Assembly (NCBI GenBank): GCA_013152205.1
Contig: JAADGV010000112.1
Span: 1 to 64,000, forward strand
DNA length: 64,000 bases
Direction of reading: 5' to 3'
Source of the DNA: Planctomycetota bacterium
GTDB lineage: Bacteria > Planctomycetota > Planctomycetia > Pirellulales > Lacipirellulaceae
Shown: in pieces, positions 1 through 64,000 of the stretch
Position numbering within the stretch: the first letter of the stretch is position 1
Layout of the letters: every line of letters begins with the position of its first letter
The notes under the pieces: model-generated
What the model saw: the letters and a program-made list of their open reading frames with translations, nothing else
Database searches by the model: none
Told to the model about the DNA's origin: nothing
Program-made: the position numbers and the translations under genes

Positions 1-219
1 AATCATCTACGGCGTACTGAAAAATCAAACTATTTTCGATCCCACTCTAAATTCCGCTTGACGTCTAACGGACAATCTTTGCGAGAAATTCTTACCAATT
101 TGGTTGCGCCCGGGGCAGCGTTGTGTCCTTCGTGGTTCAACCCTTTTCATTCCACCAGCGGTTCCCCTTTTTTAGTTTGAGTTGTTAGCCAACGTTTTGC
201 CGATCGATTTCCCACCCGC
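1..219. other. left edge, no supported gene
   Basis: The first forward frame is open from base 1 to a TGA at 178-180. Its translation is rich in Ser, Phe and Arg and resembles no family I recognise, so I do not call it a gene. It could be the tail of a gene starting outside the window. The rest, up to the stop of the DUF4870 gene, shows no other signal. Confidence 0.4.
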
Positions 220-597
220 TTATTTCAAAAATGCGATCGACAACGGATACTTCCACACTTCGCCATTGTTGGCCTTAATACCAGCGACAATCGGAAAGAT
301 GATTGCCAGAAGCCCAAGCAACATCAAAAGCGGCACCCCGATTACAACGAAAGCCAATAAAACGAAGACCGCTCCGTACAGCACAAACGAGATGATCCAG
401 TTCACCAGGTTTTTGCCATGCTGGTCGAGGATAGGCAGGTCCTCCTTCTTGGTTTGCCAAATGATGATAGGAACCAATAAGCCTGCAATGGGCACGACGT
501 AGCCCAAGAAAACAGACAGGTGCAAGAACATGGCCCACATCCTCGTTTGTCGATCTTCGCGCTGATCTTCAGAATCCATTGGCTCCAGGCGGCTCAT
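220..597 (-). CDS. DUF4870 (Tic20-like) small membrane protein
   Basis: A 125-residue integral membrane protein. A charged N-terminal tail (about residues 1-20) is followed by three hydrophobic segments near residues 22-47, 64-84 and 86-107. The cytoplasmic loop after the first segment carries the DQHGKNLVNW element (residues 58-67), the hallmark of the DUF4870 family, whose usual length is 110-130 residues. The start is supported by GGAGGG seven bases upstream of the ATG. The family is common in planctomycetes but has no established biochemical role; similarity to Tic20-like proteins is structural only. The gene stands alone and is divergent from the secretin gene about 650 bases away. Confidence 0.85.
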   Translation of the reverse strand: MSRLEPMDSEDQREDRQTRMWAMFLHLSVFLGYVVPIAGLLVPIIIWQTKKEDLPILDQHGKNLVNWIISFVLYGAVFVLLAFVVIGVPLLMLLGLLAIIFPIVAGIKANNGEVWKYPLSIAFLK

Positions 598-1248
598 ATT
601 ATTTCCCTCCCACAGGCTTTGTTACCGTCGACCTAGTAGACCGACTGTGGCCCGCTCTTTCAAGCGATAGGCAAGGCCCCGAGCAAACGCCCCCCGGCCA
701 AAAATCGTGCTCGCATTTGCCCCTCAAATTCAGATAATAGAGCCACTGCAACTCATTGCACTCGCTCTTTGAAAACCTAACCAGCCTGTCAAGATAGGCA
801 AGATGCCAGCACACTAGCCCGCTTCGCTAGCAAGGGATTTTGGCGCCAACCAAGGACAAAACGGTCGTTAATTCACCCATTCCAGTCACTCAACCAACCA
901 AAAAAACCCTTAATTTGTAGTGTCAACAACGTTAGCAAGCGAGCAAATCACCCGAATTTTGTCCACTTCAATGCGTTTTCAGCCTTTTGGTGCCAAAACC
1001 TCGGCCATCCAAAGCAACAAACCCTGAAATTACCGAGTAAAACGCACCAAACCCCAAAAGTTTTGACCTTTCGTCCACACAATCCTCCGACAATACCCCC
1101 CGCTTGCGGCTTAGCCCAATATCCAGCGATTCAACGAAAACACTGGCGCGATTAGGCAAACCTTGCCGATCATTCCGATTGAATGGATTCGTGCGCGCAG
1201 AATATGCGTGCCTGCCGTGGCCCCTTTTCCACTGGTGATAACCTACCA
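598..1248. other. intergenic region with short dispersed repeats
   Basis: No convincing gene; overlapping frames here lack family resemblance. Bases 957-980 are nearly the reverse complement of 12695-12718, sharing GAAAACGCATTGA followed by GTGGACAAAA. Bases 1096-1116 carry a copy of the CGCTTGCGGCTTAGCC repeat also found at 12594-12617 and 47902-47926. The region must hold the promoters of the divergent DUF4870 and secretin genes, but I could not pick out convincing -35/-10 boxes. Confidence 0.5.
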
Positions 1249-4200
1249 ATGCGACACAACGACCAAACATTTTGCCTGCGTATCGCTGCAAAATTGGACA
1301 CTGCAAAACTCGTAGCTTGCCTATTGATGTTGCTAAGCATCTTGGGCCCTGCCAACGAGGTAGCCGCCCAAGGACCATCGCTGGCAGAAGCGAACTCGCC
1401 TGAGAAAACTGCGCCCTTTGTCCGCAGCTATCGTGTGCAGGCAGGCAACGAAGTGCTCGTAAAAAAGTTGCTCAAACAGTTTAGCAACGAACGTCAGTTC
1501 CGACAGATCCACGATCGCCCCACCGCCCAATGGGTAGTCGTCGCCCCCAAACGAATTCACGATTTGATAGCTGCGCAACTGACGGCGATCGAAGAGCAAC
1601 CTCAGCGCGGCAAGCCAGCCCCAACGAAACAAGTCGCACCACGCGACAACACCAAAACGCAAGCAACCAACCAGAAACTACAACTCCGATCGCTCACCGC
1701 ACAAACACTCCACGCTCGACTAGAAAAAGTGCTGAACCGTCGTCTGCCGATTCAGCAAGACACCACCGGACATTGGTTTGGTTTCAACGTCGACCACGAA
1801 AGCGGCCGACCCGTGAGTATTTGGGTGAACAAGCAAAGTGGCCAAGCCCAAATCTCTGGTACTGCGGGCCAAGTGCGTTCCTGGCGTCAGGTGATTTCTG
1901 CCCTAGATACCACCCCCAGCGGAATCGCTTCGACCGAAGTCGTCCGAACAGCTCCCAAGTCCTCAGCAAAAGTACGCCAAGCAGTCGCCGAAATTCGCCG
2001 CTCAACCATCGCCGCAAAAACCGTTCAAACGGAAGTCGATAACAGCAAACCCAAACAATCCAAAAACACCGACGCCAAGGGAGCAACTCCAAAGGACAAA
2101 CCAGCCGAGGCCGTAAGCAGCTTGCTAGGCCCTGTCCAAATCGAAACCGTCGAAGGCACCGACATCCTTGTGCTTCGCGGCAATCCTGAAGATGTCGAGC
2201 GGGTGATGGAAATCATCCGAGAGATCGAAAGCCTGGCAGAACTCGGCGAACCGATGATTAGCGTCGTTCAACTGCAACACATAAAGTCTTTGCCCCTGTC
2301 GATAACCTTACAACGTGTGTTTGCAGAGTCTCTGACTATCGATTTTGGTTACGAGCCGCTAGTCGCGGTACCACTGCTCAAACCCAATGCCGTCATGCTC
2401 GTCGGCTTGGAAGACACCGTAGAAAAAGCCAAAGAAATCGTCAAACAACTCGATCAACCCGGCGAAGACCTAACACAATTCGAGGTCTTTCGCCTCGAAT
2501 TCGCCCAAGCAGAGACAGCACGTCAGGTGGTGCAAGACCTCTTCAATGCCGAAGTCGGCGAAGGGGCACCCACTCTGGAACGCACAGCCGTGGTGATTGC
2601 CGACCTGCGAACCAACGCATTGATTGTGCGAGCCAACATCAAAGACATGGACGCCATTCGCACGCTCGTCGAAGCCATCGATCAGAAAGCAAGCGACTCA
2701 GTCAACGAACTACGCATCTTCAGACTCAAGCACGCCTTAGCGGTAGAAATCCAAGACATTCTCCAAAATGCTTTCGACAACGGAGCGGGAGGAGATGCAG
2801 GCAACCTGTCGCGTCTACTCCGGCTAATGACCATCGACGCCGAGGGTCGCAAGAAGCTGGAGTCCGGCGTCCTCGAAGGCGTTGCTGTCAGTGCCGCACC
2901 GAGCGCCAACGCACTGATCGTATCCGCTCCGCCAGACAGTATGCCATTGTTGGCCGCGGTCATCGACCAGTTGGATCGAACACCGGATGCCGTCGCCGAG
3001 TTAAAAGTATTTACCATTTACAATGGCGATGCCACCGCCCTTGCCCGAATGATCGAAGGGCTCTTCGGAAATCCGTCGCAACAACAACGGCGTGGCCCGG
3101 GCGGCCCTGGGCAGTCGGGCCTCACCGGCTTGCGTGTCGAAGTCGACGAACGGACCAACAGCATTATCGCCGCCGGCACGTCGGACGATCTGCTAGTAGT
3201 CGAGGCCGTCTTACTAAAACTCGACGCGGACGAAACTCGTCATCGCGAGAACAAAGTCTACCGGTTGAACAACGCCTTTGCTGAAGAGGTCGCCCTCAGC
3301 CTCCAAGATTGGCTCGAAGGGGTGCGAAATGTCGAGGAAACCGCCCCTGGCACAACCAGTCCTTTTCATCAAATCGAACGCGAAGTCGTGGTCGTGCCCG
3401 ACATAGGTAGCAACAGCCTGATCGTTAGTGCGTCGCCCAAATACTACGCCGAACTCGACCGCATTATCCATCAGCTCGACCAAGAAGCACCCAAGGTGAT
3501 GATTCAAGTGTTGATCGCCGAAATCGAATTGGGCGAAGCCGACGAATTCGGCGTCGAACTTGGCCTACAAGACTCCGCCCTGTTCGACCGCAGTTTGTTG
3601 AGTGACATAGAAACCACTACAAGTACAGTCACCACTCAAAATGTTGGTGGTACAAATACGGTTACCCAAGAAATCATTCAATCAGCCGATTTAACCCCAG
3701 GGTTCAATTTCGGAAGTGGTTCTGCGCTGGGTAACTCAGGCAGCGACGTCTCGCTAGCTACTGCGGGGCGCGTTGCAGCACAAGGTTTGGCAAGCTTCGG
3801 AGTGAACCGAATCAGCCCGAATGCAGGTTTTAGCGGTCTGGTTCTGTCGGCCAGCAGCAATAGCGTCAGCATGTTGTTACGCGCACTGCAAGAATCACGG
3901 CGACTAGAAGTTTTGAGCCGCCCGCAAATTATGACGATCGACAATCAGGTAGGTCGTGCGTTTGTCGGCGAAGTGGTTCCCTTTATTACCGAGGCTCAAG
4001 TCACGCAATTTGGAAATACTATTAACTCGATAGAACGCATTGAGGTGGGACTCAATCTGGAAGTGACTCCGCGAATCAGCCCCGAGGGCTTGGTCGTCAT
4101 GAAGGTTTACGCCGCCAACGAACGCCTGGGAGACCTAGCGGATGGCGTGCCCGTTTCTATCTCTCCAAACGGTATCCCGATCAATGCTCCGATCGTCGAC

Positions 4201-4767
4201 ACCATCCAGGCAGAAACAACCGTCAGCGCACGTTCCGGACAAACCATTGTCCTGAGCGGGCTACTAACCAAGCGAGACACAGCCTTGCACCGCCGCGTTC
4301 CGCTCCTTGCCGATATCCCATTGCTCGGCCACATGTTCCGCTTCGACGCAATCGGCACCCGCCGTACCGAGCTACTGATCATACTCACCCCACACATTGT
4401 GCGTAATGAGTTTGATGCAGAGATGATTAAGAAAATCGAATCGGCCCGGATGGACTGGTGCCTGTCAGATGTCGTCGACCTGCATGGCCCCGTGGGCTTA
4501 CGCAGTCGGCGCGATCCGGCCGGCGCCACACAGGCTGAGGTGATCTACCCCGAGCAGGTTTCGCCAGAAGAGTTCACCCCAGCGACCGAACCCATGGTTC
4601 CCAGCGATGGGGAAACACCTATCGAGAACCTACCAACGCTAGCCCCCGCAGAACCGCTGTCAGCAACCCAAGCACCGTCTAGCGAAGAAGTAACCACCAA
4701 AAAGAAAAACGGCTTCAGCTTGACGCGGCTCTTCGGAAAGTCGAAAGAGACGACAGCAACCAAATAG
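1249..4767 (+). CDS. secretin (GspD/PilQ-type outer-membrane channel protein)
   Basis: A secretin family protein of about 1,172 residues, expected to form the multimeric outer-membrane channel of a type II secretion or type IV pilus-like machine. I place the start at the ATG at 1249 because a signal peptide (KLVACLLMLLSILGPANEVAAQ) then lies close to the N terminus; the frame is open upstream to 1183. At least five N1-type repeats follow, each ending in an NALIV/NSLIV strand plus a VEAIDQ/AVIDQLD-like helix. The C-terminal secretin domain (about residues 865-1055) has LEVLSRPQIMTIDNQ, VGLNLEVTPRIS and the end signature VPLLADIPLLGHMFR. The last roughly 110 residues are a Pro/Glu-rich tail ending in a basic stretch. 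Planctomycete secretins are often this long. The following lipoprotein lies 49 bases downstream and is probably co-transcribed. No ATPase or pseudopilin gene is nearby, so the machine cannot be named. Confidence 0.9.
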   Translation: MRHNDQTFCLRIAAKLDTAKLVACLLMLLSILGPANEVAAQGPSLAEANSPEKTAPFVRSYRVQAGNEVLVKKLLKQFSNERQFRQIHDRPTAQWVVVAPKRIHDLIAAQLTAIEEQPQRGKPAPTKQVAPRDNTKTQATNQKLQLRSLTAQTLHARLEKVLNRRLPIQQDTTGHWFGFNVDHESGRPVSIWVNKQSGQAQISGTAGQVRSWRQVISALDTTPSGIASTEVVRTAPKSSAKVRQAVAEIRRSTIAAKTVQTEVDNSKPKQSKNTDAKGATPKDKPAEAVSSLLGPVQIETVEGTDILVLRGNPEDVERVMEIIREIESLAELGEPMISVVQLQHIKSLPLSITLQRVFAESLTIDFGYEPLVAVPLLKPNAVMLVGLEDTVEKAKEIVKQLDQPGEDLTQFEVFRLEFAQAETARQVVQDLFNAEVGEGAPTLERTAVVIADLRTNALIVRANIKDMDAIRTLVEAIDQKASDSVNELRIFRLKHALAVEIQDILQNAFDNGAGGDAGNLSRLLRLMTIDAEGRKKLESGVLEGVAVSAAPSANALIVSAPPDSMPLLAAVIDQLDRTPDAVAELKVFTIYNGDATALARMIEGLFGNPSQQQRRGPGGPGQSGLTGLRVEVDERTNSIIAAGTSDDLLVVEAVLLKLDADETRHRENKVYRLNNAFAEEVALSLQDWLEGVRNVEETAPGTTSPFHQIEREVVVVPDIGSNSLIVSASPKYYAELDRIIHQLDQEAPKVMIQVLIAEIELGEADEFGVELGLQDSALFDRSLLSDIETTTSTVTTQNVGGTNTVTQEIIQSADLTPGFNFGSGSALGNSGSDVSLATAGRVAAQGLASFGVNRISPNAGFSGLVLSASSNSVSMLLRALQESRRLEVLSRPQIMTIDNQVGRAFVGEVVPFITEAQVTQFGNTINSIERIEVGLNLEVTPRISPEGLVVMKVYAANERLGDLADGVPVSISPNGIPINAPIVDTIQAETTVSARSGQTIVLSGLLTKRDTALHRRVPLLADIPLLGHMFRFDAIGTRRTELLIILTPHIVRNEFDAEMIKKIESARMDWCLSDVVDLHGPVGLRSRRDPAGATQAEVIYPEQVSPEEFTPATEPMVPSDGETPIENLPTLAPAEPLSATQAPSSEEVTTKKKNGFSLTRLFGKSKETTATK

Positions 4768-4816
4768 ACAGAAAACACCTAACTCTGCGTTACCCATTGA
4801 AACCTACAAGTGTTCT

Positions 4817-5602
4817 ATGAGCTTCAAAACTAATATCATTTCGCTCGGCCTAGTGATTGCAACAATTGCAAGTGTTGGCTGCAGCGCTGGCAAATCAACC
4901 AACTGGAAATTTGCCAAGAGCTGGGACATCCGACGAGCGGTTGGTCTAAAATCCAACAAACCTCTGCCGCCCGAAATGCCAGAGCGAATGGCTACTTCCT
5001 GGACCAATACGGTGCTTACCAAGCCGGGCACAAAAGCAAAACGCGGCTTCGGTGGCAGAATCATGTTTTTCGGCAGTAATGGCGATGCACCAGTCCGCGT
5101 TGATGGCCAGCTTGTTGTTTATGCCTTCGACGAATCGTTAGGCGACCCCAATGTCATCCATCCAACTCGCCGATATGTCTTCCCAAGAGAACAGTTTGTC
5201 CGCCACGAAAGCGAATCTCAATTGGGGCCTTCGTATAGCGTATGGCTCCCGTGGGATGTCGCAGGAGGAGAGCAAAAGAACATCAGTTTGATCGCAAGAT
5301 TTGAACCCCACAAGGGGGCGTTGCTTGTTGGCGAGCAAACCCGTCACATGCTGCCCGGCACAAGCCTAGCCAGCAAAAAACCGACGACTGCTCCGCCGCA
5401 AGCAACCGAGGGGGTCCAACTTGCACAACACTCAAACACGCAAGGCATGGTTCAGCAGGCAACTCATACGGCTGAGGCAAAGCCAATAGAAAAGTCACGA
5501 AAGAGAATGACGTCGACAACCATCCAGTTGTCGAAGAATTGGCACCAGCGGCTTGCGGACCAACACACCACCACAAACGAGTACGGAAGTATGAAAGAAT
5601 AA
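4817..5602 (+). CDS. probable lipoprotein downstream of the secretin
   Basis: A 261-residue protein that I do not recognise at family level. It has a lipoprotein signal peptide: a hydrophobic stretch at about residues 6-20 ending in the lipobox ASVGC, with Cys22 as the probable lipidation site. A globular part (about residues 60-185) includes RVDGQLVVYAFDE and SVWLPWD segments, followed by a low-complexity Gln/Thr/Ala-rich tail. The position directly behind a secretin suggests a role with that complex, for instance as a pilotin or accessory lipoprotein, but this is inference from position only. Its TAA stop directly abuts the stop codon of the convergent BON-domain gene, leaving no room for a separate terminator. 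Confidence 0.75.
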   Translation: MSFKTNIISLGLVIATIASVGCSAGKSTNWKFAKSWDIRRAVGLKSNKPLPPEMPERMATSWTNTVLTKPGTKAKRGFGGRIMFFGSNGDAPVRVDGQLVVYAFDESLGDPNVIHPTRRYVFPREQFVRHESESQLGPSYSVWLPWDVAGGEQKNISLIARFEPHKGALLVGEQTRHMLPGTSLASKKPTTAPPQATEGVQLAQHSNTQGMVQQATHTAEAKPIEKSRKRMTSTTIQLSKNWHQRLADQHTTTNEYGSMKE

Positions 5603-6208
5603 CTACGGCACAGGCTTTAGTGGCAATACCTCGATTGCAATTTGATTCTCTACCCGCGAGATCCCCGGTTCGATCTTCGTGAGTTTCTCCAGCAATCCAC
5701 GTTCGTACTCGCTACGTACGGTACCACTCAATGTCGCTATGCGGTTTTCAATCTTCACGCTCACCGATCCGGCACTACGGATTTCCAGCAACTGGTTTAG
5801 TCGCGTTTGCACTCCAGAAGCCACTTGAGCAGAGACAAGTCGGCTAAACTCAAACTTGGGTTGAAGTTGAACATGGACTGGCGGAGGCGGATTCTGCCGA
5901 CTACGTCGCCGTCGAGATCTTCGTCGCTCGTTAAGATTCTCAACGCTCATATCAAGATTCTTCCGCTGACGCTGCGTTCCACGGAGTTCCTGGAAGACCT
6001 CGCGAACGTCCTCAGCAGTGGAACCAACCACCTCCTCCTGCCTATCTTGTGTCGGGTCAATACTCCCTCGTTGATCGTCCGCAGATTGCTCCTGTCCATT
6101 CTGCTGCGTAAGAGCCGATAGCCCCGCCACCTGTGCCAAGCTTCGAGTAGAACCGGTCGTCCAAACGATAACCAAGATCGCAATCACTGTAAGCTGTCGA
6201 AATACCAT
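5603..6208 (-). CDS. exported BON-domain protein
   Basis: The reading frame is open back to 6280. I choose the ATG at 6208 because a signal peptide (MVFRQLTVIAILVIVWTTG, cleavage near SLAQ) begins there. The mature protein has a polar linker rich in Gln/Glu/Arg, including a basic patch RRRSRRRRSRQ, and a C-terminal BON domain over the last 70 residues or so, with the alternating pattern VSVKIENRIATLSGTV...GISRVENQI. BON domains bind membranes or phospholipids and are typical of periplasmic and outer-membrane proteins. The protein probably acts in the cell envelope; its partner is unknown. It converges with the secretin-lipoprotein unit, so it is not co-transcribed with it. Confidence 0.8.
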   Translation of the reverse strand: MVFRQLTVIAILVIVWTTGSTRSLAQVAGLSALTQQNGQEQSADDQRGSIDPTQDRQEEVVGSTAEDVREVFQELRGTQRQRKNLDMSVENLNERRRSRRRRSRQNPPPPVHVQLQPKFEFSRLVSAQVASGVQTRLNQLLEIRSAGSVSVKIENRIATLSGTVRSEYERGLLEKLTKIEPGISRVENQIAIEVLPLKPVP

Positions 6209-6396
6209 CACTTCGTCTCCAAATCTACTTCCTAGAAATCGGCCTCTGGCCATTATAACATCGAGGGAATGATCAACCAAACTTTCTCAGTGCTAGTTAC
6301 AAAATGGTGCTATACGATTTCTACCTATTCAGCAGCCAAAAGCCTTGAGGGGAAGAACTAGTAGGTGATCGCCCCTGACTGTTGCAATCATCCAGG

Positions 6397-6424
6397 TTGA
6401 CATTTTCAAAAAAAATGTTAGAAT
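6397..6424 (+). promoter_or_regulatory. sigma-70-type promoter for the RTX protein gene
   Basis: A perfect -35 box TTGACA (6397-6402) is followed after 16 bases by TAGAAT (6419-6424), one mismatch from the -10 consensus. The spacer is A-rich. Transcription would start near 6431 and give a leader of about 335 bases before the RTX gene. This is the best promoter match I saw in the window. Confidence 0.6.
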
Positions 6425-6767
6425 GATGAAAACCTAGGCGAAAGTCTGGGGTTCTAAGTTCCAGGCCAGGTGCGGGGGCACAGGTCATTCGAGGAGCGGG
6501 CTAGGTGGGGGGGCAAAGTGGTCAGTCGGGGCGATTGGCTTTTTTGCAAAGGTTGCCACTCAATGTAGCAAGGACAGCCGGATCGGTATCGAACTAATAC
6601 GATATCAGGATGGCTGAGCTAGGGAACAGATTCTTCTCAAGTGCTTTGCGCTGGAGTTACGCGCTAACACAAAAAAGAAAAGGTGTTTCACCTCGCGCAA
6701 GAGGTGCGCACCAAGCCGATCGCCAAAGAAAGCCTGGGGGCTTTTTCGTGAACGGAGAACTTTTCAA
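6425..6767 (+). promoter_or_regulatory. long structured 5' leader, unidentified
   Basis: No gene is supported between the promoter and the RTX start. The leader is G-rich at about 6470-6533 (runs of 5, 3, 7 and 4 G). Further down is a nested hairpin: GGTG (6682-6685) with CACC (6709-6712) outside CACCTC (6689-6694) with GAGGTG (6701-6706). It ends in a terminator-like hairpin just before the ribosome binding site. I compared it by eye with c-di-GMP, cobalamin, glycine and ydaO riboswitches and with RNase P RNA and found no match. Confidence 0.4.
6729..6746 (+). terminator. attenuator-like hairpin before the RTX gene
   Basis: AAAGCC-TGGG-GGCTTT forms a perfect six-base-pair stem with a four-base loop and runs into TT, giving five T in all. 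It lies 21 bases upstream of the start codon of the RTX gene and inside the leader of the same gene, so it is a candidate conditional terminator rather than the end of an upstream gene, of which there is none on this strand nearby. Confidence 0.4.
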
Positions 6768-8318
6768 ATGTCGAAATCCCGAAGACGTAACAACAAGAGA
6801 AGAAATCGAGTCTCTAGCACAAGAAGAGGCATGCGTTTTGAAGCTTTAGAGTCGCGTAAGTTGTTGGCAGCTGACTTTGCATCGATTGCCCCCCCACTTG
6901 TGGATATCGATCCCATTGATCTACCTGATGAGGTTATCCTCGTTCAGGGCACTGAAAATAACGACTTTATCTTTGCATTTGTTGATCCGTCAGACACATT
7001 GCGTGTGTACGTCAATGGCAACGAATCTACCTACGACAGTAGCGAAGTCGAGGGAATCTATGTTAACGCCAAGGGTGGCAATGACGTTGTTTGGATGAAT
7101 CCGACCGTCATGCAATGGACCGTAGTCCGAGGTGGCGCCGGTGCGGACATAATCTCTGGCGGTAGCGGCAACGATTACCTTCGCGGTGGGGACGGCAACG
7201 ACCGAATGTTTGGCGGATTCGGCAACGATCTGCTTGTCGGTGGCGCCGGCAACGACAACATGTACGGCCAGTTCGGCAACGATGCTTTGGTCGGTGGTCT
7301 TGGCAACGACCGTCTTTATGGCGGCCGCGACGCCGACGCGATGGCTGGAGGCCAGGGAGATGACTATCTCAATGGCGGCGGTGGCAACGATTGGCTGTTT
7401 GGTGACGCGACGAACGATGTCCCTGAAAACTACTCAGGGCTAGTGGACTACGCCATCGATTACGCCAACGTCAACAGTGGAAACGACAAGCTTGAGGGTG
7501 GTGCAGGCAACGACATCCTGCTGGCCGGCAACGGTAGAGACCTTGCCTATGGTGGCGATGGCTCTGATATCATTCTCGGTGGCTGGGGAGACGACGGAAT
7601 CCGCGGCGGCAATGGCGCCGATTTCATCCTCGGTGGAAATGGAAGCGACAACCTAGACGGCGGAAATGGGAACGACCTTGTCGTTGGCGACCCTCGTACC
7701 GCAGGCGACTCCGATCCCGGTGATCCCTTGGACGAGCCTGATATTTCGGGAATCATCGAGCGTGAGGGGCTTCCTGAAGCCAATGAGATTTTCCGGAAGA
7801 TCGACAGCTCAGGCCATTCACCCGGAGACGTCTTGGCTGCGGCTGTAGATGTTGTGTTTAGTTCCAATGATGTCATCTTTGGCGGTGCCGGCAACGATAT
7901 CCTGCTAGGAATGCGCGGCAACGATCAGATCTATGGAGGGCTGGGCGAGGATGCTATCCACGGAGGAGTTGGTAACGACCGCTTGTTTGGTGGCGAAGGC
8001 AACGATGTGATCGTTGGTGCTGCCGGCAACGACAGGATCTTCGGCCAACTTGGAAATGATCGATTGTTTGGAGGCCGTGGACAGGATTACATCTATGGCG
8101 GTGCAGGCAACGACCAGATACGAGGCGGATCGGGGAATGACATTCTGCTAGGTCAGGCCGGAGACGACTCTCTGCATGGCGGTGCTGGCAACGACGTCCT
8201 CGTCGGTGGACTCGGTGCCGATAAGATTTTGGCTCTGGATGGTGAAATTGATTTCCTAGTGGTCGACGATGACGACGAAGTGGAAGCGGACGACGATGAT
8301 GTAATCTTCACCGTTTAG
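6768..8318 (+). CDS. LEPR-XLL / RTX calcium-binding repeat protein
   Basis: A 516-residue exported protein. The basic N terminus (MSKSRRRNNKRR) is followed by RFEALESRKLLAAD (about residues 23-36), a clear version of the LEPR-XLL motif that marks large surface or secreted proteins of planctomycetes. From about residue 120 to 495 it is built from RTX/hemolysin-type nonapeptides of the form GGxGNDxLx (e.g. GGAGNDNMYGQFGNDALVGG), which bind calcium and fold into a parallel beta-roll. The array is split by a less repetitive insert near residues 305-365. The C terminus is very acidic (VVDDDDEVEADDDD). No catalytic domain is visible, so this may be a structural or adhesive surface protein. A GGAG ribosome binding site precedes the ATG, and the gene lies behind a long structured leader. 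Confidence 0.85.
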   Translation: MSKSRRRNNKRRNRVSSTRRGMRFEALESRKLLAADFASIAPPLVDIDPIDLPDEVILVQGTENNDFIFAFVDPSDTLRVYVNGNESTYDSSEVEGIYVNAKGGNDVVWMNPTVMQWTVVRGGAGADIISGGSGNDYLRGGDGNDRMFGGFGNDLLVGGAGNDNMYGQFGNDALVGGLGNDRLYGGRDADAMAGGQGDDYLNGGGGNDWLFGDATNDVPENYSGLVDYAIDYANVNSGNDKLEGGAGNDILLAGNGRDLAYGGDGSDIILGGWGDDGIRGGNGADFILGGNGSDNLDGGNGNDLVVGDPRTAGDSDPGDPLDEPDISGIIEREGLPEANEIFRKIDSSGHSPGDVLAAAVDVVFSSNDVIFGGAGNDILLGMRGNDQIYGGLGEDAIHGGVGNDRLFGGEGNDVIVGAAGNDRIFGQLGNDRLFGGRGQDYIYGGAGNDQIRGGSGNDILLGQAGDDSLHGGAGNDVLVGGLGADKILALDGEIDFLVVDDDDEVEADDDDVIFTV

Positions 8319-8346
8319 TTTCCAATACTCCCTAGCAATAAGCTGC

Positions 8347-8379
8347 GGCGTCCCGTCCCAAACTTTGAGACGGGGCGTC
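8347..8379 (+). terminator. hairpin after the RTX gene
   Basis: GGCGTCCCGTC and GACGGGGCGTC pair over 11 positions, counting G-T pairs, around an 11-base loop, 28 bases after the RTX stop codon. There is no good T-run, so termination is likely but not certain. Confidence 0.45.
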
Positions 8380-8487
8380 GTACTTGTCTTAAACAGAGCT
8401 GGCCGCGATAATCGAGCGTTCTTCAATGTGTGCGGTTGTCGCACCGGTTCATCGACGAGACGCTAGTTTATTACGGGGAGCCTTTTC

Positions 8488-9492
8488 ATGACGTACTCGG
8501 CCACTAATTCGAACGGCTTGATTGCCAAGTGGGTGTCGCGTGGCGCTACTTTGGCGGAGTTACACGTCCCAGACGGCAATGGCAATCTGGCAGATGTGGT
8601 GCTCGGCTTTGATGATGAGGCAGGCTATGCCTCGGGCGATAATCAACACTTTGGTTCTACAACGGGTCGTTATGCAAATCGAATTCAGGCTGGGAAATTT
8701 GAGCTGGATGGGGTGGAATACCAATTAGCGTTAAATAACGGCCCGAATCATCTTCATGGCGGACCCAAACGGGGCATCGATAAGGTTTCTTGGGATGCTG
8801 AGCCCTTTGAGTCCGTGGATGGCGCTGGGGTTCGCTTTCTGTACACAAGTCCTGATGGCGAGGAAGGCTACCCTGGCACTTTGGCCATGGAAGTGACTTA
8901 TACTTTGACCAATGATAATGCACTGCGGATTGAATACCTTGCGACCACCGATAAAGCGACGCCGGTAAATCTCACGAACCATAGCTATTTCAATCTCTCG
9001 GGTCATGGGGCTGGGAGTATTTTCGACCACGAGGTACAAATCGAAGCCGATCAATACACTCTGGCCGATGAGGGGCTGATTCCTACTGGGGAACTTGCCG
9101 ACGTGGCCGATACCCCACTCGATTTTCGACAACGGCATGCCATCGGCGATCGGATTAACGAACTTATCGAAACGCCTCCATGCGGCTACGATCACAACTT
9201 TGTGTTACGCGGTGAGCCTGGTGAATTGCGGCTGATTGCGGAAGTTTACGACCCGAAATCAGGTCGCGTGATGCGAGTTCATACCGACCAACCCGGGGTG
9301 CAGCTCTACACGGGCAATCACTTGCATGGCCGTGTTTGTAAGGGCGGCAAGACTTACCCGGGGTACAGCGCCTTGTGCCTTGAGACGCAGCACTACCCCG
9401 ACTCGCCAAACCAGCCTAGTTTTCCGTCGACGATACTTCGACCGGGCGAGACTTACCGGCACACCTGCATTTATGAGTTCGATGTTGAGTAG
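8488..9492 (+). CDS. galM: aldose 1-epimerase (mutarotase)
   Basis: Interconverts alpha- and beta-anomers of aldohexoses such as galactose and glucose, in the cytoplasm. The length of 334 residues is typical for the family. Recognisable elements are GRYANRIQAGKF near residue 60, NNGPNHLHGG near residue 90 (substrate-binding His), LTNHSYFNLSGHG near residue 165 (catalytic acid His), and the catalytic base Glu in LCLETQHYPDSPNQPSFPS near residue 300. The start is supported by GGGGAG upstream of the ATG. The gene is alone on its strand and converges closely with greA, with only six bases between the stops. The nearby xylA also acts on aldose sugars, but the two genes are not in one operon. Confidence 0.93.
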   Translation: MTYSATNSNGLIAKWVSRGATLAELHVPDGNGNLADVVLGFDDEAGYASGDNQHFGSTTGRYANRIQAGKFELDGVEYQLALNNGPNHLHGGPKRGIDKVSWDAEPFESVDGAGVRFLYTSPDGEEGYPGTLAMEVTYTLTNDNALRIEYLATTDKATPVNLTNHSYFNLSGHGAGSIFDHEVQIEADQYTLADEGLIPTGELADVADTPLDFRQRHAIGDRINELIETPPCGYDHNFVLRGEPGELRLIAEVYDPKSGRVMRVHTDQPGVQLYTGNHLHGRVCKGGKTYPGYSALCLETQHYPDSPNQPSFPSTILRPGETYRHTCIYEFDVE

Positions 9493-9498
9493 GACAGG

Positions 9499-9978
9499 CT
9501 ACTCCTCGAAACGCAGCTCTATGACTTCAAAGTGGTTTGTGCCGGCGGGGACTTCGATTTCGGCCTTTTCGCCTACTTTTTTCCCAAGCAAACCTTGGGC
9601 AAGGGGGCTGGTGATGAGGATTTTTCCGCTGTCGTAATCTTCTTCTCCCGCGCCAACGAGCGTAAATTCCTCGGTGTCTCCAAAGTCGAGATCTTTCACC
9701 ACCACGGTAACCCCAAATACGACTTGGTCTTTGGGAAGCGTGGCCGGGTCGATAATGTCGGCTCGGGCCAGCTTATCTCGAAGGAGATTGATCTTGGCTT
9801 GAAGCATCCCTTGGCTCTCGCGAGCGCCGTGGTACTCCGCGTTTTCGCTAAGATCGCCTTCGGCACGTGCGGCGGCGATGCGTTTTTCGATCACCGGCAT
9901 TTGCACATTGTCCATGTCGTTCACTTCGGCCTTGAGCTTGTTGTAGCCGGTGCGGGTCATTGGTACACGTTCGGACAT
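9499..9978 (-). CDS. greA: transcription elongation factor GreA
   Basis: Rescues backtracked RNA polymerase by stimulating cleavage of the extruded 3' end of the transcript. At 159 residues it matches the family. The N-terminal coiled coil starts with [15 protein letters not shown] and contains the [18 protein letters not shown] tip (residues 37-54), which carries the acidic pair that coordinates magnesium in the polymerase channel. The C-terminal FKBP-like domain has [16 protein letters not shown] followed by a [10 protein letters not shown] tail. It lies downstream of the zinc-ribbon protein gene on the same strand, separated by a terminator hairpin, so it is probably transcribed alone. Confidence 0.97.
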
Positions 9979-10045
9979 GGAAACCTCATCTACTATCTAT
10001 CTGTAAGTCGCAGCCAATACTGCCATCTGAAAAACCAAACAAAAT

Positions 10046-10067
10046 GGGTCTCCCTAACGAGAGACCC
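10046..10067 (-). terminator. intrinsic terminator of the zinc-ribbon gene
   Basis: GGGTCTC and GAGACCC form a perfect seven-base-pair stem with an eight-base loop. Read on the minus strand, the stem is followed by ATTTTG. It sits between the stop of the zinc-ribbon gene and the start of greA. Confidence 0.6.
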
Positions 10068-10134
10068 TAAGCTGTCCGCCTATTGTCGCTCGGGGCCGAA
10101 GTCGTGTAAAGAGCGACTGCTGCAAGGGAATGGC

Positions 10135-10839
10135 TCAAGATTCGCTGATATAGAGCAAACAACCACACGATTTGCAGAAAACTGGCTTGGAAAGCAATAG
10201 TTGGTTCTGCATATTGAGAGTGATCGAGACCCCACAGCCCAAGCAAACACAATCCTCAACCTCTGCCATTCCCTCGGCCCCTTTGCTGCGAATCACTCGC
10301 TGGTAGTCCGCTTTGATGTCGGTAGGCAACCCTTTTTCTGCCTCCGCCAAATCTGCTTCAAGTCGCTGAATATCGGCTTGAATGACTTGCGATTGCTGCG
10401 CTACCGTTTCGCGGCATTTCGCAAGTTCGCCATTCGTCACTCCGAGGAGTGCTTCGGTCTTAGAGACTTCGGTTTCTAGTTGATCGACTTTCTCGAAGGA
10501 TTCGAGAATTTCGTCGGCCAGCACACTACCGGCCATCTCGGAAGCGGCAATTTGCTCCAGTAGTGCTTGATACTCTTTGTTGCTTGAACAACCGTTCAGT
10601 TTGACTCGAAGGTCGTCGATTTTTTGTTCGCTCGCCTTCAATTCCAACTGTTTTCGGTCGGCAGCCATCTTTGTCTGCTTGACGTTGTCGAGTGCCGCGT
10701 CGAGAACTGTTTGTTGCTGGGCGACATTTGCCTCGCGAGCTTGCACCTGTCTAGGCCCTCGATCTAAGCGATCGCGTAAATCGCTAAGTTGGCTATGGAT
10801 ACGGTGAAGTTCCCGCAACGCTGCCGTCGAAACCGCCAT
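10135..10839 (-). CDS. CT398-like coiled-coil zinc-ribbon protein (DUF164)
   Basis: A 234-residue protein with a long antiparallel coiled coil (about residues 5-175) and a C-terminal C4 zinc ribbon formed by CLGC (near residue 198) and CKSCG (near residue 223). This is the layout of the CT398/DUF164 family, seen across bacteria, which is thought to bind nucleic acid or to act as a scaffold; no precise role is established. The start ATG has no strong Shine-Dalgarno sequence. The gene precedes greA on the same strand but is separated from it by a terminator. Many bacteria encode this family next to a Nif3-like gene; no such neighbour is present here. Confidence 0.8.
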   Translation of the reverse strand: MAVSTAALRELHRIHSQLSDLRDRLDRGPRQVQAREANVAQQQTVLDAALDNVKQTKMAADRKQLELKASEQKIDDLRVKLNGCSSNKEYQALLEQIAASEMAGSVLADEILESFEKVDQLETEVSKTEALLGVTNGELAKCRETVAQQSQVIQADIQRLEADLAEAEKGLPTDIKADYQRVIRSKGAEGMAEVEDCVCLGCGVSITLNMQNQLLLSKPVFCKSCGCLLYISES

Positions 10840-11272
10840 TCAATGTCTCCATATCTGAAGGGGACCGTATCGATCGCCCTGTTGGTGCTGAGGAACTGTG
10901 CTGCTCTAGAGCGTCTTGTCTTTTTCTGTTCGCAAGAGTGTTTTGCGGGAGGATGTCGTGGCCGACACCGCTAACGAATTCGGTAGCGAGCGATCACTGT
11001 CCCCCATTGTAGCGTTCTTGTTCCGATGTCATAAGACGTTGAAATTGGGCCAAAGTTCGATCGTTGATTTTCGTAGTCCGGGCAGGATGGCCGGGCTATG
11101 GTGCCTTTGTCCTCGGTCGGATGGAACACTCAGTATCGATTTTCTAGAAAACTGCGGGGAAAACGGTAAATCGTGATCGCATGGGTGTGCATCTTGCACT
11201 AAAATCGCGGTTTATCGGGGTTTTCCCGCAACTGCTTCAGTTCCTTTCACAACGAACATAGGTAATTCTCGC
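10840..11272. other. intergenic region upstream of xylA with a long inverted repeat
   Basis: No gene is supported. Bases 11152-11177 and 11204-11231 form an imperfect inverted repeat (arms beginning GCGGGGAAAACGG and ending CGGGGTTTTCCCGC) around a 26-base loop. It ends about 40 bases before the GTG start of xylA. It could be a leader hairpin or an operator; it has no T-run of a terminator. Confidence 0.45.
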
Positions 11273-12583
11273 GTGACTGCATTTCCTGAAATCGACCGTA
11301 TCCGTTACGAAGGCCCCGAAAGCAAGAACCCGCTGGCATTTCGACACTATAACGCCGACGAAGTGGTCGAGGGCCGCTCGATGCGCGATCACCTGCGGTT
11401 TAGCGTGGTCTACTGGCACACGTTTCGCGGGCAAGGGGCCGATCCATTTGGCCCTGGCACGGCTCTGCGGCCCTGGGACGATGGTAGCGAGTCGGTCGAA
11501 AACGCGCAGAATCGGGCCCGGGTTGCCTTCGAGTTTATCGAGAAGCTGGGGGCGCCGTACTATGCCTTTCACGACCGCGACGTTGCTCCTGAGGGTTCGA
11601 CCCTGTCTGAATCGAACAAGAACCTGGATGCGGTAGTCGAGGTGTTGCAGGAAGAGCAGGAACGCACCGGCATCAAGCTGCTGTGGGGGACGGCGAACCT
11701 GTTTAGCAATCCCCGTTATATGCACGGAGCGGCAACCAGCCCCAATTGCGAAGCGTTTGCCTATGCGGCTGCTCAAGTGAAGAAGGCTCTTGAGGTGACC
11801 CTTCAACTTGGTGGCGAAGGCTACACCTTTTGGGGCGGGCGAGAAGGTTATCAGAATTTGTGGAACACGGACATCGCTCGCGAGTTAGACCACTTGGCTC
11901 AGTTCCTGCACATGGCGGTCGACTATGCAAAAGAGATCGGTTTTGAGGGGCAGTTTTACATTGAGCCTAAGCCTAAGGAGCCGACCAAGCACCAATACGA
12001 TTCGGATGCTGCGGCCTGCCTGAATTTCTTGCGGCAATACGATTTGATAGATCATTTGAAGCTTAACTTGGAGACTAACCACGCGACACTAGCCGGCCAC
12101 ACGATGCACCATGAGCTTGAGGTGGCAGGCTCGTCGGGTGCGTTGGGGTCGCTTGATGCGAATACGGGCGACCTGCTGTTGGGTTGGGATACAGACCAGT
12201 TTCCTACGGACATTTATTTAACCACGCAGTGCATGCTTTCGGTTTTGAAGTATGGCGGTTTGAAAACGGGGGGCGTGAATTTCGATGCCAAGGTTCGGCG
12301 CGAAAGCTTCGAGCCGATCGATCTGTTTTACGCACACATTGGCGGCATGGATGCGTTTGCTCGCGGGTTGAAAATTGCAGCCGACATCCGAGCCGATGGC
12401 CAGCTGCAAGGGTTGCTCGTCGAGCGTTACTCTAATTGGGACAGTGGCTTAGGAGCCGAAATCGAGGTGGGTCAACACAACCTTGCTTCGCTTGAGAAAA
12501 TCATGCTCGAAAAGGGCGAAGCCGAGGCGAACCGTAGCGGGCGGCAGGAGATGCTTGAGAATCTTATCAATACTTTCCTTTGA
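11273..12583 (+). CDS. xylA: xylose isomerase, class II
   Basis: Interconverts D-xylose and D-xylulose (and glucose and fructose) in the cytoplasm. The 436 residues fit the longer class II enzymes. Visible active-site elements: [13 protein letters not shown] (catalytic His) near residue 100, WGGREGYQ near residue 185, the metal ligand stretch [16 protein letters not shown] near residue 230, [19 protein letters not shown] near residue 270, and [19 protein letters not shown] near residue 300. The start is a GTG; translation from it gives the expected N terminus ([23 protein letters not shown]). No xylulokinase or transporter is adjacent, so the enzyme works with partners encoded elsewhere. An inverted repeat lies just upstream. 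Confidence 0.96.
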
Positions 12584-13081
12584 TGTTTGTTTTGGCTAAG
12601 CCGCGAGCGGCTGGGGGACTTTATTGGACAAAATTGTGTTGGTTGGTGCTTCTATGGCAGTGTTTGGTGGGTTAGTTTTGGCACGAATCGCGGGGAAAAC
12701 GCATTGAGGTGGACAAAAGGGAGTTCGGAATGCTGAATTCGGAGTGCGGAAGGGGATAATATTGTCCATTTGGGCGCGGTAAATGACGAAATCTGAATGA
12801 CGAATGACGAAAAAGCTGATTGCTAACGGCTAAAAGCTGATCGCTATTGTCTCAGATGTGGTGGCCTAATTTCAACTGTTAAGTTTGGCCGGGGGGGTAC
12901 GAGTTTTGCTAGTAGGTTTTGTTGGGAATCGGGGTAATCTGCGGGGAGGGTACTTCGTCGGTAGCTTAGCTTGAGTAGGTAGCTGTCGGGTGGTTGTAGA
13001 AAATTGCTCAATCGTTGATCGTCAAAGGGCGATTTTACGAGAACAGGCAACCATTCTTACTTGCAATGATAGGACCTACCC
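12584..13081. other. intergenic region with repeats after xylA
   Basis: No gene is supported. Bases 12599-12612 form a perfect palindrome (AGCCGC-GA-GCGGCT) inside a copy (12594-12617) of the CGCxxGCGGCTTAGCC repeat family, in reverse orientation; it may end xylA transcription. Bases 12695-12718 match 957-980. Bases 12782-12842 are low-complexity with three copies of AATGACGAA and two of AAAAGCTGAT. Planctomycete intergenic DNA often has such words. Confidence 0.5.
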
Positions 13082-13858
13082 GTGGCAAGTGCCGATCTCT
13101 CGCAACTGACTGCTATCATCCCTGCTTCGAATCGCAAAAAGTCTATTCAACGGCTAGTGCGTAGTATGCGGAAGAGCTATCCGACGCTGCGTATTCTTGT
13201 CGCGGACGACAGTGGCGAACCGCTGGCTTGCAAAGGTGCCGACTGTTTTCGGTTGCCAACAGGGGTTGGTCGGAGTGCGGCTTGCAATGCCATGCTAGCA
13301 CGTCTACGCACCCCTTATTTTTTGATGCTGGACGATCGGTGCGAGATGACCAAAGAGACCAGCATCGAAACGCTGCTGGAATTGGTACGCGACGATAAAC
13401 TCGACGTGGCTGCTGGCGATCTTATCGGTAGCCGACGACGGTTTTGGTTTTTTGTTAGCCGACAGCCGCAGCCTGGGCACGGCACGTTTGAGCTGGCAGG
13501 CGATCAGCTCACGCTGCATGGCGGCCATCGGACCGTGGGCGAGGGGTATTCTTGGTGCGATATCGTGCATAATTTTTATGTCGCCCGAACGGATAAGGTT
13601 CGCAACATGGGCGGATGGGATCCTGAGCTTGTGAACGACGAGCGCGAGGAATTCTTTGTTCGCGGCCATCGGCATGGCCTTCGGGTGGGTATCTCGCCGG
13701 AGGTGACGGCCTTGCTTTGGAACGAGCGAGAGCCGGCGACCAGCACTGAGCCTGCGCCCAATCTCAAGAGCTTGGCTACTGCCAAGATGGGGCTGACGCG
13801 GATGACTGACTTGGACGGGCAGGTGTTTAAGGCACCGCGTCGGGTGATGGCTGCTTAG
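13082..13858 (+). CDS. family 2-type glycosyltransferase
   Basis: A 258-residue soluble GT-A fold glycosyltransferase. The N-terminal nucleotide-sugar binding half starts with LTAIIPASNRKKSIQRLVRSM and has VADDSGEP near residue 42 and a DxD-like metal site in FLMLDDRCEM near residue 83. The second half has MGGWDPELVNDEREEFFVR near residue 185, which resembles the acceptor side of GT2/GT12 enzymes such as the beta-1,4-GalNAc transferase group. The start is the GTG at 13082. No membrane segment is seen. The gene stands alone, so donor, acceptor and pathway (envelope glycan or polysaccharide) cannot be inferred. Confidence 0.78.
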   Translation: MASADLSQLTAIIPASNRKKSIQRLVRSMRKSYPTLRILVADDSGEPLACKGADCFRLPTGVGRSAACNAMLARLRTPYFLMLDDRCEMTKETSIETLLELVRDDKLDVAAGDLIGSRRRFWFFVSRQPQPGHGTFELAGDQLTLHGGHRTVGEGYSWCDIVHNFYVARTDKVRNMGGWDPELVNDEREEFFVRGHRHGLRVGISPEVTALLWNEREPATSTEPAPNLKSLATAKMGLTRMTDLDGQVFKAPRRVMAA

Positions 13859-13887
13859 CTGCGTTTTTTGCTTGGTTGTGGCTTCCG

Positions 13888-13904
13888 GCGGATCGTAGAT
13901 CCGC
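13888..13904. repeat. perfect hairpin palindrome after the glycosyltransferase
   Basis: GCGGATC-GTA-GATCCGC, a seven-base-pair stem with a three-base loop, 30 bases after the glycosyltransferase stop. There is no T-run. It may act as a transcript-end hairpin or be a repetitive extragenic palindrome. Confidence 0.4.
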
Positions 13905-13985
13905 GGCTATAAGAGGCCGGAGGCGAATTTCTCGTCGCGAAGGGCACAAAGAAATTACGACGTTTTTTTAGTTTTTTCTATTGCT

Positions 13986-14007
13986 TATATCGTTACATTG
14001 CGATATA
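13986..14007 (+). promoter_or_regulatory. candidate ArsR-family operator
   Basis: TATATCG and CGATATA form a perfect seven-base inverted repeat separated by eight bases, centred about 40 bases upstream of the start of the ArsR-type repressor gene. AT-rich dyads of this spacing are typical operators of SmtB/ArsR-family repressors, including the sulfide-responsive BigR/SqrR/YgaV branch. Autoregulation is therefore likely. Confidence 0.6.
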
Positions 14008-14035
14008 GTAATATACAGACAAACGAAAGGCGACT

Positions 14036-14341
14036 ATGGCAAGTACCAAGAAAATAAAATTGACCGACCTGAAATCGCTGGAGCAGGCGGCGGAGTGTTT
14101 GCGTACTTTGGCCCATCCCCACCGGCTACGGATTGTGCAGATGTTGCTGCAAAGCGAATATACGGTGGGCGAATTGGCCGAGGCTTGCGAAATCGCACCC
14201 CATATGGCGTCTGAGCATCTTCGCAAGATGCAACACTGCGGTTTTTTGGATAGCGAAAAGGATGGTCAACGTCGGTACTACCATGTGGTTGAGCCCCACT
14301 TGGCCAATATCCTTTCGTGTATTGAAGCCCGATTTGAATAG
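14036..14341 (+). CDS. ArsR/SmtB-family transcriptional repressor
   Basis: A 101-residue winged-helix regulator. The helix-turn-helix spans about residues 45-68 (YTVGELAEACEIAPHMASEH) and is followed by the wing (FLDSEKDGQRRYYHVV). Preceding it is the LAHPHRLRIVQMLL helix typical of the family. Four Cys occur: in AECLRT, EACEIA, MQHCGF and LSCIEA. The classical CxC metal site of ArsR is absent, but Cys residues in the DNA-binding half and in the last helix recall the dithiol switch of BigR/SqrR/YgaV, which respond to persulfides. Context supports that reading, because the next gene is a YgaP-like rhodanese. The effector assignment is inference. An operator-like palindrome lies directly upstream. 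Confidence 0.88.
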   Translation: MASTKKIKLTDLKSLEQAAECLRTLAHPHRLRIVQMLLQSEYTVGELAEACEIAPHMASEHLRKMQHCGFLDSEKDGQRRYYHVVEPHLANILSCIEARFE

Positions 14342-14472
14342 CAATTTTTTTCGCCAATACATCGCATTATCGCAACATACAGAGATATGAAATTTCACAT
14401 GAATTATCCCATAAACATTAACGCAGAAGGAATTTGGGACTACCAAAACTACCTAAACCCTAGGAGTTCGTC

Positions 14473-15033
14473 ATGTCTATAAAAACTATCCATCCGAGAG
14501 AACTTCGACAGCTAGTCGCTCAAGGCAAAGCGATCGATCTGATTGATGTTCGCACTCCCGCCGAATATCGAGAGGTCCATGCCACGCTTGCTCGCAATGT
14601 GCCACTCCTAGCACTTGATCCGGAGGACGTTATTCAGGCACACGAGGGAAGCTGCGACGAGCCGTTGTATGTGATTTGTCGTAGCGGGAGTCGTGCGAAC
14701 CAGGCATGTCTAAAGTTTGTCGAGGCCGGTTTTACCAACGTGGTAAACGTCGAAGGCGGAACGCTGGCTTGGGACGGAGCGGGCCTTGAAGTTGTGCGTG
14801 GGAAGAAGGCCATTTCGCTGGAACGTCAGGTTCGTATCGCAGCAGGCTCGCTGGTATTGCTGGGGGCCGTGTTGGGGTACTTCGTGAATCCGTATTTCAT
14901 TGGGCTGTCGGCGTTTGTTGGTGCTGGCTTGGTGTTTGCGGGCATCACCGATACATGTGGGATGGCGATGATCTTGGCCCGGATGCCCTGGAATCAGGTT
15001 TGTGGTGCGGACAAGGCAAGTTGTTCGCGTTGA
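14473..15033 (+). CDS. YgaP-like membrane rhodanese (rhodanese + DUF2892)
   Basis: A 186-residue sulfurtransferase anchored in the inner membrane. The rhodanese domain (about residues 5-110) has DLIDVRTPAEY and the active-site loop CRSGSRA with the catalytic Cys. The C-terminal DUF2892 part (about residues 115-180) has two hydrophobic segments, and ends in the TDTCGMAMILARMPWN element of the family. Domain order and length match E. coli YgaP (174 residues), which is regulated by the adjacent ArsR-type YgaV in response to sulfide. The order regulator-rhodanese is the same here. The ribosome binding site AGGAG precedes the ATG. The gene probably handles persulfide sulfur. Confidence 0.9.
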   Translation: MSIKTIHPRELRQLVAQGKAIDLIDVRTPAEYREVHATLARNVPLLALDPEDVIQAHEGSCDEPLYVICRSGSRANQACLKFVEAGFTNVVNVEGGTLAWDGAGLEVVRGKKAISLERQVRIAAGSLVLLGAVLGYFVNPYFIGLSAFVGAGLVFAGITDTCGMAMILARMPWNQVCGADKASCSR

Positions 15034-15141
15034 AAATTGTCTGGAGAATAATCGTCTGACAAGAATTTCATAAGCACGGTCGTTATGCACGGTAGAATGA
15101 GTGCGAGACATTCCCTCGCGATTTTTAGAAAGGAAAAACTG

Positions 15142-15567
15142 ATGGACAAGAACAAGTTGATCGATAATCTGAACGAGGATCTTGCAGGAGAGCTTGGGGC
15201 GATCATTCAGTACCTCACCTATGCGGCTAAGACGACCGGCCCTTATCGGCCGCAATTGTCGCAGTTTTTTCTTGCGGAAGTTGCCGATGAGCAGCTTCAT
15301 GCCCAGTTTCTGGCCAACAAGATCGTGGCACTCGGTGGAGAGCCTACTACAACGGCACGAGCGGTTCCTGCTGCTGCGACGAATCGCGAAATGCTCGAAG
15401 CCGTTTTGGTTGCCGAACAGCGGGCAACGAAAGACTACACCCAACGGGCATTAGAAGCAGAGGACTTCGGCGACAAAGGGTTGGTCGTCCAGTTAGAAGA
15501 CATCGTTCGCGACGAAAGTAATCACTCGGAAGAAACCGAGCGGATTTTGCGCGATTGGCCACTGTAG
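15142..15567 (+). CDS. ferritin-like diiron protein (bacterioferritin/Dps type)
   Basis: A 141-residue four-helix-bundle protein. I place the start at the ATG at 15142, preceded by AGAAAGGA; the upstream in-frame ATG at 15085 would add 19 residues unlike the family. Likely diiron ligands lie in helix 1 (EDLAGELGAIIQY), in EVADEQLHAQF of helix 2, in VAEQRATKDY of helix 3, and in DIVRDESNHSEETERIL of helix 4. It could store iron or detoxify peroxide. Its place between a rhodanese and a CoA-disulfide-reductase-like gene suggests a role in a combined oxidative or reactive-sulfur response, which is inferred from context. Confidence 0.85.
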   Translation: MDKNKLIDNLNEDLAGELGAIIQYLTYAAKTTGPYRPQLSQFFLAEVADEQLHAQFLANKIVALGGEPTTTARAVPAAATNREMLEAVLVAEQRATKDYTQRALEAEDFGDKGLVVQLEDIVRDESNHSEETERILRDWPL

Positions 15568-15594
15568 GACTCCGTAGGAAAGTTGAGGCGAATG

Positions 15595-17247
15595 ATGAAA
15601 ATTGTCATCGTAGGTGCTGTCGCTGGTGGAGCGTCGGCAGCCGCTCGGGCGCGTCGTTTGGATGAAGATGCTGAGATTGTCTTATTTGAGCGGGGCGAAG
15701 CTCCCTCGTTTGCCAACTGTGGCCTGCCTTACTACGTGGGAGGTGTGATTCAGCAGCGCGAGGCTTTGTTGGTTGCTCCGAAGCAGCGTTTGGTAGATCG
15801 ATATCGGCTTGATGTTCGTACTCGTACGGAAGTGACGGCCATTGATCGCGAGGCGAAGGTTGTCAGCGTTCGCAACTTAGAGACCGGCGAAGAGTATGAA
15901 CAGGCTTACGACAAATTGATTCTTTCGCCAGGGGCTTCGCCGCTACGTCCGCCGATCCCCGGCGTAGACTTGCCGAAGGTTTTCACGCTGCGTGATTTGC
16001 GTGATGCGGATCAACTCCATGAAATCGTGCAGACTGCAAAACATGCCGTGGTGATTGGAGCCGGGTTTATCGGGCTAGAAATGGCCGAGAACCTTGTTCA
16101 TCGGGGTTTGAAGACAACGGTGGTCGAGCTGGCAGACCAGATTTTGCCGCCCTGGGATGCCGAAATGGTAGCGCCAGTTGCAGAATACTTGCAGCAAAAA
16201 GGGATCGACCTGAAGTTATCGGATGCGGCTGAGGCGATCGAGGAAGATGGCCAAGCGATGCGGGTTCGCTTACGATCGGGGCAGCAAGTGGCGGCTGACC
16301 TTGTTGTGATGAGCGTTGGCGTACGACCCGAAAATGCTTTGGCTGTGGCAGCCGGTTTAGAAGTCGGGCCGCGCGGTGGCATCCAAGTCGACGGGCACAT
16401 GCAGACGACAGATCCGGATATCTACGCGGTAGGCGATGCGGTGGAGGTGCGTCATTTTGTCGATGGCTCGCCGATCCAAATCCCCCTCGGCGGCCCGGCG
16501 AATCGCCAAGGACGGATTGCTGCGGATTGCATCTTTGGGCGTGACTCAACCTATCGTGGCACGCAAGGCACCGCGGTTGTTGGAATCTTCGACATGGTGG
16601 CCGCCATGACAGGCCATAGCGAAAAGGTACTTGCGTCTGCCTCGCACCCATACCTAAAGGTGTATGTTCACCCCAAAGATCATGCTGGGTATTATCCGGG
16701 AGCCGAGTCGCTAACCATCAAGCTTTTGTTTTCGCCCGACGACGGCAAGATATTAGGCGCCCAGGTGGTGGGCGGTAAGGGCGTGGATAAGCGAATCGAC
16801 GTTTTGGCGGTGGCCCTTCAAGCGGGCATGACCGTCTACGATCTCGAAGAGATGGAGCTGGCCTACGCACCCCAGTTTGGTTCGGCCAAAGACCCGGTGA
16901 ATATGGCAGGGTTTGTCGCCGCAGGTGTATTGCGTGGCGACCATCCGATGCAACACGTCGAGTCGCTACTGGGCGACGCGGCTGACCAGCCGCCGTTTAT
17001 CTTGGATGTGCGTTCGCCGGCAGAGTTCGAGGCTGGCCATGTCCCGGGCGCGGTAAACATCTCGGTCGATGAATTGAGAAACCGCCTGGATGAATTGCCG
17101 AAAGACCAACCGATAGTTGCCTATTGCCAGGTTGGAATGCGCGGCTACTTGGCCACTAGGATTCTTATGCAACGGGGATTTAAGGTGAGTAACCTCGGCG
17201 GCGGGTATACGACCTATGGGGCAATGGTATCGAGCCGGGGGGCGTAG
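15595..17247 (+). CDS. CoA-disulfide reductase-like flavoprotein fused to rhodanese
   Basis: An FAD/NAD(P)H-dependent pyridine-nucleotide-disulfide oxidoreductase of about 550 residues. I prefer the ATG at 15595, with GAGG six bases upstream and the FAD dinucleotide motif (KIVIVGAVAGGASAAARAR) starting at residue 2. The single active-site Cys lies in SFANCGLPYYVGG near residue 43, as in CoA-disulfide and NADH:persulfide reductases. A second nucleotide fold (AVVIGAGFIGLEMAE) is near residue 155, and TDPDIYAVGDAVEV near residue 275 binds FAD. A C-terminal rhodanese domain (from about residue 455) has active-site Cys in AYCQVGMRG. This CoADR-Rhd architecture is linked to reduction of CoA persulfides and polysulfides. 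Only 27 bases separate it from the ferritin-like gene, so the two are probably co-transcribed. Confidence 0.92.
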   Translation: MKIVIVGAVAGGASAAARARRLDEDAEIVLFERGEAPSFANCGLPYYVGGVIQQREALLVAPKQRLVDRYRLDVRTRTEVTAIDREAKVVSVRNLETGEEYEQAYDKLILSPGASPLRPPIPGVDLPKVFTLRDLRDADQLHEIVQTAKHAVVIGAGFIGLEMAENLVHRGLKTTVVELADQILPPWDAEMVAPVAEYLQQKGIDLKLSDAAEAIEEDGQAMRVRLRSGQQVAADLVVMSVGVRPENALAVAAGLEVGPRGGIQVDGHMQTTDPDIYAVGDAVEVRHFVDGSPIQIPLGGPANRQGRIAADCIFGRDSTYRGTQGTAVVGIFDMVAAMTGHSEKVLASASHPYLKVYVHPKDHAGYYPGAESLTIKLLFSPDDGKILGAQVVGGKGVDKRIDVLAVALQAGMTVYDLEEMELAYAPQFGSAKDPVNMAGFVAAGVLRGDHPMQHVESLLGDAADQPPFILDVRSPAEFEAGHVPGAVNISVDELRNRLDELPKDQPIVAYCQVGMRGYLATRILMQRGFKVSNLGGGYTTYGAMVSSRGA

Positions 17248-17286
17248 CCTGGATTTCTCACTACAAGGGTGCAACGCAGCAAAGCC

Positions 17287-17679
17287 ATGGCAAATCAACT
17301 ACAAGACAAACTAATCGAAGCGGCGATTGCCACCCGGGGTAATGCCTATGCGCCCTACTCGAAGTTCCCGGTCGGAGCTGCTGTGCTTGCCGAAGATGGC
17401 AGTATCTTCGCGGGGGCGAATGTCGAAAACGTTTCGTATGGTTTGACCATTTGTGCGGAGCGAGTAGCGACTGCTTCTGCGGTATCGGCAGGACATCGCA
17501 AGTTGCTGGCGGTGGCGATTGTGTCGGACAGCGGGGCACCGCCTTGTGGAGCGTGTCGGCAATTTCTGGCCGAATTTGGTGGCAGCATCGAGGTGATTTT
17601 GGTCGAAGCCGATCAACCCGAAAACGTGCAAGAAACTACGCTCGATAAGCTTTTGCCTGAGCAGTTCAAACTAGAGTAA
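17287..17679 (+). CDS. cdd: cytidine deaminase
   Basis: Deaminates cytidine and deoxycytidine to uridine and deoxyuridine in pyrimidine salvage. A 130-residue homotetrameric-type enzyme. The zinc site and catalytic Glu are in CAERVA near residue 55, with the second zinc pair in PPCGACRQFLAEF near residue 89. The N-terminal NAYAPYSKFPVGAAV and GANVENVSYGLT segments bind substrate. The frame is open back to 17269, but the ATG at 17287 gives the family N terminus. It lies 39 bases after the CoADR-rhodanese gene and may be read through from it, though it has no evident functional link. Confidence 0.95.
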   Translation: MANQLQDKLIEAAIATRGNAYAPYSKFPVGAAVLAEDGSIFAGANVENVSYGLTICAERVATASAVSAGHRKLLAVAIVSDSGAPPCGACRQFLAEFGGSIEVILVEADQPENVQETTLDKLLPEQFKLE

Positions 17680-17869
17680 CTTGCCTCCAAAACGGCTAAT
17701 TCGCTCAACCCCAATTCTTAGCTTTGGCAAAGCCCCAGAGCAGATCCTTCAATTGTCTAGCCACAGAATTCCCCACGCGGCAGAGCCGCAACCCAGCAGA
17801 CAAAATTTGACAGGATAACAGGATAAACCAGATGAGAGGCATCCCGTTGATCACAAAAAGCAATTGAAA

Positions 17870-17932
17870 GAACACTAATCGGCGCTAATTTTCGCTAATC
17901 TGATTAGCGCCAATTAGCGAAGATTAGTGTTC
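17870..17932. repeat. palindromic repeat of the TTAGCGAT type
   Basis: An imperfect 63-base palindrome with perfect 11-base ends (GAACACTAATC and GATTAGTGTTC) and a core of GCTAAT/ATTAGC words. A related palindrome built from the same words is at 42216-42307. It is non-coding and could fold into a long hairpin. Confidence 0.65.
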
Positions 17933-18046
17933 CAACTCGAATTGATAACCGTTGCAATTCCTTTGCGCCTTAGCATCTTTGCAAGAGTCCTACTTAATGG
18001 CCTAACCAGCCAAGATTTTTGCACGCTGCGCAAACTTGAACCGTTA

Positions 18047-18143
18047 GTAGCACAGAGAACACCGTGCGAAGGTTATTTGCTTCAGTATTTTCTCTGAGAC
18101 CTCGGCGTGCTCTGTAGCTATGCTTTTATAGGAAATGCTCTAG
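18047..18143. repeat. CTAGAGCA-type repeat, right part
   Basis: Matches the core (CACAGAGAACAC...TCTCTGAGACCTCGG...GTGCTCTGT) and the right end (AGGAAATGCTCTAG) of the element at 53243-53368. The left terminal repeat is missing here, although a detached left-end copy lies at 17736-17767, suggesting an element broken by an insertion or rearrangement. Its right end is about 120 bases upstream of the next small gene. Confidence 0.6.
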
Positions 18144-18264
18144 TTCTCATGGGTATTTGCTTGACAGCCAGGAGGAAACCGCGATACTCGATCTACTGGG
18201 GGGCTGCCCGCTATTTGCAGCAGCTACGAGGCATTCTTTGGTTTTCGTTCGGAGGGAACCCGTC

Positions 18265-18504
18265 GTGCAAGAGATCGCTACGCGAAAGTCAGTATTAGAG
18301 GCCATTCGTAAGAGAAATATTTTGGATCGCATTAGGCAGGGCGAGTGGGATTGCGAACCGGAATGCGTCGAAGAGGGCCTTTTTGATGCCACGATCGCGA
18401 TGCCGGGCACCGACGAAAAACTCTCGGTAATGGCCGCCCGCGTCGAGGCAGGCTTGCCCTTATGGCACGGTTGCGATCGTACCGAATATGAAGACGAAGG
18501 GTAA
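18265..18504 (+). CDS. small hypothetical protein
   Basis: A 79-residue soluble protein I do not recognise. I choose the GTG at 18265, with GGAGGG eight bases upstream; the frame is open back to a TTG at 18157, which would add 36 residues and has an AGGAGGA inside it. The protein begins VQEIATRKSVLEAIRKRN and ends in an acidic tail (YEDEG). Two Cys lie close together in DCEPECVEEG and a third in HGCDRTEY. Composition is ordinary for a real protein, and no membrane segment is present. It is a weak call with an uncertain start and no useful neighbours. Confidence 0.45.
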   Translation: MQEIATRKSVLEAIRKRNILDRIRQGEWDCEPECVEEGLFDATIAMPGTDEKLSVMAARVEAGLPLWHGCDRTEYEDEG

Positions 18505-18681
18505 TGTCCACGAGAGACGGTTTCGAAATGCCGAATAAGTTTTCAACGGCAAGGGTTGATACCCTCGGAAACAGTCGACTGAAATTTTGAAATCGACTGA
18601 AGTTCTCAGCCACAGCGAACCAGAAGCGGGCGCGTGTTTGGCAAGAGGCCGATTGTTATTACATGAATCAGGAGAATTAGC

Positions 18682-18978
18682 GTGCCCAGCATTAACTTTG
18701 ATATTCCTCATACGCTTTCGACCGAAGATGCAAAAGAACGTCTCCAGCGTTTTGTCGACTTCAATAAATCAAGCGATAAGGTGAGTGATTTTAGCCATAG
18801 TTGGGAGGGCGATACGTTAGTTTTTGGCCTGAAAACCTTTGGCATTAAAATCAAAGGAAATATTGCGATTCAAGGCGAAAAAGTAGCGGTCGATTGCGAG
18901 ATCCCCTTCTCGGTGATGATGTTCAAAGGGAAAATCGAATCCGAAATACGCCAACAAATCGAACGACTTCTAAAATAG
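18682..18978 (+). CDS. polyhydroxyalkanoic acid system family protein
   Basis: A 98-residue protein of the PHA_gran_rgn family (PF09650), small proteins found with polyhydroxyalkanoate genes in some proteobacteria and as orphans in planctomycetes. Features that suggest this are the N-terminal IPHTLSTEDAKERLQRF helix and the beta-strand region WEGDTLVFGLKTFGIKIKGN, ending in SEIRQQIERLLK. The start is a GTG with AGGAG 10 bases upstream. No PHA synthase or phasin gene is nearby, so a role in storage granules is not supported by context. The function in this organism is open. Confidence 0.75.
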   Translation: MPSINFDIPHTLSTEDAKERLQRFVDFNKSSDKVSDFSHSWEGDTLVFGLKTFGIKIKGNIAIQGEKVAVDCEIPFSVMMFKGKIESEIRQQIERLLK

Positions 18979-19323
18979 ATGGCCGTTCGCAGAGCTACGG
19001 TAGCCCTATTTTCTCTGCTGTCTCAGCGTCTCTGCGAGAAAATCCTACCGATCTCCTTTGCGTCTTCGCGCCTTGGCGAGATGTTTGCTTGCGGCTTGAC
19101 TGCTAGAATCGCTACGACTGTTATCGATTAGGGTTTTTCTTTCCTCGATCCTCGCTCGATTTCCCGCGAAGCTACTGCTCTCAAGCATTTAATTCTTGAC
19201 TCAGGGACGGCGTGTTCTACGTTACGGTATGGCAAAGGCCATCGTGGCAAAGGCGTTTGTAGATAACGCCGGTGCCACTCAATCGATAAAAAATGACCAG
19301 GGGTATGGAGAGGGGATCTAAAG
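18979..19323. other. intergenic region with decayed repeats
   Basis: No gene is supported. Bases 19010-19045 look like a decayed copy of the CTCTG-rich repeat core, and 19052-19080 carry the CTTTGCGTCTTCGCGCCTTGGCGAG word family. The sequence directly upstream of the CheY gene contains GAGAGGGG as its probable ribosome binding site. Confidence 0.4.
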
Positions 19324-19686
19324 ATGGGCACACGAGTTCTCGTTGCAGATGATTCAAGCACTATGCGGAAGATCATTCTGAGATCGCTTAGCGCAGTCGG
19401 CGTTCCGTCGGCAGTCGAAGCGGCCGATGGCATCGAAGCGGTTGATCTATTCAACCCAGGTGACTTTGATCTCGTCCTGACAGACTGGAACATGCCAGGT
19501 AAGAACGGGCTTGAGGTGATCACCGAGATCCGCAAGATGGACGCCAACGTCCCGATCATCATGGTGACCACCGAGGCCGAAAAATCACGCGTGCTTGAAG
19601 CCATTCAAGCCGGCGTCTCCGATTACCTCGTCAAACCGTTCACCGCCGATACATTGCGAGAGAAGCTGGAAAAGCACGGCTGCTAG
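19324..19686 (+). CDS. CheY-like single-domain response regulator
   Basis: A 120-residue receiver domain with no output domain. The acidic pocket is in VLVADDSSTMRKII, the phospho-acceptor Asp is in LVLTDWNMPGKNGLE near residue 55, the switch Thr is in MVTTEAEKSRV near residue 83, and the conserved Lys is in YLVKPFTADTL near residue 105. The DDSSTMRKI N terminus is typical of chemotaxis CheY. No histidine kinase, CheA or flagellar gene is adjacent, so its partner is unknown; it may act in chemotaxis or as a phosphate relay intermediate. It is monocistronic and followed by a terminator. Confidence 0.92.
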   Translation: MGTRVLVADDSSTMRKIILRSLSAVGVPSAVEAADGIEAVDLFNPGDFDLVLTDWNMPGKNGLEVITEIRKMDANVPIIMVTTEAEKSRVLEAIQAGVSDYLVKPFTADTLREKLEKHGC

Positions 19687-19817
19687 AGCGTATCAGATTT
19701 TCCTGTAGCGATATTTCGTCGGTTTCGTTCGGGATTTACGCCACTACAAACGCTACATGTCTGTCCGACACGGACTAACACAGCCACGCTAACGACCCAC
19801 AGCTTGCGACCAACTAA

Positions 19818-19848
19818 ACGCCCTTTGCACTTGCAAGGGGCGTTTTTT
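19818..19848 (+). terminator. intrinsic terminator between the CheY gene and ilvD
   Basis: ACGCCCTTTGC and GCAAGGGGCGT form an 11-base-pair stem with one G-T pair and a four-base loop, followed by TTTTT. It lies 132 bases after the CheY-like gene and just beyond the ilvD stop. On the opposite strand the stem is followed by TTTAG, so it may serve both converging genes. Confidence 0.7.
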
Positions 19849-19870
19849 ATGGGTTCTCGAACTTCACTGC

Positions 19871-21562
19871 CTACTCATCCGTCACGCATCCTTCGCTCGC
19901 GCTCTTCACGTTCTTGATGTATTTATAGAGCGTACCCCGGGTCGACTTAAATGCAGGCGCTTTCCAAGCAGCACGGCGGCGCTGCCATTCTTCGTCCGAG
20001 ATATCAACATCAATCGTGTTTTTCTCAGCATCGATGGCAATCTTGTCACCTGTCTTGACCAAAGCGATCGGGCCGCCCGTTTGGGCTTCAGGGGTAATGT
20101 GCCCCACAATAAAACCATGTGACCCACCGCTAAACCGGCCGTCGGTGAGCAGTGCCACGTCGCTACCCAACCCGGCGCCCATAATCGCACTGGTCGGCGT
20201 CAGCATCTCGGGCATCCCCGGCCCACCTTGGGGGCCTTCGTAGCGAATAATCACCACGTCGCCCTTATTGATCTTCTTTTGCTCCAACGCGGCAAGCATC
20301 TCTTCTTCCGAGTCAAAGACGTTGGCTGTCCCCGCGAATTGCAGGCCTTCTTTGCCTGTAATCTTCGCGACCGCACCCTCGGGGCAAAGGTTTCCTCGCA
20401 TAATGCAGATATGCCCTGTCGCTTTAATCGGATTGGACAGCGGATACACCACGTCCTGCCCCTCAGCCAACCCAGGCAAGTCGGCCAAGTTCTCGGCGAT
20501 GGTTTTACCGGTAACCGTCAGGCAGTCCCCATCCAACAACCCCTCAGCCAGCAGCAGCTTCAGCACTGCAGGCGTACCGCCTACCTTATGCAAGTCTTCC
20601 TGTACATACTGGCCACTAGGTTTCAGATCGGCTATCAAAGGCACACGATCGCTGACCGATTGGAAATCATCAATGGTCAGTTCCACGTCGACACTGCGGG
20701 CCATGGCCAACAGATGCAGCACGGCATTCGTCGAACCGCCCACAGCCATAATCAGCACCATGGCATTCTCGAATGCTTCGCGAGTCATAATGTCGCGAGG
20801 TTTAATGTCTTTTTCTAAACAAATGCGAATCGCTTCGCCCGCCCGCAAACATTCTTGCAGCTTGTCGGGATCTTCGGCCGGGATCGACGAACTATAAGGC
20901 AACGACATCCCCATCGCTTCGATGGCCGACGCCATGGTGTTGGCCGTATACATTCCGCCGCACGCGCCAGCCCCGGGGCAACTCTCGCGGACAATATCCT
21001 GACGCTCCTCCTCGGTAATCCTGCCAGCCAGAAATTCGCCATAGCACTGAAAGGCGCTCACTATGTCGCGCTTTTCTTCGCCGCCATCCGATTGAGTAAA
21101 ACCCGGCTTGATCGTTCCGCCATAGACCATAATTCCCGGACGATTAAGCCGCCCCATGGCAATGATACAGCCGGGCATATTTTTGTCGCAGCCCGGCAGC
21201 GAAATACAGGCGTCGTACCATTGAGCCTCCATCACGGTTTCGATCGAGTCGGCAATGATGTCTCGCGACTGTAGCGAATAGCTCATCCCCGACGTGCCCA
21301 TCGAGATACCGTCCGACACGCCAATGGTGTTAAAACGCAGGCCCACCATATCGGCCTTCCCCACGCCCTCTTTCACCTTCAAGGCCAAGTCCAGCAGGTG
21401 CATGTTACACGGGTTCCCCTCGTACCACATGCTGGCGATGCCCACCTGGGGCTTTTGAAGGTCGTCTTCGGTCAGGCCCGTACCGAAGAGCATGGCCTGA
21501 GAAGCGCCTTGAGATTTAGGTTGGGTAATATGACGGCTGTATTTGTTCAGTGGTTCGCTCAA
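19871..21562 (-). CDS. ilvD: dihydroxy-acid dehydratase
   Basis: Dehydrates 2,3-dihydroxy-isovalerate and 2,3-dihydroxy-3-methylvalerate to the 2-keto acid precursors of valine and isoleucine. The 563 residues match the [2Fe-2S]/[4Fe-4S] IlvD/Edd family. Cluster and magnesium ligands are visible in [12 protein letters not shown] near residue 125 and [17 protein letters not shown] near residue 195; the C-terminal half has [13 protein letters not shown]-type and [13 protein letters not shown] elements, the latter holding the catalytic Ser. The gene is alone; no other branched-chain gene is in the window. The upstream gap holds a MITE-like element. Confidence 0.97.
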
Positions 21563-21658
21563 CGTCTCGGTCCTTACGTACGGTTGATGGCGTATTTCAT
21601 ATCAGCAGGCCAAAGCCCACATTGTACCCAACAACCAGGAGTAAGGCAGGGGGCCTCC

Positions 21659-21831
21659 ACCAAAGGCCAGGACGATTGCAAAGTCGCATAGTTCAAAAGA
21701 TAGAATAAGCCACAGAGAACACCGAGGACACGGAGAATCCCGTATTTCAGCACTCTGAGTTCTCGGTGTTCTCTGTGGCTAGATCCTTATCGGGCCGAGT
21801 TTATGACTTTGCAATCCTCCTGACCAAAGGC
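21659..21831. mobile_element. MITE-like element with 9-bp target duplication
   Basis: The element (21668-21822, 155 bases) has terminal inverted repeats CAGGACGATTGCAAAGTC and GACTTTGCAATCCTCCTG, matching at 17 of 18 positions. It is flanked by a perfect 9-base direct repeat ACCAAAGGC at 21659-21667 and 21823-21831, the signature of transposition. It encodes nothing. The core is a palindrome of the CACAGAGAACACCGAG...CTCGGTGTTCTCTGTGGCTAG type, which in other copies (53243, 24382, 18047) sits inside different ends. The same terminal repeats enclose an unrelated core at 56181-56292. No transposase is present; a full-length relative elsewhere would have to supply it. Confidence 0.8.
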
Positions 21832-22029
21832 GAACATCCAGCATATTTGGCGTAATCGCGACCTCCAGAACCCATACCGGCAAGGGCACCGTTTGCGCCC
21901 TACATTTGCACTAGAACATCACGCACACACCAAGCGTTAGCGGTGGCGGCCACGCCACCAAAAATAGTGAAAACAATCCGTCGCAAAAAATGCACAAAAC
22001 CGCCAATTTTCCAAAGAGATACCACTCAC

Positions 22030-22995
22030 ATGCTTGTTGCTGATTCCCCCACAGCCGAAGATTCGCAAACGCCCGCCGCCTTAGCCCCGAGCCGAGAGGT
22101 GACGCTAGCCAATGGCCAACCGCAATCGCTAGAAGGATTGAGCGCCTCCGAACTTCAAGAGTTGCAGTGGGACCAAGAGCAGCAGTTTGCCGCCGCGATG
22201 AAACAGGCCCCCCGAGGTTCCGACCAACGAGTGGCAATCGTCGGCCAAGCCTACGACACCGTCTGTGCGATTCTCTCTGCCCAACAGACCGACGACCAGC
22301 CATTGGTAATGGGCCTCGATGCACGTTACATACGACTGGTCTTGAGCCAACTCAACCGCCAAGTCCGACAAGGCATGGGCCAGCCTCGATTGTTTGAAGT
22401 TGGCTACGGCAGCGGCATGATGCTCAAAGAAGCCCGCGACCGCGGCTTCCCCGTTGGCGGAATCGAAGTCTCCTCAACCATGCGCGACGAAGCAATCGGC
22501 GTTTTGGGCGAGAACTTTGCTGACCAACTTTTGCTCGGCGATCTTCGTAGTGTCGAAAAGGATTCGCTCTCGGGACGCCCAAGCCTCATCTATTGGAATG
22601 ATGTCTTCGAGCACATCTGTCCCGACGAGATCGAGGACTACCTTGCCAAAATTTACGAACTGTTAGCCCCTGAGGGTGTTTTAATCACAATCACGCCCAA
22701 TTGGCTACTACGCCCATCAGACGTCACCGGCGATTTCTGCCCCTTGCGCACCGAAGCCCGCGGCTTGCATCTCAAAGAGTACCGACTCGCCGAAGTTTCC
22801 CACTTACTGAAAAAGGCCGGGTTCCGACGCGTCGCCACCCCATTGGTCGTCACCAAAAAACGCATCATCACCTGCGGCAGCGGACTCCGGCTAGCAAAGC
22901 AACTTGTCGAACCCCTATTCGACCGCCTACCAGTCCGCCCCGCCCATCTACTATGCCGAGGCTTCGGCATGTCCTGTACGCTTGCTACCAAGTAG
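22030..22995 (+). CDS. SAM-dependent class I methyltransferase
   Basis: A 321-residue protein from the ATG at 22030; the frame is open back to 21943 but the extra residues are basic and unlike the family. The Rossmann methyltransferase fold starts near residue 119 with the SAM-binding LFEVGYGSGMMLKEARDRG, followed by the acidic strand VGGIEVSS, motif II-like NDVFEHI near residue 198, and LAPEGVLITITPNW near residue 222. The N-terminal 100 residues are probably helical and may bind the substrate. The pattern is that of the Methyltransf_11/23 group often acting on small metabolites or sugars; the substrate is unknown. The C terminus has GSGLRLAKQLVEPLFDRLP, with no membrane anchor. Confidence 0.85.
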   Translation: MLVADSPTAEDSQTPAALAPSREVTLANGQPQSLEGLSASELQELQWDQEQQFAAAMKQAPRGSDQRVAIVGQAYDTVCAILSAQQTDDQPLVMGLDARYIRLVLSQLNRQVRQGMGQPRLFEVGYGSGMMLKEARDRGFPVGGIEVSSTMRDEAIGVLGENFADQLLLGDLRSVEKDSLSGRPSLIYWNDVFEHICPDEIEDYLAKIYELLAPEGVLITITPNWLLRPSDVTGDFCPLRTEARGLHLKEYRLAEVSHLLKKAGFRRVATPLVVTKKRIITCGSGLRLAKQLVEPLFDRLPVRPAHLLCRGFGMSCTLATK

Positions 22996-23149
22996 CAAGC
23001 TAACCCTCATCAAGGCGCCTCTTGCCGCTTTGCTAACCTGCTTGTGGGCAACCTGGGCTACCCACTACAATCTGCTGGTCCGACATGGTGTCGGCCAGAA
23101 CACCGTTGAGTGGCATCATTCTTTCTGTACGCTGTGATAAGGAGAGATT

Positions 23150-23449
23150 ATGGTAATCAAAAAAATCGAGGCTTTTTCTTGCGGCAAAGTCCTGGGAGCA
23201 CTTTATGCTCTAGCCGGCCTTATTTTCGGGGGGATCTTTTCGCTAATTTCGCTCGTAGGTGTCGCGGGAGCAGCTCAAGGTGCCGATGGCGTTGCACCCA
23301 TGCTGTTCGGCCTGGGAGCAATCATTATCTTGCCCGTTATGTATGGGATAATGGGATTCATTGGCGGGATCATTGGGGCTGCCTTATACAATGTAGTCGC
23401 ATCCGTCGTCGGTGGTATCGAACTCGAAATACAATCGTCAGCAGAGTAG
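23150..23449 (+). CDS. small membrane protein (DUF3566-like)
   Basis: A 99-residue protein with two long hydrophobic segments (about residues 14-40 and 47-80), rich in Gly and Ala, linked by a short polar loop. The N terminus (MVIKKIEAFSCGKVLGALYAL) and the GFIGGIIGAALYNVVASVVGGIELEI end resemble a family of small bacterial proteins related to DUF3566, whose members couple a short beta-like N terminus to two membrane helices. Function is unknown. AAGGAGA is a good ribosome binding site, six bases upstream of the ATG. Confidence 0.65.
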   Translation: MVIKKIEAFSCGKVLGALYALAGLIFGGIFSLISLVGVAGAAQGADGVAPMLFGLGAIIILPVMYGIMGFIGGIIGAALYNVVASVVGGIELEIQSSAE

Positions 23450-23557
23450 AAATTTCGCGCCGGACCTACTGGCCATAGCTGCGGTGCAAGCACCTATTCT
23501 GCAATCTGATGATATAGCGATTTCACGCTAGTCAGCATCCCCTGGGAGACCGCACCG

Positions 23558-23764
23558 ATGAAAACGTACCTCCGATGCGCCATGGCTCTGTTCTCTCTGG
23601 CCGCCGTTGTGCCCGCAGCCGCCGATCAGCAAGACGCGCCACCCAATATCGTGTTCATCTTTGCCGATGACCTAGGTTGGGGCGACCTGAGTTGTTACGG
23701 CAATCGCCGCGCCAAAACACCTCGACTCGACCGTTTAGCCAAACAAGGTACTGCAATCGAATAA
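23558..23764 (+). pseudogene. truncated sulfatase remnant
   Basis: The 68 codons encode a signal peptide ([15 protein letters not shown]) followed by the N terminus of a type I sulfatase: [22 protein letters not shown], with the two metal-binding Asp, and [14 protein letters not shown]. The frame then stops at TAA 23762-23764. The formylglycine site (C-x-P-S-R) and all later domains are missing; full-length sulfatases have 450-550 residues. The codons after the stop read Q-P-V-C-E in the same frame, recalling the PVC that begins the active site, so the deletion or stop may lie exactly there. The downstream membrane-protein gene begins 23 bases later. This remnant cannot be an active enzyme. 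Confidence 0.8.
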
Positions 23765-23787
23765 CAGCCAGTGTGTGAGGTCAAATC

Positions 23788-24198
23788 ATGAGTGATAAAA
23801 GCATGAACCCAACTCTGTTTGCCTTTTCGTTTCTCGTCGCAATTCCCGCCGTTGTCCATGGTTTATTTGAGGGGGCATACCAACCTGACAATCTTGGGAC
23901 ATTTTGGATTGGGCCAATCAGCACTACAGCTCCTTACGTTTTTTTGGCGTTACTATTCCTAGCGCATTACCCAAAATCGCAGCGTTCAGCGTACTGTGGC
24001 GCTAGCATGGCATGGTTGAGCATGATGGCATTCACGGTTTTCCTGATCTCCCAGACTCCTGGCCCAAAAATTTCATCGACGATGGGAATTGCAGTGGGGA
24101 TGACGCCCATTATCTATATTCCATTTCTCGTATTGCCATACATTGGCGGAGCGATAGTGGGCTGGCTCTGGAAAAAAATGGAGGAGAAAAGACAGTAG
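23788..24198 (+). CDS. small multi-pass membrane protein, unknown
   Basis: A 136-residue protein with four likely membrane segments, near residues 10-27, 45-62, 70-90 and 95-128, and a basic C terminus (KKMEEKRQ). The loop after the first segment is EGAYQPDNLGTFWIGPISTTAPY. I recognise no family. GTGAGG lies just upstream of the start as a weak ribosome binding site. It follows the truncated sulfatase on the same strand and may now be transcribed from the sulfatase promoter. Confidence 0.6.
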   Translation: MSDKSMNPTLFAFSFLVAIPAVVHGLFEGAYQPDNLGTFWIGPISTTAPYVFLALLFLAHYPKSQRSAYCGASMAWLSMMAFTVFLISQTPGPKISSTMGIAVGMTPIIYIPFLVLPYIGGAIVGWLWKKMEEKRQ

Positions 24199-24501
24199 GA
24201 ACCATTCTCGCCATTTCGATAAAAGCAGGAAGGTATTTTGGTGCTTTTCGCTAACGATTCAAATTTGCGCTTTGAGCAGAGGTTTTTGGGACGATTGGAT
24301 CTGCAATTAGACTCTCGCAAAGATGCTAAGACGCAAAGAAATCACAAAGAGTATCAAGACGAATCGGAACACTCATCTTCGCTAGAGCAGTTCCTTCAAT
24401 TGTGTAGCCACAGAGAACACTGAGATAAGGTTACTCGCTTCAGTATTTCCTCTGAGACCTCGGTGTGCTCTGGGGCGACACTGGGTGACTGTGTTCAGAG
24501 C
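24199..24501. other. intergenic region with two repeat families
   Basis: No gene is supported. Bases 24312-24343 are the reverse-complement form of the CTTTGCGxCTTAGCATCTTTGC family (direct copies at 17957 and 19052). Bases 24382-24474 form a truncated CTAGAGCA element, listed separately. Confidence 0.5.
24382..24474. repeat. CTAGAGCA-type repeat, left part
   Basis: Starts with the intact left terminal repeat CTAGAGCAGTTCCTTCAATT and the GTAGCCACAGAGAACAC core, and continues to CTCGGTGTGCTCTGGGG. The right end (AGGAAATGCTCTAG in other copies) is missing. Its core is about 85% like the element at 53243-53368 by eye. Confidence 0.65.
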
Positions 24502-27500
24502 TTAGATTCTTGACATCAGAAACTCTACCAGATCGGCCAACTCCTGTTCGCTAAGTTGCTTGTCTAGGCCAGCAGGCATTACCGAGATGCTGCTCGGCAC
24601 AATCTCTTCGATCTCGTCTTTCGATATGCGTACCTGCTGATTGGGGCCGGTAACAAGCACGATCTCCGATTCGGTTTCGCCGTGGATGATGCTTGTAGCT
24701 TTTCCCTGCGTCAGAAACGATCGTGATTGGCTCGTAGCTGCGGACCAAACTGGCGCTGGGGAAGACGATCGCTTCGAGCAAGTCTTGCTTCTTGCGAATT
24801 TTTGCAATATGGCTCAGGTCGGGGCCAATTTTGCCGCCCAGGTAGCCGATCGCGTGGCAAGCTGAACAGGAGGCCTTGCTGCCATGAAACACCTTTTGCC
24901 CGCGACGTATATCGCCCTCGGGCAGCACAGTGAGCAGCGATTCAAGTCGGGCTCGCTGTTCGGCCGTCTCTTGGCGTAGTGCCTGGTATAGCTGCTCGGC
25001 TCGTTTTTGTACGGCGGGAGAAAAGTTTTTGATGCGCTGCTCGATGGTTTCGATTTGCAAGGCCGAGCGGGCCGGCGAAGCTTCGATTGCCGAAATCAGA
25101 GCAAGGCCGACGCTTTCGTCCGTCGATTTTTTAGCGATCGCTTCGAGCAATGAATCGATTTCTAATGAGCTGACGGTCTCGATGGCCTTGGCAACTTGCG
25201 CCAGTTGCTCTGCATCGAGCGTAGCCTTCGCCAACACCTCAACGGCAATAGTACGAACGTCTACCGGTTGTTCGTTATCGAGATGCTGCGTGAGCAGTTT
25301 CAGCAAAGCGGGGTCGACATTCTGTAAGCCCGCCGGAATAGTTGATAGTGCTGCCAGACGATGTTCGATTTGGCCATCGGGGTCACGCCCCAAACGAACC
25401 ATGATCTCGCGGACCTTAGTCGTGACATCTTCACCAGCGTTAGCAGCGAGTGGCAGATGGCGAAATACTTCGATCGTATCGCGTGCCATGTCCGAGGTGT
25501 TGTTTTCTAAGAGCCGACAGAGTGGATCGATCCAAGGGGCTGGCATTGTCTTATGTGCCGACCGACTCATCACATGGACGATAACCGACTTCGCCGCCGA
25601 CGAGAGCGAGGCGCTAGCAAGGCTCTCGCCCAGCAAGGCGGTTGCTGAGGGTTGCGCAGCGAATCGCGACAGTCGATCTTCCAACTCGGTTAGCGAGTCG
25701 CTGCTCGATCTGCTAGAAACCTTGCCCAACTCCGCTCGAAAATAGTCGACCATCGCCTCCGCCCAATTCGGGTGGCGATCGACCAACCAATCGGCGGCGG
25801 TTTTCAGCGTTGCGTCCTCGGATGACAATAACGGCACGACATCCGAAGCTTGCAAGTAGCTCCCTCCCTGTGCTTCGGGGCGCATCTGGTCGAGCGCAAA
25901 CAATGCGGCACGACGTGTGAATGGATTTTTTGAGGCAAGGTCTGCCGAGGTCGCTTTGGCATCGGCTAGCTCAATCAGAGCGTAGGTGAGCGAATGCTCC
26001 AAAACTCGGTCGTGGGGATGTCCTGCCGCTTCGAGCAGAGCTGGAACCGCTTGCTTGTCTGCCACGCGACCCAAAGCTTCTGCGGCGGCTCGCTGGTTGG
26101 CGGCGGTACGGTTTTTGAGAACCTCGAGCAACGCGGGTACCGCTTCGCGATCTCGCCACACACTCACCGAGTGCAGGGCTGCCTGTCGAACAATTTTGTC
26201 GGGGTCGTTCAGTGCCGCCCGAACAGACTCACGCGCTGCTGGGGAGTCAATGCGACAGAGTGTCCAAACGATACGCCGCCGCACATCCGCATCGTCGGCT
26301 TGTTTGCGAGCGTCGGTGAGTGCCAGAACAGCTTCGTCGCCGAGTTTGGCCAATCGATGGGTTGCCCGATCTCGTACCGCATAACGTGGATCGCCTAACA
26401 GATCAGTCAGTTGCTTGGCGGTTGCCTTGCCCCAGGCGATATCTTTGCCACGGGGCGCAACGACCGAAGGGGCCCCTGCGCGGCGAATGCGATAGATAGC
26501 GCCTAGCACATCCGGCTTTTTCATTTGCGAGGTTGGACAGCAGAGTTTGTACCAGCCACCCGTATCGATCACTAGCAAGCTGCCGTCGGCGTCTTCCAAA
26601 ACATCGGTGGGGTGAAAATCCAGATTCTCTCCCACCAGAAAATCCTCGACGTCGTTGGGAGCCGTCGTAAAGCTTGCCCCGTCGGGGGTGAGTACGTGTC
26701 GAGTCACTTTTCGCATATTGAACAGGCAGGCGAAAAAATTGTTTTGAAAGCCATCGCCCAGCGTTTTAGATCGATAACGAGTCAAGCCGGACGTCGCACC
26801 TGCGCCGAAGTGCCGCAGCACAGGCATCAGTTCGCCCGTCCGTGGATGACCAGCAAGGCTAGAGATGAGGTTTTTACCGTAGACGCCCCCATAGATGGCG
26901 TGGAGGAGGCCATCTCGAAGGCCACCACCAGGGTGAACAACGAACGTCGACGTTAAAATACGTTCGCCGCCAGGAGTAAAAACAACATCCACCGGGTTGT
27001 CCATTCCGCCAGTCATCACCGGTTCGATGGCCGAGGTCAAGACGGCTCCCGTTTTTGGATCGCGTGGAGCATCTGGGCGGCACCGGAAAATGTGCGCCGC
27101 CGTGGTTGTCCAAGGCTCGCGTCCGGGCCGTTCGTAAGATTGTTTTGCAAAGGCGCCCTTGCACCAATAAATCCAACCATCGAGGCCAAGGTATGGTCCG
27201 TGCAGATCGTTGCCGCAACCGGTGAGGGTGCCCGGCTGAACCCAATCTTCTCGCTTGTCAGCAACCCCGTCGTCGTTGGTGTCGGTAAACTTCACAATGC
27301 TTGGCGGAGCCGAGACATAAAGCGAACCGTCGTACCACATCGTCCCCGAAGGAAACATGACCCGATCGGCGAACACCGTTTTCGCATCAAAAATACCGTC
27401 GCCATTGGTGTCTTCAAGACGAAGAATTTGATGGGTTGGATTTTCCACCTGCTCCTTGAGTGGGTCGTTCGAGCCCGAGGAGTCAGAGACATAAAGCCGA

Positions 27501-27742
27501 CCTTGCTCGTCAAAGTCGGCGGTAATAGGCCGGTCGACCAGCGGCGGGCCAGCGGCTAGTTCTAGCGTAAACCCCTCGGGAAGGTGAAACTTTTGCCCAT
27601 TAACAACAACCTCAGCCGCGTTGACAGGCAGCATTTCAAACACCGCGACACACATAGTGAGCAGAATAAATACGGAAATGCTTATACGAAGCAGAGTCGT
27701 AGAAAGGAAAACTTGGCAATCTATAAAGTGGCGGTAGTTCAT
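24502..27742 (-). CDS. PVC-type heme-binding CxxCH protein with HEAT repeats, frameshifted
   Basis: An exported protein of about 1,080 residues. The start is the ATG at 27742, giving a signal peptide that ends near PVNAAE. Residues 45-420 form the membrane-bound dehydrogenase/NHL-like beta-propeller (DRPITADFDEQGRLYVSDSSG; TGCGNDLHGPYLGLDG). Residues 440-900 are HEAT repeats (AVPALLEVLKNRTAANQRAAAEALG). A C-terminal cytochrome c domain has the heme motif CSACH, near GQKVFHGSKASC. After VRSYEPITIVSDAGK the frame shifts: the conserved end (SIIHGETESEIVLVTGP...LSEQELADLVEFLMSRI) is read one base later. The run read GGGAAAA on the minus strand (24700-24706) is where one extra A restores the family sequence. 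This could be a true mutation or a homopolymer sequencing error. The family is planctomycete-typical and of unknown substrate. A DUF1501 gene lies 86 bases upstream. Confidence 0.88.
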
Positions 27743-27828
27743 TGGGAGGCTTTCTTGATAATCGTTCAAATCCAGACAACAAACTATTTTACGGTCAAAA
27801 AAAGTGGCCCGGGTATTACACAGTCACA

Positions 27829-29274
27829 CTATTTGAGAAGCTTTTGTACAACTCCCGAGGGAAGCACCCCGGTGAGCCGTTGATCGAGCCCTTGGAACGG
27901 GAAACTGATTCGACTGTGATCGAAACCAAGTAGGTGGAGTATCGTCGCGTGTAGGTCGCGCACGTTGACCGGATCTTGTGTAACATTGAAACCCAAGTCG
28001 TCGCTCTCGCCCAAGGTGATCCCCGGCTTGATGCCGCCGCCGGCTAGCCACATGGTGAATGCATTGGGGTGATGGTCGCGGCCATCATTGCCATCGCCCT
28101 GGACCATGGGGGTACGACCAAATTCACCACCCCAAATCACAAGAGTATCGTCGAGCAGGCCTCGCTGCTTGAGGTCTTTGATCAACGCAGCAGCACTACG
28201 ATCGGTGTCGGCGCAATTCTTTTTGAGATCTTTCACCAAGTTGCCATGTTGATCCCAAGATTCGTGAAAAAGTTCGACAAAGCGGACACCCCGTTCAACG
28301 AGCCGCCGAGCAAGTAGGCAATTCTTAGCAAACGAAGGCTTTCCTGGTTCCACGCCATACATATCAAGTGTTGCTTGCGACTCTTGGCTTAGGTCGATCA
28401 ACTCCGGGGCGCTCGATTGCATCCGGTAGGCAACTTCGTAGGAATTGATGCGAGTGGCGATTTCTGGATCGCCTTTTACTTCAAGCCGCATCTGGTTGAG
28501 TTGTTTCAACGTATCAAGAGAATCACGTTGTAATGTATCGTCGACGCCTGGCGGATTCGAGAGAAACAAGACCGGGTCGCCCGCGCTGCGAAAGGGCACC
28601 CCTTGATAAACCGTCGGCAGGAAGCCACTTCCCCAGTTCGAGTTGCCCCCGCTCGGGCCTTTTTTGCCCGAACTAAACACCACAAACCCAGGCAAGTCGC
28701 GACATTCGCTGCCGAGTCCATAAAGGCTCCAAGCTCCCAGGCTAGGTTTACCAAACTGCTGCGAGCCCGTATTCATCAGAATTTGAGCCGGGGCATGATT
28801 AAAGGCATCGGTCACCATCGATTTGACAATGGCAATGTCGTCCACCACCTCAGACAGGTGAGGAAGCAACTCCGAAAGCTCCGCACCAGACTTCCCGTGT
28901 TTGGCGTACTTGAATCGAGGCCCAAGCAATTTCGAGTCGGGGTTGATAAACGCAGCTCGGTAGCCTTCCAAAAGCTCGGCTGGCGGAGCCGTACCATCAA
29001 ACTTGGTGAGTTGCGGCTTGTTGTCGAATAGTTCTAGATGACTGGGTGCCCCAGCCATAAACAGAAAGATGACATTTTTGGCTTTGGGTTCAAAATGCGG
29101 CTGCTTAGGCAGCAGCGGATCCGCTGCGCGATGGGGGAGTGATGCAGCAGCGTGTTCACCGAGCAGTTGCCCCAAGGCAATCGACCCCAGCCCTACCCCA
29201 CACTGTTGGAGAAACCACCGACGACTCAGCGAAGTCGGAGCAACAGTTCGATAAAAAGAGTCGTGACAATTCAT
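27829..29274 (-). CDS. Tat-exported DUF1501 hydrolase-like protein, copy 1
   Basis: A 481-residue protein from the ATG at 29274. The N terminus has a Tat-type signal ([24 protein letters not shown]). DUF1501 proteins are distant members of the alkaline phosphatase/sulfatase superfamily with unknown substrates. Visible family elements are [15 protein letters not shown] near residue 70, [25 protein letters not shown] near residue 155, [13 protein letters not shown] near residue 395 and [21 protein letters not shown] near residue 408, where Asp and His residues probably bind metal. It ends with the [18 protein letters not shown] tail. It lies downstream of the DUF1549/DUF1553 gene with 65 bases between and upstream of the PVC cytochrome, suggesting one transcript of three genes. 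Confidence 0.9.
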
Positions 29275-29339
29275 GGCTTTCCCCAAAAAACTCAAAAAGC
29301 TAACCACCGAGTGGCTAGCCGCTTAGCGAACCTATTGTA

Positions 29340-32300
29340 CTATTCTTTGCAAATCGTTTCGTCCAAGTTCAAGAGAACACGCGATACAGCAGTCCATGCG
29401 GCAAGTTCAGCAGGAGTAGTCCCTGCTGGTAATTCCGGAGTCTGAGTTGGATCGACAACCGCCAATTTCCAAGACTCCACTTCTTCTTGTTGTGCGAAAC
29501 GCTTGGTGTGGCGTTGTAGCAGCCCCAGCAGGATTTTACTTTCCGCAGCAGTCGGCAGTCTGGCGACACATTGTCGAAAAGCAAAGGTCAGACGCTGGTT
29601 GTCGTCCTCGCCGCCCTCTCGAACAGCAAGCAACGCCAAAGCCTTGGCGCATTCCATAAACAAAGGTTCGTTCAGTATGGTCAAAGCCTGCAGGGGCGTG
29701 TTCGATCGAGATCGTCGGACGCAAGCCGATTCGCCTTTCGGAGCGTCAAACGTCTCTAAGGTGGGGTAAGGCACCGAGCGAAACATAAACGTATACATCG
29801 CCCGTCGATAACTGTCGTCGTTAGCTCGATACTTCCAAGACTTGGTTCCATAGCTAATCGGCGGCTTGTACAGTATCTCGGGAGAAGGTGGATAAACACT
29901 AGGTCCGCCAATCGTCAGATTGATTAAACCGCTAGCGTGGAGCGCAATGTCGCGGACAGTTTCTGCACGCACTCGAAAGCGTGGCCCTCGCGCTAATAGC
30001 CGATTGTCTGGGTCGCGTGAGGCTAATTCCTCCGATACATCGGACGACTGACGGTAAGTTGCCGAATTGACGATCTGACGATGCAGATGTTTAAGGCTCC
30101 AACCATGATCCATCAGTTCTACGGCCAGCCAATCAAGAAGATGCAAGTGCGAGGGAGGCTCGCCCTGCGATCCAAGGTCGGAAGTGGTTCGGACGATACC
30201 GATGCCAAAGTAGGCTTGCCATACCCGATTGGCAATTGCTCGGGCCGTCGTCGGCGAATCACGGGCAACCAGCCACTTGGCAAACGCTAGCCGTGGCGGG
30301 ACTCCTTCGCCGGACAGTGCATTCATAAAATCGGGAACTCCAGCAGAAACCTCATCGCGACGGCTGAGAAAGTCGCCACGCTCCAAAAGATAGGTCTTCC
30401 TGCGTTCAGTTCGCTCAGAGACCACCAGCTGAGAAGTGCCCTCAGGGTGTTGCTTCCATAGCTCCTCGATTTGCTGATTCTGCTTTTGCCATTCAGAAAC
30501 AGTAGTGCGCCAGTAGCTAAACACCTGCTGCCGCTGCTGCTCGGTCCGCTCGTTCCCTGGAACCGAGAGAATATTGCGAACTTCCAGAGGCAGCGGGTCG
30601 GCGGTTGCGTTTGGGTCGGCAGTCAACGAAATTCGGAACCGACCAACCCCGTTAGCTTGCCGCTCATTGCCATTCGAGCCGCCGTGGCGATGAGAAAGAT
30701 AGATAGACAAGTGAGTGTCGCTCGTAAGCTCAATCGGTTTAGCAAGATTGAAAACAGCTTTTCTCGCTTGATTGCGGCGCCCTGGGCCACTGTTAATCCC
30801 CCAGGCGGTCGTCCCGTCGCGGTCAATCGCCATCTCGATAGGGCCTGTAAATCGGTCTTTTTTCGAGTTGTCGTCATACGCCTCTTCCAACGGCATTTTC
30901 GATTGCGAGTAGTCTGCGGTCGCCTGAGCGATATCAATCTTCGTTTGCTTGGTAATATCGTTGGCTGGTGAGGTAACCACCTCAAATTCGGTCAGAGCGA
31001 ACGTACCACTCAGAGAACGGCCTGGGCCGCCTAAGGGTAGATTGGGGTCGGGTAGCACTTCGTAACGAATCGCAGTGACTTGAGCCAAGTCGGTCTTAAC
31101 AAGCATTCGCGGTCGCGATTTGATTGGCGAGTACCCGCTGGCCAGATAAGAACCATCTGCCTGCAAAATAAACTTCTGCCCGCCTGCCGAGGTATCGTCG
31201 AACTCTAACTCAGCGGACACCCATTCAGGCTGCGGTTGTTCGAGTGTCTCTTTCTCCCACTGGGCCATCTGCTCAGCCCAGTCGGGATGGGCTTGCTGAA
31301 GTTCGTTTTCTTTCTGACGCACTGCTTTCAGAACATCATCCCGCTGTTGTTGCTGCTCGGGGCCATAGACGGCAATTTGCGATTCATTGCAGTTATTCAA
31401 AAAAGCGAACATCTGGTAATACGCTTTTTGAGTAATCGGGTCGAACTTATGGCTATGGCATTGGCTGCAACGAACGGTAAGACCAAGGATGCCCGTACCG
31501 ACGGCATCCATGCGGTCGAACATTGCCTCCATGCGAAATTGTTCAGGGTCGATGCCGCCTTCTTCGTTGACCATCGAGTTGCGGAGAAAACCCGTAGCGA
31601 CTCGTTGGTCTTGGGTGGCGTTAGGCAAAAGATCGCCAGCGATTTGGTCGATGATAAACTGATCGTAGGGCAAGTCAGCATTCAACGAATGAATTACCCA
31701 ATCGCGATAGAACCAAACATTGCGAGGCAAGTCTTTTTCGAAACCATCTGAGTCGGCATAGCGGGCCGCATCGAGCCAAAGTTTTCCCCAATGTTCGCCA
31801 TAATGGGGCGAAGCCAACAGTCGATTCACCTGCCGTTGGTACGCCCCCTCTTTTTGGTCGGCAAGAAAGGCATCCACCTCAGACGGTGTGGGCGGCAACC
31901 CGATCAGGTCGAGGCTGAGCCTCCGCAGAAGCGTGGTACGGTCGACTTCCGGCGAGGGACGCAGTGAGCTTTCTTCCAATTGCTTTTGTACGAACGCATC
32001 AATGGGATTTCGGTTCCACGAGGGATCAGCTGTCGTGGGCAACTCCGGTCGCCGTGGCGGCACAAATGCCCAGTGCTGCGACCACTTAGCGCCTGCCTCG
32101 ATCCAACGCTGGATCAATGCGACCTCTTCGGACGAAAGCGCTTCGCCCGAGTCAGCCGGGGGCATGCGCTCGTCGGGGTCGCTGCTCGTGATCCGTGCCA
32201 TCACGCTACTATCCTCGGGCTTCCCAGGAACGATAGCAGCATGTTCCCCCAAGAGCCCCTCTTCGGTATCCAATCGCAAGTCAGCTTCCCGATTCTCGGC

Positions 32301-32486
32301 ATCAGGGCCGTGGCAATGGAAGCACGCCTTAGAAAGTATTGGTCGAACTTCGCGATTGAAATCCACCTCGTCCGTTCGACCAGATATCGGGACAAGCAGA
32401 ACAATCGCCCAACTGAGTAGGCCAATCCAATATGAATAGAAGGTGGGCCCGTAGTTTTGATGATGGTTGGAGTAGGTCTCAGACAT
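29340..32486 (-). CDS. planctomycete cytochrome: PSCyt1-DUF1549-DUF1553, copy 1
   Basis: A 1,048-residue exported protein with a signal peptide (YWIGLLSWAIVLLVPISGR). The N-terminal PSCyt1 domain has the heme motif CFHCH (near residue 56) followed by GPDAENREADLRLD. The DUF1549 (PSCyt2) domain, about residues 165-375, has PIDAFVQKQLEE, HYGEHWGKLWLDAARYADSDG and a second heme motif CSQCHSHKFDP near residue 340. The region between about 420 and 620 looks like a discoidin/galactose-binding beta-sandwich. The DUF1553 (PSD1) domain follows (about 730-1030), with ANRVWQAYFGIGIVRT and SNTPLQALTILNEP. Each domain is planctomycete-specific and biochemically uncharacterised; redox activity is inferred from the heme motifs. 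It is the first gene of a three-gene unit with DUF1501 copy 1. Confidence 0.93.
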   Translation of the reverse strand: MSETYSNHHQNYGPTFYSYWIGLLSWAIVLLVPISGRTDEVDFNREVRPILSKACFHCHGPDAENREADLRLDTEEGLLGEHAAIVPGKPEDSSVMARITSSDPDERMPPADSGEALSSEEVALIQRWIEAGAKWSQHWAFVPPRRPELPTTADPSWNRNPIDAFVQKQLEESSLRPSPEVDRTTLLRRLSLDLIGLPPTPSEVDAFLADQKEGAYQRQVNRLLASPHYGEHWGKLWLDAARYADSDGFEKDLPRNVWFYRDWVIHSLNADLPYDQFIIDQIAGDLLPNATQDQRVATGFLRNSMVNEEGGIDPEQFRMEAMFDRMDAVGTGILGLTVRCSQCHSHKFDPITQKAYYQMFAFLNNCNESQIAVYGPEQQQQRDDVLKAVRQKENELQQAHPDWAEQMAQWEKETLEQPQPEWVSAELEFDDTSAGGQKFILQADGSYLASGYSPIKSRPRMLVKTDLAQVTAIRYEVLPDPNLPLGGPGRSLSGTFALTEFEVVTSPANDITKQTKIDIAQATADYSQSKMPLEEAYDDNSKKDRFTGPIEMAIDRDGTTAWGINSGPGRRNQARKAVFNLAKPIELTSDTHLSIYLSHRHGGSNGNERQANGVGRFRISLTADPNATADPLPLEVRNILSVPGNERTEQQRQQVFSYWRTTVSEWQKQNQQIEELWKQHPEGTSQLVVSERTERRKTYLLERGDFLSRRDEVSAGVPDFMNALSGEGVPPRLAFAKWLVARDSPTTARAIANRVWQAYFGIGIVRTTSDLGSQGEPPSHLHLLDWLAVELMDHGWSLKHLHRQIVNSATYRQSSDVSEELASRDPDNRLLARGPRFRVRAETVRDIALHASGLINLTIGGPSVYPPSPEILYKPPISYGTKSWKYRANDDSYRRAMYTFMFRSVPYPTLETFDAPKGESACVRRSRSNTPLQALTILNEPLFMECAKALALLAVREGGEDDNQRLTFAFRQCVARLPTAAESKILLGLLQRHTKRFAQQEEVESWKLAVVDPTQTPELPAGTTPAELAAWTAVSRVLLNLDETICKE

Positions 32487-32575
32487 AAATATCGCTCAGT
32501 AGTGCAAAAAAGATTGCTTCACCTTTGGATCGGTCATTTGGGCATTGGTCATTATTACCCAGCCAGCACTATGCG

Positions 32576-33430
32576 CTAGCCCCACCGCTTGGCGACTTCT
32601 GTTTTCATGAATGCTAGGCCATCTTCGGCTAACTGCATTTCGCTCTCGAACATCCTCCGCCAAATCTTTGTCGCTGCCGCAATTTCTGGCAATCGGTTTC
32701 CAAAGGCCTCGACGGCCATCCAGCCATCGTACCCAACTTTGTGGAGCGTGTCGAAGTTGGCCTTCCAATCGACATTGCCTTGTCCAGGCGTGCTGCGATC
32801 GTTTTCGCTAATATGCACATGGATCATTTTGTCGGCACAAGCTTCAATCGCTCCTGAAATGCTCTTCTCTTCGATGTTCGCATGAAAAGTGTCGTAAAGC
32901 ATGCCGCAATTGGGATGGTCGACATCCCGAGCAAACTGAGCCGCGTCGGCTTGGGTGTTCAGCAGATAGGTTTCAAACCGATTCAGTGGCTCAACGGCAA
33001 GGTTGACTCCGACGCTGCCCGCGTGCTCAGACATCTTACGCACACTTTCGACGCCCCATTTCCATTCATCTTCGGTGGGGAAATTTCCGCTAAATTCTCC
33101 TAGTGCCGAGTGATAGGGGCCGACTAAGGTCTCCACCCCAGCGGCAGCGCAGCTGTCGAGGACTGCTTGTACCGCCTCAACCCCTTTTTGTCGCACCGCG
33201 GCGTCGGGGCTGATGGGATTCGTCTCGCCAGCGAGTATCGTGACGGCTGTACGCCCAAGCCCGATGTCGTCGAGCTGCTTCCCAAGCTTTTCATGCTGGG
33301 GCAACTCACCCGCATCGAACATCGGAAGCTCAACACCATCGTATCCCATCTCTTTCAATTGCTGGATAATCGGCAGATCATCCTCGGTCAACGAGCCGGT
33401 CCAAAGCAACAGGTTCATGCAATATTTCAT
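32576..33430 (-). CDS. sugar phosphate isomerase/epimerase-type TIM-barrel protein
   Basis: A 284-residue xylose-isomerase-like TIM barrel. Likely metal ligands are the Glu in VEPLNRFETYLLNT (near residue 147), the Asp and His in GMLYDTFHANIEE (near 185), the His in MIHVHISENDRSTPGQGNVDW (near 211), and the Glu in MAVEAFGNRLP (near 245). This set resembles D-tagatose 3-epimerase/D-psicose 3-epimerase and hydroxypyruvate isomerase proteins more than endonuclease IV. No signal peptide is present, so it is cytoplasmic. It is the next gene upstream of the DUF1549/1553 gene (89 bases), and the two may be co-transcribed, fitting sugar catabolism; the substrate cannot be read from sequence. Confidence 0.87.
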   Translation of the reverse strand: MKYCMNLLLWTGSLTEDDLPIIQQLKEMGYDGVELPMFDAGELPQHEKLGKQLDDIGLGRTAVTILAGETNPISPDAAVRQKGVEAVQAVLDSCAAAGVETLVGPYHSALGEFSGNFPTEDEWKWGVESVRKMSEHAGSVGVNLAVEPLNRFETYLLNTQADAAQFARDVDHPNCGMLYDTFHANIEEKSISGAIEACADKMIHVHISENDRSTPGQGNVDWKANFDTLHKVGYDGWMAVEAFGNRLPEIAAATKIWRRMFESEMQLAEDGLAFMKTEVAKRWG

Positions 33431-33578
33431 CGAAATAATCCTTTACAAGCAGTTTAGTTGGTTCAAAACCCTTCTAGAACGAGCAACACCAGCCCGACTC
33501 GCTAGTGTCGGTTATGAAGCAAAGCCTAATAGAGATGGCCGTTTTATTTGTGCCCTCTGCGACTCTGCGGTTCAGTAC

Positions 33579-34694
33579 TTAACGTGCAATGTTTTCATCT
33601 CCATAAAACCATTCAATCGGTATCGAGCGAAATCGAGAGGAAATTCGGCCTGTCTCGTTGTCGCCAACGTAATAGCTAATCAGAGATCGATTTTCGGCAA
33701 AGGTCAAACTCGTATAAGCGTAGGTCTGATCATCTCGATCTTCTAAGAGTTTGCGATGAATCCAGGTTTTTCCCTCGTCCTTAGAGATCGCAGCGGCAAG
33801 AGGCGTTCGGCGGCCATTATGTCCTACACCTTCTTGATAGTTCGGATTCCAGATCAGCAGCAGATCCCCCGTGCTTGGAATCCGGCGTAGCGTAGTTGGT
33901 GCTTCCGGGGCCTCGACGGTCCAGGGTTCTGGCTTGCTCCAAGTATTGCCGTCATCCTTGGAGTAGCTGGCGTAGATTTTTGGGAATTGTGTACGAACAA
34001 TCATCAGCACCCGACCGTCTTTCAACTCCAGAACTTCCGGCTCCATCGCGCCCCGTTTGGGTAAATCAACTCGATTTTTGCTCGCTTGCCAGGTTTTACC
34101 ACGATCGTCGGAGAAGTAGCAAAACGAAACAAAGTGATTTTCTTTGCGAACGTCACTTGTCCAAGCAACTGGGCAAAGGAGTCGACCGCTGCTCAGTTGT
34201 TGCACGCGGTCGTTGTTCATCACATGGTAACCAGGCTGATTGGTAACCAAAACCGGCTCACCAAACGTCTCTGCTTCGTCGGTCGAGATTCGCATGTAAA
34301 TGTTCAGGTCGTCGTAGCCATTTTTGACCAAATAGAACATGCCGAGGGTCGGGCGGTCAGCGTTCTGAAATCGCAAGAAACTAACCGACATCACGTTCAG
34401 ACCGCCGACGTTTTCTTGCAGAACTCGAGTAGGCCCCCAGGTGCGACCACCATCCTGCGACGCTTTGGCGATGATTCTAGCCTTGGCAAAGTCGCTGTTG
34501 CTACCAATAAATTGGGTAGTTGCGTAAAGCAAAGTGCCGTTCTGAAGCGAGACAATCGACCCCTCGCTAAAGCGAGGATATTCTTCTGTTGCCGCGTAAA
34601 CCTCATTGGAAATGAGGTCATTTGCATTAACAACCCCTAGGCTTGCCAATGCGAGCGAAACCAACGCGATCAAAAAAGTAGCTAAAGATTTCAT
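33579..34694 (-). CDS. exported sialidase/neuraminidase-like (BNR repeat) protein
   Basis: A 371-residue protein with a signal peptide (SLATFLIALVSLALASLGVVNA). I use the ATG at 34694; a GTG two codons upstream is also possible. Four Asp-box motifs of the SxDxGxTW form are seen: SQDGGRTW, SDDRGKTW, SKDDGNTW and SKDEGKTW. These mark a six-bladed sialidase propeller. GAMEPEVLELKDGRVLMIVRTQ near residue 215 has the Glu and Arg typical of the catalytic centre, and an Arg occurs in YPRFSEGS near residue 40. In planctomycetes such proteins are often called exo-alpha-sialidase, but true substrate is unknown. It lies in a run of minus-strand genes with isomerase and DinB, suggesting glycan use. Confidence 0.85.
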   Translation of the reverse strand: MKSLATFLIALVSLALASLGVVNANDLISNEVYAATEEYPRFSEGSIVSLQNGTLLYATTQFIGSNSDFAKARIIAKASQDGGRTWGPTRVLQENVGGLNVMSVSFLRFQNADRPTLGMFYLVKNGYDDLNIYMRISTDEAETFGEPVLVTNQPGYHVMNNDRVQQLSSGRLLCPVAWTSDVRKENHFVSFCYFSDDRGKTWQASKNRVDLPKRGAMEPEVLELKDGRVLMIVRTQFPKIYASYSKDDGNTWSKPEPWTVEAPEAPTTLRRIPSTGDLLLIWNPNYQEGVGHNGRRTPLAAAISKDEGKTWIHRKLLEDRDDQTYAYTSLTFAENRSLISYYVGDNETGRISSRFRSIPIEWFYGDENIAR

Positions 34695-34744
34695 CAGCAC
34701 AATTTTCCCAGCCGGGGTCTGAAAATAGAAGGCTGCGTAGTACG

Positions 34745-35242
34745 CTACGCCACGAGGATGCCACGCCCTGCTGCCCGTCGCGCGTCAGCAATTTGGCCGC
34801 CGTGAAAAGCCAAGTGCGTAGTCAAAATCGCAAGGCATTTCCCGATGGTGCCAAAGTATTCAGCCGATTCTTCTGGAGCATGAGAAGCTTTGTCGAGATC
34901 GGCATCGGTGATCGAATCAACGTAGGCAAGCGTTTCGGCACGGACGCTTTCAAATTTCTCAAGCAACTCGCTCATCGGCGGATACCCAGCACCATCGGCA
35001 GACGGCTGCGAGCCAATACCGAATATGTCTTTCCACTCAACCAGCGGGTTTTCTTCGCCGAGAACATAGCAACGAAGAATATTCGACTCGCTATAGACCA
35101 GATGGCCAATGGTCCACCAGGGATGGTTGCCCCCGTTGGGAGTAGGAGCGGTGAGCGGGACATCTGCAATGTCGGCCATCAGTCCAGAGACCCAGGCCAT
35201 GCTCATTCCCATTTCTGTTTTGATATAATCCGTGGCCTTCAT
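34745..35242 (-). CDS. DinB-like metal-binding protein
   Basis: A 165-residue four-helix bundle of the DinB/YfiT superfamily. The three metal-binding His are likely those in HPWWTIGHLVYSE near residue 48 and in THLAFHGGQIADARRA near residue 144; the latter is the best-conserved family signature. Relatives include bacillithiol transferases and mycothiol-dependent enzymes, but most are uncharacterised, and the activity is unknown here. It may be co-transcribed with the sialidase-like gene 50 bases downstream. Confidence 0.82.
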   Translation of the reverse strand: MKATDYIKTEMGMSMAWVSGLMADIADVPLTAPTPNGGNHPWWTIGHLVYSESNILRCYVLGEENPLVEWKDIFGIGSQPSADGAGYPPMSELLEKFESVRAETLAYVDSITDADLDKASHAPEESAEYFGTIGKCLAILTTHLAFHGGQIADARRAAGRGILVA

Positions 35243-35748
35243 GATGGTCGATCCTTAAAGATTCGAATGGTATGCCGTGCAACGCCGGTCTGGCGAATTG
35301 CTACAGATTACCAAAATCTTTGATCAACCGCTTGCAACAAATAGGAGTTCTTCGGGCTTGGGGAAGTTCCAGCAAGCAGATCCGTAAAAACCTGCCAAAT
35401 CGGCGTTTTTTCAGGCACCGCTGCCCAGGACCATTGCATAAGTACTACCCCATAGCGCTAAGTCCGTTGGACCACGACGACACGACGAGCACAACGACGC
35501 GGTAGCCAGCGTGGTTGAGGTGAGATTCTGAGAGTAAACCAGCTGAGACTGGATGCAATCAACAAGGCTATCAGGTTAGACCCGTGGCTAGGGTTGGTAA
35601 GCAGCCGTGCTAGAGACCCTTTTCGTTGTGCTCGTCGTGTCGTTGTGGTCAAACCCCTAACGCCGTAGCATTTGATTGGCGTCGATGGTCCAGATCAAAG
35701 GCATCCGGCCTATCCTGTCATCCTGTCTAAAGTCTTTTTGAGTTTTTT
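35243..35748. other. intergenic region with long inverted repeat
   Basis: No gene is supported between the DinB gene and DUF1501 copy 2. A 181-base element with 27-base inverted ends is listed at 35470-35650. Bases 35701-35727 (GCATCCGGCCTATCCTGTCA) are the reverse form of the ACAGGATAACAGGAT word at 17809-17842. Confidence 0.5.
35470..35650. repeat. 181-base element with 27-base inverted ends
   Basis: The left end (35470-35496, beginning GACCACGACGACACGACGAG) and right end (35624-35650, ending GTCGTGTCGTTGTGGTC) are inverted copies matching at 26 of 27 positions. The 127-base interior has no gene. CGACGA-rich ends of this type occur in other Pirellulales intergenic regions in my recollection, but I cannot verify that here. 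No clear target duplication was found. Confidence 0.65.
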
Positions 35749-37194
35749 TTACGCCAAGATACCCTCAACCGGATTCTGATCCAGAACGCCCGTAAGCCGT
35801 ATGTTGAGCCCTTGGTATTTGTAGCCCAGCCGACGGTGATCGATCCCAAGGCAATGCAGGATCGTCGCGTTAAGATCGTGGATGTGAACCGGGTTGTGGG
35901 CAATGTTGTAGCTAAACTCGTCCGTCTCGCCGTATACGACCCCCGGCTTGATGCCGCCACCGGCCATCCAAACCGTGAAACATTTGGGGTGATGATCGCG
36001 GCCATAGTTTTGGCGTGTCAAATTGCCTTGGCAGTAGATCGTTCGACCAAATTCACCGCCCCAGATGACAAGCGTATCTTCGAGCATGCCACGCTGTTTC
36101 AGATCTTGAATCAATGCCCAACTGGCTTGATCGATATCTTTGCATTGCTTAGGGAGGTCGCCACCGATGTTGCCATGTTGATCCCATCCACGATGGAAAA
36201 TCTGAACAAAACGCACATCCCGCTCCGCCATCCTACGCGCCAGTAAGCAACTGGCTGCAAACGTGCCCGGTTTGTTTACGTCGGGGCCATACATGTCAAG
36301 AATATGCTTGGGTTCGCCCGACAAGTCGGTGAGATTGGGAACCGAACTCTGCATGCGGAACGCCATCTCGTACTGAGCAATCCGCGCCTGAGTTTCTGGG
36401 TCGCCATATTCCACGAGCGTTTCGTGGTTGATCTTCGCCAGCGAATCGAGCATACGACGACGTGTTGCCGGGTCGACGCCTGGAGGGTTTGAGAGATACA
36501 ACACCGGGTCGCCTTTGCTCCGCAGCGCGACACCTTGATACTTACTGGCAAGAAAACCGGACCCCCAGAGACGATTGTATAACGCCTGCGCATCTCGCTT
36601 CGCCGACCAAGTGGAAGTCATCACCACAAACGACGGCAAGTTCTCATTCGCAGTTCCCAAACCGTAGCTCAGCCACGAGCCTAGACTGGCACGCCCGGGG
36701 AGCTGGTGCCCGGTGCAAATATAGGTAATCGCCGGGTCATGATTGATTGCTTCGGTGTGAACCGATCTTACGATCGCAAGATCGTCGACCATGCGGGCAT
36801 GGTAGGGCAGCAGCTCGCTGACCCAAGTCCCATTTTTGCCGTATTGCTGGAATTTATATTTCGACGGAGCCAGCGGAAACCGTTCCTGCCCGCTGGTCAT
36901 GGTCGTCAGCCGTTGGCCCATGCGAACCGACTCGGGCAGATCTTTGTCGAACCACTTGGCCATCTGGGGTTTGTAGTCCAGCATGTCGATCTGCGACGGC
37001 GCACCGGCCATGAACAGATAGATCGCCCGCTTGGCCTTGCCAGCAAAGTGAGGCAAGCCTGGCAGCCCGGCTGTCGCGGCACTAGCGCTGCCCGGTAGCA
37101 TCGAAGTCAAAGCTGCCGACCCTAAGCCAAGCGCACCTCGCTTGAAAAAATGTCGCCGAGTTTCTGTTTGGATATGTTGTTCTACTGGGTCCAT
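35749..37194 (-). CDS. Tat-exported DUF1501 hydrolase-like protein, copy 2
   Basis: A 481-residue paralogue of the protein at 27829. The Tat signal is [23 protein letters not shown] (residues 11-33). Conserved elements: [20 protein letters not shown] near residue 60, [29 protein letters not shown] near residue 145, [14 protein letters not shown] near residue 385 and [22 protein letters not shown] near residue 402. It ends [19 protein letters not shown]. It lies 25 bases downstream of the second DUF1549/DUF1553 gene, so the pair forms a two-gene operon. Substrate unknown. Confidence 0.92.
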
Positions 37195-37219
37195 CGTTGC
37201 ACCTTGGGGCAGAAATGGT

Positions 37220-40200
37220 TTAGTTTTTGTTAACAGTTTCGTCCAAGTTGAGTATCACATTGGCCACCATGGTCCAGGCGGCAAGTTCGCTCTTATCCGT
37301 GGGTTCGCTTTTCATCGGCTGGCCTACGTGAATCAACGCCTGGGCAGCTTCTGGGTTGTCTTTGAATTTTTTCAATTGTTCGTCGTAAAGACCACGCAAC
37401 TCATCAACGGTCGCCTGGCTTGCCGGGTGTCCAGTACAAAGTCTGGCCATTGCTTGCAGGCGATCGTCGAACGTGTTGCTTTCTAGGCCCAGCACTCGTT
37501 CAGCCAATGCCCGAGCAGCTTCGATGTATTGCGGATCGTTGAGCAACAACAAAGCCTGCAAAGGCGTGTTGGTCCGCTCGCGTCGGACGGCACATGCTTC
37601 GCGCGAAGGCGCATCGAACGTACTCATCTGCGGCGGCGGAGAAGTTCGCTTGAAAAAAGTGTAAAGCGTACGACGATGCACTTGCTCAGGCTGGGTGTCG
37701 GCGGCAAAGCGAACCGTGTTCGAGCCAGAATAGCCAACAGCAAACCAAAGTCCGTCCGGTTGGGGTGGTTTGACGCCCGGGCCTCCCAGTTTACCGGATA
37801 AAAGACCGCTTACCGCGAGGGCTTGGTCGCGAAGCATCTCGGCATCAAGCCGAAACCGTGGGCCGCGCGCCAACAGACGGTTTCCTGGATCGCGTTTTAC
37901 AATCTCGGGACTCATGCGAGAAGTTTGCCGGTAGGTATTCGACATGACAATCGTTTTCATGAAAGCCTTGATGTCCCAGCCGCTCTCGATAAATTCAACC
38001 GCCAACCAATCGAGTAGCGCCGGGTGGCTAGGCACTTCGCCCTGAGAGCCAAAATCCTCGGCCGTTTTTACGATGCCGGTGCCGAAAAACTGTGTCCAAA
38101 ATCGATTCACCGTGACTCGCGCGGTAAGCGGATTTAGACGATCAACAAGCCACAGCGCAAAGCCGAGCCGATTCTGCGGCGCACCTTCCGGCATGGGGGA
38201 CAAGATACTCAGCGTGGCACGCTCAACCTTCTCGCCCTTCTGGTCATACTCGCCCCGCGTGAGTAAAAACGCGTCGCGAGGCTCTTTGCGTTCTCGGTAA
38301 ACTAACGTAAAAGGCAGGCTTTGTTGCAACGCAGTGACTTGAAGCCGCAGTTGGTTTTCTTGAGCGGCGATTTCGAGAAACGCAGGATCGACCTGATGTA
38401 GGTAGTACTCTCGCAATTCTTGAAGCTGTTCGGGCGAGGTTTTCTCAGGCGTTTGGAGCAACAGCTTATCAACCCCATCAGCTAACATCACGCTAACCAC
38501 TTCTGACTGGGGTAGAACGCGATCGTAAAACCGCAACTCGTCGACCTGCCCTTCCGCGAATCCATCGCCATTGCCAAGTCGGCCGATTAGAAAATGGGCG
38601 TCGCCACTGTCCACCGATTGCAACACCACCCGATCGGTGAGCGAATCTTTTTTGACCTCGACGGCTTGCCGTTGCCCGTCAACATACAGGGTCAGCCCCG
38701 ATGCTCGTGACGACCCGTCGTAGCTAACAAACAGATGATGCCACCCCGGCTTATTCAGCACGGGCGAAGAAGTCGCGATCTGAATCGCTTGAAGGTCGTC
38801 TCGATGGATCAGGGCAAAAGTTACCTTCCCCGTCTCCACCGCTAAGGCGTAGCCCCGTTTTTGGCTGGTCGTTTTCGAGAGAATGGTTCCCGTCGCATTT
38901 TCTGGAACATTTACCCAGACGCCCACGCCAAAACTCTGGTCGTGTTCAACATCAAACACATCTTCCAGATCGAGATAACCTTGCTCGGCAATCTTGATGC
39001 CGTTGCCATAACGGCCTGGGACTGATGTTACGTTGCCTTTTGTCTGCCCGACTCGATCCGACTGGATTACGTCGGCAACCTTACCGCCCTTTTGTAACTC
39101 CAGTGAATAATAGCCAAGCAGCCCTTCGGTGGGCGCCGAGAACGCTGTGGCCTTATCGGCGGCCGCCTCTTGGCGTTGCTTGGCGTACCACGCTTGAAAT
39201 GCTTCTTCGCCCGCTTCCCGACGCTTGCTTTTTTGACTGGCAAATTCCTCAAGCTTGGCATCGTTTTTTTTCAACTCGACCACTTGCTCTGGCGAGGGCG
39301 CAAGCAAGCTCGGTTGTGAGTCTTTGATATTCCCATCCATCGCCGGGCCATCGATGTTGTTGAAATAGGCGAACAACGAGTAGAAGTCGTTCATCGTCAG
39401 CGGATCGAATTTATGATCGTGGCAACGTGTGCATTCCAACGTGAGCCCAAGAAACACGGTGCCGGTGGTGGTCACCCGATCAACAACATTCCGCACGTAG
39501 AATTCTTCCTCGATCACGCCACCTTCGTTCGTGCTAACATTGCAACGATTAAAGCCTGTCGCAATCTTCTGCTCCAACGTGGCGTTGGGTAACAAATCTC
39601 CCGCCAGTTGTTCGATGGTAAATTTGTCAAACGGCTTGTTCTCGTTAAAGGCGCGGACAACCCAATCGCGGTACGGCCAAATCTCGCGGTAGTTGTCGAG
39701 ATGCAGCCCATGCGTGTCACCATAGCGGGCAACATCAAGCCAGAAGCGGGCCATGTGTTCGCCATAATGAGGCGATTGCAGCAGTCGATCGACAACCTGC
39801 TCGTAGGCCTCGGCTGAGTCGTCCGCTAAAAATGCGTCCATCTCCTCAAGAGTCGGAGGCAGCCCCGTCAGGTCGAACGTCACCCGACGCAAGATCGTTT
39901 CTTTGTCCGCAGCTGTCGACGGCTGTAGGTTTTCCTTCTCTAGTCGCGCCAAGATGAAAGCGTCGATCGGGTTCCCTACCCAGTCCTTTTTCTTGACTTC
40001 AGGCAGCTCTGGACGCGCGGGCGCGACAAACGCCCAATGTTCTTGCCATTCAGCCCCTTGTTCAATCCATCGCCGGATGAGCGCCACTTGTTCGGGGGTG
40101 AGCGACTTGCCTGAATCCGCAGGGGGCATCAGCTCTTCTTCATCATCCGTCGTGAGACGTCTAAGAAGTTCGCTTTCCGCGGGCTTTCCCGCCACTACTG

Positions 40201-40444
40201 CGAACGCACCAGAGGCCGATTCGCCAAAAGCAGAATCTTGCTTGTCGAGCCGCAACTCACCTTCGCGATCTTCCGCGTTGGGGCCGTGGCACACATAGCA
40301 GTTGTCTGAAAGAATCGGCCGGATATCGCGGACGTAATCGATCGCGTTGCTAGTGGTCTCTACGCCGTAGATACCCGTAGCCTGCCAAGACAGCACACTC
40401 AGGCAAACAAAAAACAAGGATAGTCGTACAGTACAAAAATTCAC
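37220..40444 (-). CDS. planctomycete cytochrome: PSCyt1-DUF1549-LamG-DUF1553, copy 2
   Basis: A 1,074-residue exported protein; the start is GTG at 40444 with GGGGAG upstream. The signal peptide is near residues 5-25. PSCyt1 has heme motif CYVCH (near residue 52); DUF1549 has [21 protein letters not shown] and heme motif [11 protein letters not shown] near residue 345. Between DUF1549 and DUF1553 sits a concanavalin-like LamG_3 domain (about residues 445-655), recognisable by [35 protein letters not shown] and [11 protein letters not shown], which probably binds carbohydrate. DUF1553 (about 755-1055) has [24 protein letters not shown] and [15 protein letters not shown]. It precedes DUF1501 copy 2. 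The insert differs from the other two copies in this window. Confidence 0.94.
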
Positions 40445-40669
40445 GTTCCACTCCCCATGAGGATCACCACTGGCTACGCCAGCGAAACGAATTTGCTTAG
40501 TCGCCCGATTATCACCTAAAGGACGCCCACTTTCCAGCAGTTATTGATAATGCGTTTCAATAACACAACGTAAACAATTTTTCAGCGGTTCTGCAAGTCT
40601 ACTTGTCGTCTAACTAGCCGGAGCCCCGCGCGGTCCGCGAAAAAGGCAAGTGTGCTAAATCGCACGCTC

Positions 40670-41980
40670 TTAATCCTTAGAATCTTCGATCCGATAAAGA
40701 TGCGTCCGCGTTCTCACAAACAAAGCATTACCCGACACTGCCGGCGAAGCCATAAACCCTTCGTCGAGTTCGTTCTCGACCAATACTTCGTACTTGCGAC
40801 TCGCTTTGATCACTGTTGTTTTGCCTTCTTGATCAAAAAAGTAGATACGCCCGTCGGCATGAATCAACGACGACGAAAAGTTACTGCCCAGACGTTTCTT
40901 CCAGACCACTTCTCCCGTCAACGCATCGAGACAAGCGGCGACCCCGGAGTCGTCGACCATGTAAATCGAATCGTCGACAATCACAAACGAAGAACGCCTC
41001 GGTACAGCTACTCGCTTATGTCTCCAGACGATCGCCTCGTCGCCGAGTACCCCCTTACCGCCTGGCCGGATGGTCCACAGTTCGTAACCCCCGCCCGTCT
41101 GAAAGTAAATCAAACCGTGTTCAAAAATCGGACGGCAGGCTCCTGAGTGACCCTCGATAAAATCAATTCTCCAGAGTTCTTTGCCATCTGCCGGATCGTA
41201 GCCGTACAGCGCCATCGAGCCAAGGCTTACCAGCGTAGCTTGGCCATCACTTTCGACGACCAATGGCGTCGAAAAAGCTTTCCGCCAGTCGCCCTCCCGC
41301 TGTATTTTACCGGTCGACGGATCAATATCTTGGAAATCGACCGTACGGTCAGTCCGCCAGAGTGTTTTGCCCGTGTTTTTATCAACAGCAACAACATACT
41401 GCTGATCGCTACCGTCAAAATGCAAAATCAGCGAGTTGCCGTAGATCAACGGCGACGACCCAGGCCCACGAAAGTGATTGCAGACAAAATCGGTTCGTTC
41501 CCAGATCACCTCGCCAGTTTCCATATCAAGGCAACCGTTGTAGGGCGAGCCAAAGCTGACATAGAGTCTGTCTTCTTCGACCACGGGCGAGCAAGAAGCG
41601 TAGGAATTGAACGGATGGCAGTATTGCGGCAACGCAATAGTAAGTAGTCGCTTGTTGTAGAGTACCTTGCCGGTGTTCTTGTCAACACAAACGACCGACA
41701 GGCTAGAGCCATCCTCGGGCGCATTCGTAAGAAAAATCCGATCGCCCCAAACGACAGGCGACGACCACGCTTTGCCTTTGATAGCGGTCTTCCAGGTGAC
41801 GTTCTCTTCCTCGCTCCAACGGAGTGGCAATTTCGCTTCGTCCGCGTGACCATCCTTCGTCGGCCCACGATAGTTCGGCCAATTCTCGATTCCCGCAGCA
41901 AAATTGATGGCTGGAAACAAAACGAACGAAAAAAGGAGTAGGGCCTGTATTTTTTGAGAAACCGTCTGCTTGTGAGTCAT
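40670..41980 (-). CDS. PQQ-type beta-propeller protein, exported
   Basis: A 436-residue protein from the ATG at 41980, with GGGGAGAAG upstream; the frame is open further but the signal peptide (ALLLFSFVLFPAINFAAG) begins here. The rest is an eight-bladed quinoprotein-like propeller built of repeats such as VVCVDKNTGKVLYNKR, VAVDKNTGKTLWRT and LDALTGEVVWKKR. The blade order starts with NWPNYRGPTKDGHA, which is typical of planctomycete PQQ-binding-like proteins. No dehydrogenase catalytic Asp/Cys pair is evident, so it may be a structural propeller. It stands alone between the second and third cytochrome pairs. Confidence 0.9.
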   Translation of the reverse strand: MTHKQTVSQKIQALLLFSFVLFPAINFAAGIENWPNYRGPTKDGHADEAKLPLRWSEEENVTWKTAIKGKAWSSPVVWGDRIFLTNAPEDGSSLSVVCVDKNTGKVLYNKRLLTIALPQYCHPFNSYASCSPVVEEDRLYVSFGSPYNGCLDMETGEVIWERTDFVCNHFRGPGSSPLIYGNSLILHFDGSDQQYVVAVDKNTGKTLWRTDRTVDFQDIDPSTGKIQREGDWRKAFSTPLVVESDGQATLVSLGSMALYGYDPADGKELWRIDFIEGHSGACRPIFEHGLIYFQTGGGYELWTIRPGGKGVLGDEAIVWRHKRVAVPRRSSFVIVDDSIYMVDDSGVAACLDALTGEVVWKKRLGSNFSSSLIHADGRIYFFDQEGKTTVIKASRKYEVLVENELDEGFMASPAVSGNALFVRTRTHLYRIEDSKD

Positions 41981-42555
41981 GCTTAATTCTTCTCCCCCCA
42001 AAAGATTTCGGCAAACAAACTGCGCCGAAGACAAACACCCCGATCGACGAGGAACTGCGGTTATCATACGGGTTGCTTGTGCAGGAAACCACATCCGCAG
42101 CAATTGTTCAAATAATTTTTCCCACGAATTCGATTTTGTGCGGTAAATCGCAAAAAAAGAATAGAGCATCTGCAAGTTTGGCGCAATCAACCAATCGCTT
42201 TAGGAAGAAAAGGACAACCGCTATTCAACGCTGATAATCGCTAATCGCATGTTCTGTTTTTCGCATTTCTTTCACCTATTAGCGTGTATTAGCGCTGATT
42301 AGCGGTTCCTTTTTTTTGTTTGCGGCCAAAGGCCGCGCTGTGGTTCAACTAACTGCAGTATGCTTCACGCAATTGTGGCTTTGCATCCACCCGCAAAAAA
42401 GATGAAAACCTTGCAATATTGCGCCGTATTGGTCACAATTAAGGGCATACCCCGCCTGAAGACTCCTTCCTACATATCGACGATAGACATAGCAGCCTCA
42501 CCTTGGCTCTTCTGACTCCTTCCTTCAGAAGACATCGTTCCACGAGGGTAATAGC
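41981..42555. other. intergenic region with a palindromic repeat
   Basis: No gene is supported. It separates the minus-strand PQQ gene from the plus-strand cytochrome gene, so two divergent promoters must lie here. The palindrome at 42216-42307 is listed separately. A GAGGG ribosome binding site is seven bases before the TTG start of the next gene. Confidence 0.45.
42216..42307. repeat. palindromic repeat of the TTAGCGAT type
   Basis: Inverted arms AACCGCTATTCAACGCTGAT and ATTAGCGCTGATTAGCGGTT (imperfect, about 30 bases each) enclose a T-rich centre. The words GCTAAT/ATTAGC recur as in the palindrome at 17870-17932. Non-coding, and could fold as a hairpin. Confidence 0.6.
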
Positions 42556-45120
42556 TTGCGAAACACACTCTTAATAAGTTGGTCTGCTTGGCTAATTCTA
42601 CTGGCCGCCGCTGCGGCGAATGGTCAAGAAAAAAAGCTCGACCCGGCTGGGGTGGAGTTGTTCGAAAAACATATCCGACCGGTGCTGGTCGAGAAATGTT
42701 ATTCGTGTCATTCCAAATCGGCTGAAATGCTCGAAGGTGGCCTCGAACTAGACTCCTCGATGGGTTTGATTCGCGGTGGCGAGTCGGGACCTATCGTCGA
42801 TCTTGAAAACGTCGATTCGAGTCTCTTGCTTCGCATGCTTCGACACGAAGAAGACGTTGAGAAGATGCCACCCGAGGAGAAACTGGACGACGAGGTTATT
42901 CGCGCCTTCGAAAAATGGGTTTCCATGGGACTACCCGACCCTCGCGATAAATCGGCTCCGACAACCAAGGAATTGCAAGAAGAAGAGCGCCTACAACATT
43001 GGGCATTTTTGCCACCAAAAATTACGCCTCCACCAACGGTCAAAAACGCCGATTGGCCTCGTAGTGCGATCGATTCTTTCATCCTGGCCAAGATCGAAGC
43101 GAAAGGCCTTCAACCCGTAGCCGATGCCAGCCGCGCAACGCTGGTGCGCCGTCTCTACTTCGACCTAATTGGCTTGCCCCCGTCGCCCCAGCAAGTGAAG
43201 TTGTTTGTCGAAGATCCTGCGCCCGACGCCGTGGCGAAACTAGTCGACCATCTTCTTGCCTCGCCTCGTTACGGCGAGCGTTGGGGGCGTCATTGGCTCG
43301 ACGTGGTGCGCTACGCAGAGTCGAGCGGCAGAGAATTCAATTTCACCTATCCCCACGCTTGGCCCTATCGCGACTACGTCGTTGATGCCTTCAATGCCGA
43401 CAAATCTTACGACCGATTTGTCTGCGAGCAGATCGCCGGAGACTTGCTGCCCGACGAACCGTATGGCTCGGCAGAAGACCGCGAAGCTCGACTCGTTGCT
43501 ACCAGCATGTTGTCCTTCGGTACAAAACGCCACAACTCAGGCGGCATGGCTTATCGAATGGAGATCGTCGACGACCAAATCGACGTCACCTGCCGAGCCA
43601 TCCTCGGCATCACCGTTGCTTGTGCAAAGTGCCACGACCATAAGTTCGATCCGATCCCAACCAAAGACTATTACGCACTGGCAGGCATATTCCTTAGCAC
43701 CGAGCCTCTCTACGGGACTATCCGGCAAAAGTACAGCAACAATCCGACCGAGCTAATTCCCATCGGTCCCAACGCCGCAGAAATGCACGCCGCTGCCGAA
43801 GAATACGAAAAGATCATCGACGGCGTAAAAAAACCGTGGGATGCAAAAAAAGCCGAATTGACCAAGGCCGAAGAAGCGAAGAAGGCAGCCGAGAAAAAGA
43901 AAACCGATGCCGAGAAAGCAGTCGCCGAGGCGAAAGAAGGCGATGCCGCACCTGCCGAGGCACTCAAAAAGGTGGTTGCCGAATTAGCCGCTGCCAATTC
44001 GCAAATTGCGAAATTCAAAGCCGAAGCAACACCGCTCGAAGCAGCTGTGAAAGAACTCGAAAAGAGTCGCCCACCACGCCCGCCTTACGCCATGAGCGCC
44101 CGAGACCGCGCGAATCCTGCCGATACTAAAGTTGCGGTCCGAGGCGATATCAATCAGCCCGGAGACGTTGCCCCTCGCGGTTTTCTCGTAGCTTTTTCCA
44201 CCCCCGACGTACCGGCAATCGACCCCAAACAGAGTGGTCGACTCCAGTTGGCCAAGTGGATGACGAGCCAACACAACCCCCTGCCGGCCCGGGTTGTCGT
44301 CAACCGAATTTGGCATCATCTCTTCGGTCGCGGCATTGTCGAATCGGTAGACAATTTCGGCTTGATGGGCACGATGCCTAGCCATCCGAAATTGCTCGAC
44401 ACGCTTGCCGTCGAGTTCATGCAAGACGGCTGGTCGATCAAACGGACCATCCGAAAAATTGTACTCAGCAGAACCTACCAACTTAGCTGTGCAACGAACG
44501 AAAAAAATCAAAACGTCGATCCAGAGAATCGACTGCTTTGGTGTGCGACGCCCCGACGACTTCCTGTCGAAATTATCCGCGACGCAATTCTCGCAGTAAG
44601 CGGTCAGCTCGACATCAAGCCCCCGACGGGTTCCCCGGTCACCGCTCTGGGCGATCAGATGGTACGCGGCATAGATGTCAAAAAATTGCAACCGCCAAGC
44701 AACCATCGCAGTATTTATTTGCCCGTAGTTCGCGACTATGCGCCAGACATGTTCGACCGTTTCGATTTCCCCTCCTCCAGTTTGGTGAGTGGAAAGCGGG
44801 CCGTGACCAACGTCCCCTCGCAAGCGTTGTTCTTACGCAATTCTGAGTTCGTCACCCAGCAAGCAAACCACGCCGCTCGCCGGCTACTTGCAGACAAAGC
44901 CGCGGCAGACGATGCGGCCCGGGTCGACCTGGCGATGCGCTGGGCTTTTTCGCGTGCGCCAACCGATGAAGAACGCCAAGATGCATTAAAGCTGCTCGAA
45001 CCGATATTAAAGGCTAAAGCAGAGATAAAAGATCGCGACGCCAGCGCTTGGGCCACCCTATTCCAATCGCTGTTCGCAACCGCCGAGTTCCGCTACCTAG
45101 TCGACATCAAGTCCCCGTAG
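42556..45120 (+). CDS. planctomycete cytochrome: PSCyt1-DUF1549-coiled coil-DUF1553, copy 3
   Basis: An 854-residue exported protein starting at a TTG with GAGGG upstream, and a signal peptide (LISWSAWLILLAAAAANG). PSCyt1 heme motif CYSCH is near residue 54; DUF1549 has RYGERWGRHWLDVVRYAESSG and heme motif [11 protein letters not shown] near residue 356. The insert before DUF1553 is a Lys/Ala/Glu-rich coiled coil (about residues 411-505, e.g. AEEAKKAAEKKKTDAEKAVAEA) in place of the beta-sandwich domains of the other two copies. DUF1553 (about 555-840) has VVNRIWHHLFGRGIVESVDNFG and TNVPSQALFLRNSEF. It is followed by DUF1501 copy 3. Confidence 0.94.
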   Translation: MRNTLLISWSAWLILLAAAAANGQEKKLDPAGVELFEKHIRPVLVEKCYSCHSKSAEMLEGGLELDSSMGLIRGGESGPIVDLENVDSSLLLRMLRHEEDVEKMPPEEKLDDEVIRAFEKWVSMGLPDPRDKSAPTTKELQEEERLQHWAFLPPKITPPPTVKNADWPRSAIDSFILAKIEAKGLQPVADASRATLVRRLYFDLIGLPPSPQQVKLFVEDPAPDAVAKLVDHLLASPRYGERWGRHWLDVVRYAESSGREFNFTYPHAWPYRDYVVDAFNADKSYDRFVCEQIAGDLLPDEPYGSAEDREARLVATSMLSFGTKRHNSGGMAYRMEIVDDQIDVTCRAILGITVACAKCHDHKFDPIPTKDYYALAGIFLSTEPLYGTIRQKYSNNPTELIPIGPNAAEMHAAAEEYEKIIDGVKKPWDAKKAELTKAEEAKKAAEKKKTDAEKAVAEAKEGDAAPAEALKKVVAELAAANSQIAKFKAEATPLEAAVKELEKSRPPRPPYAMSARDRANPADTKVAVRGDINQPGDVAPRGFLVAFSTPDVPAIDPKQSGRLQLAKWMTSQHNPLPARVVVNRIWHHLFGRGIVESVDNFGLMGTMPSHPKLLDTLAVEFMQDGWSIKRTIRKIVLSRTYQLSCATNEKNQNVDPENRLLWCATPRRLPVEIIRDAILAVSGQLDIKPPTGSPVTALGDQMVRGIDVKKLQPPSNHRSIYLPVVRDYAPDMFDRFDFPSSSLVSGKRAVTNVPSQALFLRNSEFVTQQANHAARRLLADKAAADDAARVDLAMRWAFSRAPTDEERQDALKLLEPILKAKAEIKDRDASAWATLFQSLFATAEFRYLVDIKSP

Positions 45121-45211
45121 TTGGGTCGTCCCCCAGGACGAATAACCACCAATAAGCTCAATCAAGACGTCGGTTCAAAACATTTCAGCAGATTGACGAC
45201 AAGGAAATCTC

Positions 45212-46597
45212 ATGAACTGCGATTCAACGAAACCCAATATGTCTCGCCGCGAGTGGCTCAAGCTCGGCTCGTGCGGGTTCGGCTCAGTAGCCCTAGCTGG
45301 CATGACGGCCAACCAAAGTCACGCTGGCCCGCAGACTCCCCGCATGCCTCACTTTGCTCCCAAAGCAAAGCGGATGATTTTCCTTTTCATGAATGGCGGC
45401 CCCTCGCAGCAGGATTTGCTCGATTACAAGCCAAGGCTTTATCAGGATGGTGGAAAGACGGGGCAAAACAAGCAAACCCTCTTGTCGCCTCTCTGGGACT
45501 TCACACAACACGGCGAAAGTGGCCTCTGGATTTCTGAACTCCTGCCGCACTTAGCGAAGCAGGCTGATCGCCTTTGCGTGATCAACAGTATGCAGACCGA
45601 CAGCCGGGCCCATCCTTTGGCGATCCCACAGCTCCACACAGGTAGCTTCCAATTTGTCCGCCCGTCGCTTGGTGCCTGGGTTTTGTATGGGTTAGGGAGT
45701 CCCAACCAAAACCTCCCCGGCTACGTGACGGTCAAACCGACTCGCACATTCGGCGGCCCGTCGAACTACGGCAATGCCTTTTTGCCAAGTGCTTACCAAG
45801 CAACTCGCGTCGGCTGGGAAGGGCGGCCGGTGAAGGACGCAACGATCAAGCATCTAACAAGCACAGAGGTTGTGCCAGGAGTGGCAAAAGGCATTCTCGA
45901 CTTCACCCAATCGATGAACCGTCGCTTATTGCAACGCAGCGGCCAGAACCCCGATGTCCAAGGCGTGATCGATTCGCTCAGCCTGAGCAGCAATATGCAA
46001 AAATCGATCCCCCAGGTCATGGATCTGGCCAAAGAATCGAAAGAAACATTAGACCTGTACGGCATCGGCGGAGAACTTACCGACGATTTCGGGCGGCAAT
46101 GCCTGATGGCACGCCAACTAGTCGAAGCAGGCGTAAGATTTGTCGAACTCGCCAACAGCGGCTGGGATCAACACTCGTCTCTTGATACGACTTTACCAAA
46201 ACGTTGCAAAGAAGTGGACCAACCGATTGCCGCACTCCTCATCGATCTTGAACGTCGCGGTCTGTTAGACGATACCCTAGTATTCTGGGGCGGTGAATTT
46301 GGCCGTCAGCCGGAGACGCAAATCCTATCTGGCAAGGTCGCCTTAGGACGCGACCACAATGCCAAGGGATACACAATCTGGATGGCCGGCGGCGGCGTTC
46401 GCGGCGGTCTGGCTTATGGCTCCACCGACGAACTTGGCTACGAGGCAGTGGTAGACAAGGTCCACCTTCACGACCTACACGCCACCATGCTACACCTGCT
46501 GGGCTTAGACCATAAAAGGCTCACCTATCGCTACGGCGGACGTGATTTCCGCCTCACCGATATCCACGGCGAGGTCGTAAAAGACATCATTGCATAA
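45212..46597 (+). CDS. Tat-exported DUF1501 hydrolase-like protein, copy 3
   Basis: A 461-residue paralogue of the proteins at 27829 and 35749. Tat signal: NMSRREWLKLGSCGFGSVALAGM. Conserved elements: FLFMNGGPSQQDLLDYKPRL near residue 60, RAHPLAIPQLHTGSFQFVRPSLGAW near residue 133, WGGEFGRQPETQ near residue 361 and LGRDHNAKGYTIWMAGGGVRGG near residue 381 (Asn replaces the second His of the GRDHH motif seen in the other copies). It ends YRYGGRDFRLTDIHGEV. It lies 91 bases after cytochrome copy 3 and overlaps the next gene by 8 bases. Confidence 0.93.
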   Translation: MNCDSTKPNMSRREWLKLGSCGFGSVALAGMTANQSHAGPQTPRMPHFAPKAKRMIFLFMNGGPSQQDLLDYKPRLYQDGGKTGQNKQTLLSPLWDFTQHGESGLWISELLPHLAKQADRLCVINSMQTDSRAHPLAIPQLHTGSFQFVRPSLGAWVLYGLGSPNQNLPGYVTVKPTRTFGGPSNYGNAFLPSAYQATRVGWEGRPVKDATIKHLTSTEVVPGVAKGILDFTQSMNRRLLQRSGQNPDVQGVIDSLSLSSNMQKSIPQVMDLAKESKETLDLYGIGGELTDDFGRQCLMARQLVEAGVRFVELANSGWDQHSSLDTTLPKRCKEVDQPIAALLIDLERRGLLDDTLVFWGGEFGRQPETQILSGKVALGRDHNAKGYTIWMAGGGVRGGLAYGSTDELGYEAVVDKVHLHDLHATMLHLLGLDHKRLTYRYGGRDFRLTDIHGEVVKDIIA

Positions 46598-47930
46598 AGC
46601 AACTTTCCAATGGACGCGCTCACCTGCCACAAACGGTGGAAATGCCCCACCACAGAAAAAAGTAAAATGTCCTAAAAGCATTCGACTTTTTTTAGCGGCT
46701 CTTTTAATAATCGCCGCATCCACAAATACCATTCCGCCCACTGACGCCGCCGAATGGCTTCCGCCGGAATCGCTCGATGCCCTGCCATCGATTCCTGAAC
46801 TGCCCGACCTATTCTCGTTTGCGGACGGCAGCCCTGTGCAATCGGCCGATGCCTGGAAAATTCGCCGAAAAGAAATGAAGGCGATCCTGCAATACTACCA
46901 ATACGGCCACCTTCCTCCACGTCCCGACACGATCACCGTCGAAAATTTAGAGAGCGGCCCAATCCCCGGCTGCGAGGGAACCGAACAGCGAATGACGCTG
47001 ATCCTCGGCTCGAAAACAAAATTACGAATGCGTATCGCCGTCTACATACCTCCGCATGATGGACGTTTGCCAGTCATCGTCCGCGAAGAAGCGGCCCTAG
47101 GTCACCTCGACGAAGTCCCTTTGCTAATGAAGCGAGGGTTCATCTTGGTGGAATATGCCCGACAAGATCTCGACCCCGACCAGAGCGGCGTCGTTGGCCC
47201 AGCGCAACTGGCGTACCCCGACTACGATTGGGCAACCTTAGCCGTTTGGGCCTGGGGCGGAATGCGTGTGGTCGACTATCTCGAAACGCGGTCGGACGTC
47301 GATCTTCAGCGCATCGGAATTGTAGGACATTCGCGCGGAGGAAAAATGGCGCTACTAGCCGGCGCGCTCGACGAACGGTTTGCGCTGATCGCCGCAAACG
47401 GCTCAGGATGTGGCGGCGCAGGTTGCTATCGGATTCAAAGCAAGAAGTGCGAAACGCTGGGGCAAATCACCGATCCCAAACGATTCGCCTATTGGTTCCA
47501 TCCTCGCCTTCGCTGGTTCGACGGCAAAGAAGATCGGCTTCCCTTCGACCAACACTTTCTGAAAGCGCTCGTTGCACCCCGTGCCTTGATTTGCACCGAA
47601 GCCAACGACGACCTATGGGCCAACCCTCTCGGTACCCGAGCCACAACGTCCGCAGCTCAGAAGGCATTTGAGTATTTAGAAGCCGGCACAAAGCGTCCAG
47701 CCCAGAACGATGTCGGAGGTGTCCAGCGGCCGGGAGAGCTTGAATATCCAGGTAGTTCTGAGACGTGCAGTAAAAACGCAATCCACTTTCGCGAAGGAAA
47801 ACACGACCTAACGCCCGAAGATTGGCAAGCCATCCTAGATTTCGCCGAGTGGCACTTCCGCGACAAGACACCAAAAAACCCCAAACGATTCCGCCCCACC
47901 TCCCCCCACCGCTTGCGGCTTAGCCACTAA
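46590..47930 (+). CDS. exported CE15-like (glucuronoyl esterase-type) alpha/beta hydrolase
   Basis: A 446-residue protein starting at a TTG that overlaps the DUF1501 stop by 8 bases. The signal peptide is KSIRLFLAALLIIAAS. Early elements match the CE15 family: EMKAILQYYQYGHLPP near residue 93. The nucleophile Ser lies in IGIVGHSRGGKMALLAGAL near residue 248 (GxSRxGK), followed by ANGSGCGGAGCYR near residue 270 and a His in HFREGKHDLTPEDW near residue 410. CE15 enzymes cleave esters between glucuronoxylan and lignin, though many bacterial ones are untested. Translational coupling to DUF1501 copy 3 suggests a common role. The last residues (SPHRLRLSH) are encoded by a dispersed repeat. Confidence 0.85.
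   Translation: MHKATFQWTRSPATNGGNAPPQKKVKCPKSIRLFLAALLIIAASTNTIPPTDAAEWLPPESLDALPSIPELPDLFSFADGSPVQSADAWKIRRKEMKAILQYYQYGHLPPRPDTITVENLESGPIPGCEGTEQRMTLILGSKTKLRMRIAVYIPPHDGRLPVIVREEAALGHLDEVPLLMKRGFILVEYARQDLDPDQSGVVGPAQLAYPDYDWATLAVWAWGGMRVVDYLETRSDVDLQRIGIVGHSRGGKMALLAGALDERFALIAANGSGCGGAGCYRIQSKKCETLGQITDPKRFAYWFHPRLRWFDGKEDRLPFDQHFLKALVAPRALICTEANDDLWANPLGTRATTSAAQKAFEYLEAGTKRPAQNDVGGVQRPGELEYPGSSETCSKNAIHFREGKHDLTPEDWQAILDFAEWHFRDKTPKNPKRFRPTSPHRLRLSH
47902..47926. repeat. copy of the CGCTTGCGGCTTAGCC repeat within a gene end
   Basis: CCCCCACCGCTTGCGGCTTAGCC matches the intergenic copies at 1096-1116 and (reversed) 12594-12617. Here it supplies the last codons of the CE15-like gene. 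Confidence 0.6.
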
Positions 47931-47952
47931 AATTCCTGAAGAACCTTTTTCG

Positions 47953-48524
47953 CTAATGATGAAAACCGTAGTGCGGTCCGTAGTAGCTCGGGGGGCCGTA
48001 ACAGTCGACGACTACTGGCCGTCGTCCCACGACTACGGGAGCTGCCTGGATCGGCGGATTTTGCATGGTTTGAATGACATTGCTGCTAACCCCGTTGTTC
48101 GACAGATAGATGAGATCGTCTGGAGGGGCCCTGCTACGCCAGAGGTTTGGATGTAGTTTTGAATCAATCGTGGATCGACCCCCGCTTTGGTCATCGAAAC
48201 AACCTCGTTGACGTTTGCGGCACCCACCTGAACCTGTCGACCCATTTGGGCGGCGATTTGAGCTCGATTTTGTGCCGCCATTTCGTCCATGCCACTACCA
48301 ACCGCGGCACCCGTCAGCGCACCGAGGCCCGCTCCAATCGCGGCACCCGCGCCGGCATTGCCGGTTTGGTTGCCGATGATTGCTCCGGCTCCAGCTCCGG
48401 CAAGGGCACCAAGGCCAGCACCACGATCGGCGTAGTAGGGGGATTGGCAGCCTGTGGCAAACGTGCCGACACAGAGCAGCCCAATGGCAATTCGACGTAC
48501 AGGTTGGGGCAACGATCCAAGCAT
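47953..48524 (-). CDS. glycine-zipper (YMGG-like) lipoprotein, frameshifted
   Basis: A lipoprotein with lipobox FATGCQ near residue 26 and a Gly-zipper membrane region (about residues 35-80: AGLGALAGAGAGAIIGNQTG, GAAIGAGLGALTGAAVG). The start ATG at 48524 is chosen over a TTG 27 bases upstream. After GVAGP the frame is lost: the natural continuation, PPDDLIYLSNNGVSSNVIQTMQ then a Tyr/His/Pro-rich tail ending at a TAG (47953-47955), is read one base off. Without a change the frame stops at 48033. Adding one C to the minus-strand CCCC run (48125-48128) restores it. This may be a mutation or a sequencing error. Such proteins sit in the outer membrane, with unknown function. Confidence 0.75.
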
Positions 48525-48610
48525 GGCAACACCAGATGGATGATTTGGCAAGAAAACGGGGTGCGGATCGTCCCAGGAGCCAGTCAGCCCGTCAATACCG
48601 ACCTAAGCTG

Positions 48611-48652
48611 AAAAATCAACCTTTTCGCGTCTATTCGCATGATTCGAGGGCT
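48611..48652. repeat. TTTTCGCGTCTATTCGC repeat, copy 1
   Basis: Shares TTTTCGCGTCTATTCGC-N-TGATTCG-N-GGGCT with 54495-54527. Both copies are followed within about 25 bases by TTTTCAxTTTGAG. No gene is involved. Confidence 0.55.
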
Positions 48653-48682
48653 TTATCATGCCTGCGTTTTCACTTTGAGTGA

Positions 48683-49963
48683 TCAGGTGCCGTTCTCTTC
48701 TTCCAGTCGACGTAGCTCTGCCAATAGTGATCGCAGAAAAGGTTCGACATCAGTTACAAGCCCGACGGTTTGAAAGCTGCCGCGGTCGCTGAGTTTGATG
48801 ACGGTCGAGGGATTGATGTCGACGCAAACCACGCTCACCCAAGCCGGGAGCAAATTGCCAACGGCGATAGAATGCAGCGACGTCGCGATCATCAGACAAA
48901 ACGTGACATCGGCGATGCTGGCGCGCATGAGGCGTTGATTTTCCAAAGCATCGGTAACAACGTCTGGCAAAGGGCCATCGTCGCGGATGCTGCCAGCAAG
49001 TTGAAATTCAACGCCATTTTTCACACACTCGTACATGATGCCCGACTTCAGCAAACCTTGTTCGATGGCAGCCGAAATCGATCCGGCGCGGCGAATCTGA
49101 TTGATAGCGCGAAGGTGATGTTCGTGGCCAGCATCGGCTAAGCTCCCCTCTTCGAGGTCGACACCAAGGCTCGTGCCGTAGAGCGATTGTTCGATATCGT
49201 GGGTTGCCAACGCATTGCCGGCGAATAGTTTGTGAATGTAGCGGTCGCGTATCAACTCGCTGACAAGCTCGCCGCTCCCCGTGTGTACAATGGCAGGGCC
49301 ACCAACCAAAAGTGTTTTGCCGCTGCCGGTACGATTGTCGAACAATTGACGAGCGATTTGGCGGATGACAACGCCTTTAGGCTTTTCGGTGGACACGCTG
49401 CTATTCATGAAGGCAAACGCATGACCCTGTTCAACTCGTTCGACCGGAAAAACTCGCGTTCCTTGATGCCCAACAATAATCGGCATTCCTCGCCGAACGT
49501 CAGGCATGGCAACGCATCTCGCTTCCGAGGTGGCAGGATCGACCGTAATGCCACAATCCATTTCTTGCTGAGCAACCGGCTGCCAACTGCCGCTTAGCCG
49601 AACTTCGGTGCGCTGATTGGTGGTGCTGTAGAATCCCTCGGGAAATGCACCCTCGATATCGGCCGAGACCAAGAGGCAATCGTGGCTCGCCGTGGGGACG
49701 GCCCCGTGATCTGCTACTTGGGCCAAAATGCCTTGCAGAGTTCGGTCGTCCGCCGCCTGGACTTCGATGACAGCTGCGCTGGGGTCCGAACGGTTTTGCC
49801 CAACCGTAATATGTTTGATCTGAAACGCCCCGCCCGCCGCGGTGATGCAGTCGAGTACCTTGGGCAAGATGAGGCTATCGATGATGTGGCCGCGAACTTC
49901 CACTTCTTCTATGGATGTTAGTGTTGCCTGTAGGTTGTCGGTTTCGGGGTGTTTGGCAGCCAT
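48683..49963 (-). CDS. TIGR00300 (LOR/SDH-domain) protein, ornithine cyclodeaminase type
   Basis: A 426-residue protein from the ATG at 49963 (AGAGG upstream); the frame extends to a TTG at 50020. The N-terminal LOR/SDH domain (GHIIDSLILPKVLDCITAAGGAFQIKHITVGQ, near residue 27) and the C-terminal nucleotide-binding part (KTLLVGGPAIVHTGSGELV, near residue 220) match the TIGR00300 family. This family includes the archaeal and bacterial ornithine cyclodeaminase that converts ornithine to proline with release of ammonia, and the C-terminal half of the cyanobacterial ArgZ/AgrE enzyme. About 4.7 kb away an ArgZ N-half-like gene (54630) is present. I infer an arginine to proline route. Monocistronic by context. 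Confidence 0.88.
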   Translation of the reverse strand: MAAKHPETDNLQATLTSIEEVEVRGHIIDSLILPKVLDCITAAGGAFQIKHITVGQNRSDPSAAVIEVQAADDRTLQGILAQVADHGAVPTASHDCLLVSADIEGAFPEGFYSTTNQRTEVRLSGSWQPVAQQEMDCGITVDPATSEARCVAMPDVRRGMPIIVGHQGTRVFPVERVEQGHAFAFMNSSVSTEKPKGVVIRQIARQLFDNRTGSGKTLLVGGPAIVHTGSGELVSELIRDRYIHKLFAGNALATHDIEQSLYGTSLGVDLEEGSLADAGHEHHLRAINQIRRAGSISAAIEQGLLKSGIMYECVKNGVEFQLAGSIRDDGPLPDVVTDALENQRLMRASIADVTFCLMIATSLHSIAVGNLLPAWVSVVCVDINPSTVIKLSDRGSFQTVGLVTDVEPFLRSLLAELRRLEEENGT

Positions 49964-50279
49964 GTCGAGGAACCTCTGTTGGGAAGGCGAGGGCGGTAGG
50001 GGCCGATATCTGCTGGGCAATGCCGCGATGCCCTCAATATTTTATCCACTGGCAATTATTCTGAAGAGACCGACTTTTCGGGCTGAATTGGCCTAATCGT
50101 CGACTTCTCTCTGCAAGAAGTCGGCTCATCACCACATTAGCGTACCTTTTCGGCAATGAGGATAGGCCGTATATTGTGTGTATTGGGCGAAGGGCCTGAA
50201 CGCGACAATTTTCAAATAATCTAACATACCGTGGCGTTGAGCTGCGTAGACGTATTTCCGTTTTTCCAATAAAGAGACT
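49964..50279. other. intergenic, no feature seen
   Basis: Divergent promoter region between the TIGR00300 gene and the acidic low-complexity gene. No repeat or structure stands out. Bases 50240-50279 are A/T-rich upstream of the start of the next gene. Confidence 0.35.
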
Positions 50280-51521
50280 ATGGACGACAATAAATCAAAA
50301 TCGCCGTGGGATGAGTTAGCTGACGACCTCGGAGCAGAGCCGGCGGCCGAGTCCTTTGAGCGTAAGCAGCCTCCAGCAACCGATATTCCGACGGTCGCAT
50401 CTGAGACCTCGACCGACTCCCCGCCCGAACCACAGCAAGCGTCGCCCAGCGATTGGAATGCTTTGGCCGGTTCGCTTGGGTTGGAAGTGGAGGACGATCC
50501 CGTCGCCGAAGTCGACGAGCCGGACGAGGTAGCTGCCGAGAAGCCCACCGCCAAGCCCCCAGCGGCCAAGGTTGAGAAGCCGGAGACCGATGGTTTTGCG
50601 GCTGGAGTTTCGGACGATCAAGATTCGATCGAGTCTTTGCCCCCACTGCCCAGCGAAGTCGATCGGGTAATGAGCGAACCCGAATGGTCGGACGACGACG
50701 ATTCTGAGCTTGAAGAAGATTCCGTAGACGAAGATTCCTTAGACGAAGATTCCTTAGACGAAGATTCCTTAGACGAAGATTCTGAAGGCGATGACATTTC
50801 GGAGGATTCTCGCAACGCATTTGATGCCTTGTTTACAGCCAGCGGTTCGGCATGGGCCAGTCCGGCCTCAGAAGCCAAGTCCGAAGAGTCGGCGGAAGAC
50901 CTCTCTAGGTCTTCGGAGCTTGATGCAGAAATTCCGGGAGAAGAGAGCGGCGAGAAATCAGAGGAAGAAGACGAAGAGCAAAGCCCCCGACGACGCAGGC
51001 CACGACGTCGACGCCGTGGGCGTGGGGGCCGTAAGCCTTCGGAAGAGAAATCGGCTTCGAGCGACGACGAAACCACGACCGACGAAGAAGAAGGGGAAGA
51101 AGGGGAAGGGGAAAGCCTTTCAGACAACGTGGCTGCTCCTCAAGACGAGGAAGAAAAGCCACGACGACGTCGACCACGGCGTCGTTCCCGACGTTCGGCT
51201 TCTAGCGGCGATCCAGCGACGGACGATAAAAAACAGAGTGACGAGGTCTTGGATGGCGGTGACGCTGATGACGATCTGGAAGATGGCGATGACGATCTGG
51301 ATGACGGCGGCGACGACGACGAGGGGGCCGAGGGGGCCGATTCGCAGGACGCGGCAAAGTCTCGCTCAAGTCACCGAAATCTTCCTACCTGGGCGGATGC
51401 GATCGGCGGGATTGTCGATTCCAATCTGGAACTACGTAAAAAATCGCCTAGCAAGCCGAACTCCTCGCAGGGTCGTAGCCGGGGCGGACGCCGCCGTGGT
51501 GGCAGCAAAAAGAAAACTTGA
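50280..51521 (+). CDS. acidic/basic low-complexity protein, unknown
   Basis: A 413-residue protein with no recognised domain. The N terminus is MDDNKSKSPWDELADDLGAE, with a similar DWNALAGSLGLE near residue 60. Residues 140-165 hold four EDSxD repeats encoded by a 15-base tandem repeat. Residues 220-345 alternate Asp/Glu-rich tracts and two strongly basic clusters (RRRRPRRRRRGRGGRK and RRRRPRRRSRRS). The C terminus has LPTWADAIGGIVDSNLELRKK and an RSRGGRRRGG tail. The basic/RG clusters suggest nucleic-acid binding, and the acidic tracts suggest a disordered scaffold; both are inference. The W-plus-A IGGIV segment recurs in other planctomycete proteins by my recollection. No signal peptide. 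Confidence 0.7.
   Translation: MDDNKSKSPWDELADDLGAEPAAESFERKQPPATDIPTVASETSTDSPPEPQQASPSDWNALAGSLGLEVEDDPVAEVDEPDEVAAEKPTAKPPAAKVEKPETDGFAAGVSDDQDSIESLPPLPSEVDRVMSEPEWSDDDDSELEEDSVDEDSLDEDSLDEDSLDEDSEGDDISEDSRNAFDALFTASGSAWASPASEAKSEESAEDLSRSSELDAEIPGEESGEKSEEEDEEQSPRRRRPRRRRRGRGGRKPSEEKSASSDDETTTDEEEGEEGEGESLSDNVAAPQDEEEKPRRRRPRRRSRRSASSGDPATDDKKQSDEVLDGGDADDDLEDGDDDLDDGGDDDEGAEGADSQDAAKSRSSHRNLPTWADAIGGIVDSNLELRKKSPSKPNSSQGRSRGGRRRGGSKKKT
50724..50783 (+). repeat. tandem 15-base repeat in coding sequence
   Basis: Four units of TTAGACGAAGATTCC (first unit GTAGACGAAGATTCC, last ending TCT), encoding repeated V/L-D-E-D-S. The near identity of the units suggests recent expansion within the gene. 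Confidence 0.85.
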
Positions 51522-51571
51522 TGCTGCGTTCTTAGGGCCCGCTGGCAGTAAAACTATACGGGGGACTTTTC

Positions 51572-53212
51572 ATGACGTCTGGCTCGCAGCGAGTTGTGGG
51601 CAACGTGGTGGATGTGCTGGCCCGCCGTGTGTTTGCCGCAGAGGTTCTTGTCGTCGAGGGGCGTATTTCGGCAATTGAGCCGGTCGACGCCCAACCTTCG
51701 ACTTTTCTATTGCCGGGATTTATCGATGCCCATGTTCATGTCGAAAGCTCGATGCTGGTGCCGAGCGAATTCGCCCGAGCGGCGGTCGTTCATGGCACGG
51801 TCGCGACCGTAAGCGACCCGCACGAAATTGGCAACGTGCTAGGAGTGGCGGGCGTCCATTACATGCTCGACAACGCGGCTAAGGTGCCTTTTAAGTTTTA
51901 CTTCGGAGCCCCTTCGTGTGTGCCCGCCACGACGTTCGAAACGGCTGGTGCCGAGATCACGGTCGAGGAGGTCGAACAACTGCTAGACGATCCGCGAATT
52001 CTGTACCTCAGCGAGATGATGAATTTCCCTGGGGTGTTGAACAACGACCCGGGATGTATGGCGAAGATTGCCGCAGCTCGGCAGCGAGGCAAACCGGTTG
52101 ATGGGCATGCGCCTGGCTTGCGGGGCGAGGAGGCCGCCCGATATATCGCCGCCGGGATTTCGACCGACCATGAGTGTTTCACCAAGGAAGAAGCGCTCGA
52201 CAAAATCGCGGCGGGGGCAATGATCGCAATCCGCGAGGGTTCCGCAGCTCGCAACTTCGACGCGCTTTATACGCTGATTGGCGAGTACCCCCAGCAAACA
52301 ATGCTCTGTAGCGACGATAAACACCCCGATGAATTGGTGGCTGGGCATATCAATGCCTTAGTTCGCCGTGCGGTCGAGCGGGGGATTGATGTGTTCGATG
52401 CCCTGCGAGTGGCATGTCTCAATCCGATCGATCACTATTCGCTTAACGTCGGCCAATTACGGGTTGGCGATCAGGCCGACTTTATCGAGGTCGATTCATT
52501 GGAGAACTTCGCGGTGCAGCGAACGTGGATTGACGGCAAGGTAGTTGCAGAACGAGGAGCCACCACGATATCGAGAGTCGAGCCGCCAATCGAGAATTAC
52601 TTTGAACCTACCTTGGTCGAGCCCGGCCAGTTGTCTGTGCCTTTCAACGAGGGGATGCTGCAAGTAATCGAGGCGCTCGATGGCCAACTAATTACCAATC
52701 GTCTTTCGGTGCAGCCAACGGTTGTGAAGGGCAAGGTAGTCAGCGATGTCAGTCGCGATATCCTGAAGATGGTCGTCGTCAATCGCTACCGGTCGGCCGC
52801 GCCGGCGGTCGCTTTTATCAAAAACTTTGGGCTAGAACGCGGAGCAATGGCGTCGAGTGTCGCCCACGATTCGCACAACGTGATCGCAGTTGGCGTGAGC
52901 GACGACGATCTCTCGGCTGCAATCAATGCCGTGATGGAATGTCGAGGTGGTTTAAGTGCCGTTTGCCACGCGGATGGCATACGAGAGGTGTTGCCGTTGC
53001 CAGTCGCGGGGCTGATGGCTACCGGTACTTGCGAGGAAGTCGCAGCTGCGTATCAACAGCTTGATGCCGCTGTGAAAAGCTGGGGGTCAAGTTTACGGGC
53101 ACCGTACATGACCCTCTCGTTTATGGCTCTGCTGGTGATTCCCGAACTAAAACTCAGCGACCTAGGGCTCTTCGATGGCGGAAAGTTTGAATTCACCCCG
53201 TCGCTGGCATAG
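51572..53212 (+). CDS. ade: adenine deaminase
   Basis: Deaminates adenine to hypoxanthine in purine salvage; a 546-residue amidohydrolase of the bacterial ADE (not adenosine deaminase) family. Metal-binding residues are in PGFIDAHVHVESSMLVP near residue 55, VSDPHEIGNV near residue 92, and CSDDKHPDEL near residue 246. The C-terminal part has KNFGLERGAMASSVAHDSHNVIAVG near residue 414 and LSDLGLFDGGKFE at the end. The ATG is preceded by GGGGGA. It is separate from the low-complexity gene upstream by 50 bases, and may share its transcript. Confidence 0.95.
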   Translation: MTSGSQRVVGNVVDVLARRVFAAEVLVVEGRISAIEPVDAQPSTFLLPGFIDAHVHVESSMLVPSEFARAAVVHGTVATVSDPHEIGNVLGVAGVHYMLDNAAKVPFKFYFGAPSCVPATTFETAGAEITVEEVEQLLDDPRILYLSEMMNFPGVLNNDPGCMAKIAAARQRGKPVDGHAPGLRGEEAARYIAAGISTDHECFTKEEALDKIAAGAMIAIREGSAARNFDALYTLIGEYPQQTMLCSDDKHPDELVAGHINALVRRAVERGIDVFDALRVACLNPIDHYSLNVGQLRVGDQADFIEVDSLENFAVQRTWIDGKVVAERGATTISRVEPPIENYFEPTLVEPGQLSVPFNEGMLQVIEALDGQLITNRLSVQPTVVKGKVVSDVSRDILKMVVVNRYRSAAPAVAFIKNFGLERGAMASSVAHDSHNVIAVGVSDDDLSAAINAVMECRGGLSAVCHADGIREVLPLPVAGLMATGTCEEVAAAYQQLDAAVKSWGSSLRAPYMTLSFMALLVIPELKLSDLGLFDGGKFEFTPSLA

Positions 53213-53242
53213 GGCAACTTCAACGGTTGCAAATTTGAGCTT

Positions 53243-53368
53243 CTAGAGCAGTTCGTTCAATTATGTAGCCACAGAGTTCACAGAGAACACTGAGAGTAAG
53301 GTTACTCGCCCCAGTATTCTCTCTGTGACCTCGGTGTGCTCTGTGGCTAGCTTTAGGAAATGCTCTAG
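53243..53368. mobile_element. complete CTAGAGCA-type palindromic element
   Basis: A 126-base element with inverted ends CTAGAGCAGTTCGTTC and GGAAATGCTCTAG (11 of the first 13 positions pair) around a palindromic core (GTAGCCACAGAG...CTCTGTGGCTAG). It has the best-preserved pair of ends of its family in this window. Partial copies are at 17736, 18047 and 24382. No target duplication is seen and no gene is inside, so it is a MITE-like candidate. Confidence 0.65.
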
Positions 53369-53867
53369 GCGATTGCAAAGCCAGCGATCTGTGATTGTGG
53401 GAGGCGTCTCCCGACGCCGAAATTCACTGTATTCGACACGCTTGGCGTCAGAGGATCGTGAAAATCCAGCAGAACGGAAATCCACGTAAGTCTTTGTGGG
53501 TAAAGTGTTTATCGCGTATTTCGTGTGGTTTCCAATCACTCAATGGTTATCTAATCAGAAAAATCGTTGACATAATCTTCTCGGGTCACTAGACTACTGT
53601 TACTTCTACTCAGACGAAATATACACCCACGAAATACCTGCTTGCTCGTGAATCTTACTGGTACCAATTAATTTAGTATTCCTGGCGTTTCGCCGGGCTT
53701 CATTGGCTCAATCTGAGCCTCGGTACCTGATCTCTTTTTTTGTCCGCCTTGCGGATGATTTCTGTTTCCCATCGCTTTAGCAAATACGGCTATAGATTGG
53801 GCAACGGTCATGTACTGAGATTTACGTAAGTTTTCGTCCGTCCGATTTTATGAAGAGGGAGTTTAGC
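53369..53867. other. intergenic region, no gene seen
   Basis: About 500 bases after the CTAGAGCA element with no supported gene. It is AT-richer than the surroundings. A GAGGGA ribosome binding site for the small membrane protein lies at its end. Confidence 0.35.
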
Positions 53868-54212
53868 ATGCAAAACACAATCCTAATGACAATCGTATCC
53901 ACACTTTTTTCGGTAAGTTTCTTAGCGCTGGTTGGAATGGTTTGGACCATGATTCAGAAGCGTACTGCCGAGTGCAATGGTAATACCGCACTCGGAACCT
54001 TGTACGCAGGTTTCTTGCCAAAGCCATCGACCGCGATTGCATCGATAGCTGCGGTTCAAAGCCGAAAAGTAACTCGTCGTCGGGTTAGCCGTCGTCGCAG
54101 CGCTTGGGGATTTTCCACAGCCATGCGTCCTGTCCCCTCTCTCAACGCCGGACGCAAGTTGAGCCGTCGTCGTCAGGCACAGGCAAAGTCGACTCGGCGT
54201 GCCCCTCGCTGA
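53868..54212 (+). CDS. small single-pass membrane protein with Arg-rich tail
   Basis: A 114-residue protein; the ATG at 53868 is preceded by GAGGGA seven bases upstream, better than the in-frame ATG at 53850. A membrane segment covers about residues 4-30 (ILMTIVSTLFSVSFLALVGMVWTMI). The remainder is soluble and increasingly basic, with SRKVTRRRVSRRRSAW near residue 68 and KLSRRRQAQAKSTRRAPR at the end. Not recognised. The basic tail could bind nucleic acid or acidic phospholipid. A strong terminator follows, supporting it as a real transcript. Confidence 0.6.
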   Translation: MQNTILMTIVSTLFSVSFLALVGMVWTMIQKRTAECNGNTALGTLYAGFLPKPSTAIASIAAVQSRKVTRRRVSRRRSAWGFSTAMRPVPSLNAGRKLSRRRQAQAKSTRRAPR

Positions 54213-54246
54213 TCATACTGAACAGAGAATGCTGAAATCGGACGAG

Positions 54247-54294
54247 TACGCCGGACGTGAGAGTGTCTATTGCTCTTGCGTTCGGCGTATTTTA
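54247..54294 (+). terminator. strong terminator of the small membrane protein gene
   Basis: TACGCCGGACGTGAGAG and CTCTTGCGTTCGGCGTA pair over 17 positions with a few G-T pairs, around a nine-base loop, followed by TTTTA. It begins 35 bases after the stop codon. Confidence 0.75.
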
Positions 54295-54494
54295 TGTTTG
54301 GGGGTACGCGGAGGAACGTAGATGAGGCGGATATTCTCGGATCAGAAAGAAAATCCAAAAAATAGACGTTGCCCTATTTTTTGCACGAGAGTTGTGGAAA
54401 TGTCTGAACAAGGTCGTCTTTCTTAGCAGCAAAAATCTGTAAAATTCGTGTTCTATCCTTCTTCACTTCGCTGAAGAAATGCTAAAAAACGAGC

Positions 54495-54527
54495 CTTTTT
54501 CGCGTCTATTCGCCTGATTCGCGGGCT
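54495..54527. repeat. TTTTCGCGTCTATTCGC repeat, copy 2
   Basis: Second copy of the repeat at 48611-48652, in the gap (54213-54629) between the small membrane protein and the arginine-dihydrolase-type gene. I see no other gene in that gap. Confidence 0.55.
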
Positions 54528-54629
54528 CCTTTCTTTTCAGTTTGAGGGAGTAATGAAGACACATCTACTAACCAGATCAAACACCCGTAGCCGCTTCTAC
54601 CCACCCTTTCTCTCGTCCAAACAACCAAC

Positions 54630-55454
54630 ATGCCCAAGCCCGCTCCTCATATTTTGATGTGCCCGCCAGACTACTATGGCATCGAATATGAGATCAATCC
54701 GTGGATGAGTACCGAGCGTCAAGCCGACCACGGCTTGGCTGTCGAACAGTGGCAACAACTCTATGAGTGTCTAGTCAAAGCGGGCGCCGAAGTCTCTAAG
54801 TTAGCGCCTCAGACAGGGCTTCCCGACCTCGTCTTTACGGCCAACGCGGCGATTGTCTACCAGCATCAGGCGGTTCTAGCACGATTTAAGCACAAGCAGC
54901 GTCAGGGCGAAGAGCAGCACTTTTGTCGCTGGTTGGAAGATCATGGCTTGCGCGTTCAAGAAGCGCCTGGCGATTTTTCGTTTGAAGGTGCGGGCGACGC
55001 TTTGTTTTGTGGCGAAACATTATATGCGGGCTATCGAATGCGAAGCGATGCCGGCGGACATCAGGAGATCGGCAAACTGCTTGGCGTGCGTGTCTTGCCT
55101 TTGGAGTTGGTCGATCCTTACTACTACCACCTCGATACATGCTTCTGCCCACTGGCCGTAGACGAAGCGATTTACTTTCCTGGGGCATTCGACAGTTATG
55201 GCCTGCAGGTGCTTGCCGAACACGTCCCCAAGTTGATTGCCGTTGAAGAAAGCGAAGCCCGTAGCTTTGCGTGCAATGCCGTGGTTGTAGGTCGTACGGT
55301 CATTACCAACACTGGCTGCCCGCAGCTTCACAAGCAGCTCGAACAAGCGGGCTACTCGCCGATTGCGACGCCATTGGGCGAATTTGTCAAAGCCGGCGGC
55401 AGCGCTAAGTGCTTGACCTTACGACTCGATGGCGAAGAAGCCGCCGACTGGTGA
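54630..55454 (+). CDS. arginine dihydrolase-type amidinotransferase-fold enzyme (ArgZ N-domain like)
   Basis: A 274-residue member of the guanidino-group modifying superfamily. N-terminal MCPPDYYGIEYEINPWM matches the cyanobacterial ArgZ/AgrE N-terminal half. An Asn in LVFTANAAIVY (residue 72) corresponds to the residue reported to distinguish arginine dihydrolase from arginine deiminase. The catalytic His is in YYYHLDTCFCPL near residue 170 and the nucleophile Cys is Cys261 in AGGSAKCLTLRL. ArgZ hydrolyses arginine to ornithine, CO2 and two ammonia. Dimethylarginine hydrolase is the main alternative. The TIGR00300 partner half is encoded separately at 48683, not fused. Confidence 0.85.
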   Translation: MPKPAPHILMCPPDYYGIEYEINPWMSTERQADHGLAVEQWQQLYECLVKAGAEVSKLAPQTGLPDLVFTANAAIVYQHQAVLARFKHKQRQGEEQHFCRWLEDHGLRVQEAPGDFSFEGAGDALFCGETLYAGYRMRSDAGGHQEIGKLLGVRVLPLELVDPYYYHLDTCFCPLAVDEAIYFPGAFDSYGLQVLAEHVPKLIAVEESEARSFACNAVVVGRTVITNTGCPQLHKQLEQAGYSPIATPLGEFVKAGGSAKCLTLRLDGEEAADW

Positions 55455-55464
55455 AAAATCTGGG

Positions 55465-56085
55465 CTAGACGGTGTTCGGCGGCGATTCCTTTGCCAACGC
55501 ACTGATCTTTTTGAATTCCTCGGTCCCTGCTCGCACACACCACTCGAAAAAGGCCGACTCGGTGGTTGTCAGCACGGCCCCCGACGCTTCCATCCGACGC
55601 AGGGCAACCTCATAATCGGCTGGATACCGAGATGTAACGGCATCGACAGCCACGATCACCTGATACCCAGCAGCCAACAGATCTAGCACCGTTTGCTGCA
55701 CGCAAACATGGGCTTCGATGCCGCAGACCAAAACTCGCTGTATTCCTACTTCGCGCCACTCAGAAAAAATCTCGCCACATTCTCCACAACTAAATGCCTG
55801 CTTGCCAGCGGGTTTGGTTTCCAACCGCTCAGCTAATGATGAGACGGTCGGCCCTAATTTCTCAGGGTACTGCTCGGTTGCGTAGGTCCGCACCCCCAGC
55901 ACCTTGGCAGCATCGAGCAGCCGCCTGATATTCCATACGACAGGCTCAATTCCCGTCTGCACGACGACCAAGCGTTCTTGCACGTCGACGACCAACATCG
56001 CTGTATCTTCGCGACGCATCAATTCAGGACTTCGTGGCAACCCTGCAGGCTGCTCAGAGCGATTGTCTGGAGAAGGGGCGGTCAT
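55465..56085 (-). CDS. isochorismatase-family cysteine hydrolase
   Basis: A 206-residue hydrolase of the isochorismatase/nicotinamidase superfamily. The catalytic Asp is in MLVVDVQERLV near residue 30; the Lys is in ETKPAGKQAFSC near residue 95; the nucleophile Cys is in VCGIEAHVCVQQT near residue 125. The YCAC/ISOC1-type layout fits small-molecule amidase or deaminase activities; the substrate is unknown. The last Cys motif ACVxxT is well preserved. It converges with the arginine-dihydrolase-type gene (10 bases between stops), so not co-transcribed. A CSGECGE Cys pair (FSCGECGEIF) is unusual for the family and may be structural. Confidence 0.85.
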   Translation of the reverse strand: MTAPSPDNRSEQPAGLPRSPELMRREDTAMLVVDVQERLVVVQTGIEPVVWNIRRLLDAAKVLGVRTYATEQYPEKLGPTVSSLAERLETKPAGKQAFSCGECGEIFSEWREVGIQRVLVCGIEAHVCVQQTVLDLLAAGYQVIVAVDAVTSRYPADYEVALRRMEASGAVLTTTESAFFEWCVRAGTEEFKKISALAKESPPNTV

Positions 56086-56180
56086 CGGTGCCTACCGGTA
56101 TATTGTTGAAGGAAACCAAGATTCAAGTCCCCCATGATACGCCCTGCCCACGACGAATCCCAGTGCTTGCTTTAAGTTCC

Positions 56181-56292
56181 CAGGACGATTCCAAAGTCAC
56201 TAATTCTGTAGTAGCTGCGGGCGGAAGCCGCAGTTTTTTCAGCCTCGACCACAGCTTCCGCCTGCGGCTAGCATGACTTTGCAATCGTCCTG
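56181..56292. mobile_element. MITE-like element, CAGGACGATT family, tree-core type
   Basis: Inverted ends CAGGACGATTCCAAAGTC and GACTTTGCAATCGTCCTG match at 17 of 18 positions. They are the same ends as the element at 21668-21822, but the core is different: a hairpin of the CTGCGGGCGGAAGCCGCAG and CTTCCGCCTGCGGCTAG type. No direct repeat flanks this copy. It has no gene. Confidence 0.7.
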
Positions 56293-56373
56293 GCAGCCCC
56301 CCCCTAGCCGTGCGACAGATGGTTGGCGAGAATGGATGGCTCCCCTCTTTTTTATCCCCATATTGTTCACATT

Positions 56374-56913
56374 ATGAAAACACGCTCGACAACGATACTC
56401 ACAGTCCGCCACAACGGCCAAGTTGCCATGGGAGGCGATGGCCAAGTCACCATGGGTCAAACCGTGGTGAAGTCTGACGCAGTGAAAATCCGCCGGCTGG
56501 TGGACGACCGCATCCTGGTAGGTTTTGCTGGGGCGGCGGCCGACGCCTTTGCCCTGATGGAACGGCTGGAAGCAAAGCTGAAAGATTACCCAGCCAACCT
56601 GCCCCGTGCGGTAACCGAACTAGCCAAGGAATGGCGTACCGACCGTGCCCTACGTCGACTCGAAGCCTTAGTGGCGGTGGTCAACGACGAGCATACTTTT
56701 CTGTTGTCGGGCACAGGCGACGTGATACAGCCTAGCGATGGCATCCTTGGCATCGGCTCGGGAGGCAACTACGCCTTGGCAGCTGCCCGAGCATTGGTCG
56801 ACAATTGTTCGCTTTCAGCAGCCGAGGTGGTGCGAAAATCGCTAGAGATCGCTGGCGATATCTGTGTCTATACGAATCGCAATATAGTCATCGAAGAGCT
56901 TAACGAGGCCTAG
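56374..56913 (+). CDS. hslV: HslV, proteolytic subunit of the HslUV protease
   Basis: ATP-dependent proteasome-like protease subunit, 179 residues. The mature N-terminal catalytic Thr is in [22 protein letters not shown] (the first residues KTRS form a short propeptide). [17 protein letters not shown] and [16 protein letters not shown] are conserved. The frame is open back to 56323, but the ATG at 56374 gives the family start. The hslU gene follows directly, as is usual. It degrades unfolded or tagged cytoplasmic proteins, with heat-shock regulation common, though no heat-shock promoter was verified here. Confidence 0.96.
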
Positions 56914-56988
56914 CCACTGGGGCCTTTGTCTATTTTTACAGCACAAAATCGCTCGCCTTTTTTTGGGCGGTTACTGAAAGATATCAAC

Positions 56989-58335
56989 GTGAAAAACCTG
57001 ACTCCCCGAGAAATCGTCGAAGAACTTAACCGGCACATTGTAGGTCAAGCCGACGCAAAACGTGCGGTGGCGATCGCTATCCGCAACCGTTGGCGCCGTC
57101 AGCAATTGGACGAAGAATTCCGTAAGGAAGTAGCCCCCAAGAACATCCTGATGATTGGCCCCACCGGCGTCGGCAAAACCGAAATCGCCCGCCGACTGGC
57201 TACGCTCACCGGCGCACCGTTCATCAAAGTCGAAGCGTCGAAGTACACCGAAGTGGGCTACTACGGCCGCGATGTGGAAAGCATGGTCCGCGAGTTGGTC
57301 GAGAATGCGATCGGTCTGGTTCGCGAACGCGAAATGGCCAACGTCAAAGAAGAGGCTGAGCGACGTGTCACCGAACGGCTGGTCGACCTTCTAGCTCCTG
57401 CGCCTGCCTCGTTTGATGTTGGTGTTGATACTAGCGATTCGCCTGAGCGATACGAACGTACTCGCGAAAAAATGCGGGCAATGCTCGTCAACGGCGAACT
57501 AGAGACACGCAAAGTCGAACTTTCGATCGAGCAAAAAGCCCAAGCAATGATGATCCCTGGCATGGGCGGGCCAGGCAGCGAAGGGGTTGATTTTGATATG
57601 CAGGGCATGCTCGAAAAGTTTTTGCCGAAGAACGTCATCCACCGCGAGTTGACTGTCGCCGAAGCCCGAAAAGTTCTCTTCGACCAAGAGTGCGAAGCAC
57701 TGATCGATCAAGACAAGATCAACGCTTTGGCCATCGAGTTGGCTGAAGACACAGGCATTATTTTTCTCGACGAAATCGACAAAGTGGTCGCCAGCGAAGG
57801 GGGCCGAGGTGCGGATGTTTCGCGCCAGGGTGTCCAACGCGACTTGCTACCAATCGTCGAAGGCACCACCGTCCAAACTCGCTACGGTTATGTTCGCACC
57901 GACCATGTCTTGTTTGTCGCCGCGGGTGCGTTCCACTCGACCAATCCGAGCGATTTGATGCCCGAGCTTCAAGGCCGATTCCCGATTCGCGTGGAGCTTG
58001 ATGACCTGACGAAAGACGACTTTATTCGTATCCTTGCCGAGCCACGTAATGCGTTGACGAAGCAATATGTTGCACTGCTGGATACCGAAGGCGTCAAAAT
58101 CGAGTTCAAAGACGACGCCATCGAATCGCTAGCCACCTATGCCTATCAGGTTAACCAATCGACCCAAAACATTGGTGCCCGACGTCTCCAGACGATCATG
58201 GAACGCTTGCTCGAAGAGCTTAGCTTCGAAGCACCAGACATGAAAATGGGTCGGGTCGAGATCAATGCCGCCTACGTTCACGAACGGCTGGAAGAGATCG
58301 CCAAAGACGAAGACCTCAGCAAATTCATTTTGTAG
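56989..58335 (+). CDS. hslU: HslU, ATPase subunit of the HslUV protease
   Basis: AAA+ unfoldase of 448 residues. I use the GTG at 56989, because translation then begins KNLTPREIVEELNRHIVGQ as in the family; the frame also permits a TTG at 56926. Walker A is GPTGVGKT near residue 54; the pore loop is GYYGRDVES near residue 83 (E. coli has GYVGKEV); Walker B is GIIFLDEIDK near residue 260; the sensor 2 Arg is in NIGARRLQTI near residue 400; and the C-terminal LSKFIL docks into HslV. The 75-base gap after hslV and the same order imply one operon. Its end overlaps the convergent tsaE by 11 bases. Confidence 0.96.
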   Translation: MKNLTPREIVEELNRHIVGQADAKRAVAIAIRNRWRRQQLDEEFRKEVAPKNILMIGPTGVGKTEIARRLATLTGAPFIKVEASKYTEVGYYGRDVESMVRELVENAIGLVREREMANVKEEAERRVTERLVDLLAPAPASFDVGVDTSDSPERYERTREKMRAMLVNGELETRKVELSIEQKAQAMMIPGMGGPGSEGVDFDMQGMLEKFLPKNVIHRELTVAEARKVLFDQECEALIDQDKINALAIELAEDTGIIFLDEIDKVVASEGGRGADVSRQGVQRDLLPIVEGTTVQTRYGYVRTDHVLFVAAGAFHSTNPSDLMPELQGRFPIRVELDDLTKDDFIRILAEPRNALTKQYVALLDTEGVKIEFKDDAIESLATYAYQVNQSTQNIGARRLQTIMERLLEELSFEAPDMKMGRVEINAAYVHERLEEIAKDEDLSKFIL

Positions 58336-58810
58336 AAGACGCTTTGGCGGCCAATTGTTCAACCATTTTATCCGCGGTCGGCGAACTGCCGGTCAAAATG
58401 AACTCGCGTTTGCTTTCCTCCAACACCTCAATCTGAATCTTTAGGTAGTCGAGCGGCAGGCAGCGTTCGACTCGGTCGGCCCATTCCACAAAGGTAAGCC
58501 CTTCTCGATCAAAATACTCTTCCGGCCCTAGCTCTAAAAATTCGTCTTCGTCGCGGAGTCGGTAGGTATCGAAGTGGTAGATCGGACGACGCCCTTCAGT
58601 GTATTCATTCACCAGGACAAACGTAGGGCTGGTGACCCTCTTGGCTGGCACCCCCATCGCAGTCGCCACGCCTTGAACCAATCTCGTTTTCCCCGCACCC
58701 AATGTGCCGACAAGCGCTATCGCGGTGCCAGCAGGCAACACGTCGGCAAGCAATTTCCCCAAACGGTCGGTAGAACTCTCGTCGTCTGCGATATAACGAA
58801 ACTCAGTCAT
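58325..58810 (-). CDS. tsaE: TsaE, tRNA threonylcarbamoyladenosine biosynthesis ATPase
   Basis: A 161-residue P-loop ATPase that activates the TsaB-TsaD complex making t6A37 in tRNAs. Walker A is VGTLGAGKTRLVQG near residue 38; SPTFVLVNEYTEG near residue 62 and HFDTYRLRDEDEFLELG near residue 78 hold the conserved Asp and Glu; FVEWADRVERCLP near residue 106 is typical. It is downstream of thiL with 25 bases between, so one operon. The stop overlaps hslU. Confidence 0.95.
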   Translation of the reverse strand: MTEFRYIADDESSTDRLGKLLADVLPAGTAIALVGTLGAGKTRLVQGVATAMGVPAKRVTSPTFVLVNEYTEGRRPIYHFDTYRLRDEDEFLELGPEEYFDREGLTFVEWADRVERCLPLDYLKIQIEVLEESKREFILTGSSPTADKMVEQLAAKASSTK

Positions 58811-58835
58811 TTGTTGCCTTGATGTTCACAGCCAC

Positions 58836-59768
58836 TTAATGTTCATAGCCACATGGGGCAAGCGGCAAACGCTTGCCTGCCTGATCGATCTGCCAAAGTC
58901 CGGGGGTCTCGATAAGTTCGCCGATGCGAGTCACTGGGACATTCAGCGGCTGATCCGCCAAAATTTTCTCGGCAACATCTGCGGATGCCGCCAGTACCAA
59001 TTCAAAATCTTCGCCGTCAGACATCGCGTGTTCAAGGGCTGATCGTCCATCTTGTTCGCTTAGCCGATGGGCAGCCTCCGCAATAGGCAGGGCTGACAGA
59101 TCGAGCACCGCCCCAACCCCGCTCGCCTTGGCCAGCCGCGACACATCGAGCGACAACCCATCAGAGATATCCATTCCCGCAGTCAACTCGTAGCGTTGAT
59201 GAAGTTCGAGGGCTTCCGTAACCCTCGGCTCAACAGCCAAATGCCGACCAAGAATGCTCCCGCCCAATTTTCCGGTGACCAACAGCTGATCGCCCACTTG
59301 GCCACCACTTCGGGTGAGTGGCCCCTGCGAAGTAGTTTCGCCGATAGCCGTGATGCTTACGACCAAGGGTCCATCCCAAGCATTGGTATCGCCGCCTGCA
59401 ATCGTTACTTCGAATCGTTCAGCTAGCGGTATCATACCGCGATACATGTCGATCGCTAGCTCTAACGGCGTTCGTGTTGCCGTCCCCTGCCGCGGCAAAA
59501 CCAACGAGACAAACGCTGCCACAGGCCGAGCTGCCATCGCCGCCAGATCGCTGAGATTCACGCCGAGAGACTTATGCCCGATCTGCTGCGGATCGACTTG
59601 ATCGACCAAAAAATCGACACCATCGGTCAGCGTATCGGTAGTCACTACCGTATTGCCCCCCCCAACCTGGCCCAATACCGCAGCATCATCGCCCAGACCT
59701 ACTAGCTCGCGCGAGCTGGTAGGCAGGTTCTCACCGAGCCATGCAATAAGTTCGCTTTCCAATGCCAT
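58836..59768 (-). CDS. thiL: thiamine-monophosphate kinase
   Basis: Phosphorylates thiamine monophosphate to the active diphosphate cofactor. A 310-residue PurM/AIR synthase-like fold. GLGDDAAVL near residue 24, VTTDTLTDGVDF near residue 42 and the metal/nucleotide motif TIAGGDTNAWDGP near residue 122 are family hallmarks; TAGMDISDGLSLDVSRLA near residue 197 and MSDGEDFELVLA near residue 251 follow. No TPP riboswitch was seen upstream. Pairs with tsaE downstream, a pairing also seen in other bacteria as thiL neighbours vary. Confidence 0.94.
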   Translation of the reverse strand: MALESELIAWLGENLPTSSRELVGLGDDAAVLGQVGGGNTVVTTDTLTDGVDFLVDQVDPQQIGHKSLGVNLSDLAAMAARPVAAFVSLVLPRQGTATRTPLELAIDMYRGMIPLAERFEVTIAGGDTNAWDGPLVVSITAIGETTSQGPLTRSGGQVGDQLLVTGKLGGSILGRHLAVEPRVTEALELHQRYELTAGMDISDGLSLDVSRLAKASGVGAVLDLSALPIAEAAHRLSEQDGRSALEHAMSDGEDFELVLAASADVAEKILADQPLNVPVTRIGELIETPGLWQIDQAGKRLPLAPCGYEH

Positions 59769-59833
59769 GGGTTACGGCCCTTACCAATTTTTCTTTGAGT
59801 CGAAACTTCTTCGCCGCCAACTACAAGGCCACA

Positions 59834-59923
59834 AGTTCTGTTATAGCCGCAAGCGGAAGCTGCGGTCTCCTAGCCTCGACCACGGCTTCCGCCTGCGGCT
59901 AGTATGACTTTGTAATTCTCCTG
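59834..59923. mobile_element. degenerate MITE-like element, CAGGACGATT family
   Basis: The right end GACTTTGTAATTCTCCTG (59906-59923) and the core (ATAGCCGCAAGCGG, CTTCCGCCTGCGGCTAG) match the element at 56181-56292. The left end has decayed. It lies in the thiL-csrA gap (59769-60185), where no gene is supported; the rest of that gap is AT-rich without a convincing promoter match. Confidence 0.55.
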
Positions 59924-60185
59924 ACCAAGCCCCACCTCTACCGTTGCTTGGCGGGGAGATTTACCCCAAAAACCGAACCCCCATTTCGCGCCCACTGCCT
60001 AAACTACCATCATTTTGTACAAAACTTGGCTTTTTTGCTAGCCAAACAGCTTGCAAACGGCACTAGCTATCACTACCGTTACGCTAAAGCGGGTTGCTAG
60101 TCAGCACGTAAGTTTCACGGGGTAAGCTGGTTTCGGCCTGTAGTGGTGTTCTTCTAACTGCGTGGGGAGAAAGGGAGTTCGCGAC

Positions 60186-60446
60186 GTGTTAGTTGTGTCT
60201 CGAAAAGTTGGCGAGCGTATCATCATTGGCGACAAGATCACGGTAACCGTGGTCAAGATCGGCAGTGGCGGTGTGCGTATCGGTATCGATGCCCCCACTG
60301 AAATGGCTGTCATGCGCGAGGAACTGTCCGAAAAAATCCGCCAGGAAGAACGCGACCGACAGCTGCGTGCCGAGGAGCAATCACATGCCGAGAGTCAATC
60401 GCTCGAGGCTGCCCAATCACCCAACACGGATGGCGATCCTTCTTAA
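60186..60446 (+). CDS. csrA: CsrA/RsmA translational regulator
   Basis: An RNA-binding protein that controls translation and stability of mRNAs by binding GGA motifs. I use the GTG at 60186, with AGGGAG eight bases upstream, which gives the family start (LVVSRKVGERIIIGDKITVTVV). The conserved core continues to VRIGIDAPTEMAVMREEL. The total is 86 residues; the tail after about residue 60 (RDRQLRAEEQSHAES...) is longer than in E. coli CsrA (61 residues) and hydrophilic. In flagellated bacteria CsrA is often beside fliW; no such neighbour is present here. Confidence 0.95.
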   Translation: MLVVSRKVGERIIIGDKITVTVVKIGSGGVRIGIDAPTEMAVMREELSEKIRQEERDRQLRAEEQSHAESQSLEAAQSPNTDGDPS

Positions 60447-60458
60447 CTGGCCCACGTT

Positions 60459-60503
60459 CCTCTGGTTACTTACGACCGGGCCTCTGGTTATTTTACGACC
60501 GGG
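60459..60503. repeat. tandem 22-base duplication at the ftsQ end
   Basis: CCTCTGGTTACTTACGACCGGG (60459-60480) is followed at once by CCTCTGGTTATTTTACGACC plus GGG (60481-60503). The second copy contains the stop codon of the FtsQ-like gene. A related codon duplication (TPRTVKK twice) lies in its C terminus. Confidence 0.75.
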
Positions 60504-61474
60504 GTTTCTTCGTCGGTGGCAGGGTTTTTCTTCACCGTTCGTGGCGTGAGAGTTTTTTTAACCGTCCGAGGGGTGATGGCCAGTTCTTTGCGTACATCAA
60601 CCACCGCTGGCCCACGCACCGAGTCTAATGAACCATGTTCCTCGGCATACTTTTGCAGACGCTTCAGCTTGGTCTCGAACGTATCCTCGCCGGGCAAGCC
60701 TTTGTCTTGAGCGGCCCCCCAGACGATTCTTGTGCCTCCGCTGGTAATCAAATCGAACACAAAGTAGCGTTGGTCGTCCTGAATCTCTTGGCGGGCGGAA
60801 GGCAATATGTCGACCAGATGAAGCGACTCCCACACGTCGGATAACCCCTCTGCCAATTCAGCGGCTCCGGCAACGCGGGGGTCGGTCCATGGTTGCCCGA
60901 CCGGTGGGCGACCAATGATACCGCCGATACGCGGAAGATAACGCTTGCGAATCTCTGGCACATCAGCCGCGGGCAATTGCACACCGAGGCGATCGACGGG
61001 AATGAGTTCCACCCCCCGTGGGCCCCCCAGTTCGACAACGGCTGCAGGCCGGCGGAATGTTAGGTCGACATGAACCTGAGGTGGATAACTCTTGGTGATT
61101 CGATCGACCGATTCCACCCAAGGATGAAGCACAAAGGCATCTCTCACCACGTTCACAAAGGCATCGTCCAGCACCGACAAACGGCGATCCAGGGCTGAGT
61201 TATGCACCACTTCGGCCCGCACGTCTGCCGTGATCCACTCAGGCAATGCGGTGGTGGTAATATGGTTGGCCGTGAGCAAGTAACGATCTCGGTGGATAAC
61301 CGACGGAGCAACTTGCTGCCAAGCCAACTGCAATCCCCAGCCCAAGAAGACGACCACAGCCAGCACGACCACGACCCGAATCCGCCGGCGCAATTTCGAC
61401 CTCGGCTGAGTCTGGGGGCTTTTGGACGGCACCTTGTCCGATCCGTTGCGTCGTTTTTTCTTAAACCGTGCCAC
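60488..61474 (-). CDS. FtsQ/DivIB-like divisome membrane protein
   Basis: A 328-residue bitopic membrane protein; the start is a GTG with GGAGGT six bases upstream. A basic cytoplasmic N terminus (ARFKKKRRNGSDK) precedes one membrane segment near residues 34-52 (VVVVLAVVVFLGWGLQLAW). The periplasmic part has a POTRA-like region (DAFVLHPWVESVDRITKSYPPQVHVDLTFRRPAAVVEL, about residues 110-150). The C terminus is basic with a TPRTVKK repeat. It lies 43 bases downstream of murB, the usual dcw arrangement (murB-ftsQ). FtsQ normally links early and late divisome parts; planctomycetes lack FtsZ, so a role other than FtsZ-ring division is expected. Confidence 0.82.
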   Translation of the reverse strand: MARFKKKRRNGSDKVPSKSPQTQPRSKLRRRIRVVVVLAVVVFLGWGLQLAWQQVAPSVIHRDRYLLTANHITTTALPEWITADVRAEVVHNSALDRRLSVLDDAFVNVVRDAFVLHPWVESVDRITKSYPPQVHVDLTFRRPAAVVELGGPRGVELIPVDRLGVQLPAADVPEIRKRYLPRIGGIIGRPPVGQPWTDPRVAGAAELAEGLSDVWESLHLVDILPSARQEIQDDQRYFVFDLITSGGTRIVWGAAQDKGLPGEDTFETKLKRLQKYAEEHGSLDSVRGPAVVDVRKELAITPRTVKKTLTPRTVKKNPATDEETPVVK

Positions 61475-61516
61475 TGCAACACCTCCGTGCGCTGTCAGTA
61501 TCCGTCGCCGCTCGAA

Positions 61517-62401
61517 CTACCAGATTTCAAGCTCTGTTTCCAACTCGACCCCTAGCCGCTCGGCAACGCGGCTGCGAATGATATCCATCAAACGCAACAC
61601 ATCCTGACTGGTCGCACCTTCGTTGGCCACGATAAAATTGGCATGTCGTTGGCTTACTTCAACCGCCCCCACGCTAGTTCCCTTGAGTCCGGCTTGATCA
61701 ATCAGAATACCAGCACTCATGCCGCGAGGGTTCTTAAAGACGCTAGCGACGTTCTGATACGACAGCGGTTGCCCTGCCTTTTTAACGATCCACTGCTTCT
61801 GCATCCGCTTCGTCAATTGCTCGGGGTCGTCGTCTTCCAACTGAAATTCGGCACTAAGAATGACAAGCTCATCAAGGCTACTCTGCCGATAAGCGAAAAC
61901 CAAGTCTTCGCGGTCTCGCTGCAAGATCTCGCCCGATCGAGTCATCACCGTCGCGCGACAAGCCCACTGGCCGATGTCTCCGCTACGGCTGCCGGCATTG
62001 CCGTGCAAGGCGCCGCCGATTGTGCCAGGAATGCCAACCAATGGTTCGAGCCCTGCTAGGCCTGAACGAACGGTCTCGCTGATGGCATGAGCTAGCTTGG
62101 CACCGCCACCGGCGACGAGCCGACCATCGCGAATTTGGATATCCGTGAAGACGGCACCGGCGAGGCTTACGACCATGCCGTGTACGCCCTCGTCGCGGAC
62201 AAGAACATTGGAACCGCTGCCGAGAACACGGATCGGAACCTCTTCGTCGCAACAACGGCGAACCAGAGCCGCTAGCTCGTCAACCGACTTTGGCTCGGCA
62301 TAGAACGTCGCAACGCCCCCCAGCTTGAGCCAAGTACGGGCGCCAAGCGGCTCGTCACGTAGAACAATTTTTTCAAAACCGCTAACTAATGTCATCGCCA
62401 C
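61517..62401 (-). CDS. murB: UDP-N-acetylenolpyruvoylglucosamine reductase
   Basis: Reduces UDP-GlcNAc-enolpyruvate to UDP-MurNAc in peptidoglycan synthesis. A 294-residue FAD-dependent enzyme with VLGSGSNVLVRDEGVHGMVV near residue 58 and LEPLVGIPGTIGGALHGNAGSRSGDIG near residue 119 in the FAD domain, and FKNPRGMSAGILIDQAGLKG near residue 220 with the catalytic Ser. The start is GTG at 62401 (or ATG two codons in). It precedes the FtsQ-like gene in the same operon. Its presence supports the modern view that planctomycetes have peptidoglycan. Confidence 0.95.
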   Translation of the reverse strand: MAMTLVSGFEKIVLRDEPLGARTWLKLGGVATFYAEPKSVDELAALVRRCCDEEVPIRVLGSGSNVLVRDEGVHGMVVSLAGAVFTDIQIRDGRLVAGGGAKLAHAISETVRSGLAGLEPLVGIPGTIGGALHGNAGSRSGDIGQWACRATVMTRSGEILQRDREDLVFAYRQSSLDELVILSAEFQLEDDDPEQLTKRMQKQWIVKKAGQPLSYQNVASVFKNPRGMSAGILIDQAGLKGTSVGAVEVSQRHANFIVANEGATSQDVLRLMDIIRSRVAERLGVELETELEIW

Positions 62402-62644
62402 AATTTCCTCGGAAAAGCAGGCTCCATGGTGACCGGTTCGCTGCTCGCCGTCAATCTGGGCTATTCTAGCCGAAAGCTGATTGGCACCTACTTCTGCTTG
62501 GTAACCCTATCGGATCGCCCAGTTACCGGGGTAGAGAACAAGTACCGTTGCTCCGATCATGCTGTAGCCGCCGGCGATAATAGTCGGGAAATTGGCTTTC
62601 CGGGGTCGATTTTTCTCAAGCTGGGGCCACAGGAGCGATTGTAG

Positions 62645-63130
62645 CTACAAGTGTAGCCTGCCGGCCAGATCGCCCGTTTGACGTAGAGATTCGTACGCCG
62701 CGATAGCCACCGAATTCGAGAGATTGAGGCTACGGACGTCGCCACGGGTAGGAATCCTCAGGCATCGCTCGTGCTGCTCTGCAAGCATTTGGTCGGGTAA
62801 TCCCTTGGATTCCGAGCCAAATACCAGCACCTCGCCCTGCCCCAACTGTACATCGGCATAAGACCGGGTGGCCTTCTTGGTAAAGTACCAGAACTGCGAT
62901 CCAGCGAGCCGCTCGACCAGCATGGGCCAGTCGTCGACGACTTCCCACTCGAGATGCTGCCAATAGTCGAGCCCTGCACGGCGGAGGTAGTAGTCGTCGA
63001 CCCGGAAGCCCAGGGGCCGTACGAGCCACAGCTTGGCGCCTACGGCCACACAGGTGCGACCAACGCTGCCCGTGTTGTAGGGAATCTCGGGCTGATAAAG
63101 CACGATGTGCAATTTTGGGTCGTATGGCAT
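62645..63130 (-). CDS. trmL: tRNA (cytidine(34)-2'-O)-methyltransferase
   Basis: SPOUT-class methyltransferase modifying the wobble base of tRNA-Leu. A 161-residue protein from the ATG at 63130; the frame extends to 63166. HIVLYQPEIPYNTGSVGRTCV near residue 7 is the TrmL start motif. The SAM-binding knot is in VLVFGSESKGLPDQ near residue 100 and RIPTRGDVRSLNLSNSVAIAAYE near residue 121. The gene is monocistronic between an empty 240-base gap and the divergent oxidoreductase gene. Confidence 0.95.
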   Translation of the reverse strand: MPYDPKLHIVLYQPEIPYNTGSVGRTCVAVGAKLWLVRPLGFRVDDYYLRRAGLDYWQHLEWEVVDDWPMLVERLAGSQFWYFTKKATRSYADVQLGQGEVLVFGSESKGLPDQMLAEQHERCLRIPTRGDVRSLNLSNSVAIAAYESLRQTGDLAGRLHL

Positions 63131-63256
63131 GGCCGTCTGTTGGCTGCTTCTTTCAATGACTGGCAAACGAGCAAAAGTCGACTCTTATGGCTGCGGTTGG
63201 AATTTACTATGATAGCAGACTTAAATTATTCACGCTATCAAAGGAGATTCAACACC

Positions 63257-64000
63257 ATGGCTTATGGTATCGCAATTATCGGAACCGGAATGATCAGCCA
63301 CTTTCACGCCCGGGCAATCGCTGACGTGCGAGGTGCCAAGTTGGTTGCTTGCTTCGATCGGGCCCCCAAGGCTGCGGTGAAGTTTGCGAAGGAAACCGAT
63401 TGCCAAGCATACGCCGACCTCGACGAGATGCTGGCCGACCCGGCGGTGGATATTGTGAGCGTAGCTACGCCGAGCGGTGCCCACATGGAACCGGCTGTAG
63501 CGGCTGCGCGAGCTGGCAAGCATGTCATCATCGAAAAACCATTGGAGATTACGCTCAAGCGGTGCGATCGCATCATCCGCGAATGCGACAAGGCAGGCGT
63601 CAAGCTGTCGGCAATCTTTCCTTCGCGGTTTCACGATTCGTCGATCAAGATGCGTAAGGCGGTCGACGATGGCCGATTCGGTCGGCTAACGTTGGGCGAT
63701 GCCTACGTCAAATGGTTTCGCACCCAAGCCTATTACGACAGTGGGGCATGGCGAGGTACTTGGAAGCTAGATGGCGGCGGGGCGTTGATGAACCAAGCTA
63801 TCCATACGGTCGATCTGCTCACTTGGCTGATGGGGCCCGTCGAGGAAATTCAAGCACAGACAGCTACGCTAGCTCACAAACGGATTGAGGTGGAGGACGT
63901 TGCGACGGCGACGCTGAAGTTTGCCAATGGTGCGTTAGGGGTAATCGAGGCCAGCACAGCCGCCTACCCGGGCTACTTGAAGCGAATCGAACTGCACGGC
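63257..64000 (+). CDS. Gfo/Idh/MocA-family oxidoreductase, 5' part
   Basis: The reading frame begins at the ATG at 63257, with AAGGAG 11 bases upstream, and is still open at the right edge, giving 248 codons. The Rossmann nucleotide-binding start is YGIAIIGTGMISHFHARAI; VSVATPSGAHMEPAVAAARAGKHVIIEKPLEI near residue 74 has the conserved EKP element; and WKLDGGGALMNQAIHTVDLLTWLMG near residue 175 is the typical GG-x-x-x-x-x-H-x-x-D substrate motif. Enzymes of this family oxidise sugars or inositol with NAD(P). Very abundant in planctomycetes; the substrate cannot be read. Confidence 0.93.
   Translation, partial: MAYGIAIIGTGMISHFHARAIADVRGAKLVACFDRAPKAAVKFAKETDCQAYADLDEMLADPAVDIVSVATPSGAHMEPAVAAARAGKHVIIEKPLEITLKRCDRIIRECDKAGVKLSAIFPSRFHDSSIKMRKAVDDGRFGRLTLGDAYVKWFRTQAYYDSGAWRGTWKLDGGGALMNQAIHTVDLLTWLMGPVEEIQAQTATLAHKRIEVEDVATATLKFANGALGVIEASTAAYPGYLKRIELHG

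What the first reader, a model, noticed from the sequence alone, without database searches (positions are those of the whole stretch)
48683..55454. Split ArgZ/AgrE: arginine dihydrolase and ornithine cyclodeaminase as two nearby genes
The 54630 gene resembles the N-terminal half, and the 48683 gene the C-terminal (TIGR00300) half, of the fused cyanobacterial ArgZ/AgrE enzyme. Together they would turn arginine into ornithine and then proline. Here they are separate, on opposite strands, 4.7 kb apart. This is a possible non-fused, planctomycete form of the pathway.
Basis: partly seen in the sequence, partly recalled or inferred. Interest (0 to 1): 0.7.

Follow-up and report, generated by a model that had tools for sequence, protein, structure and literature searches.

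The report
Two-gene arginine-to-proline pathway
Two neighbouring genes very probably make the enzymes that turn arginine into ornithine and then proline; cyanobacteria do this with one fused protein, but a two-gene form is found in several other bacterial phyla, and here a local DNA flip has pulled the pair apart.

Summary
The two genes are real. The 54630 protein matches the arginine dihydrolase half of ArgZ/AgrE (49-50% identity, fold match, catalytic Asn, His and Cys kept). The 48683 protein is a full-length TIGR00300 ornithine cyclodeaminase, over the curated cut-off.

The arrangement needs correcting. In 20 of the 28 family genomes that carry both genes, they lie head to tail on one strand, cyclodeaminase first. 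The window's opposite-strand layout is a derived inversion of about 4.5 kb, seen in no other of the 28. The two-gene form is not planctomycete-specific: 44 of 80 related loci, labelled as at least six phyla, have the cyclodeaminase gene directly upstream. The fused form is one clade: two cyanobacterial enzymes plus two planctomycete genomes.

The genome also holds a proline dehydrogenase and larB, larC and larE (nickel-pincer cofactor genes); no arginase was found. In three other genomes PutA lies near the pair.

NCBI's cut-offs for arginine dihydrolase and for mycobacterial-type dimethylargininase are both missed, so substrate choice rests on orthology and context. A new variant of a known pathway, of moderate interest.

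The parts
54630..55454 (+). Arginine dihydrolase (ArgZ-type, GME fold), 274 aa, stand-alone
   Evidence: ArgZ/AgrE E ~1e-76; N72, E119, D123, H167, C261 kept; predicted model, top hits ArgZ/AgrE, TM 0.88
48683..49963 (-). Ornithine cyclodeaminase (TIGR00300), 426 aa from the ATG at 49963 (the TTG at 50020 would give 445 aa)
   Evidence: 505 bits, cut-off 410.8; majority residue at all 53 most conserved positions
48698..53204 (.). Block inverted relative to close relatives: cyclodeaminase gene, an acidic/Arg-rich ORF (50280..51521) and adenine deaminase (51572..53212)
   Evidence: in G020, G017 and G015 this block has the other orientation relative to 54642 onwards; G011 shows the same for the cyclodeaminase and adenine deaminase genes, without a match to the acidic ORF
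48622..48651 (+). Dispersed 30-bp intergenic repeat, copy just outside the cyclodeaminase end of the inverted block
   Evidence: 2 copies in the window; 35 copies in the genome
54497..54526 (+). Second copy of the same repeat, upstream of argZ, on the other side of the inverted block
55465..58335 (.). Unmoved neighbours that anchor the comparison: isochorismatase-family hydrolase (55465..56085, -), proteasome-family ORF 56323..56913 (HslV-like) and ORF 56926..58335 (HslU-like by recall, no family search made)

Best explanation
The two genes encode a two-enzyme arginine breakdown route. The 54630 protein hydrolyses arginine to ornithine, CO2 and two ammonia through a Cys261 thiol intermediate, with Asn72 needed for the second hydrolysis (mechanism carried over from ArgZ, the role of the Asn recalled). 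The 48683 protein then converts ornithine to proline and a third ammonia. Proline probably goes on to glutamate through a proline dehydrogenase encoded elsewhere in the genome. It works like cyanobacterial AgrE cut into two proteins. The usual layout of the two-gene form is an operon-like pair, cyclodeaminase first; in this genome an inversion of about 4.5 kb has broken it. Shown here: sequence, conserved residues, fold match, co-occurrence, conserved adjacency, gene order. Inferred: both activities, the flux direction and the cofactor.
For: ArgZ/AgrE and TIGR00300 matches; catalytic residues kept in the window protein and in 113-114 of 114 aligned ArgZ-type proteins; predicted model closest to ArgZ and AgrE crystals, DDAH behind. 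Both genes occur in the same 28 of 43 family genomes. Cyclodeaminase gene directly upstream on the same strand in 20 of those 28 and in 44 of 80 loci labelled as at least six phyla (two loci are in both sets). PutA (PutA_N + Pro_dh + Aldedh) within about 1.6 kb of the pair in 3 of the 44. Proline dehydrogenase present and arginase not found in the own genome. An archaeal cyclodeaminase, MMP_1218, is reported to make proline from ornithine (passage of PMC10809761 citing Burnat 2019); that it is the TIGR00300 protein of structure 3c2q is recalled.
Against: The 54630 protein misses both relevant NCBI curated cut-offs: arginine dihydrolase NF052232 (295.6 of 450) and mycobacterial-type dimethylargininase NF045659 (272.8 of 300). 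I have no biochemical data on these proteins. 17 of 24 planctomycetes with an over-cut-off cyclodeaminase lack an ArgZ-type protein by my 300-bit line, so the cyclodeaminase is not tied to ArgZ; 11 of the 80 genomes with ArgZ show no cyclodeaminase core. In the window the pair is broken, so co-expression cannot be assumed. The catalytic Cys lies at the edge of a low-confidence end of the model.
Confidence: 0.8

Rival explanations
1. The 54630 protein is a dimethylarginine (or other guanidine) hydrolase rather than an arginine dihydrolase, and its link to the cyclodeaminase gene reflects a wider arginine role.
For: It scores nearly as well on the mycobacterial-type dimethylargininase model (272.8) as on the arginine dihydrolase model (295.6), and below both cut-offs. 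Pfam gives only a DDAH domain.
Against: Structural and sequence neighbours are ArgZ/AgrE, not the solved DDAHs; conserved adjacency to a cyclodeaminase gene in loci of at least six phyla. Rv2323c, the protein that I take to lie behind the dimethylargininase model, is itself needed to make proline from arginine in vivo (abstract and discussion of PMC4569260).
Confidence: 0.1
2. The pair serves proline (or ornithine) supply or an ornithine-ammonia cycle rather than arginine breakdown as a nutrient.
For: An archaeal cyclodeaminase of this kind is placed in proline biosynthesis; in cyanobacteria ornithine may re-enter arginine synthesis (PMC8262935). 17 of 24 sampled planctomycetes with the cyclodeaminase lack ArgZ.
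Against: Proline dehydrogenase is present in the own genome and PutA is near the pair in three other genomes, which points to onward oxidation. Proline synthesis genes of this genome were not searched.
Confidence: 0.15
3. The opposite-strand layout is an assembly artefact and the true genome has the usual adjacent pair.
For: The genome is a 130-contig draft and a 30-bp repeat lies at both ends of the inverted block.
Against: Both repeat copies have the same orientation, which would not give a false inversion, and 30 bp is short for an assembler to confuse (general knowledge). The contig is 70.5 kb long. No reads were available.
Confidence: 0.08

Closest known systems
AgrE (Alr4995) of Anabaena and ArgZ (Sll1336) of Synechocystis, fused arginine dihydrolase/ornithine cyclodeaminase
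   Same: Both catalytic halves match: 50% and 49% identity for the dihydrolase (AgrE, ArgZ) and 43% for the cyclodeaminase (AgrE); same catalytic residues.
   Different: Two separate proteins here; when linked, the gene order is cyclodeaminase then dihydrolase, the reverse of the fused protein. The fused proteins form their own clade.
Archaeal LOR/SDH protein 3c2q of Methanococcus maripaludis (MMP_1218 by recall), ornithine cyclodeaminase
   Same: Unfused protein, 48% identity over 312 residues.
   Different: Archaeal, described for proline biosynthesis; here partnered with an arginine dihydrolase gene.
Mycobacterial Rv2323c-type protein (NCBIfam NF045659, named dimethylargininase)
   Same: Stand-alone protein of the same superfamily; NF045659 is the third-best NCBIfam model for the window protein. 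Loss of Rv2323c stops arginine-to-proline conversion.
   Different: Window protein is below its cut-off; the mycobacterial cluster pairs it with ornithine aminotransferase.
DDAH of Pseudomonas aeruginosa and mammals
   Same: Same fold and, by recall, Cys/His chemistry.
   Different: About 20% identity and a lower fold score, TM 0.74-0.78 against 0.82-0.89.

Membership tests
ArgZ-type arginine dihydrolase | Catalytic Cys (C264 of ArgZ/AgrE), the His of the YHLDTC motif (recalled as catalytic) and Asn71 (mutants solved as 6jv1, 6lrh, 6juz) | tested here: met
   C261, H167 and N72 of the window protein; N and H in 114 of 114 aligned proteins, C in 113 with one gap
ArgZ-type arginine dihydrolase | ArgZ fold rather than DDAH as nearest structure | tested here: met
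   Foldseek ranks 1-13 are ArgZ/AgrE chains (TM 0.82-0.89), DDAH from rank 14
ArgZ-type arginine dihydrolase | NCBIfam NF052232 curated cut-off (450 bits) | tested here: not met
   295.6 bits; a fused planctomycete ArgZ-cyclodeaminase protein (L145) also fails with 346.2, so the cut-off is strict
ArgZ-type arginine dihydrolase | Arginine to ornithine + CO2 + 2 NH3 | not testable with these tools
   Needs an assay
TIGR00300 ornithine cyclodeaminase | Curated cut-off 410.8 bits over the whole model | tested here: met
   505.3 bits, positions 4-407 of 407
TIGR00300 ornithine cyclodeaminase | Conserved residues of the family | tested here: met
   The window protein has the majority residue at all 22 invariant and 31 near-invariant (97% or more) positions of a 110-row alignment; which of them are catalytic was not established
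TIGR00300 ornithine cyclodeaminase | Cofactor: nickel-pincer nucleotide (NCBIfam name) or NAD (6lrg title) | tested here: inconclusive
   larB, larC (LarC1 model) and larE are in the genome, so NPN can probably be made; 6lrg is titled as a complex with NAD+; the nearest outside fold in the 50 rows shown is deoxyhypusine synthase, an NAD enzyme
Bifunctional AgrE/ArgZ (NF052231) | Both domains in one polypeptide | tested here: not met
   Two ORFs on opposite strands; 300 and 417 bits of 1025
Mycobacterial-type dimethylargininase (NF045659) | Curated cut-off 300 bits | tested here: not met
   272.8 bits

The most novel reading that the evidence does not exclude
A two-protein arginine-to-proline pathway, encoded by a conserved cyclodeaminase-argZ gene pair, is a widespread form of this chemistry in at least six bacterial phyla, and the cyanobacterial fusion is a minority offshoot. 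The LOR/SDH N-terminal domain may be the part that couples the two enzymes: it lies between them in the fused form and survives alone as a 75-96 aa gene directly before argZ in six of six Melainabacteria-type genomes of the 80, in which no cyclodeaminase core was found.
Probability: 0.3. Interest if true: 0.6.

Novelty: new variant of a known kind. Interest (0 to 1): 0.42.

Why it matters
If right, an arginine breakdown route described from cyanobacteria is common in bacteria of several other phyla, where the first enzyme falls between two NCBI family models and its Pfam label is DDAH. It gives a set of unfused enzymes on which to test whether fusion brings channelling of ornithine, and an unfused cyclodeaminase on which to settle the NAD versus nickel-pincer question.

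Tried and rejected
Considered and rejected: that the opposite-strand split is the normal planctomycete form (20 of 28 family genomes have the pair head to tail); that the inversion is shown to come from recombination between inverted repeats (the two flanking repeat copies have the same orientation); that a third gene belongs widely to the pair. For the last, neighbours of 77 of the 80 loci were clustered and the 18 largest clusters read: besides the pair itself there was an aldehyde dehydrogenase/PutA cluster in 5 loci of three phyla (PutA in three), a downstream neighbour in 8 of the Verrucomicrobiota loci, and small or lineage-bound clusters not followed up. A set of 31 weaker hits (117-215 bits) in 149 planctomycete genomes looked like ArgZ; six of them were used as the outgroup of the tree and held together at 99.

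Two of them (L164, L165) are contigs of family genomes and so appear twice in the 114-row alignment and in both linkage counts. Phyla are read from record titles, mostly of metagenome-assembled genomes, and some contigs may be misassigned. Several unlinked loci have under 500 bp upstream, so 44 of 80 is a lower bound. Gaps are between match ends, not gene ends. The Fisher value ignores relatedness and I give its size no weight. Family genomes without the pair include several under 85% complete. Rows dropped: three cyclodeaminase rows left out of the tree as too gappy; one family genome (G016) with a 45-residue ArgZ-like fragment and one (G030) with 25-bit TIGR00300 hits counted as lacking both genes. 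In the phylum search 57 of 149 genomes had a TIGR00300 match at E 0.001, many of them about 20-bit hits to one 65-residue stretch; 24 passed the cut-off and five more scored 390-403. The 300-bit line for ArgZ-type is mine, placed in the gap between 316 and 215 bits; one of the seven above it (G187) has a stop codon counted inside the match. Both trees are quick searches with SH-aLRT support only, with long outgroup branches; the Melainabacteria rows have odd letter make-up and their sister position has 90. The cyclodeaminase model superposes well on ArgZ and 3c2q but poorly on AgrE chains (TM about 0.5, rmsd about 20). Papers on ArgZ and AgrE themselves (Zhang 2018, Burnat 2019, Zhuang 2020, Lee and Rhee 2020) are not held; what I say of ArgZ chemistry is recalled, apart from structure titles and the letter PMC8262935 (whole text). 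Paper searches for an unfused form: (listings; one search found no paper); for nickel-pincer and cyclodeaminase: (no paper; listing on nickel-pincer and LarA), with passages of PMC11796402 and a term search of PMC12611868 without a match.
Full report
What is there. The window holds an ORF at 54630..55454 (+, 274 aa) and one at 48683..50020 (-, 445 aa from TTG; 426 aa from the ATG at 49963, the likelier start). The first matches the N-terminal half of the solved cyanobacterial enzymes AgrE and ArgZ at E about 1e-76, with the best true DDAH at 3e-11. The second matches the C-terminal half of AgrE at 7e-102, the archaeal protein 3c2q at 8e-102 and TIGR00300 over its full length, 505 bits against a cut-off of 410.8. 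Identities are 50% and 49% (dihydrolase to AgrE and ArgZ), 43% (cyclodeaminase to AgrE) and 48% (to 3c2q).

Residues and fold. The Cys mutated in 6lrh and 6jv1 aligns with C261, and the Asn mutated in 6juz (N71S) with N72. In 114 aligned ArgZ-type proteins, the two cyanobacterial references included, N72, E119, D123, R138, H167 and D169 are invariant, and C261 is present in all 113 without a gap there. The predicted model of the window protein (mean pLDDT 83.9, weak over residues 262-274, next to the catalytic Cys) has ArgZ and AgrE chains as its 13 best matches and DDAH after that. The cyclodeaminase has the majority residue at all 22 invariant and 31 near-invariant positions of a 110-row alignment. 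Its model (mean pLDDT 83.8) matches AgrE, ArgZ and 3c2q, then deoxyhypusine synthase.

Naming gap. The 54630 protein misses the NCBI cut-off for arginine dihydrolase (295.6 of 450) and for mycobacterial-type dimethylargininase (272.8 of 300). Seven further stand-alone ArgZ-type proteins that I scanned (three planctomycete, one each labelled Nitrospirota, Myxococcota, Cyanobacteria and Dormiibacterota) also miss both, and a fused planctomycete protein misses the first too (346.2). I therefore say that the window protein works like an arginine dihydrolase and branches with ArgZ, and do not file it under the NCBI equivalog.

Gene linkage in the family. In 43 genomes of the window's family, 28 have both genes and none of the other 15 has a credible full copy of either (one 45-residue ArgZ-like fragment in G016; several of the 15 are incomplete). 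Of the 28, 20 have the cyclodeaminase gene upstream on the same strand (17-1830 bp between match ends), 5 have the genes on different contigs, 1 has them far apart, 1 has a fused ORF in the ArgZ-cyclodeaminase order (G029, 725 aa), and 1 is the window.

The inversion. In the close relatives G020, G017 and G015 the block of cyclodeaminase, acidic ORF and adenine deaminase has the opposite orientation relative to argZ, the isochorismatase gene and the two genes after it; G011 shows the same without a match to the acidic ORF. DNA alignment of G020 shows window 48698-53204 on one strand and 54642-63136 on the other, while in G020 the two ORFs are about 27 bp apart. The window's layout is thus derived. 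A 30-bp repeat occurs twice in the window, at 48622 and 54497, outside either end of the block, and 35 times in the genome. Both copies have one orientation, so I do not claim that they caused the inversion. In the four relatives aligned, the DNA held beyond adenine deaminase does not match the window, so the far breakpoint is not fixed.

Beyond the family. Of 80 named loci with an ArgZ-type gene, 44 have the cyclodeaminase directly upstream on the same strand (-6 to 500 bp between match ends, median 48): labelled Planctomycetota 23, Verrucomicrobiota 9, Nitrospirota 4, Myxococcota 2, Chloroflexota 2, Omnitrophota 1, unplaced 3. I searched the genomes of the other 36: 24 have TIGR00300 over the cut-off elsewhere, 1 has a fragment, 6 (Melainabacteria type) have only the N-terminal domain, and 5 have no credible copy. 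Draft assemblies make absence weak. In 149 planctomycete genomes across the phylum, 7 have an ArgZ-type protein by my 300-bit line and all 7 have TIGR00300 over the cut-off; 17 of the 24 with TIGR00300 over the cut-off have no ArgZ-type protein.

Trees. The fused dihydrolase domains (AgrE, ArgZ, G029, G119) form one clade (SH-aLRT 97), next to the unfused Melainabacteria (90); the window lies in a 66-row, almost wholly planctomycete clade of unfused proteins (96). The fused cyclodeaminase domains (AgrE, G029, G119) also form one clade (99). The simplest reading is one fusion, shared by cyanobacteria and two sampled planctomycetes, against a broad background of unfused pairs.

Pathway context. 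The own genome has a proline dehydrogenase domain in a 1233-aa frame, larB, larC (LarC1 model) and larE over their cut-offs, and no arginase match, although 9 of 14 control genomes rang; the genome is 93% complete. In L225, L233 and L234 (two Nitrospirota, one Omnitrophota) a PutA protein with PutA_N, proline dehydrogenase and aldehyde dehydrogenase domains lies next to the pair or, in L233, about 1.5 kb away. This is independent support for arginine to ornithine to proline to glutamate.

Cofactor. NCBIfam names TIGR00300 nickel-pincer nucleotide-dependent, while 6lrg is titled as AgrE with ornithine and NAD+. A 2024 paper notes that about 15% of genomes analysed, including many cyanobacteria, have larB, larE and larC but no larA, and suggests other NPN-binding proteins (passage of PMC11796402). 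This fits the NCBI name but does not prove it; I leave the cofactor open.

Related literature. Rv2323c, which I take from the model's name to be the protein behind the mycobacterial dimethylargininase model, is needed for growth on arginine and for making proline from arginine in a species with no recognised arginase gene (abstract and discussion of PMC4569260). That would fit an arginine dihydrolase; a 2024 review instead describes it as an arginine demethylase as well (passages of PMC11008464). PMC8262935 (whole text) gives the AgrE reaction: arginine to proline through ornithine with one CO2 and three ammonium.

Verdict.

Noticed in passing
L217:4973-5200, L227:3539-3766, L232:7732-7968, L237:7695-7985, L238:4398-4625, L240:163-390: In six of six Melainabacteria-type genomes of the 80 a 75-96 aa ORF holding only the LOR/SDH N-terminal domain (PF04455) lies directly upstream of argZ, and no cyclodeaminase core was found in those genomes.
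   Followed up: partly
48622-48651 and 54497-54526: Dispersed 30-bp intergenic repeat (TTTTCGCGTCTATTCGCGTGATTCGCGGGC type), 35 copies in the genome with up to 3 mismatches and none for the reversed control pattern; not found in the other loci held at that time.
   Followed up: partly
L028/L032/L081 (G029) and L103/L145 (G119): Two planctomycete genomes carry a cyanobacterial-type fused ArgZ-cyclodeaminase protein; one belongs to the window's own family.
   Followed up: yes
L146-L163: A separate DDAH-like subfamily (SGGSVFCLK motif in many) occurs in 31 of 149 planctomycete genomes at 117-215 bits; its function is unclear. Six members were used as the outgroup of the ArgZ tree.
   Followed up: partly
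L189: Contig labelled Bacteroidales whose ArgZ nests inside Gemmataceae: probably a misassigned genome or contig.
   Followed up: no
53850-54212: 120-aa ORF between the inverted block and argZ, with no Pfam match.
   Followed up: no
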